From a virus, in the IMG/VR virus record IMGVR_UViG_3300046453_000134, positions 1 through 49,966 of that record: 49,966 bases of DNA. The stretch is one strand, 5' to 3'. The notes under the pieces are model-generated. The model did no database searches, had not been told where the DNA came from, and worked only from the letters and a program-made list of their open reading frames with translations. The position numbers and the translations under genes are program-made. Shown here one piece after another: positions 1-49,966 of the stretch (positions are counted from its first letter, which is position 1; every line of letters begins with the position of its first letter).

Positions 1-140
1 TCAGGTAAAACCGGCAACAACAGATCACCTGTACTTGGGAAAATCTTTTTAAGATTTAACAGAAACTTAACAGGCTGATCACCGGGATAATCATTAAATT
101 GCACATGTTGTTCGGTATCTGTTAAATAAATAGAGAGCAT
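1..140 (-). CDS. 5' end of an unidentified chromosomal gene (cut by window edge)
   Basis: An open frame runs leftward out of the window from an ATG at 140-138, giving about 46 codons beginning MLSIYLTDTEQHVQF. No domain is recognisable in this fragment. Its first 22 bases lie inside the left copy of the long repeat that bounds the prophage, and the same start region recurs near 47431 without the rest of the gene. I therefore take it as a chromosomal gene whose 5' end and upstream region are the phage attachment region. Function unknown. Confidence 0.55.
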   Translation of the reverse strand, partial: MLSIYLTDTEQHVQFNDYPGDQPVKFLLNLKKIFPSTGDLLLPVLP

Positions 141-289
141 TAAAAATTTCCAATCGTAAGTTTTTGTTTTTAATAAGTTAAAAAATAACCTATCAAAATT
201 CTATCAAAACTTTAGAAAAACAGTATTTTGAAGTGTTGCGTATTCTAGCAATTATGACAGCTTATTCAACGTTAATTCGCCATTAATTA
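119..289. repeat. Left attachment region (attL), copy 1 of a 171-bp imperfect direct repeat
   Basis: Positions 119-141 are identical to 47410-47432, and 249-289 match 47540-47580 with one mismatch (40 of 41). The two blocks are 130 bp apart in both copies, and the 107 bp between them align without length change but are diverged. The copy at 47.4 kb lies just past the integrase gene, as expected for attP-derived sequence. The 41-bp block is the likeliest crossover core because it is the longest near-identity. The exact core is inferred. Confidence 0.7.
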
Positions 290-387
290 ACGAAAGGAAA
301 TTGTATGTGCGCGAACTAGGAATCTATAAGTAATGAGCGGGTCCATCTGCTAGATCTATTCGAACCTACTTTCGTAGTATAAAGCCG

Positions 388-612
388 ATGTTTATCCGGG
401 TTACGACTGCCCTCTTATATTTCCACACTTATGACATTCTCACCGACTTTGAGCATATAGAGAAAAAGGAATGTTTGATGAAAGCTATGGATGGTATCCA
501 TAGTAAGTTTGGAAAGAAAAAACTCGGTGTCGGACCATGTTTTGTTCCTGGTCGAAACTGGTCGATGTGGCGTGATAAGTTGAGTATGAATCCATTTTGG
601 TGGATGAATTAA
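388..612 (+). pseudogene. umuC remnant (DNA polymerase V subunit C-terminus)
   Basis: Seventy-odd codons resemble only the extreme C-terminus of UmuC-type Y-family polymerases: the segments HTYDILTDF, LMKAMDGIHSKFGKKK and FVPGRNWSM are typical of that tail. The polymerase catalytic domains are absent. A short YKADV-like stretch in another frame just upstream (about 375-395) suggests at least one frameshift in addition to the large 5' deletion. It lies directly inside the left attachment repeat. Acinetobacter prophages and plasmids often carry umuDC-like genes, so this is probably a decayed passenger of the phage or of an earlier element at this site. No function expected. Confidence 0.65.
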
Positions 613-696
613 AGAAATAAAGGATAATACTTAAAATTATTTAATTTTATGTATATGATAACCTTTAAATTATTAAAATGAATATTTGAGAAAAGA

Positions 697-1035
697 ATGA
701 GGTTTACGAATGTTGTTTTTACAGGATTTAAGACTGGTATAAGCATACCTGAAGATTGTGATCTAGTGGCGAAAAAAGTACATTTTAAAAATGTGGGAAC
801 TTGCTATGAAATCAGAAAGGCTTACTCTAAAACAAGTACACAAAACACAACTTCAATAACAGATGATAAATTAAATCTAGATATAAAAAATGTTATTCAA
901 AATCTTTACAATTTAGAAATACAATCAAAAATAAATAAAGACTTTGAAAAACTTAACAAAATAAGAAAACTCAAGGGTTTGATCGGGTCTAAAAAATTTG
1001 TTCCCGAATATTTAGCCTTGTGGGATAAAGGGTGA
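697..1035 (+). CDS. Hypothetical protein with VGTxxxIR motif
   Basis: A 112-residue protein with no family I can name. Residues about 20-40 contain a K-x4-VGT-x3-IR pattern that recurs in the convergent neighbour (1012-1374), which suggests the two share a small domain. The remainder is Lys/Asn-rich and probably helical. The start is the first ATG, preceded by a purine-rich GAGAAAAGA. The 3' end overlaps the convergent gene by 24 bp. Base composition is AT-rich, as in other accessory genes here. It could be a host-interaction accessory gene; function unknown. Confidence 0.6.
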   Translation: MRFTNVVFTGFKTGISIPEDCDLVAKKVHFKNVGTCYEIRKAYSKTSTQNTTSITDDKLNLDIKNVIQNLYNLEIQSKINKDFEKLNKIRKLKGLIGSKKFVPEYLALWDKG

Positions 1036-1374
1036 AATGATTCCGACTATTGATGAAACAAACCCCAAAACCCCAACAATATTACTTTTCAAAAAATTTG
1101 ATAACCCAGTTCTATAGGTAGCCAATTCAATAGAATCAGTTTTAATATCATCCAGTTCTTTAATAGATTGTATAAATTTCTCTATTACTTCAGTAGGTGT
1201 TCCATCAACAACACTTTCTAAGATTTTCTGCTTTAACTGTTCTTCATTCTCTCTAATATGAAATACAGTACCTACTCTGGTAGCCTTAGTTTTTGTTATT
1301 TCAATTTCTGCATCTTTGGGAGCATCAAGTACTTTGCCACAATCAGTCGCTTCAGTTTCACTTATTTTAATCAC
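1012..1374 (-). CDS. Hypothetical protein with VGTxxxIR motif and C-terminal hydrophobic segment
   Basis: About 120 residues. I place the start at GTG 1374-1372 because GGAGG lies five bases upstream; a longer frame from a TTG at 1386 would start inside that ribosome binding site. The N-terminal third carries T-x-A-x-x-VGT-x3-IR, resembling the convergent neighbour. The middle is acidic and helical, and the last 25 residues (GVLGFVSSIVGIISPF) are hydrophobic enough to enter a membrane. It is the last gene of the leftward lysis-side block. Function unknown; a small toxin-like or superinfection protein is possible but unproven. Confidence 0.6.
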   Translation of the reverse strand: MIKISETEATDCGKVLDAPKDAEIEITKTKATRVGTVFHIRENEEQLKQKILESVVDGTPTEVIEKFIQSIKELDDIKTDSIELATYRTGLSNFLKSNIVGVLGFVSSIVGIISPFIPQG

Positions 1375-1488
1375 CCTAACCTCCAAAAATGAATAATTTT
1401 CAAAAGTATAAACATAGAACTAAAAATTAAATATTTCAATATATTAAGAAAAAAATATTTATTCATATTTATTTGATCAAAGTCCTCC

Positions 1489-1587
1489 TTAAAGAGCTTT
1501 TACACAAATCCTCACACTTACATTACTATTAATAGTATGAGCTGTGCATGCTGATAGTAGAATGCACAGCAAAGCGAGAACCTTCAT
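1489..1587 (-). CDS. Small lipoprotein coupled to the endolysin (Rz1/o-spanin candidate)
   Basis: A 32-codon gene starting MKVLALLCILLSAC. The first 13 residues form a lipoprotein signal peptide, with lipobox LSAC and Cys14 as the lipidation site, leaving a mature peptide of 19 residues. Its ATG overlaps the endolysin stop as ATGA, a standard sign of translational coupling. A tiny outer-membrane lipoprotein directly after an endolysin is where phages place the outer-membrane spanin subunit Rz1. No inner-membrane Rz partner is visible and the mature part is not proline-rich, so the spanin role is an inference from position and signal peptide. Confidence 0.6.
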   Translation of the reverse strand: MKVLALLCILLSACTAHTINSNVSVRICVKAL

Positions 1588-2129
1588 AGTGAAACTCGGT
1601 TAGCGATCCAACCATAGAAAAATTGCTCTTGGCTTTTATTGCGCTCACAGATTTCGATGTAACGTTGGCCCTGCATGATATTAAGAACTCGAACTAATAC
1701 CATCTCTCCTTCTTTCCCACGTTTGGCCAAGTAAGTTTTAAGCGAATTTAGAGTAGCTGATCCATAAATTCCATCAACTGCTAGATCTGGCCAGCCTGCT
1801 TTACCTTGGTTATTCAACAAATTCAAAGCATGTTGTAAAAGTGGTTTTGCAAAGCCAATACCACAATTTACTCCAGTATCTAAAAGCTCTTCAGCTACTG
1901 CAGACGAAATGGCATTTATCTGGTCAAATCGCGGAGCTGTCCAGTACTGCTTTTTATAAATGGCTTTGGCCACTTCAAGCGGTAAATCTCTCATGTTGCC
2001 CTTAAAACCATTAGCACGCGCTACCGCTTCAGTAATACCGTATTTGGTTGCCCCTCCACGGTCTGCTGGATTGTTTACATACCCACCTTCACGCTTAATA
2101 AGTTCTTCAAGATATTGTTCAATGTTCAT
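1584..2129 (-). CDS. Endolysin, glycoside hydrolase 108 family (N-acetylmuramidase)
   Basis: A 181-residue protein matching the GH108/secretion-activator lysozyme family: EGGYVNNPADRGGATKYGIT near residues 14-33 is the family signature, with Glu14 the expected catalytic acid. The C-terminal half (around AVDGIYGSATLNSLKTY) corresponds to the peptidoglycan-binding domain usually paired with it. It cleaves the MurNAc-GlcNAc backbone at the end of the lytic cycle. There is no signal peptide, so export through a holin is expected. A strong AAGGAAAG precedes the ATG. A 32-residue lipoprotein gene overlaps its stop codon. Confidence 0.92.
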   Translation of the reverse strand: MNIEQYLEELIKREGGYVNNPADRGGATKYGITEAVARANGFKGNMRDLPLEVAKAIYKKQYWTAPRFDQINAISSAVAEELLDTGVNCGIGFAKPLLQHALNLLNNQGKAGWPDLAVDGIYGSATLNSLKTYLAKRGKEGEMVLVRVLNIMQGQRYIEICERNKSQEQFFYGWIANRVSL

Positions 2130-2148
2130 TTCACTTTCCTTTAGATGT

Positions 2149-2170
2149 AAAAAAACCGCCCGAAGGCGGC
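2149..2170 (-). terminator. Intrinsic terminator after the secreted-protein gene
   Basis: Stem CCGCC/GGCGG with CGAA loop, followed on the minus strand by seven T residues. It lies between the secreted protein (stop at 2200) and the endolysin start, so the endolysin needs read-through, antitermination or its own promoter. Confidence 0.75.
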
Positions 2171-2199
2171 TGTTGATAAAAATTAGTTAATTCGCTTTT

Positions 2200-2973
2200 T
2201 TACAAAGCTACTCCGCAAATATCCTTAGTACCTGTTGGATAAGTTTGTGTAATTTTTGATTGATCCAGTAGGAACTCGATCGAAACATCTTTGTTCGCAT
2301 CAGTTGCTGCTAAATTAAAAAAATTAGAGGTTAATGAAAAATATAGGTTATCGAGTTTAGAAGGAAACGTTGCAAAATAACCTTTGTTAACCCCATTAAA
2401 AACTAAACCAACTTGATTAGAGTTCTGATTAATATAGATACCAATTTTTTGGTAGCCATCGGAAGTAACTTCCGGAGCTAAGTTAAAAAGATCAGAAACT
2501 ACCGCACTATCATTTGATGTAGTTTTAATATAAAAGTTATTAACCGTAGGTCCATGTTGGTACGCAACTATAAAATTCACAGCCTTACCATTCTGCATAA
2601 TGCCTGCTGCAAGAGTTGGGAAAATATTTACATAGCCTGTATTACCTAATGTAGGAACTTTAATTTTATATTCAAAAGCTATAATTCCAGTGGTGGGTAT
2701 AATTTTGTCACCACGTGTATAGAGCGAAGCTTGAGAATCATTTGCTGCTAATACCCTTGTCAGATAATCCTGACTATAAGCCGCATAAATTGGACTTTGT
2801 TGAGATGTCTTATAAGAAAACTTATTTCCTGTAATAGTTGGAAACTTCTGAATAGAAGTATTACCTAAAGATTGCAACTGAGTTAATGTTGCATCAAAGC
2901 TATACGTACATTCAGCAAATACACTACTGATTCCACTAAAGCCCATTACTGTTGCTAAAATAATATTTTTCAC
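2200..2973 (-). CDS. Secreted protein, DUF4882-like, paralogue of the gene at 30111-31049
   Basis: A 257-residue protein with a clear signal peptide (MKNIILATVMGFSGISSVFA, cleavage before ECTYSFD). The mature part looks like an all-beta secreted domain. The C-terminal half shares motifs with the protein encoded at 30111-31049: GYQ-IG-YINQNS, NG-NKGY-ATFPSKL, and a final YP-GT-DICGVA with paired cysteines. I associate this with the Acinetobacter family DUF4882, from memory. The start is GTG at 2973-2971 with AGGGTAAC upstream. It lies between holin and endolysin genes, so it may be expressed late. The role is unknown; a periplasmic or secreted lysogenic-conversion protein is possible. Confidence 0.75.
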   Translation of the reverse strand: MKNIILATVMGFSGISSVFAECTYSFDATLTQLQSLGNTSIQKFPTITGNKFSYKTSQQSPIYAAYSQDYLTRVLAANDSQASLYTRGDKIIPTTGIIAFEYKIKVPTLGNTGYVNIFPTLAAGIMQNGKAVNFIVAYQHGPTVNNFYIKTTSNDSAVVSDLFNLAPEVTSDGYQKIGIYINQNSNQVGLVFNGVNKGYFATFPSKLDNLYFSLTSNFFNLAATDANKDVSIEFLLDQSKITQTYPTGTKDICGVAL

Positions 2974-3076
2974 GTCGTTACCCTGTTTTTATTTTGAACA
3001 TTCAGTATAAACAGGTCTCTAAATAATTTAATTAAATCCGACAAATGACAGAAATATATGTGATCTAGTTAATAAT

Positions 3077-3092
3077 ACCGCCCAAAGGCGGT
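3077..3092 (-). terminator. Weak hairpin after the holin-like gene
   Basis: ACCGCC/GGCGGT stem with a four-base loop overlaps the stop region of the holin-like gene. It is followed only by a broken T tract (ATTATT), so termination is probably partial. Confidence 0.4.
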
Positions 3093-3481
3093 TAACTATT
3101 TTGAATATCATCTTTAGCTTTCTTAAACTCTTTGATCACTTCAACAATTGTCTTGCCCTCTTGCTTGTCAATAAAGTTAAAGATCCATCTGACCAAAGCC
3201 CAACCTGGTAATCCGCAAACAAAGAAGAAGCCTCCTAACGTAATCATCCCCCAAATATCGGTAACCCATTCATGAAGGCCCCACTTCACAATGATGAATG
3301 AGCCACCTGCCAAACTTGATACGACTGTACAAATAAGGCCGACTGCCCATTCTTGAGGTGAGCGTGGCATACGTGTCATCAAAACAACTGCTGCAACTAA
3401 TGCGACCGCTAAAGTCACCATAATTGCTGCACCGTAAAATTTTAAAAGTGCTGTTAAACCGCTTGTGGAAACTGGTTCCAT
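3092..3481 (-). CDS. Holin-like membrane protein
   Basis: A 129-residue protein with three predicted membrane segments (about residues 12-36, 45-66 and 78-100) and a charged C-terminal tail rich in Lys/Glu, a class I holin topology. It is close to the endolysin gene and ends the block downstream of the polysaccharide cassette. It would form lesions in the inner membrane to release the signal-less endolysin. GGAGAG sits well placed before the ATG. No specific holin family was recognised, so the call rests on topology, size and neighbourhood. Confidence 0.65.
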   Translation of the reverse strand: MEPVSTSGLTALLKFYGAAIMVTLAVALVAAVVLMTRMPRSPQEWAVGLICTVVSSLAGGSFIIVKWGLHEWVTDIWGMITLGGFFFVCGLPGWALVRWIFNFIDKQEGKTIVEVIKEFKKAKDDIQNS

Positions 3482-3507
3482 TTATCTCTCCAGAAAATTT
3501 AGGTAAT

Positions 3508-3534
3508 AAAAAACCCTAGCTTTTCAGCTAGGGT
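3508..3534 (-). terminator. Intrinsic terminator after the polymerase-like gene
   Basis: Perfect nine-base stem ACCCTAGCT/AGCTAGGGT with a short loop and a run of T on the minus strand. It separates the Wzy-like gene from the holin-like gene. Confidence 0.8.
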
Positions 3535-3554
3535 CTGTGAGGTTTGTTTGTTGG

Positions 3555-4733
3555 TTACGTAGTGGTTTCTACATTAGCCTTTGCAGCATTTCTCCTACTG
3601 ATCTTATCTTCGAAAACCATGTAAATGAAGAACAAGAATATTGGAAATAAGAAAGAAATCTTAGTCAGCATGAAAATTAAAACGAAAAGTTTATTACTAA
3701 AACCTTTAACATTTAAGATAAGTAAAATTAATAAAAATAGCCCAATCACCCCTGTTAAAAGATAAGTAAATACAAAGAGCGTAGCATCTTGAATAGAAGC
3801 AATATTTCGCCCATATGCATATTGTTCTTCTTTGTAAATGTGTAGATCGTAAGAGTATAGACCCGTACCACCAATTAAAAGAACTGGATTATTAAGTCTA
3901 GATTCCCATGCATACTCAACCAAATTAGTTCGTAAAATAGTATTAGCGTTATCAGATACACCATCTGAGAATCGGTCTTTCTGAGAATTATAACCAAAAT
4001 AAACTAATGGCAATCCAATAATAATTGCTGTAATTAGAATCTTTGGGCGCTTAATTAATCCAGATTTTAGCAACATTGTGACTAAAAGTAGAGAGCCGAC
4101 AAGGAAAGCAACTGAGGATAAGGTTAAGATAATCGAAACTGGTAGAAGAAAGTCTTTCTTTTTAAAGTTACTATTTTTAACTAGGTACGGTAGATACAAT
4201 GCCAAGGTATAAGCAGCAAAGTTAGATGGCTCCCAGAAAAGTCCAGCAGGTCGAAATACTGTCGAGCCGCTATAATCCATTGATGTACGCTGTTCAATGC
4301 CAAACATTCCTAACAGATCAAACTTCAGTCCAACTCCATAGTAAAGTGCGAACTGTATTAATAGATAGAAAATATGGAATAGCGCTACTTTCCTAAGTAT
4401 TAATGCATAATCCACTTTATTGAAAGACCAAAAGATCATTAATGCAAGAATAATTAATGAAAGCCGGTCTAATATTTTAAAAAAGAACGTATCTCTATCA
4501 TCAGGGATTTGCAGGTATATGTTTGGAAAGAAAAAAGCCAAACTTGTATAAACAATAAACCCAACCAACATGATTACTGTTGGGACAAGTAAAGTTTTAT
4601 TAAATTTCGCCTCAAATTTAATAGTCAAAAGATAAATCAAAAGAAAGCCTATGCCGGCTATGCCACGCAAGCGGAAGTAACTATCAATAGATATACAGAA
4701 GACCGCCAAGTACAGAAAAACTTTATTGTTCAT
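3555..4733 (-). CDS. Wzy/O-antigen-polymerase-like membrane protein
   Basis: A 392-residue polytopic protein with roughly ten to twelve hydrophobic segments and one larger hydrophilic loop near residues 250-310. The region around PAGLFWEPSNFAAYTLALYLPYL is of the kind found in O-antigen/capsule polymerase and ligase families. Such proteins polymerise or attach lipid-linked oligosaccharide repeats in the inner membrane. Inside a prophage, with an acyltransferase nearby, it recalls Pseudomonas phage D3, which replaces the host polymerase linkage (established for D3; inference here). It is AT-rich, has no strong ribosome binding site and its own terminator, consistent with a separately acquired gene. 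Confidence 0.65.
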   Translation of the reverse strand: MNNKVFLYLAVFCISIDSYFRLRGIAGIGFLLIYLLTIKFEAKFNKTLLVPTVIMLVGFIVYTSLAFFFPNIYLQIPDDRDTFFFKILDRLSLIILALMIFWSFNKVDYALILRKVALFHIFYLLIQFALYYGVGLKFDLLGMFGIEQRTSMDYSGSTVFRPAGLFWEPSNFAAYTLALYLPYLVKNSNFKKKDFLLPVSIILTLSSVAFLVGSLLLVTMLLKSGLIKRPKILITAIIIGLPLVYFGYNSQKDRFSDGVSDNANTILRTNLVEYAWESRLNNPVLLIGGTGLYSYDLHIYKEEQYAYGRNIASIQDATLFVFTYLLTGVIGLFLLILLILNVKGFSNKLFVLIFMLTKISFLFPIFLFFIYMVFEDKISRRNAAKANVETTT

Positions 4734-5210
4734 TTAAGCAAGAGTAATTGACTATTTGAATTGTTAAATATATTAACAAGAATGTTTATTTTTTTCACTT
4801 AATTTAACAAAGGTTCCACTACTCACCAATTGTGTAAACTTGAATGATATGTAGATCTTTGGTAATTTTGTGTATTTATTAAACAGCATTGAAAGATGGG
4901 CGTAACATCTAAACTATTGGTAATTAAAAAATATATAGATTAGTTATTCATATATAAAATAAACTAATTTTTAAATATTTCAAAATTATTTTTCTTAAAA
5001 TCCGTTACTTGATCAATAAAAAAGCATCTAGTTAGATGCTAAATTTTTGGTACTAAAAATCCCGACTAAAAAGTCAAAGCTTGGTAAATTTTGTTGAGCG
5101 TTGTCAATCTTCAGGCTATTTAAGTAAAAATTTTAAGATTCATTTAAAGCAATATACTTACACTTTAGTAGAAATAGATTTCAAACAAAATAGTTTTGGA
5201 GATATAAATA
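4734..5210. other. AT-rich intergenic region between divergent surface genes
   Basis: About 480 bp separating the leftward polymerase-like gene from the rightward sialidase-like gene. It holds a short hairpin with A/T flanks at 5022-5040 (AGCATCT/AGATGCT) and presumably divergent promoters. I see no convincing coding frame: the open frame from 5081 overlaps the downstream gene and has no ribosome binding site. Confidence 0.5.
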
Positions 5211-6398
5211 ATGAAAATAAAACTAAACCCATATATATCAATAGGTTTATTTTTAAACTTATCATTAACCGCTTGCGCCAACCAAACATTACCCCCAACA
5301 GTATCAGCAACAGCTATACCCACAAACACTCTCATTCGTGATGATATTCCTGTCAAAGAACTTACTAAAATCGAGGCGTTTACAGGTAAAAAAGGTGAAA
5401 TTCAAAGAATCCCGTCAATCTTAAAACTAAAAGGTAATCAAATTTTATATTTTTGGAGTGGTGGTGTTGAAGGCTATGATGGAGATCTTGAGGGTGCAAA
5501 ATTATACAAAAGGATTCTTCAATATAATTCTAAAGGACAAATTGTTGATAATGGAAAAAAAGAATTATTTTTCTCATCCCCTGATTTAAAGGGAGTGGCT
5601 AAACAACCCATGTTGGGTAGAACTAAAGATGGGAGAATTATATTGATGTTTAATGTAAGACAGCCATCTTTAGAGAAAAATGGATATCGAATCTATAAGA
5701 TTATGCTTGCATTTTCAAGTGATGAAGGAAAAACTTTTACTAAACCAATAGAGATTCCTAATAACCCTATTGCAAAAACACAGTCTCTTGGTACTACTGG
5801 CACTATTTTAACTCTTCCATCAGGTCGTTTAGTTTTTCCTGTTTATTACATTGATTATTTAAGTGCAATAGGAATGGTATATTCCGATAATTCTGGTGTA
5901 ACTTGGAAATATGGACAGATATTTAAGCCAACATATACAGTTCCTTTTGAACCTTCTATTACCCTAGATGAACATAATCACATTATCATTTCATCCAGAA
6001 CTTCCAACCAACCTTTCAGAGAATTATCAATTTCCACTGATGGTGGTGAAACTATTCAAGATTTAAATTTAAATAAAGAACTTATAACACCTCCTGTTGC
6101 GGCTTCAATTTTATATGATGCTGATAATAAGTTTTTTTTACATAGCTCCCCAACTGGAAATGCACGAGATCACTATAAAATTCAGCTGAGCTTTAATGAC
6201 ACCAAAAATTGGGGGAAAAGTTATTCGCCCTTTCCTCCATCTTTTTATATAGGTTATTCACAAATCATAAAATTAGACAAAAATAGTTACGCCGTTGCTG
6301 TAGAAGGGCTAATGAATAAATATGTTCTTAATAGTTCTGAAAATGTTGGGATATTTATTTTTAATAAAAAAGAGTTATTTGACCATATTTCACAATAA
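5211..6398 (+). CDS. Sialidase-like (BNR/Asp-box) lipoprotein
   Basis: A 395-residue protein. The N-terminus (…LSLTAC, Cys22) is a lipoprotein signal, so it should be anchored at the cell surface or periplasm. The fold is read as a sialidase six-bladed propeller: an RIP motif at residues 66-68, which in sialidases supplies an arginine of the carboxylate-binding triad, and three Asp boxes, SSDEGKTF (about 169), SDNSGVTW (about 225) and STDGGETI (about 276). It may cleave or bind nonulosonic acids of surface glycans. It is the only rightward gene in the surrounding 30 kb, has GGAGA before its ATG and its own terminator, and is AT-rich: an independently expressed moron. Substrate unknown. Confidence 0.75.
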   Translation: MKIKLNPYISIGLFLNLSLTACANQTLPPTVSATAIPTNTLIRDDIPVKELTKIEAFTGKKGEIQRIPSILKLKGNQILYFWSGGVEGYDGDLEGAKLYKRILQYNSKGQIVDNGKKELFFSSPDLKGVAKQPMLGRTKDGRIILMFNVRQPSLEKNGYRIYKIMLAFSSDEGKTFTKPIEIPNNPIAKTQSLGTTGTILTLPSGRLVFPVYYIDYLSAIGMVYSDNSGVTWKYGQIFKPTYTVPFEPSITLDEHNHIIISSRTSNQPFRELSISTDGGETIQDLNLNKELITPPVAASILYDADNKFFLHSSPTGNARDHYKIQLSFNDTKNWGKSYSPFPPSFYIGYSQIIKLDKNSYAVAVEGLMNKYVLNSSENVGIFIFNKKELFDHISQ

Positions 6399-6449
6399 AA
6401 ATTTCCTCGTATATCCCTAATATAGAGAATTAGTTAAAACTATAAAATA

Positions 6450-6471
6450 AAAGGATGTGTATACATCCTTT
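6450..6471 (+). terminator. Intrinsic terminator after the sialidase-like gene
   Basis: Nine-base stem AAAGGATGT/ACATCCTTT with a GTAT loop and T-rich tail on the plus strand, 50 bases past the stop codon. Confidence 0.8.
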
Positions 6472-6554
6472 TATTTATTGTTAGGATAAAAGAGACTAAT
6501 AAATCTATTGTGCTAACAACTTGCCAAGATAAGCTATTCACATCAGATATATCA

Positions 6555-7616
6555 TTAAGTGAGGTTCTGGATGCTTTTAGCTTCTTGAGAAGTCAATTTT
6601 TGAGTAGTCACTTTTTTGCCAATCTTGATAAAAGGTTTCTCATAAACTCTATAAGAAATATTGGCTATGACGATTGTAGCAATTGAAGTAACAACTATAC
6701 ACAGCATTGGTTGATAAACTAATTTGTTAACAAACATATAGACGACTGGGTGTAATAAATAGACTCCATATGTAGCTTCACCTAGATTTGCAAAAGGTTT
6801 AGCAAACCAGCTAGGAAGGTCAATTTCTAACTTATAAAAACCAAGCGTTAAAGCAATTGAAGCCAACGCAAAAACAATTCGGTTGGAACCAGTTGTAATA
6901 TTAATTTGATCACCATCTACTGGATACAAGCATAAAACAGCAAGCGAGATTACAACCAGAACATTTGCTATATTCTTCATGCTTACACTATGGAAGTTGT
7001 AATACAAAGCAAGTCCACAAGCATATAAGAAGAAATTATTAAAGGGATTAATGTAGGTTTCCCACTGAGCTGATAAAGTTCTACTTGGATCTAAAGCAGA
7101 GAAAGCAAAATACATTCCTACAGCAATTAGCGCTAAAACAGCTAAATTACCTAATTGCTTATTTTGGGCATACAGCATGATAAGGAAGGGTGTGAAAGCA
7201 TAGTAGAATGTTTCATTACCAATGCTCCAAGCTCCAATATTTATATATTCGGCTGGTGCAACAAAGCCAAACAATAATGTCACATTCAAAAAGATTTTAT
7301 AAATATCAAGCTGGCCATTAACTATAAAACCTATCCCTGCAACAATAGCAATAGCTATCCATAAGAGTGGCAAAAGTCTAAACAAGCGACGTATAAAGAA
7401 TACAATAGATGTATGAAAATCTTTAATATAGTTGTTATATACAACTCCCATACTTAACCCAGAAAGTACAAAGAATATTGAAACACCATAAATACCAAAA
7501 TTTCCTAGAATGTTCCCAGCTTGTGGGTGAAAAGCCTCCCAACTGATTAAATGATAAATCATGATCGCAAATGCCATCATACCTCGCAACCAATCCAATG
7601 ATTCAAATCTTTTCAT
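6555..7616 (-). CDS. Acyltransferase-3 family (OafA-like) membrane O-acyltransferase
   Basis: A 353-residue polytopic protein with the family N-terminus: SLDWLRGMMAFAIMIYHL at residues 5-22 carries the R and H expected in the active region, and FFIRRLFRLLPLLW near 73-86 is the second conserved arginine motif. About ten membrane segments fill the rest. Members transfer acetyl groups to lipopolysaccharide, capsule or other exported sugars, and several phages use them to change O-antigen serotype and block re-infection. It is the first leftward gene after the structural operon and is flanked by very AT-rich DNA. Acceptor sugar unknown. Confidence 0.85.
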   Translation of the reverse strand: MKRFESLDWLRGMMAFAIMIYHLISWEAFHPQAGNILGNFGIYGVSIFFVLSGLSMGVVYNNYIKDFHTSIVFFIRRLFRLLPLLWIAIAIVAGIGFIVNGQLDIYKIFLNVTLLFGFVAPAEYINIGAWSIGNETFYYAFTPFLIMLYAQNKQLGNLAVLALIAVGMYFAFSALDPSRTLSAQWETYINPFNNFFLYACGLALYYNFHSVSMKNIANVLVVISLAVLCLYPVDGDQINITTGSNRIVFALASIALTLGFYKLEIDLPSWFAKPFANLGEATYGVYLLHPVVYMFVNKLVYQPMLCIVVTSIATIVIANISYRVYEKPFIKIGKKVTTQKLTSQEAKSIQNLT

Positions 7617-7993
7617 ATTATCAACTACATTTTATCGGCTATCCTTAAAATCGGAACAAGACTTAAACATAATCAATAAAATTAATACTACTAAACAGAA
7701 ACAAAATGTAGCCAATTGTTAAATTAAAAATAATATCATTAAAAATCAAATTCTTAAAAAACAAAATATCAATATAATATTATTCAAATAAATATAAAAA
7801 AACAAATAATTAAATTTAAATTAATTTAAATATTAATCATAATTAACATATATTATTAAACAACATAAAAATAATATTATAACAATACACAATATATTAA
7901 AATTAAAATCTTATAAGATCTATTATATTATTAAAACTAATCATAAAATTATTTCTTGGGCATAGTAAAAGCACCCAATTGGGGTGCTATAAA
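7617..7993. other. Very AT-rich non-coding stretch with terminator at its right edge
   Basis: Nearly all A and T from 7680 to 7950, with no coding frame. The right edge holds the intrinsic terminator of the structural operon (7967-7988). The composition change marks the boundary between the ancestral tail module and the acquired surface cassette. A promoter for the acyltransferase gene is likely here but cannot be picked out of such sequence. Confidence 0.6.
7967..7988 (-). terminator. Terminator at the end of the head-tail operon
   Basis: AGCACCC/GGGTGCT stem, short AATTG loop, then TTTTACT on the minus strand, six bases past the stop of the tail-tip gene. It should end late structural transcription unless antiterminated. 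Confidence 0.75.
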
Positions 7994-10483
7994 TTAACCT
8001 TCAGAAGTACTTTGAGTAATTTGATTTGAGTAGTTCCAGACTGTGTTTTCCCATACATCCCGTACTGCTACACGAATGTAATATGGAGTTGTTGGTTGTA
8101 AGTCTCCAATTGTGGTCGTTAAATCAGTACCGGTCCACGAAGGTGGTGTTTGTGTTGGATCAAAATTAGAAGTACTGCTGAGCCAAACAGCATAGTCTTT
8201 CAGGTCTGGAACTTCACTAGGTACCCATGTCACTGTGACTGAATCAATAGTTGCTGAGGTATAAACATTTAGAAGCACTGGCGGTACCGGATTGCTAATA
8301 CTTAATTCAGCAAAAGTACTGATCTGATCTCCATTTTTACTGGCTACACGAATTGTATAAGCACGGCCTATTCCATCAGTTTTAGCCTCTTCAATTGAAT
8401 AGCTGTAATCCGTGTTAGTTGTATCAACTTGTCGGATCATTTCACCATTCGACCAAACTTGAACCCGATAACCATCTGCACCGGTTGAGCTTTGCCATTG
8501 AACTTTGAACGTGGTACCAACAAAAGGTGATTGAAGCGATAAGCCCTTAACACCCGCAGGACGTCCACCCGATAAGGTATAGCTATATGCTGTTACCTCA
8601 TCTAATGTTTGTTCTTTACGCTCCAAACCGTTAAAGCTAGTGAACTTCAAGAAGATCTGTTTACCTACTAAATTTTCATTAAATCCATACTCAAAAATAG
8701 CCTTATCTAGTCGTACAAACGGCTCCCCTACATTGTGATTTTGTGCATCATCAAAACGTCCACGTAGAACATCACTCAATGTATAAAGACCGGATCCGTT
8801 TAAAGTGGCCACTTGATAATTGAAATACTCGTCACCGACTTTACAAAGTGTTTGGTCAGCTTGAGCATCCTCTAAGGTTCCACTAAAAATCTGACTGACT
8901 GTATTGAGTTCAACTTGCAAAGCTATGTCTTCGGCATCAATGGCCGTTACTAATTGGCCATATCGAGCAGAACCGTAAATAGTTCCGATCATTTCATAAG
9001 TCGTATTATCAAGACTTACCCATACATTACAGCCACCCCAATTGATGCCACCAGACACCGCAACCCATACCTGATTTTTACCGTCTGTTAGATCCAGCGG
9101 AGGTTCAAAAATAACAGGTGCATTCACATTACCTGGTTCTTCATTACCGCCTTGATAACCATTAGATGCTTGTGAATCGTATTCAATGGCAGATCTTGAA
9201 CCTACAGCAAGTTCCTCAGCCGTAATGGTTAATTCACCGAACTCGTCTTCCTCAATACGTGTAATACGTACAGGAAATTGATTTAAGCCTAATGCTTCAT
9301 CTGTAATAGTCACAATATCCATTGGCTCTAACCGGCAATACTTCCAGCCTAAGGTAAACTCATATTCATTACGCACATAAAGCAATCGTTGTAAGCGAAG
9401 CTGTGCGACATGGCGAGCTATTTTGGGCTCACAAAAATAATGGCTTTCTACTGGATCCTCGGTACGTAGGCCAAACATCTCAATGTTGGCTTGGTCCTTG
9501 GCCTCAGTGGTTTCTGTGTTGTACTGGTTATAGCGATTGATATATTCAATCTGCACATGATTATAAGCATCTGTATCACGGCTACGGCGTACTCGTACAG
9601 GTTCATCATCACCTATAAAATCATCATCAGTTAAGTGATAAACAGGTGTGAGATCAGGAGTAAAAGTTACTCCGTTACCTGTAATTGCTGAGTCACCAAA
9701 AGAGCGAATTTTTAAACCGTCTGGACTTGGTACCACAGCACAATTTACAGCTTCTATAATCTCATTAATCGTTTCATAAGCTGCGCGTTGTTCTGTGAAT
9801 GCTGGACTAATAAGAAGATTGGCTGCTCGGCAATAAGTACGGAACTCTTCTAAATCGGCCATGTTTAGATTAGGCGCGGCTCCATGACGTGGATGTGTAA
9901 TAAAGTCTTCAATGACATCTGCCGGATTAGCATCATCAATAGTATCTGACAAAGTAATTGTACTAATCACTTCAAAGTTATGATTTGAAAGGCTGGCACT
10001 ATTCCCCATCTCATAATTAGCAGCTGCCACATATCCTAGATAAGGATAATTAATTGCTTGATTAGGATGTTTTGAAACTAGCCAACCCCACGGTGGGTTA
10101 TTATTGCCGTCGAATAATTCAAACTTAAGCTGATCAATTGGATCTAAAACAATGGATCCTTCTTGCTTGGAAACAAATTGCTCTTTATCAACCCATATCA
10201 AGCCAATCTTTTTAATCTGGTTCTCGCACAAACCAAGCATGAGCGAAGCACTATAACTAAATGTTGTATTGCTGGTTTTAGTGCTCCCACCCTTACCGCC
10301 TGATTTCTCGACCGTAGTATGAGGCGTCGCTAGAAAATCACCGTACCAAAACATGTTTGCCGCTACACGGGTTTTTCCATACACAAGGGGCTGACAAAGC
10401 CCGTACGCTGATTGCTGGATTCGCATTGAATTAATGCGCGTATCCGTTGTACTAATCGTGGTACCGCCAAATAATCCACCCAT
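7994..10483 (-). CDS. Tail tip / host-specificity protein with fibronectin III repeats
   Basis: An 829-residue protein starting directly after the NlpC/P60-like gene (stop TAA abuts the ATG). The N-terminal 450 residues match the central tip/baseplate hub proteins of siphoviruses (lambda J-like or DUF2163-cluster phages). Residues about 640-829 form two FN3-like domains, with alternating beta strands and typical phrases such as DGYRVQVW and TTPYYIRVAVRD. It should sit at the distal end of the tail tube and contribute to adsorption and tail completion. It is the last gene before the operon terminator. Confidence 0.8.
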   Translation of the reverse strand: MGGLFGGTTISTTDTRINSMRIQQSAYGLCQPLVYGKTRVAANMFWYGDFLATPHTTVEKSGGKGGSTKTSNTTFSYSASLMLGLCENQIKKIGLIWVDKEQFVSKQEGSIVLDPIDQLKFELFDGNNNPPWGWLVSKHPNQAINYPYLGYVAAANYEMGNSASLSNHNFEVISTITLSDTIDDANPADVIEDFITHPRHGAAPNLNMADLEEFRTYCRAANLLISPAFTEQRAAYETINEIIEAVNCAVVPSPDGLKIRSFGDSAITGNGVTFTPDLTPVYHLTDDDFIGDDEPVRVRRSRDTDAYNHVQIEYINRYNQYNTETTEAKDQANIEMFGLRTEDPVESHYFCEPKIARHVAQLRLQRLLYVRNEYEFTLGWKYCRLEPMDIVTITDEALGLNQFPVRITRIEEDEFGELTITAEELAVGSRSAIEYDSQASNGYQGGNEEPGNVNAPVIFEPPLDLTDGKNQVWVAVSGGINWGGCNVWVSLDNTTYEMIGTIYGSARYGQLVTAIDAEDIALQVELNTVSQIFSGTLEDAQADQTLCKVGDEYFNYQVATLNGSGLYTLSDVLRGRFDDAQNHNVGEPFVRLDKAIFEYGFNENLVGKQIFLKFTSFNGLERKEQTLDEVTAYSYTLSGGRPAGVKGLSLQSPFVGTTFKVQWQSSTGADGYRVQVWSNGEMIRQVDTTNTDYSYSIEEAKTDGIGRAYTIRVASKNGDQISTFAELSISNPVPPVLLNVYTSATIDSVTVTWVPSEVPDLKDYAVWLSSTSNFDPTQTPPSWTGTDLTTTIGDLQPTTPYYIRVAVRDVWENTVWNYSNQITQSTSEG

Positions 10484-10906
10484 TTATTTAAGCCTCTTCA
10501 TACGAAAAAACCCGGCAATTCGCCGGGCTAAACTTCCTTTGGTACCATCTTGGATTATGACTCCTTGATGGATATAACTGTGAATGACCTGAGGCCACTC
10601 AATGACAATTGCACCATGACTGATACATTTGCCGAAATGATATAAAACGATGTCACCCGGTTGTGGTGGCCCTTCAATCGGAACACAAACTCCAAGAATG
10701 AGTTCTAAATAACGTTGTCCCATCTGGTGCATGTGCCAATCTGGTGGATAGGGCCGCGGATCTAAATGGTCCATGAGCCCTACTTTTTCGTAGACCTCAC
10801 AGATCAAAGTTCCGCAATCCACGCCCACGCCTTTTACACGGCCTTGATGATGATAAGGAGTGCCGAGCCACGTTAAAGCTTCTTGAACAGCTTCAATGTT
10901 TTTCAT
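10484..10906 (-). CDS. NlpC/P60-family tail peptidase
   Basis: A 140-residue protein with the NlpC/P60 core: Cys in GVDCGTLICEVY (about residue 30), His in CISHGAIVIEW (about residue 96) and a following polar residue form the usual Cys-His catalytic set. Phage members sit in the tail tip and cut peptide crosslinks in peptidoglycan or assist tail-tip assembly (lambda K relative). Its place between DUF2163-type genes and the tip protein is the standard order. An intrinsic-terminator-like hairpin lies inside its last codons (10511-10527). Confidence 0.85.
   Translation of the reverse strand: MKNIEAVQEALTWLGTPYHHQGRVKGVGVDCGTLICEVYEKVGLMDHLDPRPYPPDWHMHQMGQRYLELILGVCVPIEGPPQPGDIVLYHFGKCISHGAIVIEWPQVIHSYIHQGVIIQDGTKGSLARRIAGFFRMKRLK
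10505..10527 (-). terminator. Terminator-like hairpin inside the 3' end of the NlpC/P60 gene
   Basis: CCCGGC/GCCGGG stem with five-base loop followed by six T on the minus strand, entirely within coding sequence and just before the next gene. If active it would cut off the tail-tip gene, so antitermination or partial read-through is implied. Confidence 0.6.
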
Positions 10907-10930
10907 ATGTCACCAATAAATTTATCAAAT

Positions 10931-10960
10931 AAAAAAGCCCTAATCGCTTCAGATAGGGCT
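10931..10960 (-). terminator. Intrinsic terminator after the twin small membrane genes
   Basis: AGCCCTA/TAGGGCT stem, 11-base loop, six-base T run on the minus strand. It lies between the 37-codon gene and the NlpC/P60 gene. Confidence 0.7.
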
Positions 10961-10978
10961 CTTTCATTGGTTATGTGA

Positions 10979-11092
10979 TTACTTTGGTTCTATGAAGTAA
11001 AAATACATGACAATGACAATTAAAAATATTGTTGATAGTAAAAGATATGTACCAACAGTATTTAAACTTCTAAGAAATTTTTGAATATTCAT
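10979..11092 (-). CDS. Tiny single-pass membrane protein (37 residues)
   Basis: Begins MNIQKFLRSL, then one hydrophobic helix (about residues 12-33, TYLLLSTIFLIVIVMYFYF), and ends IEPK. Its ATG overlaps the stop of the 46-codon gene upstream as ATGA, so the two should be translated together. A basic N-terminus and acidic end suggest N-in topology. Nothing identifies a family. The location after the receptor-binding protein suits a superinfection-exclusion or lysis-modulating peptide, but that is speculation. Confidence 0.5.
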   Translation of the reverse strand: MNIQKFLRSLNTVGTYLLLSTIFLIVIVMYFYFIEPK

Positions 11093-11229
11093 GTCTTAAT
11101 TATTTTTACAACGGAGTCAAAAGGTTTTGGAATATTACTAGCATCCTCACCCGCTCCCAACCAAATAAAACCCGAAATTACAACTACAGCAATAATAAGT
11201 ATGCCAATATATTTAAGATTTCCGCCCAT
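11089..11229 (-). CDS. Tiny single-pass membrane protein (46 residues)
   Basis: Begins MGGNLKYIGILIIAVVVISG: a hydrophobic helix at about residues 7-24, then a short hydrophilic tail EDASNIPKPFDSVVKIIKT. A weak GGAT lies upstream of the ATG. It is translationally coupled (ATGA) to the 37-codon membrane gene that follows. Together they fill what would otherwise be a 430-bp gap between the receptor-binding protein and NlpC/P60 genes. Function unknown. Confidence 0.5.
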   Translation of the reverse strand: MGGNLKYIGILIIAVVVISGFIWLGAGEDASNIPKPFDSVVKIIKT

Positions 11230-11340
11230 TTTAAAATCCAAATTTGAAGATAAAAAATTTTCAAGTATTTCGTTTATAAAACAAATATATACTTTTTGGA
11301 CGAAAAAATAAACATACTTAAGCCATATTTAATATTTGAA

Positions 11341-13188
11341 TCAGCCGTGATTTTTTAAAAAGTTAGCAAGTATAATTCCCATTATTCTGAAAAATATATT
11401 TTTCGGATGGAGTAGATAAGCGGTAAATTCACTTGAATCATCGCCCAGATAATAAAACTTATTTTTTTCATTTAGACCGGTTAAGTTATACCAATCTAAA
11501 ACAGGTACCCCGTAAAGCTTTCCGATATCCTTCATAATATTGGCATATGCTTCATTCATTAACCCGACTACATTAGGATCTTTATTCGGCACATTCGTTG
11601 TGTCGTACTCGTTATACCACCCGCGAATAGGTGTTATTAAGAATATCTTACAGGCTGGATTAGATGAGATTACATGTTCAATAGAAGCTTGTAATGCACC
11701 CGCATAAGTAGTTTTATCGAATTGGCTTCCAATTGGGGCAATTTGTCCAACAGCTACACCGGTTCTACAGTCATTAGCTCCGCTGGTAATTGTTGTCGCA
11801 TATGTATTTGCAAAATTAAATAAACTAATTTCACCTACATAAATTTGTGGCATCGTCCAACCTGATCGACCGTGATTATCGATCACACAGCCCAAGATTT
11901 CTTTTACAGCAGACTGATAACCTTCACAGGTTTGACCTTGTTCAACATGTGAATCTACAAATTGCTGAAGGAAATACCACGTAATCGAATCGCCAAATGT
12001 CGCCAGAACCTGATTTAGCCAATGATTAAAAGCATCTGTCGGCAAACTTGAAGCAGGCAACTTGCTATAGAACTGATCAAAAGTAAATTGGAAGGCATAA
12101 TTCATATTTGGATTAACGGTGTATTCAGCATCATCAGCCAAACTGGTAGTACTATAAATACCATCGTGCCCAGTTGTCGCAGCAATATAAACTGTTTGGC
12201 CTACAACTGATGTTCTTAAGCCAATATATTCACCAGCATTAAACTCAAGTTGAATAGGAATTTCATTCAAACCGACGTCAACATTTATCTCTACAAAACG
12301 CTGACGAATAAAATGGGTTCCAGACTTTTTATATACGCCGACTTGCACAGTACCTGAGGCAGATGCATAGGTTGAGAACTTCGTCACAATACCGTCTTTA
12401 GTTGCAGCTTTTGCAGGAATCCACTGTGCAATATTTGCATTTCCGGATGCGAAAACAGGCTTGTACTGAACCCCAAATCGCTGCAGGCCAACCACACTAT
12501 CTAAAGTAAATGTATTCCCATCCACACGGCTATCAATATCTGTAAAAGCGGAGGCTATCCCCTCCAGATTAGGGAACATATGGAAGGCAATTTGTAAAAT
12601 TGCTGTCGCACCAGAATTGCTTGAAGTAATGGCAAATGAGTTAGCGTTCGGATTTGAATCCACATAGTAAGAAGGTGTAGATGTAGACTTTTGAATGTAT
12701 GAAACTACACCACCTGCTGTGACAGAAAATGCAAGATATTCCCCTGCGCTTAAAGCAATATTCAAGTTATCAAGTTCATTTAACCCAATTTTCGTTAGAC
12801 TTAAAGTGGCTACAGTTCGGTTTAAGTTAAAGGTACTTCCCGATAAGTTAAAAACCTTAATTGTTGCTGTACCTGTAGCAACCTTAGACACCAAAGAAAT
12901 TTTACGAATTACAGTACCTGCTGCTGCAGGTTTATTGAGTACATATGTTCCCGATGGCACATTATTTAATGTGGCCCCCGTATTGTCTGTTGAACCAATT
13001 ACAATATCTTGCCCAATTGCTTTATTAAAATCTTTAAGCTCAGACATCTTGTTTTCAACCGTATTCTCTACAAACTCGGTTGATGGAACTTCATTTTCTA
13101 AATATTCGATGAGTTGGGTTTGAGCGGTTTTAAACCCTTGCTCGGTAACCCCCGAACCAGTAAATTGATCAGCACTAGGTAAAGGCAT
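11341..13188 (-). CDS. Receptor-binding tail protein with C-terminal SGNH hydrolase domain
   Basis: About 615 residues from the ATG at 13188, chosen because GGTGA precedes it; upstream frame starts fall in the preceding hairpin. The N-terminal 45 residues look like a virion-anchoring helix and the middle is repetitive beta-rich sequence. The C-terminus is an SGNH/GDSL esterase: FGDSITW (Ser401), SGW (Gly block), SGANDCR (GxND block), and LLHPKN (His594). The usual Asp three residues before that His is replaced (YLLH), so a Ser-His dyad is possible. Such domains remove O-acetyl groups from surface glycans during adsorption. It lies within the tail operon. Confidence 0.75.
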   Translation of the reverse strand: MPLPSADQFTGSGVTEQGFKTAQTQLIEYLENEVPSTEFVENTVENKMSELKDFNKAIGQDIVIGSTDNTGATLNNVPSGTYVLNKPAAAGTVIRKISLVSKVATGTATIKVFNLSGSTFNLNRTVATLSLTKIGLNELDNLNIALSAGEYLAFSVTAGGVVSYIQKSTSTPSYYVDSNPNANSFAITSSNSGATAILQIAFHMFPNLEGIASAFTDIDSRVDGNTFTLDSVVGLQRFGVQYKPVFASGNANIAQWIPAKAATKDGIVTKFSTYASASGTVQVGVYKKSGTHFIRQRFVEINVDVGLNEIPIQLEFNAGEYIGLRTSVVGQTVYIAATTGHDGIYSTTSLADDAEYTVNPNMNYAFQFTFDQFYSKLPASSLPTDAFNHWLNQVLATFGDSITWYFLQQFVDSHVEQGQTCEGYQSAVKEILGCVIDNHGRSGWTMPQIYVGEISLFNFANTYATTITSGANDCRTGVAVGQIAPIGSQFDKTTYAGALQASIEHVISSNPACKIFLITPIRGWYNEYDTTNVPNKDPNVVGLMNEAYANIMKDIGKLYGVPVLDWYNLTGLNEKNKFYYLGDDSSEFTAYLLHPKNIFFRIMGIILANFLKNHG

Positions 13189-13204
13189 TTTTATCACCAT
13201 CAAT

Positions 13205-13228
13205 AAAAAACCCTGCAATTTGCAGGGT
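13205..13228 (-). terminator. Intrinsic terminator between DUF2163 and receptor-binding genes
   Basis: ACCCTGCA/TGCAGGGT stem and six-base T run on the minus strand, 21 bases past the stop of the upstream gene. Confidence 0.75.
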
Positions 13229-13248
13229 TCTGGTTAAATATAAAGTCA

Positions 13249-14106
13249 TTAAATTGATGTTTCAGGTACAGGTACAAACGGCGCTCCACGGAAGCGAGCA
13301 CGGTTATTAAACCGATTGGTACAAGTATCAAGTCTTTTGTCACAACCCGGATAAACGCGGATTGCTTCTCCAATTGCTGGCATATCAAGAAGTGGCAGAG
13401 TTAGAAGCAATGCGCCCGATTCATGCAAACGAATAGTACGCTTAATACCAACATTCGCTCCTTCTAGAAACTCCACAACACCTTGAGTAAACCAACCTTG
13501 CGGCTGGCTTAAATCACAAACGATGCGACTAGGAGAACTATTAGCTCCAATTGTCGTATTCACGGCAAAATCTGCACTTAACAACCCACAGGCACTATCA
13601 AATAAGGTATTTAAACAACCTGGTGTGTATAAGTTTCTCGGCATCTGTAGTTTCAAGTCATCCACTTCTGAAACCACACTAGCGTTAATTTCATAACGAT
13701 CGAGTTCAGGCTCAACAATGCGGCCTTCAAATAAAACTAAAGTGCCCGCACTGGTATCAGTTGGAGTATTTATACCCATAAAAATACGTTCAAGCTTAAA
13801 TCGAGCACCATCTAAAACACCGTTATGAAATGCCTGTGCTACAGGTACGTCACCAAATTTAGCGCTTTCATGGGTTTCAATTTTGATAGACAAATTATCA
13901 ACTTCTATTCCTAAAGAAAGGCTGGTACCTTCGCGGCTAATGATTGGACCATCAGCACGAAACTCCTTACCTTGCACGGTCAAATTGACGTCATAGCTGG
14001 TATAGCAATATTCAATGCCTTGTATAGTGGTGATGGTGTACAGGTCCGCCATAATGAATTGATCAGCATCCAACAAGGCTATAAGTTTGGGTGATGCTTG
14101 TCTCAT
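13249..14106 (-). CDS. Tail tip assembly protein, DUF2163 family
   Basis: A 285-residue protein of the DUF2163/phage BR0599-like type: an N-terminal beta domain (LYTITTIQGIEYCYTSYD) and a C-terminal cysteine-rich segment (PGCDKRLDTC-NRF-N--RFRGAPFVP) that marks the family and may bind metal. In phages and gene-transfer agents it forms the tail hub between the distal tail protein and the tip. Its start overlaps the stop of the DUF2460 gene by four bases, the conserved pairing of these families. Confidence 0.85.
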   Translation of the reverse strand: MRQASPKLIALLDADQFIMADLYTITTIQGIEYCYTSYDVNLTVQGKEFRADGPIISREGTSLSLGIEVDNLSIKIETHESAKFGDVPVAQAFHNGVLDGARFKLERIFMGINTPTDTSAGTLVLFEGRIVEPELDRYEINASVVSEVDDLKLQMPRNLYTPGCLNTLFDSACGLLSADFAVNTTIGANSSPSRIVCDLSQPQGWFTQGVVEFLEGANVGIKRTIRLHESGALLLTLPLLDMPAIGEAIRVYPGCDKRLDTCTNRFNNRARFRGAPFVPVPETSI

Positions 14107-14756
14107 ATCTTAGTTCCTAAGGATCCGATTAATTCAACCTTGTTCGCCTTCCACAACTTATGCATAAAGTTGACATATTGCTGAGTGTCATCTTTAAAGC
14201 GGCATCTATAAAAATAGGTTCCTGAGATAGTTATCTCAATTCCAGCTTCTAATGGTTGAGATAAAATATATTTACCATCTGAAGTGATTTTTGCTGTTGC
14301 AGCATTCCACATGGGTTTCGATGTGTTCGCATCCCACATCGGCTTAACTGGTATTTGATTCCACATGTTGGGATCCACTTCACCGACCATTTGCTCTTCG
14401 GTATTTCCGAGTGGCAATTGACTTGTATACATATCCTTATAAAGTTGGAATGAAGTTGTAGCCCCATCCCCTACAAAGGTGCAATCAAACTGATTATCAT
14501 CAGGCATCTTGTAAAGAAACGAATCAAAAGCCCCACGACGTTCTAAATAAAACCCTTGTAGTTGCTGCAATTCCTTTCTTCCCTTATTTTCCCGCAAGAA
14601 TGCGTAAGACAACGAGATTTCATATTTCGGAGCAGCCTGAAAACTCGCACGGAGTTCTCGGCCATTAATTGAAGTCATGATCTTGGTGTTGAACATGGGC
14701 GTAATTGAAGCATCCCACTCAAGACCGGGTAATTCTGGAAATAATACGTTTGACAC
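14103..14756 (-). CDS. Distal tail protein, DUF2460 family
   Basis: A 217-residue protein with the DUF2460 N-terminus (LFPELPGLEWDASITPMFNTKI) and a C-terminal beta sandwich. Members form the distal tail ring that joins tube to hub. A short tandem duplication is visible near residues 130-150, where three imperfect P-x-M-W-x-A/D units follow one another (MWNQIPVKPMWDANTSKPMWN). It lies 10 bp after the tape-measure stop and overlaps the DUF2163 gene by four bases. Confidence 0.85.
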   Translation of the reverse strand: MSNVLFPELPGLEWDASITPMFNTKIMTSINGRELRASFQAAPKYEISLSYAFLRENKGRKELQQLQGFYLERRGAFDSFLYKMPDDNQFDCTFVGDGATTSFQLYKDMYTSQLPLGNTEEQMVGEVDPNMWNQIPVKPMWDANTSKPMWNAATAKITSDGKYILSQPLEAGIEITISGTYFYRCRFKDDTQQYVNFMHKLWKANKVELIGSLGTKI

Positions 14757-14766
14757 TTATACCTCC

Positions 14767-17541
14767 TTATTTACCAAAATTACGGCGATAACCCTTTAAA
14801 CTGTCCGCAACGGCTTTACTGTTTTTCTTTAACCAACGATCTGCACCTTTGGTATCAAGGAAACCAAGGTTGATTACAGGTCCACTTCCCCCACCTTCGG
14901 CCGCGGCAGCCGCACCGAAACTTGCACCACTACGCATGGCTTTACCCATTTCACGAATGGTATTTGCATGTTGTGAAGGTAAAACCATTTCATCTTCGTG
15001 AAGCTGGGTAACTGGATTCACACCAGATGGAATGTCGTAACCGCCTCGAGCAGATTTGATCTTGCCAGCAAGACCAGCAACCAAGCCAAAGGCAGCAGCA
15101 CCTGCACCAACCGCTAGAACTGGACCAATGTATGGAATAGCAACCATGGCTTTAAATGCGCCCGCCATTGCTTCCCAAGCTGACATCATGATTCCTTTGA
15201 TAGCTTCAGCAGCTTTTAAACCTAAACGAGCTAAACCACCTGCAGCAGTAACACCGGTTCGTGTTGCTTCCCCTGCGATTGTTGCACCTGTTTGTGCAGC
15301 CTGACCCGAAGTCTCAGCCGCTGTTTCTGCCCCGACAAACCCAAGCTTTCGCGCTAGCTTAATAGCTTGGATTCTGAGCCAACCTTGTAGCTCTTTAGTA
15401 GCGGATTGCAATGCGAATTGGCCCATATCAGCAAGTACAGCCTTGGTTGCATTGCTCCAAGTCAAAGTGCCATTCATAAGTGACTGAATGCCTTGATCCC
15501 AAAGGTTAGAAAGTCGAGAAGTGAAGCCTCCGAACTTATCTTCAAAGTCTTTCATTTCCGCATCACTGATTAAGCCCATTGACTGGGTATTTGCAACTTT
15601 CTGATCTGTCTCCAAATCAGAAATATTATTTGTGATTTGGTTTTGATTGCCCTGCTTACCCGTAATTCCAGTTTGCTCGTTCTCAAGTGCTAAACGCTCT
15701 AAAAGACCTTGCCGTTTAATTTCACGTAATTGATCTTCGAGCTGCTTCTCTAATTGAACCTTGCGAACATTTGAAATTTTCTTGGCATCATATTCAGCTT
15801 GGATCCGTGCCGCCTCGATTTCATAAAGGCGCTGTGCTTGCTGTTGATAATTGTCGATCTGTTCTTCACGAGCTTTTTTGTATTCCTCAAACTCTTTTGA
15901 ACGGATAGCAATGATCTTTTCTGAAGCATCCTTTTCGGCTTTGACTTTGGCAGCGGCTTTTTCATCGGCAGTCATCTTAGATTTTTCAATCTCATCTAAG
16001 GCCTTTTGCAGATCTAAAGCGACTTTCTTTTCTTCAGATGCATATTTATATCGAATATCAGCAAGTGCTTTAGCTGCTTGTTCAGCTTGGCGCACAGCAT
16101 CAGATTTACCCTGCTTTGCCTTATCTGATTTTCCACCATCAGGATTGAGTGCCTTATTTTGTCCGATACCAGAAGTAACCCCTTTACTGCCACCTCTACT
16201 ACCAAGTTGAGCATTTTGGATATCTATTTTGGCTTGAGATAAACGATCAAATGAGGGTGTTCCACTAAAGATATTAGAAGCTGAATTAATTGCGGCTTTG
16301 GTGGTACCAGCAATATCAACCACAGTATCTTTGGTTTCAGTCCAGATTGCCTTCACGCCACCCGCCAGAGCCTTACCTTTAGCCAGGATCCCATCCGCAT
16401 TTACAAAGTTTACGGCAGTACTTCCAATAGTCCTTAGATTACTCATCACACCAGACATTAAACGCACAAGATTTTGTAATCCAGCTCCAAGCCCAACAAT
16501 AACGACTGCCACGCCCTTGGCAACTGAGCCTAATGTCTGAATAACTCCGGTAAATGCCCCACCTTTTGTGGTGCCATTCATAAAATGACTAATTACACCG
16601 CTTAAAGCTGGCATCACTGCTTGAGCCAATTGATTTTTTAAACCGGTGTACTGCATTTGAAGTACTTCAGTTTGAGCCTTTAATTCAATGGATTTTTGAA
16701 TTGCCTCTTCACCAGTAATAATCCCTGCTTCTTCCATAGCAGACTGGTATTCTTTCCAAAGCTTACCGCCATCTTGCAATATTGGAATTAATCCAGTGAG
16801 ATCTGAGCCCATACTCTCAAGATAGAAAGACATTTGCTGTTGGTTGACTCCAGCTTCTTCCAACTTATCTACATAAGTCTGTAAGGCTTCCACACCATCC
16901 ATCTTGGACATTTCTTCAGCGAGCTTTTTAGCACCCTCAGCGCTAGACTCCGTTTTAACGGCGATTTGCTCAAAAAAGTCTTTAGCCCCACCAGAACCCA
17001 CTGATGCAAACTCACCGATCTTTTCGTTGAAGTCTTTCATCATGTCTGAGAGTTTTTCTTGAGAAAAACCTAAGGTTTGTGCCGCGCCAGATAAACCCTG
17101 AAATGACTGTATTGAGGTATTTGCTAAGGCTGAGAATCTCGCAAGTTCAACATTATTATTAGCCACTTCAATTGCCAATGTTGCTAAACCCGCAGTAGCT
17201 GCTACGGTACCACCCACTGCCAGTCCTGCAACTGCTCCAGCCGCAACTAATGCACCACCACGCAGAGCTCCTAATTTGGAAGTAATACCATCAAAAGCAG
17301 AACCTAATCGTGACCCACTTAAAGCATCCCCAATCTGTTTATTAAACCCGTCTGCAATTGATTTTGAAACATCATCAAATTGGCGTTTAATGCCCGAAAG
17401 ATTAAACTTAAAGTTCACACCTTTAGTAGTATTTTCAATTTGCTTGGCAGAATCACTGACAATTTTTTCAGCATCATCCATGCCTTTTTTCAGCTCAGAG
17501 GTCTTAGCACCAATATGAACTTCTACGCGGTTATTCGCCAT
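14767..17541 (-). CDS. Tail tape measure protein
   Basis: A 924-residue protein whose length would set a long flexible tail (siphovirus). The N-terminus is helical (VEVHIGAKTSELKKGMDDAEKIV) as in lambda-H-like tape measures. Gly/Ala-rich hydrophobic segments occur near residues 95-120 and 320-350. A strongly charged coiled coil spans about 480-620, and another hydrophobic stretch about 800-850, likely for genome passage through the membrane. It should fill the tail lumen and be ejected with DNA. It follows the tail chaperone genes, but a 191-residue accessory gene is interposed. Confidence 0.9.
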   Translation of the reverse strand: MANNRVEVHIGAKTSELKKGMDDAEKIVSDSAKQIENTTKGVNFKFNLSGIKRQFDDVSKSIADGFNKQIGDALSGSRLGSAFDGITSKLGALRGGALVAAGAVAGLAVGGTVAATAGLATLAIEVANNNVELARFSALANTSIQSFQGLSGAAQTLGFSQEKLSDMMKDFNEKIGEFASVGSGGAKDFFEQIAVKTESSAEGAKKLAEEMSKMDGVEALQTYVDKLEEAGVNQQQMSFYLESMGSDLTGLIPILQDGGKLWKEYQSAMEEAGIITGEEAIQKSIELKAQTEVLQMQYTGLKNQLAQAVMPALSGVISHFMNGTTKGGAFTGVIQTLGSVAKGVAVVIVGLGAGLQNLVRLMSGVMSNLRTIGSTAVNFVNADGILAKGKALAGGVKAIWTETKDTVVDIAGTTKAAINSASNIFSGTPSFDRLSQAKIDIQNAQLGSRGGSKGVTSGIGQNKALNPDGGKSDKAKQGKSDAVRQAEQAAKALADIRYKYASEEKKVALDLQKALDEIEKSKMTADEKAAAKVKAEKDASEKIIAIRSKEFEEYKKAREEQIDNYQQQAQRLYEIEAARIQAEYDAKKISNVRKVQLEKQLEDQLREIKRQGLLERLALENEQTGITGKQGNQNQITNNISDLETDQKVANTQSMGLISDAEMKDFEDKFGGFTSRLSNLWDQGIQSLMNGTLTWSNATKAVLADMGQFALQSATKELQGWLRIQAIKLARKLGFVGAETAAETSGQAAQTGATIAGEATRTGVTAAGGLARLGLKAAEAIKGIMMSAWEAMAGAFKAMVAIPYIGPVLAVGAGAAAFGLVAGLAGKIKSARGGYDIPSGVNPVTQLHEDEMVLPSQHANTIREMGKAMRSGASFGAAAAAEGGGSGPVINLGFLDTKGADRWLKKNSKAVADSLKGYRRNFGK

Positions 17542-17560
17542 TTCAGTTTTCCTCAGGCAT

Positions 17561-17586
17561 AAAAAAACCCACTTCTTAGAGTGGGT
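17561..17586 (-). terminator. Intrinsic terminator upstream of the tape-measure gene
   Basis: ACCCAC/GTGGGT stem, eight-base loop and seven-base T run on the minus strand, between the 191-residue accessory gene and the tape measure. Confidence 0.7.
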
Positions 17587-17609
17587 TCATATTAAAATTT
17601 AAAATGACT

Positions 17610-18185
17610 TTAAAATTTCAGACGTATATTTTCTTCAGCTTTTTTTGCCTTTAGATATTCATCAAGATCTTCTTGGGTTACTTTAGAAATATCAACATAA
17701 CTAAGCGAACCACTTTCCAGATCAATATTATATTTTTGAGATAAAAGCTTATTATAAAGCGATCTACTTGAACCAGTCTCAGAGTTTAAAAGCGTGCACA
17801 AACTACCAACAACCTCTAAGTCTACTTCTGATTGCTTCCCCTTTACAAAAGCTTTCAATTGCGCATCTCTAAATATATCTTGTGTTACTTCTCTAACAAA
17901 CTTTTTATATTTCGGACTATTATCTTCAGCAGCTAATTGAATAGTTTCAAAAGGTACAGTAGTATGCCACAATGATTTTCTTAGTTCACAAACAAAGACC
18001 AAGTCATTGGTTTTTAGATCTTTTGTTGCCTTATTTTTTATTAATTTATCTATTTTATAAGAGTTACTTTCATATTCCTTTGCATATTCATTTCTTTGGT
18101 ATTGCATATAAAAATAATTCCCAACTATATAAAGAATTGCAGAAAGAGCTAATACAAGAATTCCTATTAATATTTTATTAATCAT
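17610..18185 (-). CDS. Membrane-anchored hypothetical protein inserted between tail chaperones and tape measure
   Basis: A 191-residue protein with one N-terminal membrane helix (residues 4-27) and a hydrophilic, helical remainder that ends in a charged AKKAEENIRLKF tail. Predicted topology is a periplasmic domain on an inner-membrane anchor. It is distinctly more AT-rich than its neighbours and is followed by its own terminator. It interrupts the normally adjacent tail-chaperone and tape-measure genes, which marks it as a moron. No family recognised; superinfection exclusion at the membrane would fit but is only a guess. Confidence 0.6.
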   Translation of the reverse strand: MINKILIGILVLALSAILYIVGNYFYMQYQRNEYAKEYESNSYKIDKLIKNKATKDLKTNDLVFVCELRKSLWHTTVPFETIQLAAEDNSPKYKKFVREVTQDIFRDAQLKAFVKGKQSEVDLEVVGSLCTLLNSETGSSRSLYNKLLSQKYNIDLESGSLSYVDISKVTQEDLDEYLKAKKAEENIRLKF

Positions 18186-18261
18186 ATTTGATACCCTATA
18201 AAAGTATTAACAAAGATACCAAATTGACTATTTAATGTCTCTTAAAAAATCTTAGGCGGCC

Positions 18262-18537
18262 TTAACCGCCCTGAGGAAAATTACTTAAAACCTCAATTAA
18301 ATCGTCATCGTCTTCTGATTCACTATTAACTGGCTGACTTTCATCAATTCCCATAAAAGTTTCCAAAATACGGCAAAGCCGTTGCACCCCGATATTTGTG
18401 GGAGGGTTATTTTGCTGATACGCATTTAATGCTCTTAATCTAGGTAGATCCATTTCATTACGCACATAGTCATAATCTTTACCCATAGTCAGCACTAAAT
18501 GCGTGTACAGCTCCTCCCAGTTTATTCCCCCGAAGAT
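18262..18537 (-). CDS. Tail assembly chaperone T-part, expressed by -1 frameshift
   Basis: The -1 frame relative to the upstream chaperone gene is open from 18537 to 18262 and encodes INWEELYTHLVLTMGKDYDYV..., which is tail-chaperone-like well upstream of the first ATG (18495). A ribosome shifting back one base near 18525-18531 (G GGG GAA, before the stop at 18522) would make a fusion of about 193 residues, the lambda G/GT arrangement. The slippery site is not a canonical X-XXY-YYZ, so the exact slip point is uncertain. The C-terminus is acidic (ESEDDDD). The fusion would recruit tail tube protein to the tape measure. Confidence 0.65.
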   Translation of the reverse strand: MFGGINWEELYTHLVLTMGKDYDYVRNEMDLPRLRALNAYQQNNPPTNIGVQRLCRILETFMGIDESQPVNSESEDDDDLIEVLSNFPQGG

Positions 18538-18842
18538 TCACCTGCGGGTTTACCTGTACCTGTATATTCCAAGCCTGATGTTTTAGTTACCAGGGCTAAA
18601 ACTTCTTCCATGTTGGCCATATCTACAATTTCGTCAGCAACGTATTCACGGGTAATATCCGGGTAATTTCGCTTAAGACAAACATGGGCCATATCAATAA
18701 TTACCGAGACAGGAACATTATTTGATTTCAATTGTTCTTCAAATCGCTCAAGCGTACCCAATGGTGCTGGAGCAAAAATCCAAATCTGACCAGCAATTTC
18801 TTTACTATTACCACGTGGGTTATCAACTTGCTTAAATTGCAT
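18522..18842 (-). CDS. Tail assembly chaperone (G-like)
   Basis: A 106-residue protein between the tail tube and tape-measure genes, the fixed position of siphovirus tail assembly chaperones. It is helical (LGTLERFEEQLKSNNVPVSVIIDMAHVCLKRNYPDIT...) with a flexible Gly/Ser-rich end TGTGKPAGESSGE, over which the -1 frameshift into the T-part would occur. The protein coats the tape measure during tail assembly and is not found in the virion. It starts six bases after the tube gene. Confidence 0.8.
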   Translation of the reverse strand: MQFKQVDNPRGNSKEIAGQIWIFAPAPLGTLERFEEQLKSNNVPVSVIIDMAHVCLKRNYPDITREYVADEIVDMANMEEVLALVTKTSGLEYTGTGKPAGESSGE

Positions 18843-18848
18843 TTGGTA

Positions 18849-19616
18849 TTACTCCGATAAATCGATTTTGAAAACACGGTTAAGGTCATCAGCCATAGGT
18901 TGGAATTCAAACTCAGGAATGTCGTAATCATCCTGTTTTGAACTGAATCCAAGCTTATTACTGGTACAGCGATAGAAATTCATGTGCATAAATTTACCCT
19001 TGTAATCTCGCTGAAGATCCAAGGCAAATTCAGGTGTATAGCCCATATCTAAGTTAGATACGGTGATCGACTTACCACCTGCGACCGTTGCGGAATATCG
19101 GAAGCTAATAAAAACTATCTTCCCGACATCGGCAGTTGCAAAAGTATATGCACCTGTTGCGTTATCTACACTGTATTGCCCTGCCGTTGGTGCTGAAGCT
19201 ACACGCTTAAGTGGAATAGCCTTCCCATCTGTAACGCCTAAATCCTTAACAAAAGTGCCAGCATTTGGAACTACAGGTGTAACCAATCCGCCTGCTTGAA
19301 TAGTTTCACCATTGATGGTTTGGGATACCGTCTCGATTCCACCTTCAGCAACAACGCCACCGAAGAAAATAGAATTTAGCAATGTTCCGTTAATACGCCC
19401 AAACGATGCTTTACCTTTAATTGAGCCTTTACCACGTGCAGCATCTACGGCGAACTGTCCACGGCCAAAGAGTTCTTTTAAATCGAAACTAATATCGACA
19501 CCTACCGACTGTAATACCCCTACTTCTACAGGTGTGGGATTGCTAATCGGTTGCCCATAAACATCTTGAATCGGTGTAGCAAAGATCTTGCCGGCACCAA
19601 ATAAATATTGAGCCAT
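18849..19616 (-). CDS. Major tail tube protein
   Basis: A 255-residue beta-rich protein upstream of the tail chaperones, the standard place for the tube subunit. The N-terminus MAQYLFGAGKIFATPIQD and the phrase VEVGVLQSVGVDISFDLKELFGRGQFAVDAARGKG resemble tail tube proteins of DUF2184-capsid siphoviruses. Residues about 140-190 contain a small inserted beta domain (QYSVDNATGAYTFATADVGKIVFISF) of a kind common in phage surface loops. Hundreds of copies would stack into the tube. Confidence 0.8.
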   Translation of the reverse strand: MAQYLFGAGKIFATPIQDVYGQPISNPTPVEVGVLQSVGVDISFDLKELFGRGQFAVDAARGKGSIKGKASFGRINGTLLNSIFFGGVVAEGGIETVSQTINGETIQAGGLVTPVVPNAGTFVKDLGVTDGKAIPLKRVASAPTAGQYSVDNATGAYTFATADVGKIVFISFRYSATVAGGKSITVSNLDMGYTPEFALDLQRDYKGKFMHMNFYRCTSNKLGFSSKQDDYDIPEFEFQPMADDLNRVFKIDLSE

Positions 19617-19643
19617 TTATTTTGACCTCTCTAAAATGACAAA

Positions 19644-19660
19644 ACCGCCATCGAGGCGGT
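19644..19660 (-). terminator. Weak hairpin between tail terminator and tube genes
   Basis: ACCGCC/GGCGGT stem with five-base loop and only four T afterwards on the minus strand; likely weak or partial. Confidence 0.4.
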
Positions 19661-19678
19661 CATAAAATGAATGTTTTG

Positions 19679-20122
19679 TTAATTGGTGGTGATGATCCGG
19701 ATAGGGATAATTGCAATCGCCTGATCATCCAGCATGTTTTCTACTGCTTCATATACTTCGATTGTGCCCTCGATCCAGCAATGCTCGACCAAACCTCCTA
19801 AGGTTTGATATTCGCTAAATTCTGGATGGTCTGGCTGAATAGCTTCACGTACACGATCGATGAAAATATTCATCTGTGATGATGGAGGTTTAGCTCTATC
19901 AGCCTCATGGATATATAGATAGACCTCAGCAGCTAGTTCAACTTTTGAATCTAAACCATGTACCGGCACTTCTTGCTGATTGCCTTGTGTAATAAACATG
20001 GCTGGTCGCTCTTCAGCCAACACATTATTAAAATGACGTAAACGGCGACTGACCGTAATCAATCCCTCTACTCTTGTACTTAACCGATCAAACAACGCTT
20101 GATAGATTGCTTCGCTATCCAC
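19679..20122 (-). CDS. Tail terminator / tail completion protein
   Basis: A 147-residue alpha/beta protein (MDSEAIYQALFDRL at the N-terminus, IAIIPIRIITTN at the C-terminus) directly upstream of the tube gene, the position of tail terminators that cap the tube and join it to the head. The overall pattern of an N-terminal helix followed by strands fits the lambda U-like fold. It overlaps the preceding gene by eight bases. Assignment rests on position and size. Confidence 0.65.
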   Translation of the reverse strand: MDSEAIYQALFDRLSTRVEGLITVSRRLRHFNNVLAEERPAMFITQGNQQEVPVHGLDSKVELAAEVYLYIHEADRAKPPSSQMNIFIDRVREAIQPDHPEFSEYQTLGGLVEHCWIEGTIEVYEAVENMLDDQAIAIIPIRIITTN

Positions 20123-20597
20123 CTGCTAAACCTCGCTCAATTGCTGCATCAATATTTTTCGGCACAATCTTGGCCACCATATCTAAAGAATCACGCATGA
20201 AACGCAGTTCTCTAAAACGAACATTCCTTGAGTGAGCCTTCACATTGACTTGAACTGGTGAGATAGGTCGACCAAAAGCCTGTTTGATTGTTCGAAGATG
20301 AGCCTTAACGCCCATAGATCCATGTAAGCCAAACTCATGAGCAAAGGCATAAGGCACTAAAGCACCGCCAGCTCCTACCGTTCCCTCTATCGAATCCTTA
20401 TCCTCATCTACTTTAGATGAAACGGATCCACGCAAGCGGCCAGACTGAACTTTTAGCCGTTGGCCACTCAACATGTCTTCCTGAACAATACGCTGTAAGC
20501 GCAAAGTAAGTGCGTTTATCGTGCGTCTTATTTCAAACCTAACGCGATTATTCATCTCATCAAAGTTGACATGCTTATCAACACGATAATCACTCAT
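20115..20597 (-). CDS. HK97 gp10-like head-tail joining / tail completion protein
   Basis: A 160-residue basic protein. The phrases SGRLRGSVSSKV and VPYAFAHEFGLHG are hallmarks of HK97 gp10/virion-morphogenesis proteins, whose members complete the head-tail connector or tail top. Helical N-terminus, then a beta domain, then a basic tail. It is encoded between the connector-type genes and the tail terminator, overlapping the latter by eight bases. Confidence 0.75.
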   Translation of the reverse strand: MSDYRVDKHVNFDEMNNRVRFEIRRTINALTLRLQRIVQEDMLSGQRLKVQSGRLRGSVSSKVDEDKDSIEGTVGAGGALVPYAFAHEFGLHGSMGVKAHLRTIKQAFGRPISPVQVNVKAHSRNVRFRELRFMRDSLDMVAKIVPKNIDAAIERGLAGG

Positions 20598-20604
20598 AGC
20601 TTAA

Positions 20605-20796
20605 TTACTCTTTAGCGGAAGCTGTCGATTTCTTTAGCTCTACCACTTCGACAAAACGCTCAAAACCTAAGGGCTTTAAAATATGGATAATGTCATTATC
20701 AGATTCTAAAACACCGTTTTTGATATCAAGGTTCTGACCAGCAATAACGATTTTGGATGGCTTGTAACCTTCTGGTGCCTGATATTTAAAAGGCAT
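20605..20796 (-). CDS. Small hypothetical head-tail module protein
   Basis: A 63-residue protein starting MPFKYQAPEGYKPSKIVIAGQNLDIKNGVLESDN. It sits between the DUF4054 connector and gp10-like genes with near-zero spacing, so it belongs to the structural operon. The short beta-rich N-terminus and charged C-terminus suggest a small head-tail accessory or decoration protein. No family recognised. Confidence 0.6.
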   Translation of the reverse strand: MPFKYQAPEGYKPSKIVIAGQNLDIKNGVLESDNDIIHILKPLGFERFVEVVELKKSTASAKE

Positions 20797-20805
20797 GGGT
20801 CTCTC

Positions 20806-21189
20806 CTATACAACAAAAGCACCAACACCTAACCGGTTTGGGTTTGTGCCTTCATCATCGATTGGAATGGAATTTTTTAGCGCAAGGTAGCGCTGGCCAT
20901 ACATGCTGAGATCATAGAAAGCTTCCTTCGATGATCGTGAATAACTCACACTTTGGCCCGCAATTGTCATGCTCGAGGCGGTACCAAAAGCAGTACCATT
21001 GCCGCTAATGGTTCCAACTTTAAGAATATGTGCTGCATATAGACCTACAGCACGTTCCTTTAATGCACCAAACTCAATTTGAGATACAACCAAATCTGCT
21101 TCTTCTAATGCATCCTGAATCTTTGCATCAGACAAATTGACTAAACCCGTATCCGTAGAGAATTTCTGGCGAAACGTTTGTACGTCCAT
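20806..21189 (-). CDS. Head-tail connector, DUF4054 family
   Basis: A 127-residue protein with the DUF4054 pattern: an N-terminal helical bundle (FRQKFSTDTGLVNLSDAKIQDALEEADLVV) and a C-terminal stretch with SSKEAFYDLSMYGQRYLAL that conserves YG-RY. Members are first head-tail adaptors bound under the portal. It has the expected place downstream of the capsid gene. Confidence 0.8.
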   Translation of the reverse strand: MDVQTFRQKFSTDTGLVNLSDAKIQDALEEADLVVSQIEFGALKERAVGLYAAHILKVGTISGNGTAFGTASSMTIAGQSVSYSRSSKEAFYDLSMYGQRYLALKNSIPIDDEGTNPNRLGVGAFVV

Positions 21190-21198
21190 AGGTCCACC

Positions 21199-21573
21199 TT
21201 ATTCCTTAGCCTGATCTAACTTCGCCTGTAATTGCTCAAGTGTTTCATCATCACTGAACGTTACTTCAAGCTTTGTTAATTCAGCTTTCACGGCGGCCAA
21301 AGCAGCTTCATCTGCTTTAACATTATCACCTGCAGCATCATTCTGTTTTCCACCTTTACCACCACGGCCGCCTGTTTTACCTGCTGCTTTTGGTTCATCA
21401 TTTGGGATTTCCTGAACTTCAAGCTCACCTTTTTCTACAAGCGACTTAAAAGCCTTCCCTTTAGAAATACATGTGAGATCCGCAGCACTAACTTCCACAG
21501 TTTGCCCCAGACCGACTTGAATCCCATCAAAAGAAAAAGCGGCCTGAGAGCCGCTGTAAGTAATTTTTGGCAT
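21199..21573 (-). CDS. Hypothetical head-module protein with C-terminal HeH/LEM-like motif
   Basis: A 124-residue protein in three parts: a short beta-rich N-terminus, a Gly/Lys-rich linker (about residues 62-82) and a C-terminal helical segment LTKLEVTFSDDETLEQLQAKL that resembles the HeH/LEM fold found at the ends of phage structural proteins. It lies between capsid and connector genes. It may be a head accessory protein; the linker suggests the two ends work as separate modules. Confidence 0.6.
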   Translation of the reverse strand: MPKITYSGSQAAFSFDGIQVGLGQTVEVSAADLTCISKGKAFKSLVEKGELEVQEIPNDEPKAAGKTGGRGGKGGKQNDAAGDNVKADEAALAAVKAELTKLEVTFSDDETLEQLQAKLDQAKE

Positions 21574-21585
21574 GTTTAATTTTCC

Positions 21586-22566
21586 TTATTCAACATCGTA
21601 GTAGCGGAGAGAATCGACACGTTTTAAATAGACACCTTCATACATATAGTGTCCTGGTGTACGCATCACATAATTGATAGGTTGAGCTGCCAAGAATTCC
21701 AGTTCATTACAACGGAAAGTAATACAGCTTGGATCACGGCGATAAATAATGCTGCGGTCTGTACCACCTTCACCTTTACCCTCAAGCGTACTTTCAGAAG
21801 TAAACGTTAGTGTTTTACCTTGCATAGCAAAGGTGTTCTTTTCCTTAATATACTCAAGGAAAGTTTTACCTGCTGAGTCTGGAACGACACGACTTGCTAG
21901 AAGAGTGTATTTATTCTCTGGCATTACAAAAGTATCAGGCTGAACACTGCTATCAAACTTTGAAGCATTGGTAGCGCCTTTAATTGCCTTGTTAATGTCT
22001 GCAAGGACAGCTTCAATTGTAGCCGTTGCATAATCAACCGTGGAAGTAATGACCTCTACCCCTGTCTGGTTATAGAAACCAAGTAATCCTGTTTCAGGTT
22101 CACCAAACCATGCCACGTCACTCATATGGTTTTCATAGGCCAAACGAGCAGCAGCTACTTTGTCCGTCGTTAATTGGATACCAGCTTTTAATGCCGCTGC
22201 TGCATCAAAAATACTGATTTCATAACCAATAACACCCGGTTGTACGGTGAGTTTTACTTCATCGTAAACAACTTCTGCTAGTGGCACATCGTTGCCTAGA
22301 CCCGAGAAACGTTTACCACGTCCTACACCTTTCTTACGCTGTAAGACACTTGCGGATCCCATTACTGCGCCGTCTAATGACTCAATAGGCAAATATTTTG
22401 CATAAGCTTGAGCTTCGGCAAGCTGTGGTGTCATTTCATCAATTGATTCAAGTTTTAAAAGTAACTTGGCAAAGTTATCTAAATTGAATGCATCACCTAC
22501 AGCAGCTTGAACACCATGGGCTACAGCAGTTAAGCGAATTTTCATCCGTTCTAATTGTTTTGACAT
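21586..22566 (-). CDS. Major capsid protein, DUF2184 family
   Basis: A 326-residue protein with the HK97-fold capsid pattern of the DUF2184 family: a helical N-terminus, a central spine with GLLGFYNQTGVEV, and a C-terminus with FRCNELEFLAAQPINYVMRTPGHYMYEGVYLKRV. It is preceded by scaffold/protease and decoration genes and followed by connectors, the typical order. It starts four bases after the decoration gene stop. Confidence 0.85.
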   Translation of the reverse strand: MSKQLERMKIRLTAVAHGVQAAVGDAFNLDNFAKLLLKLESIDEMTPQLAEAQAYAKYLPIESLDGAVMGSASVLQRKKGVGRGKRFSGLGNDVPLAEVVYDEVKLTVQPGVIGYEISIFDAAAALKAGIQLTTDKVAAARLAYENHMSDVAWFGEPETGLLGFYNQTGVEVITSTVDYATATIEAVLADINKAIKGATNASKFDSSVQPDTFVMPENKYTLLASRVVPDSAGKTFLEYIKEKNTFAMQGKTLTFTSESTLEGKGEGGTDRSIIYRRDPSCITFRCNELEFLAAQPINYVMRTPGHYMYEGVYLKRVDSLRYYDVE

Positions 22567-22569
22567 TGT

Positions 22570-23040
22570 TTACGCTCCACGTAATCGAAGAATTGCTAAG
22601 CCATCTGGACCCGTAATAGTTTCCCATGAGGCATTAGGTAGTTCTGTCGAATCTAATGCTGCAGAAGAAAGTGATCCAAGCGGCGCTTGCGCTGTAGGGT
22701 TCGCGGTACGCACATACACCTTTGCGTTAATATCAATCACAGGTGCGGTTGGTTTCACCCAGATAGAACCAATTTGCATGATCGGTGCACAGTCTTTCGC
22801 TTGATAGGCTTCTTTACCTAAGGAGTTTTTTCCTGATTTACCGACGTGCTGTAAAACCACCACACCAAACTTTGTATTAGTAGCACCAGTTACCGCAGTA
22901 ACAGTCTTGCCATCAGTGGACTGAACCACCACTTCACCGTCACTTATCACGGTATTACCCGCGACTGGTAAAGATAAGATTTCTTCAGGCATGTGCAGAC
23001 GTGCACGCATACCCGGAATAGCTTGAGGGGTTAAAGACAT
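22570..23040 (-). CDS. Head decoration-like protein
   Basis: A 156-residue, Gly/Ala/Val-rich, beta-type protein (GEVVVQSTDGKTVTAVTGATNTKFGVVVLQHV). It lies between the scaffold/protease and the major capsid genes, the usual place for capsid decoration or head-stabilising proteins, and resembles phage structural proteins of the DUF2190-like type. Assignment rests on composition and position. Confidence 0.65.
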   Translation of the reverse strand: MSLTPQAIPGMRARLHMPEEILSLPVAGNTVISDGEVVVQSTDGKTVTAVTGATNTKFGVVVLQHVGKSGKNSLGKEAYQAKDCAPIMQIGSIWVKPTAPVIDINAKVYVRTANPTAQAPLGSLSSAALDSTELPNASWETITGPDGLAILRLRGA

Positions 23041-23058
23041 TCTCTTTTCTCCAGTTTC

Positions 23059-24255
23059 TTAGAAGCTTTGTTTCCACGCTTCTTTTTTGTTGTTAGGTTT
23101 AGGTTCCCCATCCTCTGGTTTGCCATCACCAGCTTTTATGTTTTGCTGCTGGTTAAGTGCGTCACCAACTGGATTTGAAGGATGAATACTTTTCAGAGCA
23201 GATAAGGCTCGGAATGCTGTATCAATCTGCTCAGGCTTCGCATCACCGACTGACACACTACCCAACACTGCCCCCACCAAGGCATCACCCGCTTTTGCAG
23301 CAAGCACATCACGCTTGATTTGCTCACAAGTGCAGCCTTCGGTTTTAACTGTTGGCACCAATGCTTTAGCATCGGCAATCACAGCAGCACGTTCTGTTGC
23401 AGCTTGTTCAAGCTTTTCTGGCGTCATCTGGTTCTTTTCCAGATCACCGACTTTTTGCTCAAGCGTAGTTTTATCGGTATGCAATTGATCTACGACCGCT
23501 TGAACGGCGTTCAATTCATCACCGATAGAAAATTGCTTATCACCGACTTTAAGTTTTGCAGCTTTTAAGTTATCGATTTGCTCTTGCTGGATCTTTAATG
23601 CATCAGCCAAAGGCTTGTTATCGCCAATGTCAAAACGCATACCGTTTACAATTACTTCCATTGTTTTCCCCTCTGGTAGAGTTTGCTTTTGGTCACCGAT
23701 ACGGCAATCACCACCACAGCGACCGTATTTAACAAGTGCTACGTGATTGCCAATAAAGTTAATAAATTTTGCTTGGTACACTGTGCCATCTGGCGCAGTA
23801 CCCTGTTCTAGAACTAATGTGGCTCCATAACCCAGCGACATTTCTAATCGCTCGTTGTTCTGGATTAAATCAATGCTGTCTTTATCTTTAATGAGCAGAT
23901 CACCCAATAGATATTCGCCTTCTTGGCGGACGTTCTCACAATAGCCAATGTGATAATCCTTCCAGTTAGCAGCATTAATTTCATTTTTGGGTGGGTGATA
24001 ATCAGTAGTGTCTACCCCATCCCAACTTTTGATAGCTTCTGGTTTAAAAAGCTCTTCTGCAGGTGTGTAGACGTTAATCGTCTGATCTGCTGAAAAGCCT
24101 TCTAAGTTTGGAAACTCATATGCATAGTACTGGCGTACCTGAGGTGCTTTACCCAAGCGAACGTTTACGCATTTCAAATAACCTTCCGGCGTAAATGAGC
24201 GTGTGGATTCACTTGGAGCAAAGTCACCTACCTTGAAGCGGTAAATGTTTTTCAT
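23059..24255 (-). CDS. Prohead protease/scaffold fusion, DUF2213 family
   Basis: A 398-residue protein. The first 200 residues match DUF2213, with DTTDYHPPKNEI and the NHVALVKYGRCGGDC segment that parallels the active-site strand of HK97-type prohead proteases. The C-terminal half (about 215-300) is a charged coiled coil (LKIQQEQIDNLKAAKL ... LEQKVGDLEKNQMTPEKL), typical of scaffold, followed by an Asn/Lys/Gly tail. It should build and then trim the procapsid interior. It lies upstream of decoration and capsid genes. Confidence 0.8.
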   Translation of the reverse strand: MKNIYRFKVGDFAPSESTRSFTPEGYLKCVNVRLGKAPQVRQYYAYEFPNLEGFSADQTINVYTPAEELFKPEAIKSWDGVDTTDYHPPKNEINAANWKDYHIGYCENVRQEGEYLLGDLLIKDKDSIDLIQNNERLEMSLGYGATLVLEQGTAPDGTVYQAKFINFIGNHVALVKYGRCGGDCRIGDQKQTLPEGKTMEVIVNGMRFDIGDNKPLADALKIQQEQIDNLKAAKLKVGDKQFSIGDELNAVQAVVDQLHTDKTTLEQKVGDLEKNQMTPEKLEQAATERAAVIADAKALVPTVKTEGCTCEQIKRDVLAAKAGDALVGAVLGSVSVGDAKPEQIDTAFRALSALKSIHPSNPVGDALNQQQNIKAGDGKPEDGEPKPNNKKEAWKQSF

Positions 24256-24270
24256 AAATGGCGCCCAATA

Positions 24271-24292
24271 AAAAACCCACCAATTGGTGGGT
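24271..24292 (-). terminator. Intrinsic terminator between the HNH-like accessory gene and the protease/scaffold gene
   Basis: ACCCACC/GGTGGGT stem, AATT loop, five-base T run on the minus strand. It directly precedes the scaffold gene and ends the inserted accessory gene. Confidence 0.75.
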
Positions 24293-24318
24293 AATTAACA
24301 ATCAAATAAATAAAGTGG

Positions 24319-25212
24319 TTAATCGCCTTTATTGTGTCTAGTCATACTTTTGTATGATCCTGTTCCTTTAATTTCTTCGTCATTTAGTTTATCTAAATCC
24401 TTTAAAATTTTACCATGCTGTATCTTACTTAACGATTCATAAGATTTTATTGCTTTAACATTAAGTCGATCAAAAGTGATAGCAATAATTTCTTCTGGAA
24501 TTTTCTTAACCTCACATAATTTAAATTCATTTATATTATGTAAGGCAGGCATATTCCAATCCTTACTATTATTAGTTAAATCACAAACAACTATTTGAAA
24601 TGGTAATTTAATATAAATAATGATCTTATCTATTTTTTCTTTCCCCCATACAATTAAGTCAGAACCTATAGATCTTTCATACTCATACCAGCCCCCTGTT
24701 GCTGAAGGCATAAAGTTTAATTTCTCCAATATATCTGGTTTTGCTGGAATAATGTAAATTGGAGAGTTTCCACCCTTTTTTTCAAAATCAGAAATATTAT
24801 TTATCCATTCTTTAAATATATTAGCTTTACTGGCAATAAATGAAACCTCATCGGGGTAATGATCTGATTTATCATCATAAATTAGATAGTTAACCAACTG
24901 CCTCCACACTAAGGTTAAGTAAAACACCTTATCCTCATCTGTAATTTTTAAAACATTTGGCATCTCTTTTCGATAATTTACAATCTTTTTAAATAGATGA
25001 TTTTGATAATTTTTCTCAGATTTTGAAAAATTATTTTCACATATACCACATAATAGTGGCTGTTTTAAGCCATCTTGTAATCTTTTATTAGGATTACTAA
25101 TTTCTCTTATATAGGGAGTAATTGCTGTTTCTTTTAACCAATCATAAAAAAACTTTGGGATAATATGAGAATGATTGATTGATTGTTTTTCTTCACAATA
25201 AGCACACTGCAT
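24319..25212 (-). CDS. Accessory protein with HNH-like zinc motifs inserted in the head module
   Basis: Start at ATG 25212 (about 298 residues); a longer frame from a TTG lacks a ribosome binding site. The first residues, MQCAYCEEKQ with NHSHIIPKFF about ten residues on, followed by LLCGICENNFS near 65-75, give CxxC...HxHIIPK...CxxCE, a zinc-binding HNH-like pattern seen in an uncharacterised family from bacteria and phages. The remainder is mixed alpha/beta. It is much more AT-rich than the flanking capsid genes, separates minor-head and scaffold genes that are usually adjacent, and has its own terminator: a moron, possibly nuclease or defence-related. Confidence 0.6.
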   Translation of the reverse strand: MQCAYCEEKQSINHSHIIPKFFYDWLKETAITPYIREISNPNKRLQDGLKQPLLCGICENNFSKSEKNYQNHLFKKIVNYRKEMPNVLKITDEDKVFYLTLVWRQLVNYLIYDDKSDHYPDEVSFIASKANIFKEWINNISDFEKKGGNSPIYIIPAKPDILEKLNFMPSATGGWYEYERSIGSDLIVWGKEKIDKIIIYIKLPFQIVVCDLTNNSKDWNMPALHNINEFKLCEVKKIPEEIIAITFDRLNVKAIKSYESLSKIQHGKILKDLDKLNDEEIKGTGSYKSMTRHNKGD

Positions 25213-25271
25213 TGTATTAATCACTTTTAAATTATATTTAAATAATAGAGACGTATTTATGGTTTTCAACC

Positions 25272-26084
25272 TTAATCAATCAAAATATCCTCATAGTTGG
25301 GTAAAGCCGTACATCGACATCGGATAGGCTGACCGGGATGCCCACCAGCTGGTGGAGAATCCCACCTAAATATCTTACCCTGTTTATGTTGGTGATCTGG
25401 ACGTACACGCTCATCTTTAGCCGTTTGCCATGTATATGTCTCAACACCCATTGAAAGCTGTCTGGCTTTGTTGATCTGTCCATTGATCTTACCCATCTGA
25501 TCACTAGCAATGAGCCTTGCACGAAAATCTGTAGACTGCCTTAATGCCTTAATCTCTTTAGCCAAGTCTTCATTATTTTGACCAGTCTGCAAAGCATTCG
25601 TCACCAATGCCTCTAACTTGTCTGCATATTGCTGAGGAATAGACTTAATCAAACTAACGTTTGAAGTTATGTTTAGGTCTACTTCGTCCTGAATATCTGC
25701 AGCACGATAGAACGGCGTGAGATCCACACCGAAAATCGTTTTAGTGTGCTCTGCAATTTGCTTGTCCACTTCCTTTTGAGTGTCAGTCACAACCTTCGTG
25801 GCTAGAGGCCTAGAAATCTCAACAACATACTTTGTCAGCTTCTCTCGAAACGAAGTCATCATGTCGGAAAACCAAGCATCACCAATATTCTGGCCAACCG
25901 TAGGAATAACTAATTCCTTTGTTTGTTCCTGACAATATTTTGAAATAGCTAGTAATTGCCGTGTGTAATAAAGCTCTACACGGCGATTTACTTTTACTGG
26001 TCTAGGCTTGGAAACCTTACGGCCTTTCTTACTCTTCTTCGCCTGCTGGAGGTGCGGTTTCAGCATCTGAATTATCGTCGACAT
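25272..26084 (-). CDS. Minor head protein, phage Mu F / SPP1 gp7 family
   Basis: A 270-residue protein. The C-terminus WQTAKDERVRPDHQ, followed by GKIFRWDSPP and HPGQPIRCRCTALP, is the diagnostic Mu F-like signature; the N-terminus is basic and helical. Members sit inside the procapsid near the portal and assist head assembly or DNA ejection. The start overlaps the portal gene by 56 bp, common for this pair. Confidence 0.9.
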   Translation of the reverse strand: MSTIIQMLKPHLQQAKKSKKGRKVSKPRPVKVNRRVELYYTRQLLAISKYCQEQTKELVIPTVGQNIGDAWFSDMMTSFREKLTKYVVEISRPLATKVVTDTQKEVDKQIAEHTKTIFGVDLTPFYRAADIQDEVDLNITSNVSLIKSIPQQYADKLEALVTNALQTGQNNEDLAKEIKALRQSTDFRARLIASDQMGKINGQINKARQLSMGVETYTWQTAKDERVRPDHQHKQGKIFRWDSPPAGGHPGQPIRCRCTALPNYEDILID

Positions 26085-27363
26085 TTAGCTTCACCATTAT
26101 TTCTAGCTCTTTGATATGAGCTTCATCAATCACTGAATAAACGCCATCAATAAGTAACTGCCGTGCTATTTGTGGCTCTGTAATAATGCCCATTTCTAAA
26201 TACTTGGCATCTCGTTCTGAATTTGCCTTTTCGACTTCCGAACGGACCTTTGCATCCAATTGCCACAATGGATTAAAGACAATATCCAGATTTGGGAACA
26301 CACGGCCGAATGTAGTCTGGCAAATGACATCTAAAATCTGCATCATGAAAGGCTTAAGCATCCATGTTTGCTTGGTCGCTATGCTGTCGTAATAGTTCCG
26401 GGTGTCATGCTCACCTGTAGCATTCATACCTGCAGGTGATTGACCGAATAGGATGGTGTATGGAATATCGGCAGCACCCGCAGTTTGAATTGAGAATTCC
26501 CTCATCATGTCAGGTAAACCGGCAAAGTTGTAAGTCTTGGAGTCGTAATCCTCTTCGGCATCTAGCACGATCATGCCGTTTAAACCTTTAAGCAATCCGA
26601 CACTAAGAAACCGTTCTGCTACGGCTTTCATATCCTCTTTGATTTTGTCCACCAAACCAGGTGTTTTAATCACATCAATTTTTGATTCATGGACAAGACT
26701 CGCTGAACCTTTTTTAACGGCTGCATGGTCTAGCAGATCCTCATATACTTCCTGAAGAATACTTTGCGGCTCTTCATTCACGACATCTGCATGGCAAAAT
26801 TTAATTAAACGGCTATGGTGAATGCGTTGTGGTGCCTTGCCATCCATTTGTAGTTTGTAGAACTCAGGTTGCTTTAATAAACCGCCACAGTCCTTAGGTG
26901 ATAAATATGTCGTGGTATCTGGCTTAATGTACTTTTTCTTGAGTACCGTAAAGAACTCTAAACGGCCTACCCCTAACTTCTTTAAATCAAATGGCTGCTC
27001 TAAATTACCGCCATCTACTGTCCCTAACAGCACATAAACCACGCCATATAGACGCGATAAGATCAGGCTAGATAAAAGCACATGGTTCAGTTGAAAAGCC
27101 TTACACGCCTCTTCTAGTTTGATTAGGTCTCTATCTTGAATTCCCTCATAAAACCAACCAGCTCGTAACATGTCACTTGCTGGCCGGTTCACAATACGTT
27201 TGGCCAACCAGTGTTGATATACGGCTTCCAGTTGATCATCAGGAATTTCCTTTTGAACAAAGTGACCATGTGAAGCCTTATCACGGCTGGTACCAATATT
27301 TGAAACAAAGTTTGTGTATGCCCCTGCATCGCCAATTGCATCGGGCTTTTTAGTTTCAGCCAT
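26029..27363 (-). CDS. Portal protein, DUF1073 family
   Basis: A 444-residue protein with the DUF1073 portal pattern: WLAKRIVNRPASDMLRAGWFYEG near residue 50, an internal helical stem, and AADIPYTILFGQSPAGMNATGEHDTRNYYDSI near 310, highly typical of portals. A dodecamer should form the DNA channel of the head vertex. It follows the large terminase by eight bases and overlaps the minor head gene. Confidence 0.9.
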   Translation of the reverse strand: MAETKKPDAIGDAGAYTNFVSNIGTSRDKASHGHFVQKEIPDDQLEAVYQHWLAKRIVNRPASDMLRAGWFYEGIQDRDLIKLEEACKAFQLNHVLLSSLILSRLYGVVYVLLGTVDGGNLEQPFDLKKLGVGRLEFFTVLKKKYIKPDTTTYLSPKDCGGLLKQPEFYKLQMDGKAPQRIHHSRLIKFCHADVVNEEPQSILQEVYEDLLDHAAVKKGSASLVHESKIDVIKTPGLVDKIKEDMKAVAERFLSVGLLKGLNGMIVLDAEEDYDSKTYNFAGLPDMMREFSIQTAGAADIPYTILFGQSPAGMNATGEHDTRNYYDSIATKQTWMLKPFMMQILDVICQTTFGRVFPNLDIVFNPLWQLDAKVRSEVEKANSERDAKYLEMGIITEPQIARQLLIDGVYSVIDEAHIKELEIMVKLNVDDNSDAETAPPAGEEE

Positions 27364-27371
27364 AATTTCCT

Positions 27372-28901
27372 CTAATCATCAAATACAGTTGGCTTCTTGG
27401 CTAATGAATCATTAATCGCATCAATGGTCGGATCCCACTGGTCGTCATGATCATGTGACATGTCAGCCGTGAGCCCTTCGATTTCTTCAATGTAGTTCAA
27501 AAGCCATGGTGCTTCTGCTGGCAACCAGACACGGCGCTCTTCAACGTAGAACACTACATCCATGGTTCGAGTGAGCTTGTCTGTATCACGTTGAATTGCC
27601 CGAATAGGTAATGTGGTCTGTCTAGATATGGATTGGATCAATCCAGTACCACTCGATTTATCCTCTACGGCCATATAACGAAGCTTGCCGATCTTGGTGT
27701 TACTGTCCTTATGCTTATTAATAAAGGCCTTAGCTTCTTTCAATAGCTCTGGTGCTTCCCATTTGCCGCGCTTCACATCAATGATGTAGAGATTATTGTC
27801 ATAACCAAGACCTGCACATAAGAACACTGAATAGTCATTATGCTCTTTAGTCTTCTGAGCTGTATCTGCCCAAATTGCCCGCCATTTAAGAACAGGTAAT
27901 TGCTCATAACGGCCGAACCATTCAGCTTTAACAAGATCACCACCTAGCTTTTTAGGGTTTTGCATGTATTGGCTAGCAAAGGTGTAGCGTGACACTGTAG
28001 CGCCGTCTTTATCTTCCCCACCTTTCTCCAGCTGAAGCAAAGAAAGTAAAGATTCTTTTAACGGCCAATAGCTTTGTCTGCCTTTCTCATCACGCTCAAC
28101 ATCGCGCGGTATTTTACGCTGTATGTGCTCTGGTAGCTTATTGATGTACTCATCATCAATAAGTGCGGGAATACTGATCTGTTCCCATTCACCAGGTACA
28201 TTACCGGTCATCACAAAGTTAGTCGGATCCTCAACATGCAAACGCTGCATAATCAGAATGATGGGCGTGTCCGATTTAGCTTTACGCGAGTTGACCGTAT
28301 TTAAAATCTTACGGTTAGCCTTACGTCTAGCGGTCTGACTAAATGCATCCTCAGGCTTTAAAGGATCATCTAGTATAATTGCACCGGTAAAGCCTTCATC
28401 CGCTAATGTACCGGCACGGCGACCCGTGACCTGCCCACCCATAGAAGCAGAATAAACATGACCAGCATCATAACCTTCGACGGTAGTTTTCCAGTTTGAT
28501 TTAGCATCCGTAGCTGTTGAAATTTTTACAGGCCATAGATTCTGAAAATCTTCTGACTTAACAATGTTCCTTGCTGTTGCCGATACATCCTCTACAAGAG
28601 ATTGAGAGAAGGACAAATACAAAAAGCGTGAACGAGCATTACGCGCTATACCACGGGCAATTAAGTTTGTGAGTAACTCAGTCTTACCACTTCCAGGTGG
28701 AACGTTAATTACTAAGTTTTTAACCCTGCCTGCAATCACCTCGTCAATCTTGTCGGCAATATATTCATGATGCCAATTGACCGAAAACTTAAAGCCCATT
28801 CGAGGCAAAAAGAAACGACGGGTAAAAAATAAATGTTCCTTCTCACAGAGCTCTCGCTCTAACTGCATTTCTAGCAGCTTAGTATTTACCTTTGAGTTCA
28901 T
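27372..28901 (-). CDS. Terminase large subunit
   Basis: A 509-residue packaging motor. Walker A is NVPPGSGKTEL (about residues 65-75), Walker B IILDDPLKPEDAF (about 175), and the C-terminal RNase H-like nuclease starts at WRAIWADTAQKTKEHNDYS (about 340), with later acidic residues in MAVEDKSSGTGL and DQWDPTIDAIND. It overlaps the small subunit by 23 bp. It cuts concatemers and pumps DNA into proheads. Confidence 0.95.
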   Translation of the reverse strand: MNSKVNTKLLEMQLERELCEKEHLFFTRRFFLPRMGFKFSVNWHHEYIADKIDEVIAGRVKNLVINVPPGSGKTELLTNLIARGIARNARSRFLYLSFSQSLVEDVSATARNIVKSEDFQNLWPVKISTATDAKSNWKTTVEGYDAGHVYSASMGGQVTGRRAGTLADEGFTGAIILDDPLKPEDAFSQTARRKANRKILNTVNSRKAKSDTPIILIMQRLHVEDPTNFVMTGNVPGEWEQISIPALIDDEYINKLPEHIQRKIPRDVERDEKGRQSYWPLKESLLSLLQLEKGGEDKDGATVSRYTFASQYMQNPKKLGGDLVKAEWFGRYEQLPVLKWRAIWADTAQKTKEHNDYSVFLCAGLGYDNNLYIIDVKRGKWEAPELLKEAKAFINKHKDSNTKIGKLRYMAVEDKSSGTGLIQSISRQTTLPIRAIQRDTDKLTRTMDVVFYVEERRVWLPAEAPWLLNYIEEIEGLTADMSHDHDDQWDPTIDAINDSLAKKPTVFDD

Positions 28902-29355
28902 CTAACACCTGCCGTATCTGTTCAGGCGTTGCAACAACTTGGGTTACGTTCTCGCTTTGAAGTGGTCCACCACCAGCGCCGGTTAGCTCTTGTTTATTCG
29001 TGTACTGATTCCCCATTTCCTTGGCTGCTTGCTCAGCAAACCTAGGTATCAACATTGGGTTATCCGGGTATTTATCGGCCAGACCTTGAAGAAGCTGTAA
29101 CCGATATCTTTTATTAGCAATGGGTATTGCCTCAAGCTCTTCGTTGGCTTTACGGCGGCATGCAAAGAATAAATCTCGAAACTCCTGACTTAAGTCTTTT
29201 CCAATCTTCTTTGTTGGATCGTATGCTTCACATTGTTGCGGGGTTACATCTACATTAAATATTTCTTTAACTGCTTTAGCTGCCTCAGTCGGTGTTTCAA
29301 ATTCGGCAAGCATTCTAACGATGAATAATTTCACCTTCTTATTAATACGTGCCAT
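28879..29355 (-). CDS. Terminase small subunit, DUF2280 family
   Basis: The start ATG 29355 gives MARINKKVKLFIVRMLAEFETP, which fits the usual N-terminus of DUF2280 proteins better than the longer frame (start 29379). About 158 residues: an N-terminal helix-turn-helix (TPTEAAKAVKEIFNVDVTPQQCEAYDP), a helical oligomerisation core, and a C-terminal Gln/Leu tail that overlaps the large subunit. It recognises pac/cos DNA and loads the large subunit. Confidence 0.85.
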   Translation of the reverse strand: MARINKKVKLFIVRMLAEFETPTEAAKAVKEIFNVDVTPQQCEAYDPTKKIGKDLSQEFRDLFFACRRKANEELEAIPIANKRYRLQLLQGLADKYPDNPMLIPRFAEQAAKEMGNQYTNKQELTGAGGGPLQSENVTQVVATPEQIRQVLDELKGKY

Positions 29356-29401
29356 TTCAACCATTCCATCTAAGTACATCTAAGAAGAATGGCAAAAAAA
29401 T

Positions 29402-30049
29402 TTAAACCACCTTCAAATAACAAGTGCCGCAAGCGTAATGAACATCAGCACGTGACATCTCAGGTCTTGTATTTGCAGCCTCAACCATTCTTTTGACATC
29501 CTCACTTGCACCATATCGACGTATAACGCCTGTAAACTCTTCAACATCATGGACTTGGATTGCTAACTTAGGCATGCCCGTCTCTTTGTTATATGCGGGT
29601 GTTCCCCACTCATCTTTCTTATGGGTAATGTGATAAAGCTCATGTTCAACCAGAGCACAAAAATTGACATCACTAGCTACTCGTGAATATGAAGCGTCAA
29701 AAGTAATGAGATATTCAGGGATATATTCAAACCACTGAAGGAATTGTTCTTCTTGTCGTTCTTTCTTCCAGCCACCAGCATTGATCATTACCTTTTCAGT
29801 AGTACCAATGACCTGACGACCTTGTTTCTTAAAACCCGATCTAGCCCACATCACCGCAATATCGGGATAACGAAAAGACCGTAAGTGCATATGATCAGGG
29901 TTAAATAGTTTAGATTTTGGATCTAGAAATACTTTGCCTATCCATTCCCACATTTCTGGAGCTGGTACAAAATTTGGAGTATCCATTTCAAAAAGCCATT
30001 CTGGAGGCATTGGCCGAACTGGTACATGAAAGCTGACTTCATTTTTCAT
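29402..30049 (-). CDS. Putative phage metallopeptidase (HExxH-type)
   Basis: Start at ATG 30049 (about 215 residues); the longer frame begins inside the preceding hairpin. EHELYHITH near residue 140 gives the zinc HExxH motif with a third possible ligand in HDVEEF, as in the putative phage metallopeptidase family. A C-terminal CGTC could bind another metal. It lies immediately upstream of the small terminase, a position these proteins hold in many phages; role in the phage cycle unknown. A truncated copy of its first 17 codons is found at 33047-33100. Confidence 0.7.
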   Translation of the reverse strand: MKNEVSFHVPVRPMPPEWLFEMDTPNFVPAPEMWEWIGKVFLDPKSKLFNPDHMHLRSFRYPDIAVMWARSGFKKQGRQVIGTTEKVMINAGGWKKERQEEQFLQWFEYIPEYLITFDASYSRVASDVNFCALVEHELYHITHKKDEWGTPAYNKETGMPKLAIQVHDVEEFTGVIRRYGASEDVKRMVEAANTRPEMSRADVHYACGTCYLKVV

Positions 30050-30110
30050 AAATTTTACCCATAAAAAAACCCACATTTAAGTGAGCTTTTTAATAGTTCT
30101 TACTTTTTTC

Positions 30111-31049
30111 TTAGACTGCTACACCACAAATATCTGTAGTGCCTGATGGATATGAAAACTGTAACTTACTCCGCTCCGTAATTAATTCGGCTGAAATTTC
30201 CTTATTCAGGAATTCTGGTTCTATATAGCCATATTCAAAAGGAATAATAAAACCAATATTTTTTAATTTCGAAGGAAGCGTAGCAATGTAACCTTTATTC
30301 GCACCATTAATGATTAATCCAATCTGATGACTATTCTGATTAATATAAAAACCTATATGCTGATAGCCTTCCTGCGTAATAAATTCTTTATAAATAGGAT
30401 TGGCTGGATTCAGAATATCCAGATTTGTTGCAACCGTAGAACTCAAAACATTATTAGAGCTATTGTTAGCATAAAATGCCCCTAAAGTAATGGTTTCTCC
30501 ACTTTGAGTTTGACCAAAAGCTGATACTGGGACTGGGAAGGTTGCCACCTGACCTGTAGTAAGCTGATTAATAAGTTTAAATCTGAACTCAAATGCGAGA
30601 ATACCTGTTTGTGGTATAGCTTTATCCCCATAGATATTTACACTAGATTGGGTTGCAGTTTGAGCATTAGATGAAGTCAAATTATTCTTAACTGATAGTT
30701 TTAAATTATTTTTGGTTAATAATTTTGAATATGTATTAGTTAAGCTCGCTGTAGTAGTTGGTGCCATTGCAGCTATCCAAATATTAGCAAACTCTTTACT
30801 AGTAGCAAGGTAACCTTTTCCTTTACCAGGATTAGTGGTTTCCACTAATTTAAAACTAACTTTTTGTCCACTAATAACAGGGAAAACGTCAGCCTGATTA
30901 GAAGAGACTGGTGAAATTTTTAGAATCTGATCTTGGGTAACATCAAAATTATATGGACAAATACTCCAAGCACCCATACTAGTCAGGCCCAAAGTTAAAC
31001 CTAAAGCTATTTTTTTCATAGTAATTTCCATTTTTAATTTTTTGAACAT
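30111..31049 (-). CDS. Secreted protein, DUF4882-like, paralogue of the gene at 2200-2973
   Basis: A 312-residue frame from 31049; the ATG at about 31020 (MKKIALGLTLGLTSMGAWS, then ICPYNFD) gives a cleaner signal peptide and likely the true start. The mature protein shares with the 2.2-kb gene the motifs GYQHIGFYINQNSHQIGL, NGANKGYIATLPSKL and the final YPSGTTDICGVAV, but has an extra loop in its N-terminal half. Two diverged copies in one prophage suggest a conversion function under selection, or module shuffling. It is AT-rich and lies in the accessory block between Q-like and terminase genes. Confidence 0.7.
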   Translation of the reverse strand: MFKKLKMEITMKKIALGLTLGLTSMGAWSICPYNFDVTQDQILKISPVSSNQADVFPVISGQKVSFKLVETTNPGKGKGYLATSKEFANIWIAAMAPTTTASLTNTYSKLLTKNNLKLSVKNNLTSSNAQTATQSSVNIYGDKAIPQTGILAFEFRFKLINQLTTGQVATFPVPVSAFGQTQSGETITLGAFYANNSSNNVLSSTVATNLDILNPANPIYKEFITQEGYQHIGFYINQNSHQIGLIINGANKGYIATLPSKLKNIGFIIPFEYGYIEPEFLNKEISAELITERSKLQFSYPSGTTDICGVAV

Positions 31050-31347
31050 TTAATATACATTTATTTTATTTCTTAAAGAAGTAAAAATTTCTTTAGCTTT
31101 TTCTTATAAATATTTTAACTTTAATTTTTCCAGTTAATAAAAATTTCTATAAAAAACCCGCGTCTAAGAAGAAACGGGCCATAAAAAAATTTCAGCGCAG
31201 TATTTGAGGAACTTTTAAATCAAAAATTTATATCAATATTGTCTAGAATAGATGAGGCAAAATCGACTATATCTTTTCCGATTTCTACAATCAAATCTGT
31301 TACTTCAACTGGATCAGGATTCACAGAATTAAGCACAGAGATTGAAA
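31050..31347. other. Intergenic stretch with imperfect hairpin and a short open frame
   Basis: Holds a CCCG/CGGG hairpin with T tract on the minus strand (31151-31178). A 38-codon minus-strand frame with a GTG start (31220-31336), amphipathic in translation, overlaps the end of the upstream gene and lacks a ribosome binding site. I do not call it a gene. Confidence 0.4.
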
Positions 31348-31776
31348 TTACTTGTCTAATAGGTACAGAAGGCTTCGATCAACTTTTCTCTCTTTTCTTT
31401 TCTGCTCCATTAGCTGTTCATATTCTTCTTGTGAAATTACTTTTCTATTAGGAGCAGATTCAATGTATGGTGAGTAACCTCTATAATTATCAAACCTATT
31501 TTCTCTGTAATATTGTGACTTATCATAATCAGTCATATTCGCCGTTTGGAATAGAATATCATTAGCCCGCTCTGCCCTTTTAAAAACTTGATTTGTACGA
31601 TCGATTTTTTGTTGATTTGATAACTCAAAAAAATCTACTTTCTCACGACTGTTATTATTTTGAATCACTTCATCCTTACCAATTAAGATAGAAGGTTTTT
31701 TTTCGAAAAAATCATCAGCACTACACACTGGGCTAATAATCAATAAACTTATAAAAAATAATAATATTCTACCCAT
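31348..31776 (-). CDS. Hypothetical secreted/periplasmic protein
   Basis: A 142-residue protein with a signal peptide (MGRILLFFISLLIISPVCSA, cleavage before DDFF). The mature part is highly charged, helical and rich in Gln/Arg/Glu (SQEEYEQLMEQKRKERK), like a periplasmic coiled coil. It lies in the accessory block with other AT-rich cargo. Family and function not recognised. Confidence 0.55.
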   Translation of the reverse strand: MGRILLFFISLLIISPVCSADDFFEKKPSILIGKDEVIQNNNSREKVDFFELSNQQKIDRTNQVFKRAERANDILFQTANMTDYDKSQYYRENRFDNYRGYSPYIESAPNRKVISQEEYEQLMEQKRKERKVDRSLLYLLDK

Positions 31777-31885
31777 ACAACTCTTATACTCATTACAAAA
31801 TATTGGAATACATAAATTTTATATAACTTTAATAAAAAATCTATTATTCCGTATCTTATTCTTATGGTTTTTCCTCTACTACCAA

Positions 31886-31969
31886 CTAAACTCCTTTAGC
31901 TTTCGGTAATGGGGTATCTTTACAACGTGAACGGTAGAAACCAGCTTTAAAGGTCATAAAGATATCCAT
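31886..31969 (-). CDS. Small ORF (27 residues), possible peptide or gene remnant
   Basis: Begins MDIFMTFKAGFYRSRCKDT and ends PLPKAKGV, preceded by AAAGG seven bases before the ATG. The frame is open for another eight codons upstream (SFSKGSL). The even placement of basic residues and a good ribosome binding site argue for translation, but the peptide could also be the tail of a decayed gene. No family recognised. Confidence 0.35.
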   Translation of the reverse strand: MDIFMTFKAGFYRSRCKDTPLPKAKGV

Positions 31970-31988
31970 TAAAGAACCTTTAGAAAAG

Positions 31989-32183
31989 CTAAGTATTTTG
32001 ATTAAAGGATTCTAAAAATTCCGTGATTTGATAAATATCACCAAACTGTAAAGTAACACTCGCCCCTTCTTCATTGTCCTTTGTTGGTCCGAAGTAAAAA
32101 ATTACCTGTGAGGTTTCACTTAAAATCTTGGCATAGTTGATGTTATCTGTATTTATGTAGATATCGTCGTACATAATAAACAT
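31989..32183 (-). CDS. Small hypothetical protein (64 residues)
   Basis: An acidic small protein, MYDDIYINTDNINYAKILSE..., ending EFLESFNQNT, with an alternating beta pattern. Either of two starts (32183 or 32174) is possible. It resembles small host-takeover or anti-restriction proteins only in size and charge. It lies in the accessory block; function unknown. Confidence 0.45.
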   Translation of the reverse strand: MFIMYDDIYINTDNINYAKILSETSQVIFYFGPTKDNEEGASVTLQFGDIYQITEFLESFNQNT

Positions 32184-32251
32184 TTTTATTTTCCATCTTA
32201 TTTTAAAGACTTTAATATAACCCTACACCTTAATTTTTCAATATAAAAAAC

Positions 32252-32288
32252 AAAAGAGCCCCGCAAATAATCGAAATTTAGCGGAGCC
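32252..32288 (-). terminator. Terminator after the 224-residue protein gene
   Basis: Imperfect GCCCCGC/GCGGAGC stem with a long loop, followed on the minus strand by TTTTGTTTTTT. Confidence 0.6.
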
Positions 32289-32321
32289 ATTTGTACCGTA
32301 ATACGTCCGGTAAATTAAAAA

Positions 32322-32996
32322 TTAGCTGAAATAATTATCTACTCTAGCTTTCACTTTAGGATCTAAATCTTCCTGTATAAAAAAACAGTCACGATATTTT
32401 TCAATCAATAAGTGGATGAATTTCTGTTTATCGGGAACAATATGTGCCAACATTAATTGTGATGAAGCTGTGATTAAATTATTAGATTGTCTCATTAGTG
32501 TCATCACAAGATTCTCATCAAAACCTATTTTTTCGCGTGTAAAAGAATGTTTACCCGTATGAACAAACGAGTTTAGTTGATTGAGATGATACTTTTTAAA
32601 TTCAGCAAACATATTGATTACTGGCTTAGCAGGTAAATCAAGTTTCTGCAGCATATCCAACATTTCACTTAACGTAGGAAATGTATCTTTGACAAACTGC
32701 TCGTCAAAAGTATAGCCAAAACTTAATTTAGAAATTTGATGATTTGATGCGCAAAATAATAACCAGTAAGCTCGTACTGCAGACTCAAACTGTGAACGGA
32801 ATAAGATCATTGCTTGAATTGGCATATCTAATGTCAATAAAGTATTAACCCCTATTCCATGCTCAAATGAAATATAAATACATTGCTCAACCAAATCTAA
32901 TCGTGGTCCGCAATCAATCACTGTGCTGTTTATGATCTCTTCTTTAAGTTCCAAGATCATTTGTAGTGATTTTTCTAAAAGTATTCCCCGTTCCAT
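32322..32996 (-). CDS. Hypothetical all-helical protein, DUF5677/DUF6988-like
   Basis: A 224-residue protein, helical throughout. The segment MILFRSQFESAVRAYWLLF near residue 65 resembles a motif in DUF5677/DUF6988-type proteins, which group loosely with HEPN-like helical families, and LNSFVHTGKHSF near 140 carries conserved-looking histidines. No Rx4-6H ribonuclease motif is evident. It is the first leftward gene after the truncated metallopeptidase copy, and has its own terminator. Abortive-infection-like function is possible but unsupported. Confidence 0.5.
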   Translation of the reverse strand: MERGILLEKSLQMILELKEEIINSTVIDCGPRLDLVEQCIYISFEHGIGVNTLLTLDMPIQAMILFRSQFESAVRAYWLLFCASNHQISKLSFGYTFDEQFVKDTFPTLSEMLDMLQKLDLPAKPVINMFAEFKKYHLNQLNSFVHTGKHSFTREKIGFDENLVMTLMRQSNNLITASSQLMLAHIVPDKQKFIHLLIEKYRDCFFIQEDLDPKVKARVDNYFS

Positions 32997-33046
32997 AAAT
33001 TTACTTATCTAAAATATTATAATGAAATCGGATTATAAGTTAAAAA

Positions 33047-33100
33047 TCACTCTGGAAGCATGGGCCGAAAAGGAACATGAAAGCCGACTTCTTTTTTCAT
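33047..33100 (-). pseudogene. Truncated duplicate of the metallopeptidase gene 5' end
   Basis: Seventeen codons, MKKEVGFHVPFRPMLPE then stop, match the first 17 codons of the metallopeptidase gene at 30049 (MKNEVSFHVPVRPMPPE) with four substitutions, and the nucleotide similarity stops with the frame. It looks like the scar of an insertion or recombination that placed the 30.1-33.0 kb accessory genes between the metallopeptidase and its ancestral upstream sequence. Confidence 0.65.
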
Positions 33101-33178
33101 AATTTCATAAATCATATGGCAATTTTTTAGATTATTAACAGCTCCTTACTATAATAATATGAATAGAAAAGGAGTCTA

Positions 33179-33451
33179 ATGATGACCACACTTAGTAAAG
33201 CTTTTAAATTTCAGACAAAAAATGGAGAATTTTTATATCCATGTACGATGCGTAGAAAGAACTTAAAGGCCTCACCTGAAATGTTCCGCACTTCTAAAAC
33301 AGGAGGAAATATTTTGGATGAATCAGAGTTCGAAGTTGATGAACCAACGATGATTCATCAGGTTTTAAATTTAGGTTATTCAGTCCGTATGGTTAACGCT
33401 AAGGGAAAAAAGAATCTCTATTCACCTAAAGAAAATAAGATTATCAAATAA
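33179..33451 (+). CDS. Hypothetical protein (90 residues), own transcription unit
   Basis: A basic small protein; the start could be either of two adjacent ATGs (33179 or 33182) after a strong AAGGAG. Upstream, TATAAT at 33150-33155 with TTAGAT 17 bp before it could be a promoter, and a perfect bidirectional terminator follows. Being rightward and self-contained, it is likely expressed in the lysogen. No family recognised; the sequence pattern (DEPTMIHQVLNLGYSVRMV) suggests a small DNA- or RNA-binding or regulatory protein. Confidence 0.6.
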   Translation: MMTTLSKAFKFQTKNGEFLYPCTMRRKNLKASPEMFRTSKTGGNILDESEFEVDEPTMIHQVLNLGYSVRMVNAKGKKNLYSPKENKIIK

Positions 33452-33457
33452 AAAATA

Positions 33458-33493
33458 GAAATCCCGCCAATAATGGATATTTAGCGGGATTTC
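33458..33493. terminator. Bidirectional terminator between convergent genes
   Basis: Perfect ten-base stem GAAATCCCGC/GCGGGATTTC with a 16-base loop and A/T runs at both sides, between the 90-residue gene and the 209-residue membrane protein gene. Confidence 0.8.
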
Positions 33494-33500
33494 TTGTGTG

Positions 33501-34130
33501 CTAATTAGTGATTTCTGAATTTTTTTCTTTTATTTTCTGCAATAAAGATTTATAGGCTTCATAGTCAAGAAAAATTCTGAATATTACTGTTATAAAGAAA
33601 AATACAAGTCCCTGGACAATAATACCTTGGGCTAAATCTGGTAAATGCCACTCATCTTTCAACCATTTTTGCAATACCGGTCCAACTGAAATTTTGTAAA
33701 GTATAATTGCAATAATGAAGCCAACTATAATATCTCTATAATTTTTTATTCTTTTTTTATGTCCTTTACTTTGAATCAAAATTTCTTTTACACACTTCTG
33801 ATCTGAGCTAAGTTTTAATTTAAAAGCTTCTCTATTTTGTGCATAGACTCGATAGTCTTTGATAAATGTATTTGGGTCAAAATAGCTTCTTAATAGAATA
33901 AACTCATCGTAATAAGCAATACTTGCTCCAGTTAAAGATCTTACTTGTGTATTCAACCGATTAACTAATAATTTTGATTCAATAGAATCTTCTTCATCAG
34001 GAGTATCATTAATTTCTTTTACTTTTTGGACAAAATTCTCTAAGTTTGTAGCTTCTTCTTCATGTGTTTTTCTTAAAGCTTCACGTGAATAAAACTTTGA
34101 AGCCAATGTAATAAGTTTTTCGTAATCCAT
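33501..34130 (-). CDS. Hypothetical two-pass membrane protein
   Basis: A 209-residue protein: a long helical cytoplasmic N-terminus (about 1-130), two membrane segments (about 135-155 and 170-190), and a short charged tail. This layout (helical domain plus a TM pair) resembles SLATT-like or other defence-associated membrane effectors, but no motif confirms it. It is AT-rich and lies in the accessory block among candidate defence genes. Confidence 0.55.
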   Translation of the reverse strand: MDYEKLITLASKFYSREALRKTHEEEATNLENFVQKVKEINDTPDEEDSIESKLLVNRLNTQVRSLTGASIAYYDEFILLRSYFDPNTFIKDYRVYAQNREAFKLKLSSDQKCVKEILIQSKGHKKRIKNYRDIIVGFIIAIILYKISVGPVLQKWLKDEWHLPDLAQGIIVQGLVFFFITVIFRIFLDYEAYKSLLQKIKEKNSEITN

Positions 34131-34178
34131 ATTTTATCCTAGTATAAAAATGGATCTTTTATCATTTACCCGTATAAA

Positions 34179-34204
34179 TAAAAAGCCCATCTTTCGATGA
34201 GCTT
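34179..34204 (-). terminator. Terminator between two accessory genes
   Basis: AAGC-CATC/GATG-GCTT stem with one mismatch and a TTTTTATTTAT tail on the minus strand, downstream of the TonB-like gene. Confidence 0.6.
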
Positions 34205-34299
34205 TAATACCAGTGATTTACTTATACTTCGACCACTATAACGCAAAAATAGCATTTACCCTGTACAGGGTCAAGTTTTCAACAAAAGATAAAGAATAG

Positions 34300-34647
34300 T
34301 TATTCATCGGTTTTGACTTTTTCTGTAGTAGGCGTAATGACAAATGGCTGACTGAAATAAACCGGATAATCAAGATTCTTATATCTAAGGTTCAACTTTT
34401 CTTGAAATATCTTAAAATCCGCAGCTCTTATTGATTTTAAAATTTTTTCATCTTGCTCCGGATCACCACTACTCTTTGTAAGAGCTACCTCAAACGAACC
34501 ATTTTTATATAATTTTATACGTGCCTCTGCCGTTAGATCTGTTAGTCCTGGTTTAGTGGTCTGATTACTTAGAGTCTCCTCATTTGCATGGATATTCATG
34601 CTGAGACTTATAGCAAATAGCCCACTTACTAAATATTTTTTTATCAT
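34300..34647 (-). CDS. Periplasmic protein with stand-alone TonB C-terminal-like domain
   Basis: A 115-residue protein with a signal peptide (MIKKYLVSGLFAISLSMNIHA, cleavage before NEET). The mature part EARIKLYKNGSFEVALTKSSGDPEQDEKILKSIRAA then YPVYFSQPFVI follows the TonB C-terminal pattern (beta strand, helix with D-x-x-I-L-x-A/S-I, then final strands). There is no N-terminal membrane anchor to ExbB/ExbD, so it is not a full TonB. It could bind TonB-dependent outer-membrane receptors and shield them from other phages or colicins, which is an inference. Confidence 0.5.
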   Translation of the reverse strand: MIKKYLVSGLFAISLSMNIHANEETLSNQTTKPGLTDLTAEARIKLYKNGSFEVALTKSSGDPEQDEKILKSIRAADFKIFQEKLNLRYKNLDYPVYFSQPFVITPTTEKVKTDE

Positions 34648-34673
34648 TATTTATCCATAAAATTTTTAATTAT

Positions 34674-34904
34674 TTAAAGGCTAAAGGTCCCAGCTTTGTC
34701 CCCCGACAGACATTCAGCTAATTTTACTGTGCTGCTTAATCCATAATATGATTTTACTTCTGAAGGACTTATAGTCTTACCTAAAAAGGTATAGCAATTA
34801 TCAAAATTATTTTCTAATTTACTTTCTTCTAAATATTGAAAGTACTTATCTGATAAAATTTCTATTGCTTGATTTGACCAATGAAGTTTATTTGCCTTCA
34901 ACAT
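34674..34904 (-). CDS. Small hypothetical protein (76 residues)
   Basis: MLKANKLHWSNQAIEILSDKYFQYLEESKLENNF... with two cysteines and Asp-rich helices; no signal or membrane segment. It is the first leftward gene of a divergent pair with the DUF3578-HNH nuclease gene and could share its control region (34905-35058). No family recognised. Confidence 0.5.
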   Translation of the reverse strand: MLKANKLHWSNQAIEILSDKYFQYLEESKLENNFDNCYTFLGKTISPSEVKSYYGLSSTVKLAECLSGDKAGTFSL

Positions 34905-35058
34905 GGTTTCCTTTGAAAATTAAAGATATGCTAAATTTTATAGGCTAATCTATTCAATTAGAAGTAAAACACGCAAGTTTACTTATTACTTATAATGATA
35001 TTCTCTGCTCAAGACTATATAATAAGCAATAATTTTCAAATACTTGATTTTATCAAAA

Positions 35059-36147
35059 ATGAAAAAACATTTCTTAAATGTTCTTGATCATTATCTATAT
35101 GCAAAACACCAGCCATATAATACCAACAAATTACAGGGGCATTATCAAGCCCTGTCTAAGGACATCACAAGTACAGTTAAAACCTGGCTTGATAAGTATT
35201 CTGACTCTTCTATTAGCTATGAAGTAAGTTGGTCACATGGAAAAGGTAATTGGGCAGAGGTACCTTGGGTTTTGTGTACAAATACAGATATAACTAACTC
35301 GGCGCAACGTGGTTATTACCTGGGTATATTGTTTGCAGCTGATATGAGCTCATGTTTCATGGGGCTATTGCAAGGAGTGACAGATGCAAATCAAGATGAT
35401 TTAGTAGATTTCGCTTCTCTTGCATTAGAATACGTAGGCTCAAACTCTCCTTACTCAAATCTTAAATTAGGTAGCATTGACTTAAAAGCGACTAAAACTT
35501 TAGGTAAAAAATATCAAAAATACGCTATTAAAAATTTTGAATACAAAAAAGATTTATTAAAAACTATAGATGACAAAATTATCGAAGATCAATTCAAAAT
35601 TCTAATCAAAGATTATGAAACACTATATGCTAATGCAAATAAAAATCTTGCTAATTTAGTTCCAGTATCAGATCACTCATACCAGGCTTTATTACAAAGT
35701 CATGAAGAGCAAGTTGATATCACACAGCTTATTGAAGTTAAAGAGACTGTACCTGGTACTTTATCCATACAGCAGACTAAATTTAAGGTTTCAAAAGACA
35801 AAAGCAGAAAGGCCTTAAAACTTGCTAACTTTCAATGCGAAATTGATCCATCTCATATGACATTTATAACAAAAAATAAGAGGCTTTATGTTGAGGGACA
35901 TCACCTAATACCCATGAGCCAGCAACTAAATTTCAATGTCTCTCTAGATGTTACTTCAAACATCGTTTGCTTATGCCCAAACTGTCATAGAGCCCTACAT
36001 TACGGCGATAAAGGAGTTATTAAAGAAAAGCTTCAAATTTTATTTGAATTACGCAATTCCCGTCTGATCAAGCAAGGAATTCATTTAACTCTTAAAGAAT
36101 TGCAGAATATTTACCTTAAGACTGGTTTAGATCAACAATACGATTAG
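35059..36147 (+). CDS. DUF3578 (MrcB-like) HNH endonuclease
   Basis: Start at ATG 35059 (about 362 residues); the longer frame begins at TTG. Residues 1-190 match the MrcB N-terminal/DUF3578 domain (HYLYAKHQPYNTNKLQGHYQALSKDI, then ISYEVSWSHGKGNWAEVPW), used by modification-dependent restriction proteins to recognise DNA. The C-terminus is an HNH nuclease with all key residues: Cys260, GHHLIP (about 282), CPNCHRALH (about 306-314). It probably cuts modified or otherwise foreign DNA. A promoter-like TATAAT lies at 34991. The next gene begins 16 bp downstream in the same direction and appears to be its partner. Confidence 0.75.
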   Translation: MKKHFLNVLDHYLYAKHQPYNTNKLQGHYQALSKDITSTVKTWLDKYSDSSISYEVSWSHGKGNWAEVPWVLCTNTDITNSAQRGYYLGILFAADMSSCFMGLLQGVTDANQDDLVDFASLALEYVGSNSPYSNLKLGSIDLKATKTLGKKYQKYAIKNFEYKKDLLKTIDDKIIEDQFKILIKDYETLYANANKNLANLVPVSDHSYQALLQSHEEQVDITQLIEVKETVPGTLSIQQTKFKVSKDKSRKALKLANFQCEIDPSHMTFITKNKRLYVEGHHLIPMSQQLNFNVSLDVTSNIVCLCPNCHRALHYGDKGVIKEKLQILFELRNSRLIKQGIHLTLKELQNIYLKTGLDQQYD

Positions 36148-36163
36148 ATTGAGATTTTTTAAT

Positions 36164-37057
36164 ATGAACAATATAGATTTTACTTTTTTTGCAACCATTT
36201 TCCTTACAATTGTTTCTATTATTATTGCCTTTGCTGCTTTTTATTACACAAGAGGTTCCTATCTCCTTACACTTAAACAATTTGAGAAAAAGAAAAATAG
36301 ACGAGAAAAAGCATCTGAATATTTTGAAAAATATATTAATAAACCACCATCTTATAAAATAAATACATTTACAAAAAAGATTGACAGTGATGAATTAACA
36401 GAGAATATTGGGATTCCTTCTGAATTTACAGATTTCTTTATTAAAAATTTTCCTGATCAATTTTACTACTTCCTTAGTTTAATAAAAACTAATCAGGAGT
36501 ATTTCACCCTCATTAAAGAAAACAATAGAGAAGAATTAATTAGTAGAGTAAGATTTTTACGATTGAAAATGATTATATTTTTACTGTTTTACTTCATATT
36601 AGGAATGTTGAATTTTGCTTTAATTCTAATTTATGAAAAATACATATCCCCGCTTCCATTAGATCTAAGATTAATGACTATAGTATTATTACTAACACTA
36701 GCAATAACAACATCTTGCTGTGCAGTTTTCTCAATAATACATTCTCAAAAATATAACAATATAATTAAAATATTAAAAAAATTAAATAAGTTACAGGTGA
36801 AACAGTATAATTTTTCATTTAAATCATTTATTAAAAAGTATAATCCCCTTCGATCTAAAAGAAAAAATAAGAATACAAATGTATGTCAACTCTGTAAAAA
36901 ATCTGCTCCATTTAGAGATAAAAATAGTAGTCCCTATTTCGAAATTTATAGTATTAAAAAACTTTCTCCCAGTGAAACAGATACAGTAGAGAAGACTATT
37001 TCACTTTGCTCAAATTGCTATAAGAAAATGAATATAATAAATACTAAAGCAAATTGA
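36164..37057 (+). CDS. Membrane-anchored protein with degenerate (histidine-less) HNH domain
   Basis: Start at ATG 36164 (297 residues). One N-terminal membrane helix (about 8-28), a helical region, a TM pair (about 135-160 and 170-195), then a C-terminal domain that aligns to McrA-type HNH: C241-x2-C244, APF (248-250), SPYFEIYSI (256-264), and LCSNCYKKMN (281-290). The metal-binding cysteines and a Glu remain, but the catalytic pair HH is YS and later His positions are Tyr and Asn, so it should be catalytically dead. It follows the DUF3578-HNH nuclease by 16 bp and shares its terminator. It may be a membrane effector or sensor regulated by DNA. Confidence 0.6.
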   Translation: MNNIDFTFFATIFLTIVSIIIAFAAFYYTRGSYLLTLKQFEKKKNRREKASEYFEKYINKPPSYKINTFTKKIDSDELTENIGIPSEFTDFFIKNFPDQFYYFLSLIKTNQEYFTLIKENNREELISRVRFLRLKMIIFLLFYFILGMLNFALILIYEKYISPLPLDLRLMTIVLLLTLAITTSCCAVFSIIHSQKYNNIIKILKKLNKLQVKQYNFSFKSFIKKYNPLRSKRKNKNTNVCQLCKKSAPFRDKNSSPYFEIYSIKKLSPSETDTVEKTISLCSNCYKKMNIINTKAN

Positions 37058-37068
37058 TTAGTTAAAAA

Positions 37069-37099
37069 AGAGAGAAGTTTAAATTAAAAACTTCTCTCT
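37069..37099. terminator. Bidirectional terminator between convergent units
   Basis: Perfect 12-base stem AGAGAGAAGTTT/AAACTTCTCTCT with a seven-base loop, flanked by A and T runs, 12 bp past the membrane-protein gene. Confidence 0.85.
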
Positions 37100-37156
37100 A
37101 ATTCAAACAACTAATACAGTAATTTTTTACAAGCTTAAACTATAAAAGCTATATAC

Positions 37157-38056
37157 TTATAACCCATCAAATAAGGTACTGAAGATTTCTGTATTTTTCT
37201 GCATATTAAGTTCAACTGTAGAAGAGTCAATCACTCCATAGTTCCGATATAAAAATACATCTATTAATAAAGCATATGAAATATGGAATAAATAAAAAGC
37301 ATGAGCATATGTCTCTAATCCTGCAACACTACTTCTAAAAGGAGGAAATACATTTCCATGAAACCTTTCATTTCTTGAATTAGCTAGAACTACTTTGAGG
37401 AGAAAGACTGCCAGCTTTTTCTCATCGATTAAAAATTTCACTCCTTTAATTTCAATTTCATTCCCAGCAAAAATCAACTTTAACAGTCTTCCAGCCTTTC
37501 TCAGGTCAGCTGATGATGGTTTGTTGGTATCTTCAGCAGGATATTTTTCAATAAACTTTAAGATAAAATCCTCTCCTAAAGCTTTTTTTGCTCTATTAAA
37601 TAAATTTTTCGCATTTTCATCTGCATCTGCTTTAGCAGAGGCCTCAATAATTCTTTTAGCAGCGTACTTACACGTTTGATAAGGAATTAGTCTCAAATAT
37701 ATCAATATACTTTTTGCTGTATTTGGATTACTCAGAATTTTATCTACAAATGCGTCAAATCTTGAAACATTACATGAAACCAACTCATCTCTTACTCTAA
37801 AAAACTCAGAATCTAATGCTTTCCAAATATGATCAAATGCTAAATCAGGTCTATTTGGTAACATATCCAATGCATCTAATAAATACCCTAAATAATATTG
37901 AAACTCCCATACCTCAGAATATGAAAGTGGTACAGGAAAAAATATTTGATCAAGTTTTTTTTCTTTAACTCTTTGTAAGAAAGTCTCCTCTACAGGAAAG
38001 TTAAATTTTTTTGGCCATTCATTATTATAATTGACACGTAATTCTTTAGTGTTCAC
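37157..38056 (-). CDS. HEPN-motif protein, candidate RNase defence effector
   Basis: A 299-residue, largely helical protein. SRNERFHGNVF at about 227-237 gives the R-N-x3-H (Rx4-6H) signature of HEPN ribonucleases, with Arg228 and His233, followed by TYAHAFYLFHISYALLIDVFLY, a helix typical of HEPN dimer cores. The N-terminal 150 residues have no recognised fold. It is convergent to the nuclease pair, with a shared bidirectional terminator, in an AT-rich block. HEPN proteins commonly act as abortive-infection toxins or nuclease effectors. Only the motif supports the call. Confidence 0.5.
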   Translation of the reverse strand: MNTKELRVNYNNEWPKKFNFPVEETFLQRVKEKKLDQIFFPVPLSYSEVWEFQYYLGYLLDALDMLPNRPDLAFDHIWKALDSEFFRVRDELVSCNVSRFDAFVDKILSNPNTAKSILIYLRLIPYQTCKYAAKRIIEASAKADADENAKNLFNRAKKALGEDFILKFIEKYPAEDTNKPSSADLRKAGRLLKLIFAGNEIEIKGVKFLIDEKKLAVFLLKVVLANSRNERFHGNVFPPFRSSVAGLETYAHAFYLFHISYALLIDVFLYRNYGVIDSSTVELNMQKNTEIFSTLFDGL

Positions 38057-38124
38057 TTACTACCCCTAACAAATAAAATAAATAAAGTGCTTTATATCCT
38101 ATTTTCCCCATTAAAAGGGACTAA

Positions 38125-38149
38125 TAATTAGTCTTAAGAAGACTAATTA
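38125..38149. terminator. AT-rich hairpin downstream of the Q-like gene
   Basis: Eleven-base inverted repeat TAATTAGTCTT/AAGACTAATTA with an AAG loop. It lies where a Q-dependent late-transcription terminator is expected in lambda-like phages; it may be a simple terminator. Confidence 0.5.
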
Positions 38150-38185
38150 TTTTATCTATTTAAATTAAGAAATATCAAATTCCAG

Positions 38186-38683
38186 CTAATACCCAATAAA
38201 CCCATATCGACAATGCAACACTGCTAACCCACACTTAACATCGCTACGTGCATCTGACTGTGAACGATCTTCTCGTACCATCTCAGGCCATGACTGCCCA
38301 CGGAAGTAACGATCAATTATCGCGTCCATCCATCCGTCCATGATTTCGCTCTGCCCCATTAAGTCCAATATTAGACGTTGTACTGCACGTGCTTCATTGT
38401 CATCAATCTGGCACTGGGTTTTAGATTTAGTTTTACGGAATGGATCTGCTTCGCTCATAAAATAATTGGCAATGATTTCCCGTTGTTTCTTCTTACCCAA
38501 CCGTTTTAAACGGCGTTGCTTTTCAACCTGAACCATCGCTGAGGCAATCGGATTACTGTAAGCGCCTGAAGGAATACCGGTAAAACTCTTTTGATCTAAC
38601 CATGCACCGAACTGATATAACCAGCCTTCCAAATCGAACCGAGACCAGTCCACTGAGTGCATAACATGCTTTTTATCGATCAT
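38186..38683 (-). CDS. Late-gene antiterminator (Q-like)
   Basis: Start taken at ATG 38683 (165 residues); the longer frame starts at TTG. The sequence resembles Acinetobacter phage Q-type antiterminators: a basic helical centre (QVEKQRRLKRLGKKKQREI), DDNEARAVQRLILDLMGQ, and a C-terminal DRSQSDARSDVKCGLAVLHCRYGFI. It is the last gene of the leftward early operon and lies upstream of the long late operon that contains many terminator-like hairpins. It should modify RNA polymerase at a late promoter in the 30-38 kb interval. The start overlaps the nuclease gene stop by 11 bases. Confidence 0.55.
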   Translation of the reverse strand: MIDKKHVMHSVDWSRFDLEGWLYQFGAWLDQKSFTGIPSGAYSNPIASAMVQVEKQRRLKRLGKKKQREIIANYFMSEADPFRKTKSKTQCQIDDNEARAVQRLILDLMGQSEIMDGWMDAIIDRYFRGQSWPEMVREDRSQSDARSDVKCGLAVLHCRYGFIGY

Positions 38684-39092
38684 TAGTACGATATCCCCCA
38701 ATCATTTTCTCTATCTGCTGAACCGCTAAACCTGACTTCACTTGCTCTGTACTGAACCGTAAAACTGTAAAACCCATCATTGCCGCGAAGTTATATTTCT
38801 CCATATCCCCGATGTAACCTTTGCCTCTTGTGTGGCGTCCACCGCCTGCCATCCAGATACCGCCTTCTACCTCAACCAGAATCTTTGTACCCGTAATCAG
38901 AAAATCAGCTCTCCATTTGCGTTTTGGATGGAATTTATATTCCTGCTCAAAACTGATCTTGCATGATCTTAAGTGGGTTGCCAGTACCGTCTCACCCTCA
39001 CTTGGCTGTCTGGTACCTTGCTTTGCTGAACGGCGTTTCTTTGTCTTCACTGGAAATAATTCACGGTATTCGGCTAAACTCATGCTAGACAT
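38673..39092 (-). CDS. PD-(D/E)XK-like phage nuclease (DUF559/Vsr-like)
   Basis: Start at ATG 39092 with AAAGGG six bases upstream (139 residues). RKWRADFLITGTKILVEVEGG gives the D-x(n)-E-x-E/K nuclease core, and GIWMAGGGRHTRGKGYIGDMEKYN matches a family of phage-encoded endonucleases related to very-short-patch-repair and DUF559 proteins. It sits between the O-like and Q-like genes, where phages often carry a Holliday-junction resolvase, so a recombination or resolution role is plausible. Confidence 0.6.
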   Translation of the reverse strand: MSSMSLAEYRELFPVKTKKRRSAKQGTRQPSEGETVLATHLRSCKISFEQEYKFHPKRKWRADFLITGTKILVEVEGGIWMAGGGRHTRGKGYIGDMEKYNFAAMMGFTVLRFSTEQVKSGLAVQQIEKMIGGYRTNDR

Positions 39093-39158
39093 ACATAGCC
39101 CTTTCAAAAGCGTAGAACTCACTATGTAAGAGCGCTACGTTGACATCGTAGAGGTCTA

Positions 39159-40100
39159 TCATGCTGCCCCCTGCAATGTGCCTTTGAACCCAACTTGCTT
39201 GAGATACGGCTCCCATTGTTTGGCCTGAACTGGATCTGCAAGTTTTACTGCGATACGTGCAGCAAGTTGTTCATAGCTCTCGTTACCTTCAGCATATTTG
39301 CTTGCAAACTCTGGATGAATAGAAAGTTTTTGTGCAAATGAGTAAATCTGTTTTGAACTAAGAGTGCGTGATTCTCCCTGCGGGACTCGAACCTGTGTTC
39401 CAGTATTTGAAGTTTTAACTTGTCCCCGTGCTTGGTATTTGCCACATGCGTTGATTAACCAATCCGCAAAGTGGTAATTCAAAAGTTCATCACAAAGATT
39501 CTTCTCGGCGTTGTAGAGTTCAAATGCACGTAATTCTCGATCGAACCAAGTCGCGTTTTTAATCTGCTCGTAAGTTTCCTGATCAGTTGCCAAACGAATT
39601 TCTTCACCAAGTTTTTTCAAACTCAACCATGTTTTTTTATTTTTAGATTCATCTAATAGATTCCCTGATAGGTTCTGTGTCCCAATATTGGGACTGGTCT
39701 CGGTACCGTTTTTGGGACTAGTTGCGGTCCCACTATTGGTACTAGTACCGTTTTTGGAACCAGTACCGAAATTGGAACTAGTTCCGTTATTGGTACTAGT
39801 CCCATTTTTGGGACTGGTTAAATCATTTTCTTCACGCCCCATCACACCAATTAACTGGTAAACCTTCACACCATTTCCTGTGATTTCACCAGTGAATCTA
39901 ATTAATGAAATTGCCTCAAGCTCATCTAATACTTTGATCACTGTTTTACGGTTAAGTACAGTGTCTTTAACCATACGTTTAATGCTTGGGTAGCACTTAT
40001 GAGATTCACCCGCTCTATCAGCCAAAGCCAATAAAACGAGTCTCTGACTTGAGGTTTTCACCTCTGCTTTGAAAGCCCAAATGGTTGCGTCCAGACTCAT
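39159..40100 (-). CDS. Replication initiator, O-like, with iterons inside its gene
   Basis: A 313-residue protein. The N-terminal 85 residues form a winged-helix domain (SSQRLVLLALADRAG, then CYPSIKRMVKDTVLNRKTVIKVLDELEAISLI), as in lambda-O-like initiators and phage helix-turn-helix replication proteins. Residues about 93-137 are a six-residue repeat (T-S-x-x-N-G) encoded by 18-bp palindromic repeats, and the C-terminus is helical. It should bind those repeats and recruit the host helicase, with no helicase loader gene evident. It overlaps the upstream gene in a TAATG. Confidence 0.7.
   Translation of the reverse strand: MSLDATIWAFKAEVKTSSQRLVLLALADRAGESHKCYPSIKRMVKDTVLNRKTVIKVLDELEAISLIRFTGEITGNGVKVYQLIGVMGREENDLTSPKNGTSTNNGTSSNFGTGSKNGTSTNSGTATSPKNGTETSPNIGTQNLSGNLLDESKNKKTWLSLKKLGEEIRLATDQETYEQIKNATWFDRELRAFELYNAEKNLCDELLNYHFADWLINACGKYQARGQVKTSNTGTQVRVPQGESRTLSSKQIYSFAQKLSIHPEFASKYAEGNESYEQLAARIAVKLADPVQAKQWEPYLKQVGFKGTLQGAA
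39690..39819. repeat. Iteron array, putative replication origin inside the O-like gene
   Basis: Seven copies of a near-palindrome GGNACTAGTNCC begin at 39690, 39714, 39738, 39756, 39774, 39792 and 39810, spaced 24, 24, 18, 18, 18 and 18 bp. Each is separated by a six-base AT-rich spacer such as GTTTTT. An AT-rich tract (about 39605-39672) borders the array. Iterons in the initiator gene next to an AT-rich stretch is the lambda ori design. The last copy is incomplete (GGGACTGGTT). The origin role is inferred. Confidence 0.65.
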
Positions 40101-40393
40101 TACTCACCAGCCTTAGGCTTTACATATCCGCCCATGTATTCAATCTTTTGAGCCTTATACAAACTCATTTCAATTTCCCCAGCCAAATACAAATTAATGC
40201 GGCCACGGCGAGCAAGTTCTTGTCTAAACTCTTCACGTGTTATGGCTGCATTGTTTTCGTTGTATCCACGTTTACGGAGATTCGCCCTATTACGTTCAAG
40301 CATTTTGTTTAGAAGATTAAGTGCGGGCTCATACCATGACTGGATGCCTGCACACTGTTTATGTTCAGGAAGGTGTTTAAATTGTTGGTTCAT
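40100..40393 (-). CDS. Hypothetical early protein (97 residues)
   Basis: A basic protein (MNQQFKHLPEHKQCAGIQSWYEPALNLLNKMLERNRANLRKRGYN...) with helical, Arg-rich centre. It is coupled at both ends: TAATG with the O-like gene and ATGA with the 91-residue gene upstream. In Acinetobacter phages such small genes precede the replication protein. It may bind nucleic acid; not recognised. Confidence 0.55.
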   Translation of the reverse strand: MNQQFKHLPEHKQCAGIQSWYEPALNLLNKMLERNRANLRKRGYNENNAAITREEFRQELARRGRINLYLAGEIEMSLYKAQKIEYMGGYVKPKAGE

Positions 40394-40665
40394 GACACCT
40401 CCGCCCGTGCTAATTCTTCCGTAGTTAAACGACGCTTTGCTTCTAACTCAGCAATTGATGCTGATCTGAAGAATTGAACTGGTAGAGCTAACTGCTTCCC
40501 GCATGCTGACTTAACAAAAAGTCGTTTAGGTGTGCTGTAGTAGAAACCAAACACTTCAAAAATTTCTTGATGGTCCAATTCATTAACAACAACCATGTCA
40601 CCTACTACAAATTCTTCTGAGTTGAGTTCGGTTGGTTGTTCTGATAAATTGTTTTGCATATTCAT
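40390..40665 (-). CDS. Hypothetical early protein (91 residues)
   Basis: An acidic N-terminus (SEEFVVGDMVVVNELDHQEIFEVFGFYYSTPKRLFVKSACGKQLALPVQFF) with a beta-rich pattern resembling a small SH3-like fold, then a charged helix (AELEAKRRLTTEELARAEVS). It lies between cII and the replication genes and overlaps the next gene by four bases. Role unknown. Confidence 0.55.
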   Translation of the reverse strand: MNMQNNLSEQPTELNSEEFVVGDMVVVNELDHQEIFEVFGFYYSTPKRLFVKSACGKQLALPVQFFRSASIAELEAKRRLTTEELARAEVS

Positions 40666-40687
40666 GGGTTCCTAAATTTGTGAATAC

Positions 40688-40722
40688 GAAACCACTCCTG
40701 TTCGCGCAGGTAGTGGTTTTTT
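40688..40722 (+). terminator. Hairpin with plus-strand T run downstream of cII
   Basis: AACCACT-CCTG/CAGG-AGTGGTT stem with one bulge each side and a TTTTTT run on the plus strand only. It faces against the cro-cII operon, so it would stop rightward or antisense transcription entering cII rather than the operon itself. Confidence 0.55.
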
Positions 40723-41077
40723 AATATCCAAGTTTTTCCTTTTGACCGCTGATTTCGTCATGGAAAAGGTCATCCACAGTTTCAATACGATTCATCCAGC
40801 TTTTAGACATGACTAAAAGAGCGGCCACTCTTTCTTTATCAATACTTTGATAATCTTTAGGTACAACCTTTAATCCAAGTAAACTCAATAGCTCGCAAAA
40901 CATTTCAATTTCATTCAAACCATTGTTTTTCTTGTCTGTTTTTAGTCTGGTAATAGTGCTTGGATCAACCTTTAGTTGTTCAGCAATCTCTTTCTGATTG
41001 CCTAAATCAAGTCCATGCAATATGCGAGATACATCATTTCTGGCGCTTGCAGAAAGATCAATTGATAATTTGGTCAT
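40721..41077 (-). CDS. CII-family transcriptional activator
   Basis: A 118-residue protein resembling phage CII: an N-terminal helix-turn-helix in LDLGNQKEIAEQLKVDPSTITRLK (about 25-48), then FCELLSLLGLKVVP, which is characteristic of the family, and a charged C-terminus. In lambda, CII activates repressor and integrase promoters and favours lysogeny. It is second in the leftward operon after Cro, eight bases downstream. Confidence 0.75.
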   Translation of the reverse strand: MTKLSIDLSASARNDVSRILHGLDLGNQKEIAEQLKVDPSTITRLKTDKKNNGLNEIEMFCELLSLLGLKVVPKDYQSIDKERVAALLVMSKSWMNRIETVDDLFHDEISGQKEKLGY

Positions 41078-41085
41078 GGTGATTC

Positions 41086-41337
41086 CTAAGCGGTTAATAT
41101 TCCGAATTGTGTATTTATTCCCTTTTTAGGGCGTAGCTCTATCCAGATATCTTGATAATTATCAGGGAAAAGTTCTTTTCGAGTGGTTAAGCCAAGATCT
41201 TCTGCAATTACTGCAAGTCTGATTTTTCTATCTACTGGTATCGTCTTCCATCCACTTACAGATGACGGAGCAATACCTAGAAGTCTTGCTACCGCTGTGA
41301 CACCACCTAAAAGATCAATAAGTTGTGCGTCATTCAT
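41086..41337 (-). CDS. Cro-like repressor
   Basis: An 83-residue protein with a short helix-turn-helix: LIDLLGGVTAVARLLGIAPSSVSGWKTIPVDRKIRLAVIAEDLGL. The pattern is that of Cro/YdaS-type regulators. It is divergent from the CI-like gene and faces the three-operator region. It should bind the same operators and favour lytic growth. AGGAG precedes its ATG. Confidence 0.8.
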   Translation of the reverse strand: MNDAQLIDLLGGVTAVARLLGIAPSSVSGWKTIPVDRKIRLAVIAEDLGLTTRKELFPDNYQDIWIELRPKKGINTQFGILTA

Positions 41338-41362
41338 AACGTGCTCCTAATTTTCATAACAA

Positions 41363-41390
41363 TTATTAGGTATTCCTTATATAAAATCAA
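41363..41390 (-). promoter_or_regulatory. Leftward early promoter (PR-like) for cro
   Basis: On the minus strand TTGATT (41390-41385) and TAATAA (41368-41363) are separated by 16 bp. Operator 1 lies in the spacer and shares the TAA with the -10 box, so repressor binding should block RNA polymerase. The same layout is seen at 44266-44294. Confidence 0.65.
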
Positions 41391-41429
41391 TAGGAATACC
41401 TAATTTTACTTATGTTAGGATTTCCTAAC
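41365..41429. promoter_or_regulatory. Three CI/Cro operators (OR-like)
   Basis: Three near-palindromes of the form WTAGG-N4-CCTWA: 41366-41379 (TTAGG-TATT-CCTTA), 41390-41403 (ATAGG-AATA-CCTAA) and 41415-41428 (TTAGG-ATTT-CCTAA), with start-to-start spacing of 24-25 bp. They lie between cro and the repressor gene. The third sits close to a weak rightward promoter (TTTACT at 41405, TAACAT at 41426), consistent with repressor autoregulation. Two further copies are at 44.2 kb. Confidence 0.75.
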
Positions 41430-41446
41430 ATTGTAAGGATAGATGT

Positions 41447-42139
41447 ATGAATACTCTTGCTGAACGACTCAGATATGCTATGGAAATATTATCACCGAAA
41501 AAAATCAAAGGTGTCGATCTTGCGCGTGCTGTAGGAGTAAAGCCACCTTCTGTTAGTGATTGGCTCAGTGGTAAATCAAAAACAATGGAAGGAGAAAATC
41601 TATTAAAAGCTTCTAAATTTCTAGGCGTCAGCCCAACTTGGTTAGCAACTGGTAATGGTTCACCAACTGATATAAGTAAGAAAAATCAAGATGAAGAGCT
41701 TTCTAATATAATTTTTAGAGATTTAAATTTACATAAAATTCCAGTGCTTGATTATGTACAAGCTGGTTTCTGGCATGAAGTTATCTATGATGGTACAACA
41801 CCTCATAGTTATACTTACACTGATTATATAGGAACCAATCCTGAAGCAATATTTAGTGTAATCGTCCAAGGCGAAAGCATGGAACCAGATTTTAAAGAAG
41901 GTGACATGTTGATTGTTGATTCATCGATTAGTCCAAAACCAGGATGCTATGTAATTGCTCATAACGGCTCACATGAAGCAACTTTTAAAAAATATCGTGT
42001 ACTTTCTCATGATGAATTTGGAAGGGATATATTTGAATTAATACCTCTAAATAGAGATTTTCCAACATTGTCTTCTACTAAACATGAAATAAGAATTATT
42101 GGTATTGTCGTTCGTCATATTCGCAATATTAAATATTAG
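41447..42139 (+). CDS. CI-like repressor, XRE plus LexA/S24 autoprotease
   Basis: A 230-residue protein. N-terminal XRE helix-turn-helix (DLARAVGVKPPSVSDWLSG, residues 24-42); C-terminal peptidase S24 domain with the Ala106-Gly107 cleavage site (VQAGFW), Ser144 (GESMEPDF) and Lys181 (EATFKK). RecA-stimulated self-cleavage, and thus induction by DNA damage, is expected. It binds the TTAGG-N4-CCTAA operators and keeps both early operons off. It is followed after 13 bp by the Septu-like pair, which it would co-express. Confidence 0.92.
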   Translation: MNTLAERLRYAMEILSPKKIKGVDLARAVGVKPPSVSDWLSGKSKTMEGENLLKASKFLGVSPTWLATGNGSPTDISKKNQDEELSNIIFRDLNLHKIPVLDYVQAGFWHEVIYDGTTPHSYTYTDYIGTNPEAIFSVIVQGESMEPDFKEGDMLIVDSSISPKPGCYVIAHNGSHEATFKKYRVLSHDEFGRDIFELIPLNRDFPTLSSTKHEIRIIGIVVRHIRNIKY

Positions 42140-42152
42140 GAACTAAGTTAAT

Positions 42153-43559
42153 ATGAGTTTTATTATAGAAAATATAAAATTAAATGAAAAAGAATTACTA
42201 TTAAGTAAGAATACGTTTGGAAATAGTAATATTTTTACTTTATTAACTGGAAAGAATGGCGTTGGGAAAACAAGATTACTAACTTCTCTCATTTACTTTT
42301 TTTCACATGTTGAAAATTCTAATGAAAATAAACCACCAGAAAACTTTAAGATATTTAATTCTGAAACCAAAGCATCTTTAAAATTTTCAAATAAGCCGGA
42401 AAGAATTATTGTTCATACAAATAGCAAATATAATAAATTTCCTACTAGGTATGATTATGACTTTCAAAAACCCAAAAACTATTATAACTTAACAGAATCA
42501 AGTTATTTTTCACCCTACTCTGATTATGAAGAAAGCTTTTTTGCACAAATTTTATTAAATAATAATATAAATTTAAAAGCAATTTCGGATACATTATCTT
42601 ATTTAAACTACGCTCCATGTTTAAAATTAAGACTAAAATTAGATTGGTTAACTTTTTCAGCTGGATATTTTGATAAAGCTATAGAAGTATATAAAGATAT
42701 ACTTGAAAATGAACTAAACTTTAATACAAAAATTTCTTTAAAAAAAGCTAGTAGAACAGATAAATATTTTCTTTCTTCATTATTACATGCTGGTGAAAGA
42801 AGAAATAGGATGTTAACAGTTAAAGAAGTTAAAACAATTTACCAAGCTTTTAATAATTTTGATATTATTGATGGTTTTATGATAGTAGATATTGATCTAA
42901 AATCTAAAAAATTTAATTATCTAAATACTAATAAAACTATAATAAAAATTTTATTAAAAAGTAAGCTTATAAGATTAGTTACCGCATTACTTCTTAAAAA
43001 TTCTGACGAAAAGTCATTTTTTACATCAAATCAACATGTTAATTTCAATGATTTAAGCTCAGGCCAACAAGCTATAATTACTACATTGCTTGGTATTTCT
43101 GGAGTTATTTCAGATAACTCATTAATTTGTATTGATGAACCAGAAATTAGCCTACATCCTGAATGGCAATCAGAAATCATTAATCAATTACAAATGGTTT
43201 TCCAAGACATACAAGGATGTCATTTTTTAATCGCCACCCATTCCCCTCAAGTCGTATCAAGTTTAAAATCAGAAAATAGTTTTATTGTTAATTTAGAGAA
43301 AATGGAAACATATAAAGCTAGTGAACATAACCATAAGTCTGCAGATTACCAGTTAGCAAAAATTTTTGACACTCCTGGCTATAATAATGAATATTTAATT
43401 AGGATTGGGTTAGTAATTCTTTCTAAAATTACTAAACGAGAAAATTTAGTTAAAGAAGATATTGAAAATATCAAACTATTTAAGGAGATAAAAGAATCAC
43501 TTCCACAAGATGATGCAGTTTATTTTTTGATAGAACAAATTTTATCTTTGGCAGAATAA
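42153..43559 (+). CDS. AAA/ABC-type ATPase, PtuA-like (Septu defence)
   Basis: A 468-residue protein with Walker A GKNGVGKT (residues 33-40), a signature-like LSSGQQA (about 303), Walker B LICIDEPEISLHPEW (about 324-338) and an ATHSP switch (about 362). This is the domain order of OLD/SMC-like defence ATPases such as PtuA of Septu, which pairs with a small HNH nuclease, as it does here six bases downstream. It is very AT-rich compared with early phage genes. It lies directly after the repressor gene, so transcription in the lysogen is expected. It would sense infection and license the nuclease. Confidence 0.75.
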   Translation: MSFIIENIKLNEKELLLSKNTFGNSNIFTLLTGKNGVGKTRLLTSLIYFFSHVENSNENKPPENFKIFNSETKASLKFSNKPERIIVHTNSKYNKFPTRYDYDFQKPKNYYNLTESSYFSPYSDYEESFFAQILLNNNINLKAISDTLSYLNYAPCLKLRLKLDWLTFSAGYFDKAIEVYKDILENELNFNTKISLKKASRTDKYFLSSLLHAGERRNRMLTVKEVKTIYQAFNNFDIIDGFMIVDIDLKSKKFNYLNTNKTIIKILLKSKLIRLVTALLLKNSDEKSFFTSNQHVNFNDLSSGQQAIITTLLGISGVISDNSLICIDEPEISLHPEWQSEIINQLQMVFQDIQGCHFLIATHSPQVVSSLKSENSFIVNLEKMETYKASEHNHKSADYQLAKIFDTPGYNNEYLIRIGLVILSKITKRENLVKEDIENIKLFKEIKESLPQDDAVYFLIEQILSLAE

Positions 43560-43565
43560 AATTTT

Positions 43566-44216
43566 ATGAAAGTTTATCAATATAGTGAAACTGAAACAGC
43601 GATAATTGATGGTTATGATAATAAGAATCATAACTTTTGGTTTATAAAAAAATTAGAACTTTCTCCTTTAAGAAAAAATTTAAGAAATCATTATTTACCA
43701 TTACAAAAGTTTAGATGTTGTTATTGTAAAATGTTGAAACAGGAAAGCCATGGTGCTACTTGGGACGTTGAACATATAGTTCCTAAAGTACTTTATCCTC
43801 ATTTTATGTTTGAGCATTTGAACTTATGTATTAGTTGTAAAGAATGTAATGGATTTAAATTAGAAACAAATGTTTTTAAATTAAAGAAAGCTTACAAAAA
43901 ATATCCTTTATCACCAAAATCTTATAAAATTATACACCCTCATCTTGATAATTATTCTGAGCATATGGATATTAAAATGTATCCAAATGGACATCTCATT
44001 CATTATGCTAAAACAGAAAAAGGAAAAGAGACATATATTTGCTGTAATTTATTTAGATTTACCTTACAAGCTAATAATTATGATACAGATTCAGACTTAT
44101 TACTTAAATTTTCAAACTTAATCGGAGACTCTCCAACGTTAACTCCTGATACAGCTAAAGCTTTCTTTAAAGCTGCTCTCCCCCAGTCCTTGCCTGTGGA
44201 AGAACTTAACTGTTAA
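43566..44216 (+). CDS. HNH endonuclease, PtuB-like (Septu defence)
   Basis: A 216-residue protein with an intact HNH fold: Cys51-x2-Cys54 (CCYC), WDVEHIVPK with His70, NL at 86-87, and Cys91-x2-Cys94-Asn95 (CKECN). This resembles the retron/Septu-associated HNH nuclease family. It directly follows the PtuA-like ATPase and would cleave nucleic acid upon infection, harming the invader or the cell. AT-rich; it ends 27 bp before operator 4. The type of Septu (I or other) cannot be settled from this. Confidence 0.75.
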   Translation: MKVYQYSETETAIIDGYDNKNHNFWFIKKLELSPLRKNLRNHYLPLQKFRCCYCKMLKQESHGATWDVEHIVPKVLYPHFMFEHLNLCISCKECNGFKLETNVFKLKKAYKKYPLSPKSYKIIHPHLDNYSEHMDIKMYPNGHLIHYAKTEKGKETYICCNLFRFTLQANNYDTDSDLLLKFSNLIGDSPTLTPDTAKAFFKAALPQSLPVEELNC

Positions 44217-44243
44217 AAATTTAAATCATGATGAAAAATAAAA

Positions 44244-44291
44244 ATAGGATTACCTAATATTTTAATTGACTAATTTATTAGGATTGCCTAA
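44244..44291. promoter_or_regulatory. Two CI/Cro operators (OL-like)
   Basis: ATAGG-ATTA-CCTAA at 44244-44257 and TTAGG-ATTG-CCTAA at 44278-44291 match the operators between cro and the repressor, 34 bp apart (about three helical turns). They are 2.9 kb from the other cluster, a distance at which repressor-mediated looping occurs in lambda. Regulation of the rightward early operon by the repressor is inferred. Confidence 0.75.
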
Positions 44292-44294
44292 TAT
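44266..44294 (+). promoter_or_regulatory. Rightward early promoter (PL-like)
   Basis: TTGACT (44266-44271), a 17-bp spacer and TAATAT (44289-44294) form a strong sigma-70-like promoter. Operator 5 fills the spacer and covers the first half of the -10 box. It should drive the operon from 44366 to the integrase. Confidence 0.75.
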
Positions 44295-44312
44295 TTATCT
44301 CGTAGACAACAA

Positions 44313-44346
44313 AAAGCCCCGAAACTTTAGACGGAGACGGGGCTTT
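44313..44346 (+). terminator. Leader hairpin downstream of the rightward early promoter
   Basis: Perfect nine-base stem AAAGCCCCG/CGGGGCTTT with a 16-base loop, a short distance past the expected transcription start and before the first gene. It may be an attenuator, an antitermination element or a terminator for the repressor operon; the plus-strand T run is short. Confidence 0.55.
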
Positions 44347-44365
44347 GCATAACTGCGAGATAAGT

Positions 44366-44554
44366 ATGAAACAAAACCCTATCCCTAGTCAAACGACTCC
44401 ACGCCTATATCAACATCCAACTGTTGAAGAACAGCGCCCTTCTCGTTTCGCCACAATCAAAGCGAATGTAATCGACTTCCTTATATTCATTGCCCTTTCA
44501 TTCATTCTTTGGGTGATTGCTGTAGCTGCTGCATCTTGGATGATGGGAGGCTGA
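44366..44554 (+). CDS. Small single-pass membrane protein
   Basis: Start at ATG 44366 (62 residues); the longer frame begins at a TTG inside the leader hairpin. A hydrophilic N-terminus (MKQNPIPSQTTPRLYQHPTVEEQRPSRF) is followed by one strong membrane helix (VIDFLIFIALSFILWVIAVAAASWMM). It is the first gene of the rightward early operon, three bases before the next gene. Early small membrane proteins often affect superinfection or host physiology; function unknown. Confidence 0.55.
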   Translation: MKQNPIPSQTTPRLYQHPTVEEQRPSRFATIKANVIDFLIFIALSFILWVIAVAAASWMMGG

Positions 44555-44556
44555 TC

Positions 44557-44886
44557 ATGAATGCTCAATTCAAACCACATCCAGATGGTGTTAAAGCTTA
44601 TATCGGCCATGACCGCTTAACAGGTCTCTACTCTGTACGTATCGGCTGGACTGTTTATGCAGCTAATGCAAACGGCAGTGTGTTGTACACCGTAAAAGGT
44701 GAAGTGAAGACTCCTTTAAATGTCGAAGAATTTAAGGCAAAGCGCCCTAAGGTTTATGCAACCTTAATGAATGAGATTAGCTTCCAGCGCAAAAAAGCAT
44801 TAGCAACTGCCCTACAACTTAGCAACATCCCTTCGTATGACCGCAAAGCTTATAAAAAGAAGCGCGGCTTTACTGGTTCAAAATAA
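44557..44886 (+). CDS. Hypothetical early protein
   Basis: Start at ATG 44557 with GGGAGG upstream (109 residues); a longer frame from 44509 overlaps the previous gene. The N-terminus is beta-rich (VKAYIGHDRLTGLYSVRIGWTVYAANANGSVLYTVKGEV), the C-terminus basic (KAYKKKRGFTGSK). It lies just before the annealing protein and is probably part of the recombination module. Family not recognised. Confidence 0.6.
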   Translation: MNAQFKPHPDGVKAYIGHDRLTGLYSVRIGWTVYAANANGSVLYTVKGEVKTPLNVEEFKAKRPKVYATLMNEISFQRKKALATALQLSNIPSYDRKAYKKKRGFTGSK

Positions 44887-44897
44887 GGATAAGAAAA

Positions 44898-45545
44898 ATG
44901 AATGCAGCAATTAATCCAGCAGTTTTAAATAATGAAAGTAATAACCACTTTGAACAGTTAGCAGCGATTAGCGTATCAGGACATATCGAAAAGAAAAACA
45001 ATATGTCATATCTGTCTTGGGCTTGGGCAGTGGACAAACTAATGCGCATAGATCCACAAGCAAACTGGGCTTTCCGTGATCCGATGACTTTTCCGGATGG
45101 ATCAATGATGGTTCATTGTGATGTCACCGTATTCGGTAAAACCATGTACATGTTCTTGCCTGTGATGGACTATCGCAATAAAGCGATTGCTAAACCGAAT
45201 GCATTTGATATCAATAAGGCCATGATGCGTTGTCTGGTTAAAGGCATTGCCGTACACGGTTTAGGTTTATATATCTATGCTGGTGAAGACTTACCTGAGG
45301 AAGAAAAGGCTCAGCAAACGGCAGCTCAACCTCAACAGCAGCAAATACCACAAAATCAACAGCAACAGCCGAACGCAGCTCAACAACTTACGGCTGAATT
45401 CCAGCAAGCACTGCAAGCCATTCAACATACACAGAATGAAGCAGATCTGGCCACAATCTATAAACGCTTCAAAGGCACCAGTTTTGAAAGCCAGATTGTG
45501 AAGGCATGCAAGGCAAAAAAGGACATGGAGGGATGGAGCGCCTGA
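44898..45545 (+). CDS. Single-strand annealing protein, DUF1071 (Sak-type)
   Basis: A 215-residue protein. Residues about 35-135 match DUF1071: MSYLSWAWAVDKL, then FLPVMDYRNKAIAKPNAFDINKAMMRCLVKGIAVHGLGLYIYAGEDLPE. These Rad52-like phage recombinases anneal complementary strands and support replication-linked recombination. A Gln-rich linker (about 140-165) joins a C-terminal helical segment. It overlaps the next gene by 13 bases. Confidence 0.8.
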   Translation: MNAAINPAVLNNESNNHFEQLAAISVSGHIEKKNNMSYLSWAWAVDKLMRIDPQANWAFRDPMTFPDGSMMVHCDVTVFGKTMYMFLPVMDYRNKAIAKPNAFDINKAMMRCLVKGIAVHGLGLYIYAGEDLPEEEKAQQTAAQPQQQQIPQNQQQQPNAAQQLTAEFQQALQAIQHTQNEADLATIYKRFKGTSFESQIVKACKAKKDMEGWSA

Positions 45546-45745
45546 GTACCTATATCTTTAGGTACGCTGCCAAACTACATGGCAACGGCACTCTAAGAGG
45601 TCGCATTGAAGCGACCTCTGCCCTCCAAGCCAAACAACGCGTCATGCAGAGCAATGAGCTGATTAAAGATGCTCATATCTCTTTACTCAAGAATCAGGCT
45701 TCGGCCCGTAAACAGGCTTTTGAAGTCATAGAGGAATTTATATGA
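45533..45745 (+). CDS. Hypothetical early protein (70 residues)
   Basis: Start at ATG 45533 with GGAGGG upstream. MERLSTYIFRYAAKLHGNGTLRGRIEATSALQAKQRVMQ is basic and helical and likely nucleic-acid binding. It overlaps the annealing protein gene by 13 bases and the following 47-codon gene as ATGA, so the three are translated together. Not recognised. Confidence 0.55.
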   Translation: MERLSTYIFRYAAKLHGNGTLRGRIEATSALQAKQRVMQSNELIKDAHISLLKNQASARKQAFEVIEEFI

Positions 45746-45885
45746 GCTTCCGTTACTCATCCTCAGCCCGAACCCTGATTGTGTTCGGCAACCTGATGAA
45801 CCATTACTACGACAATGTGAACCCGTCCCAAATCGACAACTTAGTTGATGAGGCGAAATTTAAAGAAGCGACTTGGAGAAAGTAA
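45742..45885 (+). CDS. Small hypothetical early protein (47 residues)
   Basis: MSFRYSSSARTLIVFGNLMNHYYDNVNPSQIDNLVDEAKF..., preceded by and overlapping the 70-residue gene (ATGA). The coding pattern and tight coupling support a real gene. Codon use fits its neighbours. It lies just upstream of the excisionase gene. Function unknown. Confidence 0.55.
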   Translation: MSFRYSSSARTLIVFGNLMNHYYDNVNPSQIDNLVDEAKFKEATWRK

Positions 45886-45894
45886 GGAAGACGT

Positions 45895-46101
45895 ATGACT
45901 TGTCTAATCAAAGTATCTGAGTTTATTAAACGGGTTTATGGGGATCAGGATTCTACCCCGCCTACTCGCCAAACGATTGTGCGACAATGCCGCCTAGGAT
46001 TATTGCCTGCTGAGCAGAAAGGTAACCTCTGGTATATCAAGTGGAACATCTACCAAAAACAAACTGGTGATGATCTTGTAGATAAGGTTTTGGGAAGTTA
46101 A
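45895..46101 (+). CDS. Excisionase-like DNA-binding protein
   Basis: A 68-residue protein with a winged-helix/excisionase pattern: VSEFIKRVYGDQDSTPPTRQTIVRQCRLGLLPAEQKGNLWYIKW. The centre would contact DNA. It lies five bases before the integrase and should direct excision with it. Typical xis position and size. Confidence 0.75.
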   Translation: MTCLIKVSEFIKRVYGDQDSTPPTRQTIVRQCRLGLLPAEQKGNLWYIKWNIYQKQTGDDLVDKVLGS

Positions 46102-46105
46102 TAGC

Positions 46106-47230
46106 ATGGCAAGACCACGCACAAAGCGAAACAAAGATTTGCCAGCAAATTTGTACCGAAATGGCGTAAGTACGTGGAAGTACAGACACCCAATAACTGG
46201 TGCATGGCATGCCATGGGTGCTGATAAAGCAAAAGCTGTCGCTGCAGCACGCAAACTAAATGACATTCTTACCCCAACAACGGATCTCATATCTGTTGTA
46301 ATGGGTGAGATAACGTTTGGTGAATTTTCTCAAAAATTCTTATCTGAAAAACGTAGAAAAGATGGTCGCCCACTTTCACCTAACTCTATTCGAACTTATA
46401 CGCATAGCCTTAGCCGCTGTGCAGAATGGAATGATAAGCCACTATCATCCATTAGCCTATTTATGACCAACAAGCTGCTTGAGAATTTACCTGCATCAAC
46501 TAGCATTGAAACAAGAAGCTTATTAATTCAAATCTTCGATCTTGCAATCAGTAAAGGCTTAGTCACTGAGAATCCTGCAGCGCAAACAATTAAGCGTTTC
46601 AGAGTCAAACAACGTAAACGGCATACGCTGGAGGGTCTGGCAAAGATTCGTGATGTATCACCTCAATGGCTGAAAAATGCGATTGATTTAGCAATGCTCA
46701 CGACTCAGCGACGCATCGATATCATTAATATGAAGTGGACCGATATTAAAGACGGTTATCTTCACGTAGCACAGGAAAAAACCACTGATGACCCTGAAGA
46801 TGAATTTGAACTATTGGAAGGTGCAGGCTATGTGAGAATAAAGATAAATGGTGAATTACAGATAGTTTTAGACCGATGCAAAGATGACGTGATTAGCCCC
46901 TTCATCATCCATCGTGTACCGAAAGGAAAAACAAAAAATAAATGTCAAACAAAGGAACATTGGACACAGGTTGAAGCCCAATATGTATCACGTGAATTTT
47001 TGAAAGCAATCCAAAAATCAGGTGCGTATCCTGAATTAAAAGGCCGTCAGTTGCCAAGCTTTCATGAGATTCGTGCATTATCGATTCATTTGCATAAAAA
47101 AGCAGGTAAATCGGCACAAGCCTTAGCTGGACATGCAACTGAGAAAATGACAGAAATGTATGCATCTGGACATGAAATTATTTGGAATGATGCAGATATT
47201 GGGATTGATTTACCGTTTAAAAATAATTAA
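46106..47230 (+). CDS. Tyrosine-type integrase
   Basis: A 374-residue protein. An N-terminal arm-binding domain (MARPRTKRNKDLPANLYRNG, as in lambda Int), a core-binding domain (about 66-165) and a catalytic domain with Arg202 (TTQRRID), His320-x2-Arg323 (HEIRAL), His343 (LAGHAT) and Tyr352 (MTEMYAS), plus probable Lys225. All active residues are present. It lies at the phage end, about 180 bp from the right attachment repeat, and integrates or excises the phage. Confidence 0.95.
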   Translation: MARPRTKRNKDLPANLYRNGVSTWKYRHPITGAWHAMGADKAKAVAAARKLNDILTPTTDLISVVMGEITFGEFSQKFLSEKRRKDGRPLSPNSIRTYTHSLSRCAEWNDKPLSSISLFMTNKLLENLPASTSIETRSLLIQIFDLAISKGLVTENPAAQTIKRFRVKQRKRHTLEGLAKIRDVSPQWLKNAIDLAMLTTQRRIDIINMKWTDIKDGYLHVAQEKTTDDPEDEFELLEGAGYVRIKINGELQIVLDRCKDDVISPFIIHRVPKGKTKNKCQTKEHWTQVEAQYVSREFLKAIQKSGAYPELKGRQLPSFHEIRALSIHLHKKAGKSAQALAGHATEKMTEMYASGHEIIWNDADIGIDLPFKNN

Positions 47231-47233
47231 TTT

Positions 47234-47259
47234 AAGAGCCACTTTAATAAGTGGCTCTT
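47234..47259 (+). terminator. Terminator after the integrase gene
   Basis: Eleven-base stem AAGAGCCACTT/AAGTGGCTCTT with TAAT loop, four bases past the integrase stop. Confidence 0.8.
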
Positions 47260-47409
47260 TGACTATACTGACAGCAAACTGTCTATCAAAACCATATACT
47301 AAGTTATTGTTTTACATAACTACCAAATGCACCATTTTTACCTAATTTTTATGCTCTTTTTATACTAATGATTGCATATAAATCAGCAACTTAATTTGTT
47401 TTTCAATAG

Positions 47410-47580
47410 CTGTTAAATAAATAGAGAGCATTCAAAAATCCTTAGCTAAGCTTCTGTTTTCAATTACTTTATATTTAATTTTGCAAAATGGATGCAAAAC
47501 AAGAAACAATATAAAAACAGGACAAGGTGCGCATTTTAACAATTATGACAGCTTATTCAACGCTAATTCGCCATTAATTA
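47410..47580. repeat. Right attachment region (attR), copy 2 of the 171-bp direct repeat
   Basis: Same two conserved blocks, 47410-47432 and 47540-47580, as at 119-289. It includes a copy of the start of the leftward chromosomal gene (ATG complement at 47431-47429), without the rest of that gene. The 47261-47760 interval contains no gene; beyond the repeat it is presumed chromosomal. Confidence 0.7.
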
Positions 47581-47760
47581 GTGAAACTTACACGCTCTTG
47601 ATAAAAAGCCTTCCGAAAAGAGCTCTTTGTTGATGCAGACTCAATTCTTGCCATCGCTATAAACCCTACCAACAACTCGTCTTTAGCAAGCCTTCATATG
47701 CCGCAATAGACACACAAATAATAAGAATTTTTTAACAAAGTTGTTCACCCTAGTTCTAAA

Positions 47761-48312
47761 CTAAACTGAAGAAATAAACTCTGCTGTCGTTTTTAACTGA
47801 GCAAAAGCATTGCTTAAAACTTGGTTATGATGATCAAAGATTTGCGGAGCATTTAAAGCTGTTGAATCAGTTGTTGTGTGTGCATCTGAGATTAATATCA
47901 CTTTATAGCCATTCCCTGAAGCAGTCCTAACAGTAGTATCAATACAATACTCAGTTTTCATTCCAGTAATGATGATTTCATCAACATTAAGTTTCTCTAA
48001 CACTTCTTTTAAAACAGTATTTTTAAAGCTGCTTGGGTACATTTTTTCAATGACTGTATCTTTATGTGGATTAAAAGTTAAGTCTGTAATCAGTTGAGTA
48101 TTCGCACCGTTTGGATCTAATGCTGTGCCTTTCTCACCGACATGCCGAATAAAGATAATTGGTCTATCATTCAAGTGGCAATATTCAATAAGGCTGGCAA
48201 TATTTGAAAGTACAAGTTGAGCATCATGTGGCTTAGACTGGCTGTTAAATAGGCCATTTTGCATATCAATAACGAGTAAAGCCGATTTTGAGTTACTACT
48301 GAGTTTATCCAT
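47761..48312 (-). CDS. Isochorismatase-family cysteine hydrolase
   Basis: Start at ATG 48312 (183 residues), since the upstream frame extension crosses a terminator. Catalytic set: Asp in LLVIDMQNG (about 16), Lys in VIEKMYPSSF (about 85), Cys in MKTEYCIDTTVRTA (about 118). Such enzymes hydrolyse amides or isochorismate-like substrates; the substrate here cannot be told. It is a chromosomal flanking gene, immediately outside the right prophage boundary. Confidence 0.85.
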   Translation of the reverse strand: MDKLSSNSKSALLVIDMQNGLFNSQSKPHDAQLVLSNIASLIEYCHLNDRPIIFIRHVGEKGTALDPNGANTQLITDLTFNPHKDTVIEKMYPSSFKNTVLKEVLEKLNVDEIIITGMKTEYCIDTTVRTASGNGYKVILISDAHTTTDSTALNAPQIFDHHNQVLSNAFAQLKTTAEFISSV

Positions 48313-48352
48313 AATCTTTCTCGATAAAACCAATAATGAACAGAGAAAAATT

Positions 48353-48376
48353 AACCCAGCCATTATTGGCTGGGTT
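48353..48376 (-). terminator. Intrinsic terminator upstream of the hydrolase gene
   Basis: AACCCAGCC/GGCTGGGTT stem and TTTTT on the minus strand, likely ending leftward transcription from the right-hand genes. Confidence 0.7.
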
Positions 48377-48615
48377 TGGTTATCTTATTAAGTCACTTTA
48401 ATAAAAAATCACACGCAGCCTTGCTTAAAGGTTGTGGTGTTGGTCGTGATTTTATTCAATAAACAGTTCATCTGTTTTAACTGCCATAATTAAAGTGTGA
48501 TTAACCATACCATAGCTTTTTCAAAAGAAACAAAGCTTTTTAACTTTTTTATTTTATGAAGTACCTTTTACTCTTCATTAGTTTTTACAGAAATACTTCA
48601 TACTCAAAAGCTAAT

Positions 48616-48849
48616 TTATTTAACCGAAAGTAAGTATTCGTATGCTGTTTTTTCATCACTCTGTAGTTTAATGACTGCATCAGTTTCATCATTCAAAGTA
48701 AGGTTAAATACCTGCTCACCATCATAAGAAATTTGATGGCCCATACGAAATTCTGAATCAAGTGACTCAAGAATAATAAAATTTCCTTCAATATTCGAAG
48801 CAATATAGTAAATATTGTTCCGATGAACATATCTAATTGTGTACATCAC
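48616..48849 (-). CDS. Small hypothetical chromosomal protein
   Basis: A 77-residue protein (two ATGs at the start) with alternating hydrophobic/charged beta pattern (YTIRYVHRNNIYYIASNIEGNFIILE, then EKTAYEYLLSVK). No signal or membrane segment. It lies in the flank between hydrolase and lipoprotein genes, with no visible operon. Function unknown. Confidence 0.5.
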   Translation of the reverse strand: MMYTIRYVHRNNIYYIASNIEGNFIILESLDSEFRMGHQISYDGEQVFNLTLNDETDAVIKLQSDEKTAYEYLLSVK

Positions 48850-49115
48850 TATTTAAATTCCATCTAAAAAATTATGTTTTTTCTTAAATAATAAAAAAGC
48901 TCTCTTCCTCTTCTCAATCGGAAATAAAGCTAGCGAAAAAAGATCCGCCCTTCTTTTGATTTCTAACACTGCCCATTCAACGCTAAACCAATACTCAGAT
49001 ATTACAGAAATACTTAATAATAAAAAACCCCGCCATTAGTCGATACTAAGTCAGGTTTCTTGTACTGTCATATGTCTGCCAGAATTAACTCTCAAACGGG
49101 CTAACTGCTTTTAAA

Positions 49116-49433
49116 TTAATCTTTACACTTAACTTTTAAAACGGCGGCTTTGGTATTCACTGGAATAAGCATTCCTGAATTGTAGACAGTATGATGATTT
49201 ACGATTTTGTTATTACTATCCAACTCATCAAACCCTTTATTTTTACATATTTCTTCTGCTTTCCCGATTAACTTTGACCTCAAGGCTTCTCTTGAACCAA
49301 ATGCATTACTTTGAGCATGAAGTTGGTAAACACTAGGATTCACCTCCACTACAGAAGGTGGAAACATTTGTAGGCAACCCGACAACGTACAAGCTGTTAT
49401 TGCTAAAACAACTATTGATTTAGTCTTTCTCAT
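49116..49433 (-). CDS. Putative small lipoprotein
   Basis: A 105-residue protein with a lipoprotein signal (MRKTKSIVVLAITACTLSGC, lipobox LSGC, Cys20). The mature part (QLHAQSNAFGSREALRSKLIGKAEEICKNKGF) contains three cysteines and a helix-strand pattern. It is probably attached to the outer membrane. Chromosomal neighbour of fumC; function unknown. Confidence 0.65.
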   Translation of the reverse strand: MRKTKSIVVLAITACTLSGCLQMFPPSVVEVNPSVYQLHAQSNAFGSREALRSKLIGKAEEICKNKGFDELDSNNKIVNHHTVYNSGMLIPVNTKAAVLKVKCKD

Positions 49434-49504
49434 TTACTTGGACTTAAAATAAAATAACTTAGCAAAACTAAAGTCTAGATATGACATTAGTATTTCAAGG
49501 TATA

Positions 49505-49530
49505 AAAAAAGCCCACTTTTTCAAGCGGGC
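49505..49530 (-). terminator. Terminator downstream of fumC
   Basis: GCCC-CTT/AAG-GGGC stem and seven-base T run on the minus strand, about 110 bases past the fumC stop. Confidence 0.65.
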
Positions 49531-49636
49531 CTTCCCCTTATGATTTTTTGCGCTGATCATTCAGGACTTTTGTTGTACTTAGCAACTTACGGATATTACA
49601 GAAGTATTTGAAAATAAAAAAGTCTATCAGAAGAGA

Positions 49637-49966
49637 TTATTTACTATTTGGTGAAACCATTTTTTCAGGTTTAACCACTTCATCAAATTGCTCTGCCGTA
49701 ACTAAACCAAGCTCAACAGCGACCTGCTTTAAAGTTTTATTTTCTTTATAAGCAGTCTTTGCAACTTTTGCAGAATTTTCATAGCCGATCACTGGATTTA
49801 GAGCTGTGACTAACATGAGTGAATTATGTAAGAAGTGATCAATTTTATCCTGATTAGGTTCAATTCCCACCGCACAGTGATCATTAAAACTATTACAAGC
49901 ATCTCCAAGCAACTGAATAGACTGCAATAGGTTGTAAGCAATCACTGGCATAAATACGTTTAATTC
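49637..49966 (-). CDS. fumC: Class II fumarase, C-terminal part (cut by window edge)
   Basis: About 109 residues in frame to the window end, starting [16 protein letters not shown]. This is the end of the fumarase/aspartase fold: [36 protein letters not shown], then [12 protein letters not shown], typical of class II fumarases. It interconverts fumarate and malate in the TCA cycle. A conserved chromosomal gene that anchors the right flank outside the prophage. Confidence 0.85.

Follow-up and report, generated by a model that had tools for sequence, protein, structure and literature searches.

The seroconversion module of the Pseudomonas phage D3 comprises a polymerase and an O-acetylase by which the lysogen's surface polysaccharide is altered; it acts on the O-antigen and includes an inhibitor peptide. 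To our knowledge, this module contains no sialidase, the NeuO system of the E. coli K1 prophage CUS-3 has no anchored sialidase, and the Ltp-type lipoproteins of Streptococcus thermophilus phages do not act as glycosidases. NeuO, a left-handed beta-helix enzyme, is an O-acetyltransferase masking the sialic acid capsule against cleaving tailspikes (PMC9659370, PMC3046976), and once the polysialic capsule is O-acetylated in this way, E. coli K1 is shielded from capsule-cleaving phages (PMC9659370). Ltp proteins are described as prophage-encoded surface lipoproteins involved in superinfection exclusion (PMC3952083).

Closer systems are found in prophages of A. baumannii. Thus, the acyltransferase-3 proteins Atr29 and Atr30, encoded near tail genes in prophages of A. 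baumannii NIPH 329 and SDF, are linked to the 4-O-acetylation of capsule nonulosonic acid (NulO), either Pse or Leg, according to the accessible part of PMC6586298, in which the tailspikes of these prophages are not discussed. The capsule polymerases Wzy1Ph and Wzy2Ph are likewise prophage-borne near tail genes (PMC13228068, PMC9241936). Wzy2Ph has 392 aa and belongs to the Wzy_C family (PMC13228068), whereas Wzy1Ph belongs to another family, EpsG, and has 347 aa. The accessible parts of the two articles make no mention of a lipoprotein sialidase in these prophages.

The window analysed here, 49,966 nucleotides of a complete-looking Acinetobacter prophage (IMGVR_UViG_3300046453_000134), carries three intact genes between a tail gene and the holin and endolysin genes, coding for a Wzy-like protein, a lipoprotein sialidase and an acyltransferase. 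The coordinates, strands, gene order and position between tail and lysis genes given by the first-pass annotation agree with the open reading frames, protein families and neighbours. The features are as follows.

1584-2129, endolysin, neighbour of the cassette
3092-3481, minus strand, holin-like membrane protein (phrog_1024), flanking the insertion slot on the right
3511-3536, minus strand, terminator-like hairpin separating wzy from the holin-like gene
3555-4733, minus strand, predicted Wzy-type capsule polymerase, Wzy_C family, 392 aa, 8 hydrophobic segments
4734-5022, minus strand, AT-rich wzy leader
5023-5040, strand unassigned, terminator-like hairpin, distal end of the wzy leader
5211-6398, plus strand (opposite to the late genes), predicted lipoprotein sialidase, 395 aa
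6445-6476, minus strand, palindromic hairpin, terminator-like by its score on that strand, where the sialidase and acyltransferase genes converge
6555-7616, minus strand, predicted acyltransferase-3 of the Atr29/Atr30 family, 353 aa
7617-7969, no strand, AT-rich spacer (GC ~0.22) between atr and the tail gene
7970-7988, minus strand, tail-gene terminator, directly followed by the holin-like gene in cassette-free prophages
7994-10483, minus strand, J-like tail protein, flanking the insertion slot on the left
11341-13218, minus strand, tailspike with a C-terminal GDSL/SGNH esterase domain

The cassette appears to be made of independent modules inserted between tail and lysis genes, at a site that is itself modular. 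In prophages lacking it, the holin-like gene starts ~40-65 bases after the tail terminator. A search for the three genes together in other prophages, proposed by the first-pass annotation, found the set again in contig L002 with ~96% protein identity. The AT-rich flanks and separate terminators that had been noticed from the letters were also recovered: GC falls to 0.22-0.23 around 4751-5250 and 7501-8000, and seven terminator-like hairpins were observed vs 2.3 +/- 1.5 in shuffled sequences. The wzy leader is conserved in L001, L002 and L004, which places it in a wzy module independent of the sialidase gene. In L004 the position of 5023-5040 is likewise occupied by a hairpin, there directly after atr. 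Promoter-like sites were no commoner than expected by chance (26 vs 26.4), so promoters could not be placed. The window gave no Rfam match and no tRNA.

The Wzy-like protein matches the Wzy_C family (PF04932) with E=4e-4, under the gathering cut-off; its predicted structure has a pLDDT of 36, and a profile search of PDB chains returned no match. It is 89-90% identical to the Wzy proteins of L006-L008, which are encoded after tailspikes. The protein is probably a relative of Wzy2Ph, to which it is likened by length (392 aa), family and context (PMC13228068).

The acyltransferase matches Acyl_transf_3 (PF01757, 3e-26). It is 76% identical to the gene at the Atr29 locus, identified in L021 as the acyltransferase at 39593-40639 of a 42,249-base contig, the exact published position of atr29, and 81% identical to an Atr30-like gene, matched to Atr30 by gene length. 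The Atr29-like and Atr30-like proteins share 80% identity, the same value as published (PMC6586298). By sequence, the window protein thus falls within a family that earlier work has linked to 4-O-acetylation of NulO. This link makes the case much stronger for NulO as the likely substrate of the cassette, as the first-pass annotation had suggested. The analysis also supports its description of a surface-conversion cassette of polymerase and acetylase with an added sialidase. The label "D3-like" that it gave holds as an analogy, a polymerase and an acetylase being carried by a prophage in both cases, but not for the nearest relatives, which are Atr29/Atr30 and Wzy1Ph/Wzy2Ph of A. baumannii. As these closest relatives act on the capsule, a simple D3 or O-antigen reading was discarded. 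Moreover, no conserved small ORF that could be a D3-type inhibitor peptide was found next to wzy.

Polymerase and acetylase are of known kinds, and the lipoprotein sialidase is the new member of the set, without earlier description in the literature searched. It matches BNR_2 (PF13088, 5e-16) and the PDB sialidase 4bbw (3e-12). Its AlphaFold model (pLDDT 81) retrieves essentially only sialidases as top PDB matches by Foldseek, led by 7lbu (1.8e-18) and 1eur (1.9e-18). Alignment with phage and cellular sialidases reveals a complete GH33-type catalytic set of six residues, which we take to be an Arg triad (R66, R263, R319), an Asp acid/base (D92) and a Glu-Tyr pair (E247-Y349). Among 28 aligned sequences, E247, R263 and R319 are invariant, D92 and Y349 are at least 90% conserved, and R66 is aligned in the rows covering it. 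The N-terminus carries a predicted bacterial lipoprotein signal, with a signal sequence and a lipobox (LTAC, residues 19-22) that is kept in L001 and L002. Three alleles were found, all from one phage lineage; all are intact, contain the six catalytic residues and are under purifying selection (dN/dS 0.09-0.12). Inactive or truncated alleles in relatives, which the first-pass annotation regarded as a sign against its reading, were therefore not seen for the lipoprotein, but Atr is truncated or split in several relatives.

A first scan of genome_contigs returned no close relative of the lipoprotein, and a second scan of this collection, with an alignment, yielded, among the matches listed, only distant cellular sialidases (Bacteroidota, Planctomycetota and others); homologues on Acinetobacter chromosomes may still exist. 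In the tree, the lipoprotein sialidases fall within the tailspike sialidase domains of Acinetobacter prophages, where their sister is the tailspike domain of L017 (100/98, 50% identity). A tailspike clade of 13 rows (98/96) contains them together with the tailspike of the Atr29 prophage. On these sequence grounds, they are kin to tailspike sialidases. Identity to most tailspike and cellular sialidases is ~21-33%. Acinetobacter prophage tailspikes of this kind, among them those of L017 and L021 and a phage MD-2021a protein annotated "Neuraminidase (sialidase)", have the same catalytic domain (28-50% identity) with the same active-site residues. They have an N-terminal tail region and, in most cases, a partner gene of ~300 aa behind them (phrog_28256 in the two with a match), whereas the lipoprotein lacks both; it opens with a signal sequence, its gene is outside the tail module, and it is thus not itself a tailspike. 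An origin as a tailspike fragment left by recombination was rejected, since the ORF is intact in three alleles, where it has a lipobox and a ribosome-binding site of its own and a dN/dS of ~0.1.

Atr genes go with sialidases. Of the 13 contigs carrying atr or what is left of it, 12 also have a sialidase, 10 of them in a tailspike and 2 as the lipoprotein, and the association holds among 80 loci selected through the adjacent holin-like gene (2/1/1/76, Fisher p=0.003). The Atr29 and Atr30 prophages (L021, L011) have their sialidase domain in the tailspike, whereas the window has a separate lipoprotein and a GDSL-esterase tailspike, as do the carriers of the lipoprotein generally; in the sister prophage L004, the slot of this tailspike is occupied by one with a sialidase domain. 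Atr and the sialidase could also oppose each other, because 4-O-acetyl groups may block cleavage.

The reading we favour, with a probability of roughly 0.6, is that the cassette is a lysogenic-conversion set remodelling a NulO capsule, in which an active anchored sialidase, Atr and Wzy jointly exclude NulO-recognising phages. The lipoprotein would be exported and anchored in the lysogen, probably in the outer membrane, and would cut terminal NulO side branches, most likely of Pse type, off the capsule, either at the cell surface or within the periplasm. The catalytic domain would derive from a phage tailspike using the same sugar as receptor. The acyltransferase would 4-O-acetylate the NulO left on the capsule and so mask the receptor, as NeuO does with an enzyme of another type, while Wzy would alter the linkage between capsule repeat units. 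With the receptor removed, masked and relinked, phages recognising NulO, including those with sialidase tailspikes, could neither adsorb nor digest their way in. More tentatively, at a little under even odds, a receptor-destroying tailspike sialidase may have become an anchored protein of lysogeny that strips the lysogen's own receptor sugar, a form of superinfection exclusion beside 4-O-acetyl masking and comparable to that of Ltp lipoproteins; as a corollary, acetylation by Atr29/Atr30 would block the sialidase tailspikes of related phages.

The same enzyme might instead serve mainly at lysis, stripping NulO off debris and dying cells to keep new virions from being trapped there, much as influenza neuraminidase does. 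A receptor-destroying domain related to tailspikes and a gene adjoining the lysis genes would fit, but the gene is transcribed against the late genes with its own hairpins at its bounds and need not be co-expressed with them, the adjacent atr and wzy can matter only while capsule is made, and the carriers' own tailspike is an esterase, so their virions may not bind debris through NulO; this role is unlikely. Equally improbable is a tailoring of the capsule for the bacterium, with NulO trimming giving Wzy a smaller repeat unit or altering immune recognition and exclusion as a by-product. It is true that prophage Wzy and Pse-modifying enzymes alter the A. baumannii capsule structure (PMC13228068, PMC12053666) and that an antibody cannot see Pse once 4-O-acetylated (PMC13228068). 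However, Wzy and Atr occur without the lipoprotein in L004 and Atr alone in others, so neither needs it, and the tailspike kinship of the sialidase suggests phage-receptor biology.

This kinship also weighs against a catabolic or host-directed enzyme releasing sialic acids from animal glycans for bacterial use. The GH33-like fold and similar cellular sialidases in Bacteroidota, Akkermansia and others would suit such a function, but the nearest relatives are phage tailspikes rather than cellular enzymes, the gene sits among capsule-modifying genes, and no sialic acid uptake or catabolic gene was found next to it, which makes this reading very unlikely. Slightly less probable still is a lectin or decoy keeping the sialidase propeller as a non-catalytic carbohydrate-binding lipoprotein: BNR propellers are often re-used and identity to most sialidases is limited, but six of six catalytic residues persist in three of three alleles under purifying selection.

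In Acinetobacter, capsule changes made by prophages are already a complication for capsule typing, phage therapy and antibodies. The lipoprotein would add a type of conversion enzyme by which a sugar is removed, not modified, and blocking of the sialidase tailspikes carried by the same prophages is suggested as a reason for the 4-O-acetylation of capsule NulO. No phage pseudaminidase was found in the literature searched; if active on pseudaminic acid, the lipoprotein and tailspike sialidases would also be useful tools. A further lead, from two cases, is that the sialidase clades may match Pse vs Leg specificity, the Atr29 prophage falling in one clade and the Atr30 prophage in the other.

The window, a 49,966-base IMG/VR virus record, is a complete-looking Acinetobacter prophage with an integrase, a CI-type repressor, a terminase and tail genes, and its structural region resembles Acinetobacter phages vB_AbaSI_5, 5W and two MD-2021a records (84-86% identity over 56-67% of the 17 kb tested). 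The three genes of the surface-conversion cassette proposed by the first-pass annotation between tail and lysis genes were recovered at the same positions, with a J-like tail gene on one side and a holin-like gene, then an endolysin, on the other:

3555-4733, minus strand: Wzy-like polymerase gene (wzy), weak Wzy_C match
5211-6398, plus strand: lipoprotein with a BNR_2 (sialidase) family match
6555-7616, minus strand: acyltransferase-3 gene (atr), acyltransferase-3 family match

The AT-rich flanks and terminators attributed to it were also borne out, as AT-rich spacers around the genes and as seven terminator-like hairpins in the region, against 2.3 expected by chance.

In related prophages devoid of the cassette, the tail-gene terminator is followed by the holin-like gene about 40-65 bases on, and it is this gap that the three genes fill in the window. 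The content of the slot varies among related contigs:

window and L002: all three genes
L001: wzy and sialidase
L004: atr and wzy
L013: atr alone

These differing subsets, together with the wzy leader and the hairpin at its far end being kept in L004, where the slot has no sialidase gene, indicate that the cassette genes behave as modules. The cassette is rare, as any of its genes occurs in only 4 of 80 loci in a sample drawn by the neighbouring holin-like gene. A DUF4882 gene of the lysis region (2200-2973, minus strand; phrog_21016; likely signal sequence), present or absent among relatives, occupies a second variable cargo slot.

The lipoprotein carries the lipobox LTAC, and alignment shows intact sialidase catalytic residues (R66, D92, E247, R263, R319 and Y349). 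Its predicted structure, with a pLDDT of 81, resembles experimentally determined sialidases, including those of Propionibacterium and Micromonospora, and the three known alleles (window, L001 and L002) are under purifying selection (dN/dS 0.09-0.12). No close relative was found in searches of phages and plasmids, which gave only an MD-2021a tail-region protein annotated as neuraminidase (28% identity) and weak plasmid matches from Bacteroidota. An alignment search identified about twenty prophage tailspikes, mostly in Acinetobacter-type prophages, bearing the same sialidase domain C-terminally. In a tree including cellular sialidases, the cargo sialidases nest inside these domains as sister to that of L017 (support 100/98). 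The simplest history is a tailspike sialidase domain that acquired a lipoprotein signal, a picture that unsampled chromosomal relatives could change. A gene encoding some 300 amino acids usually comes directly after a sialidase tailspike (L016:9076-9987; equivalents in L010, L017, L020, L021, L011, L028 and L033); it is assigned to phrog_28256 in L010 and L016 and has no Pfam match.

The acyltransferase belongs with Atr29 and Atr30 of A. baumannii prophages. Published atr29 of strain NIPH 329 spans 39593-40639 of a 42,249-base prophage contig (PMC6586298), coordinates identical to those of the L021 gene, and the L011 gene has the 1,020 bases of published atr30 in SDF. The L021 and L011 products share 80% identity, in agreement with the published Atr29/Atr30 figure, and the window protein is 76% identical to that of L021 and 81% to that of L011. 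Strains with atr29 or atr30 are described as having 4-O-acetylated capsule nonulosonic acid (NulO), Pse5Ac7Ac in K46 (about 75% of residues acetylated) and Leg5Ac7Ac in K5, the precise role still to be confirmed according to the authors (PMC6586298). The title of a later paper reports 4-O-acetylation likewise for K58 (cited in PMC12053666).

Among 13 contigs with atr or a remnant, 10 encode a sialidase tailspike and two the cargo lipoprotein, the exception being L013, whose atr is split and whose tailspike is of the GDSL type; several of the 13 are near-duplicates, so the number of independent lineages is perhaps nine or ten. The association persists in the 80-locus sample, chosen on neither gene (2/1/1/76, p=0.003), subject to the relatedness among the prophages. 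The published Atr29 (Pse) and Atr30 (Leg) prophages each have a sialidase tailspike, and the two fall in different clades. The atr genes of L033, L124, L125 and L126 are cut short or have internal deletions, yet the sialidase tailspike is open, which suggests repeated atr loss. In the window, L001 and L002, the contigs with the cargo lipoprotein, the tailspike is instead of the GDSL-esterase type; that of the window (11341-13218, minus strand; GDSL/SGNH domain, motifs GDSI and GAND) is a possible capsule deacetylase. The same backbone bears a sialidase tailspike in L004 (2249-4021), with an in-frame TAG between tail part and sialidase domain, reflecting either a broken gene or a sequence error.

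The Wzy-like protein is 392 residues long with eight hydrophobic segments, and its relatives in L006-L008 (89-90% identical) are encoded directly after tailspikes. In isolate BAL114, the beta-D-GalpNAc-(1->4)-D-Galp linkage between K58 units is attributed to Wzy2Ph, a prophage polymerase that also has 392 residues and is of the Wzy_C family (PMC13228068). By its length, Wzy_C family and prophage context, the window protein is a putative Wzy2Ph relative.

In the most likely working model, whose functional steps are all inferred for the window prophage, the anchored sialidase would strip terminal NulO branches off the lysogen's capsule, Atr would acetylate the leftover NulO so that sialidase tailspikes could not cut it, and Wzy would alter the chain, excluding NulO-dependent phages. 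Masking of this kind has a precedent in NeuO of E. coli K1, which gives protection against K1 phages (PMC9659370). Acetylation could also shield NulO from the cargo sialidase, a tension that would ease if this enzyme cleared the unacetylated minority. Prophage Wzy and Atr action on the Acinetobacter capsule is already known; the literature searched, in which subscription journals were sparsely covered, yielded no description of a lipoprotein sialidase in a prophage and none of an association between Atr and sialidase tailspikes.

Other window genes include candidate defence systems:

32322-32996, minus strand: DUF6988 protein with a match (7e-49) to PDC-S52, a candidate defence family
35044-37057, plus strand, opposite to its neighbours: two genes with matches to type IV restriction models, of which the first has MrcB_N and HNH domains
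42153-44216, plus strand: Septu-like two-gene system directly after the CI-type repressor, PtuA and PtuB (PADLOC 2e-98 and 1.5e-60)
47761-48363, minus strand: isochorismatase-family gene close to the right end and just past the integrase, in what is probably flanking bacterial DNA
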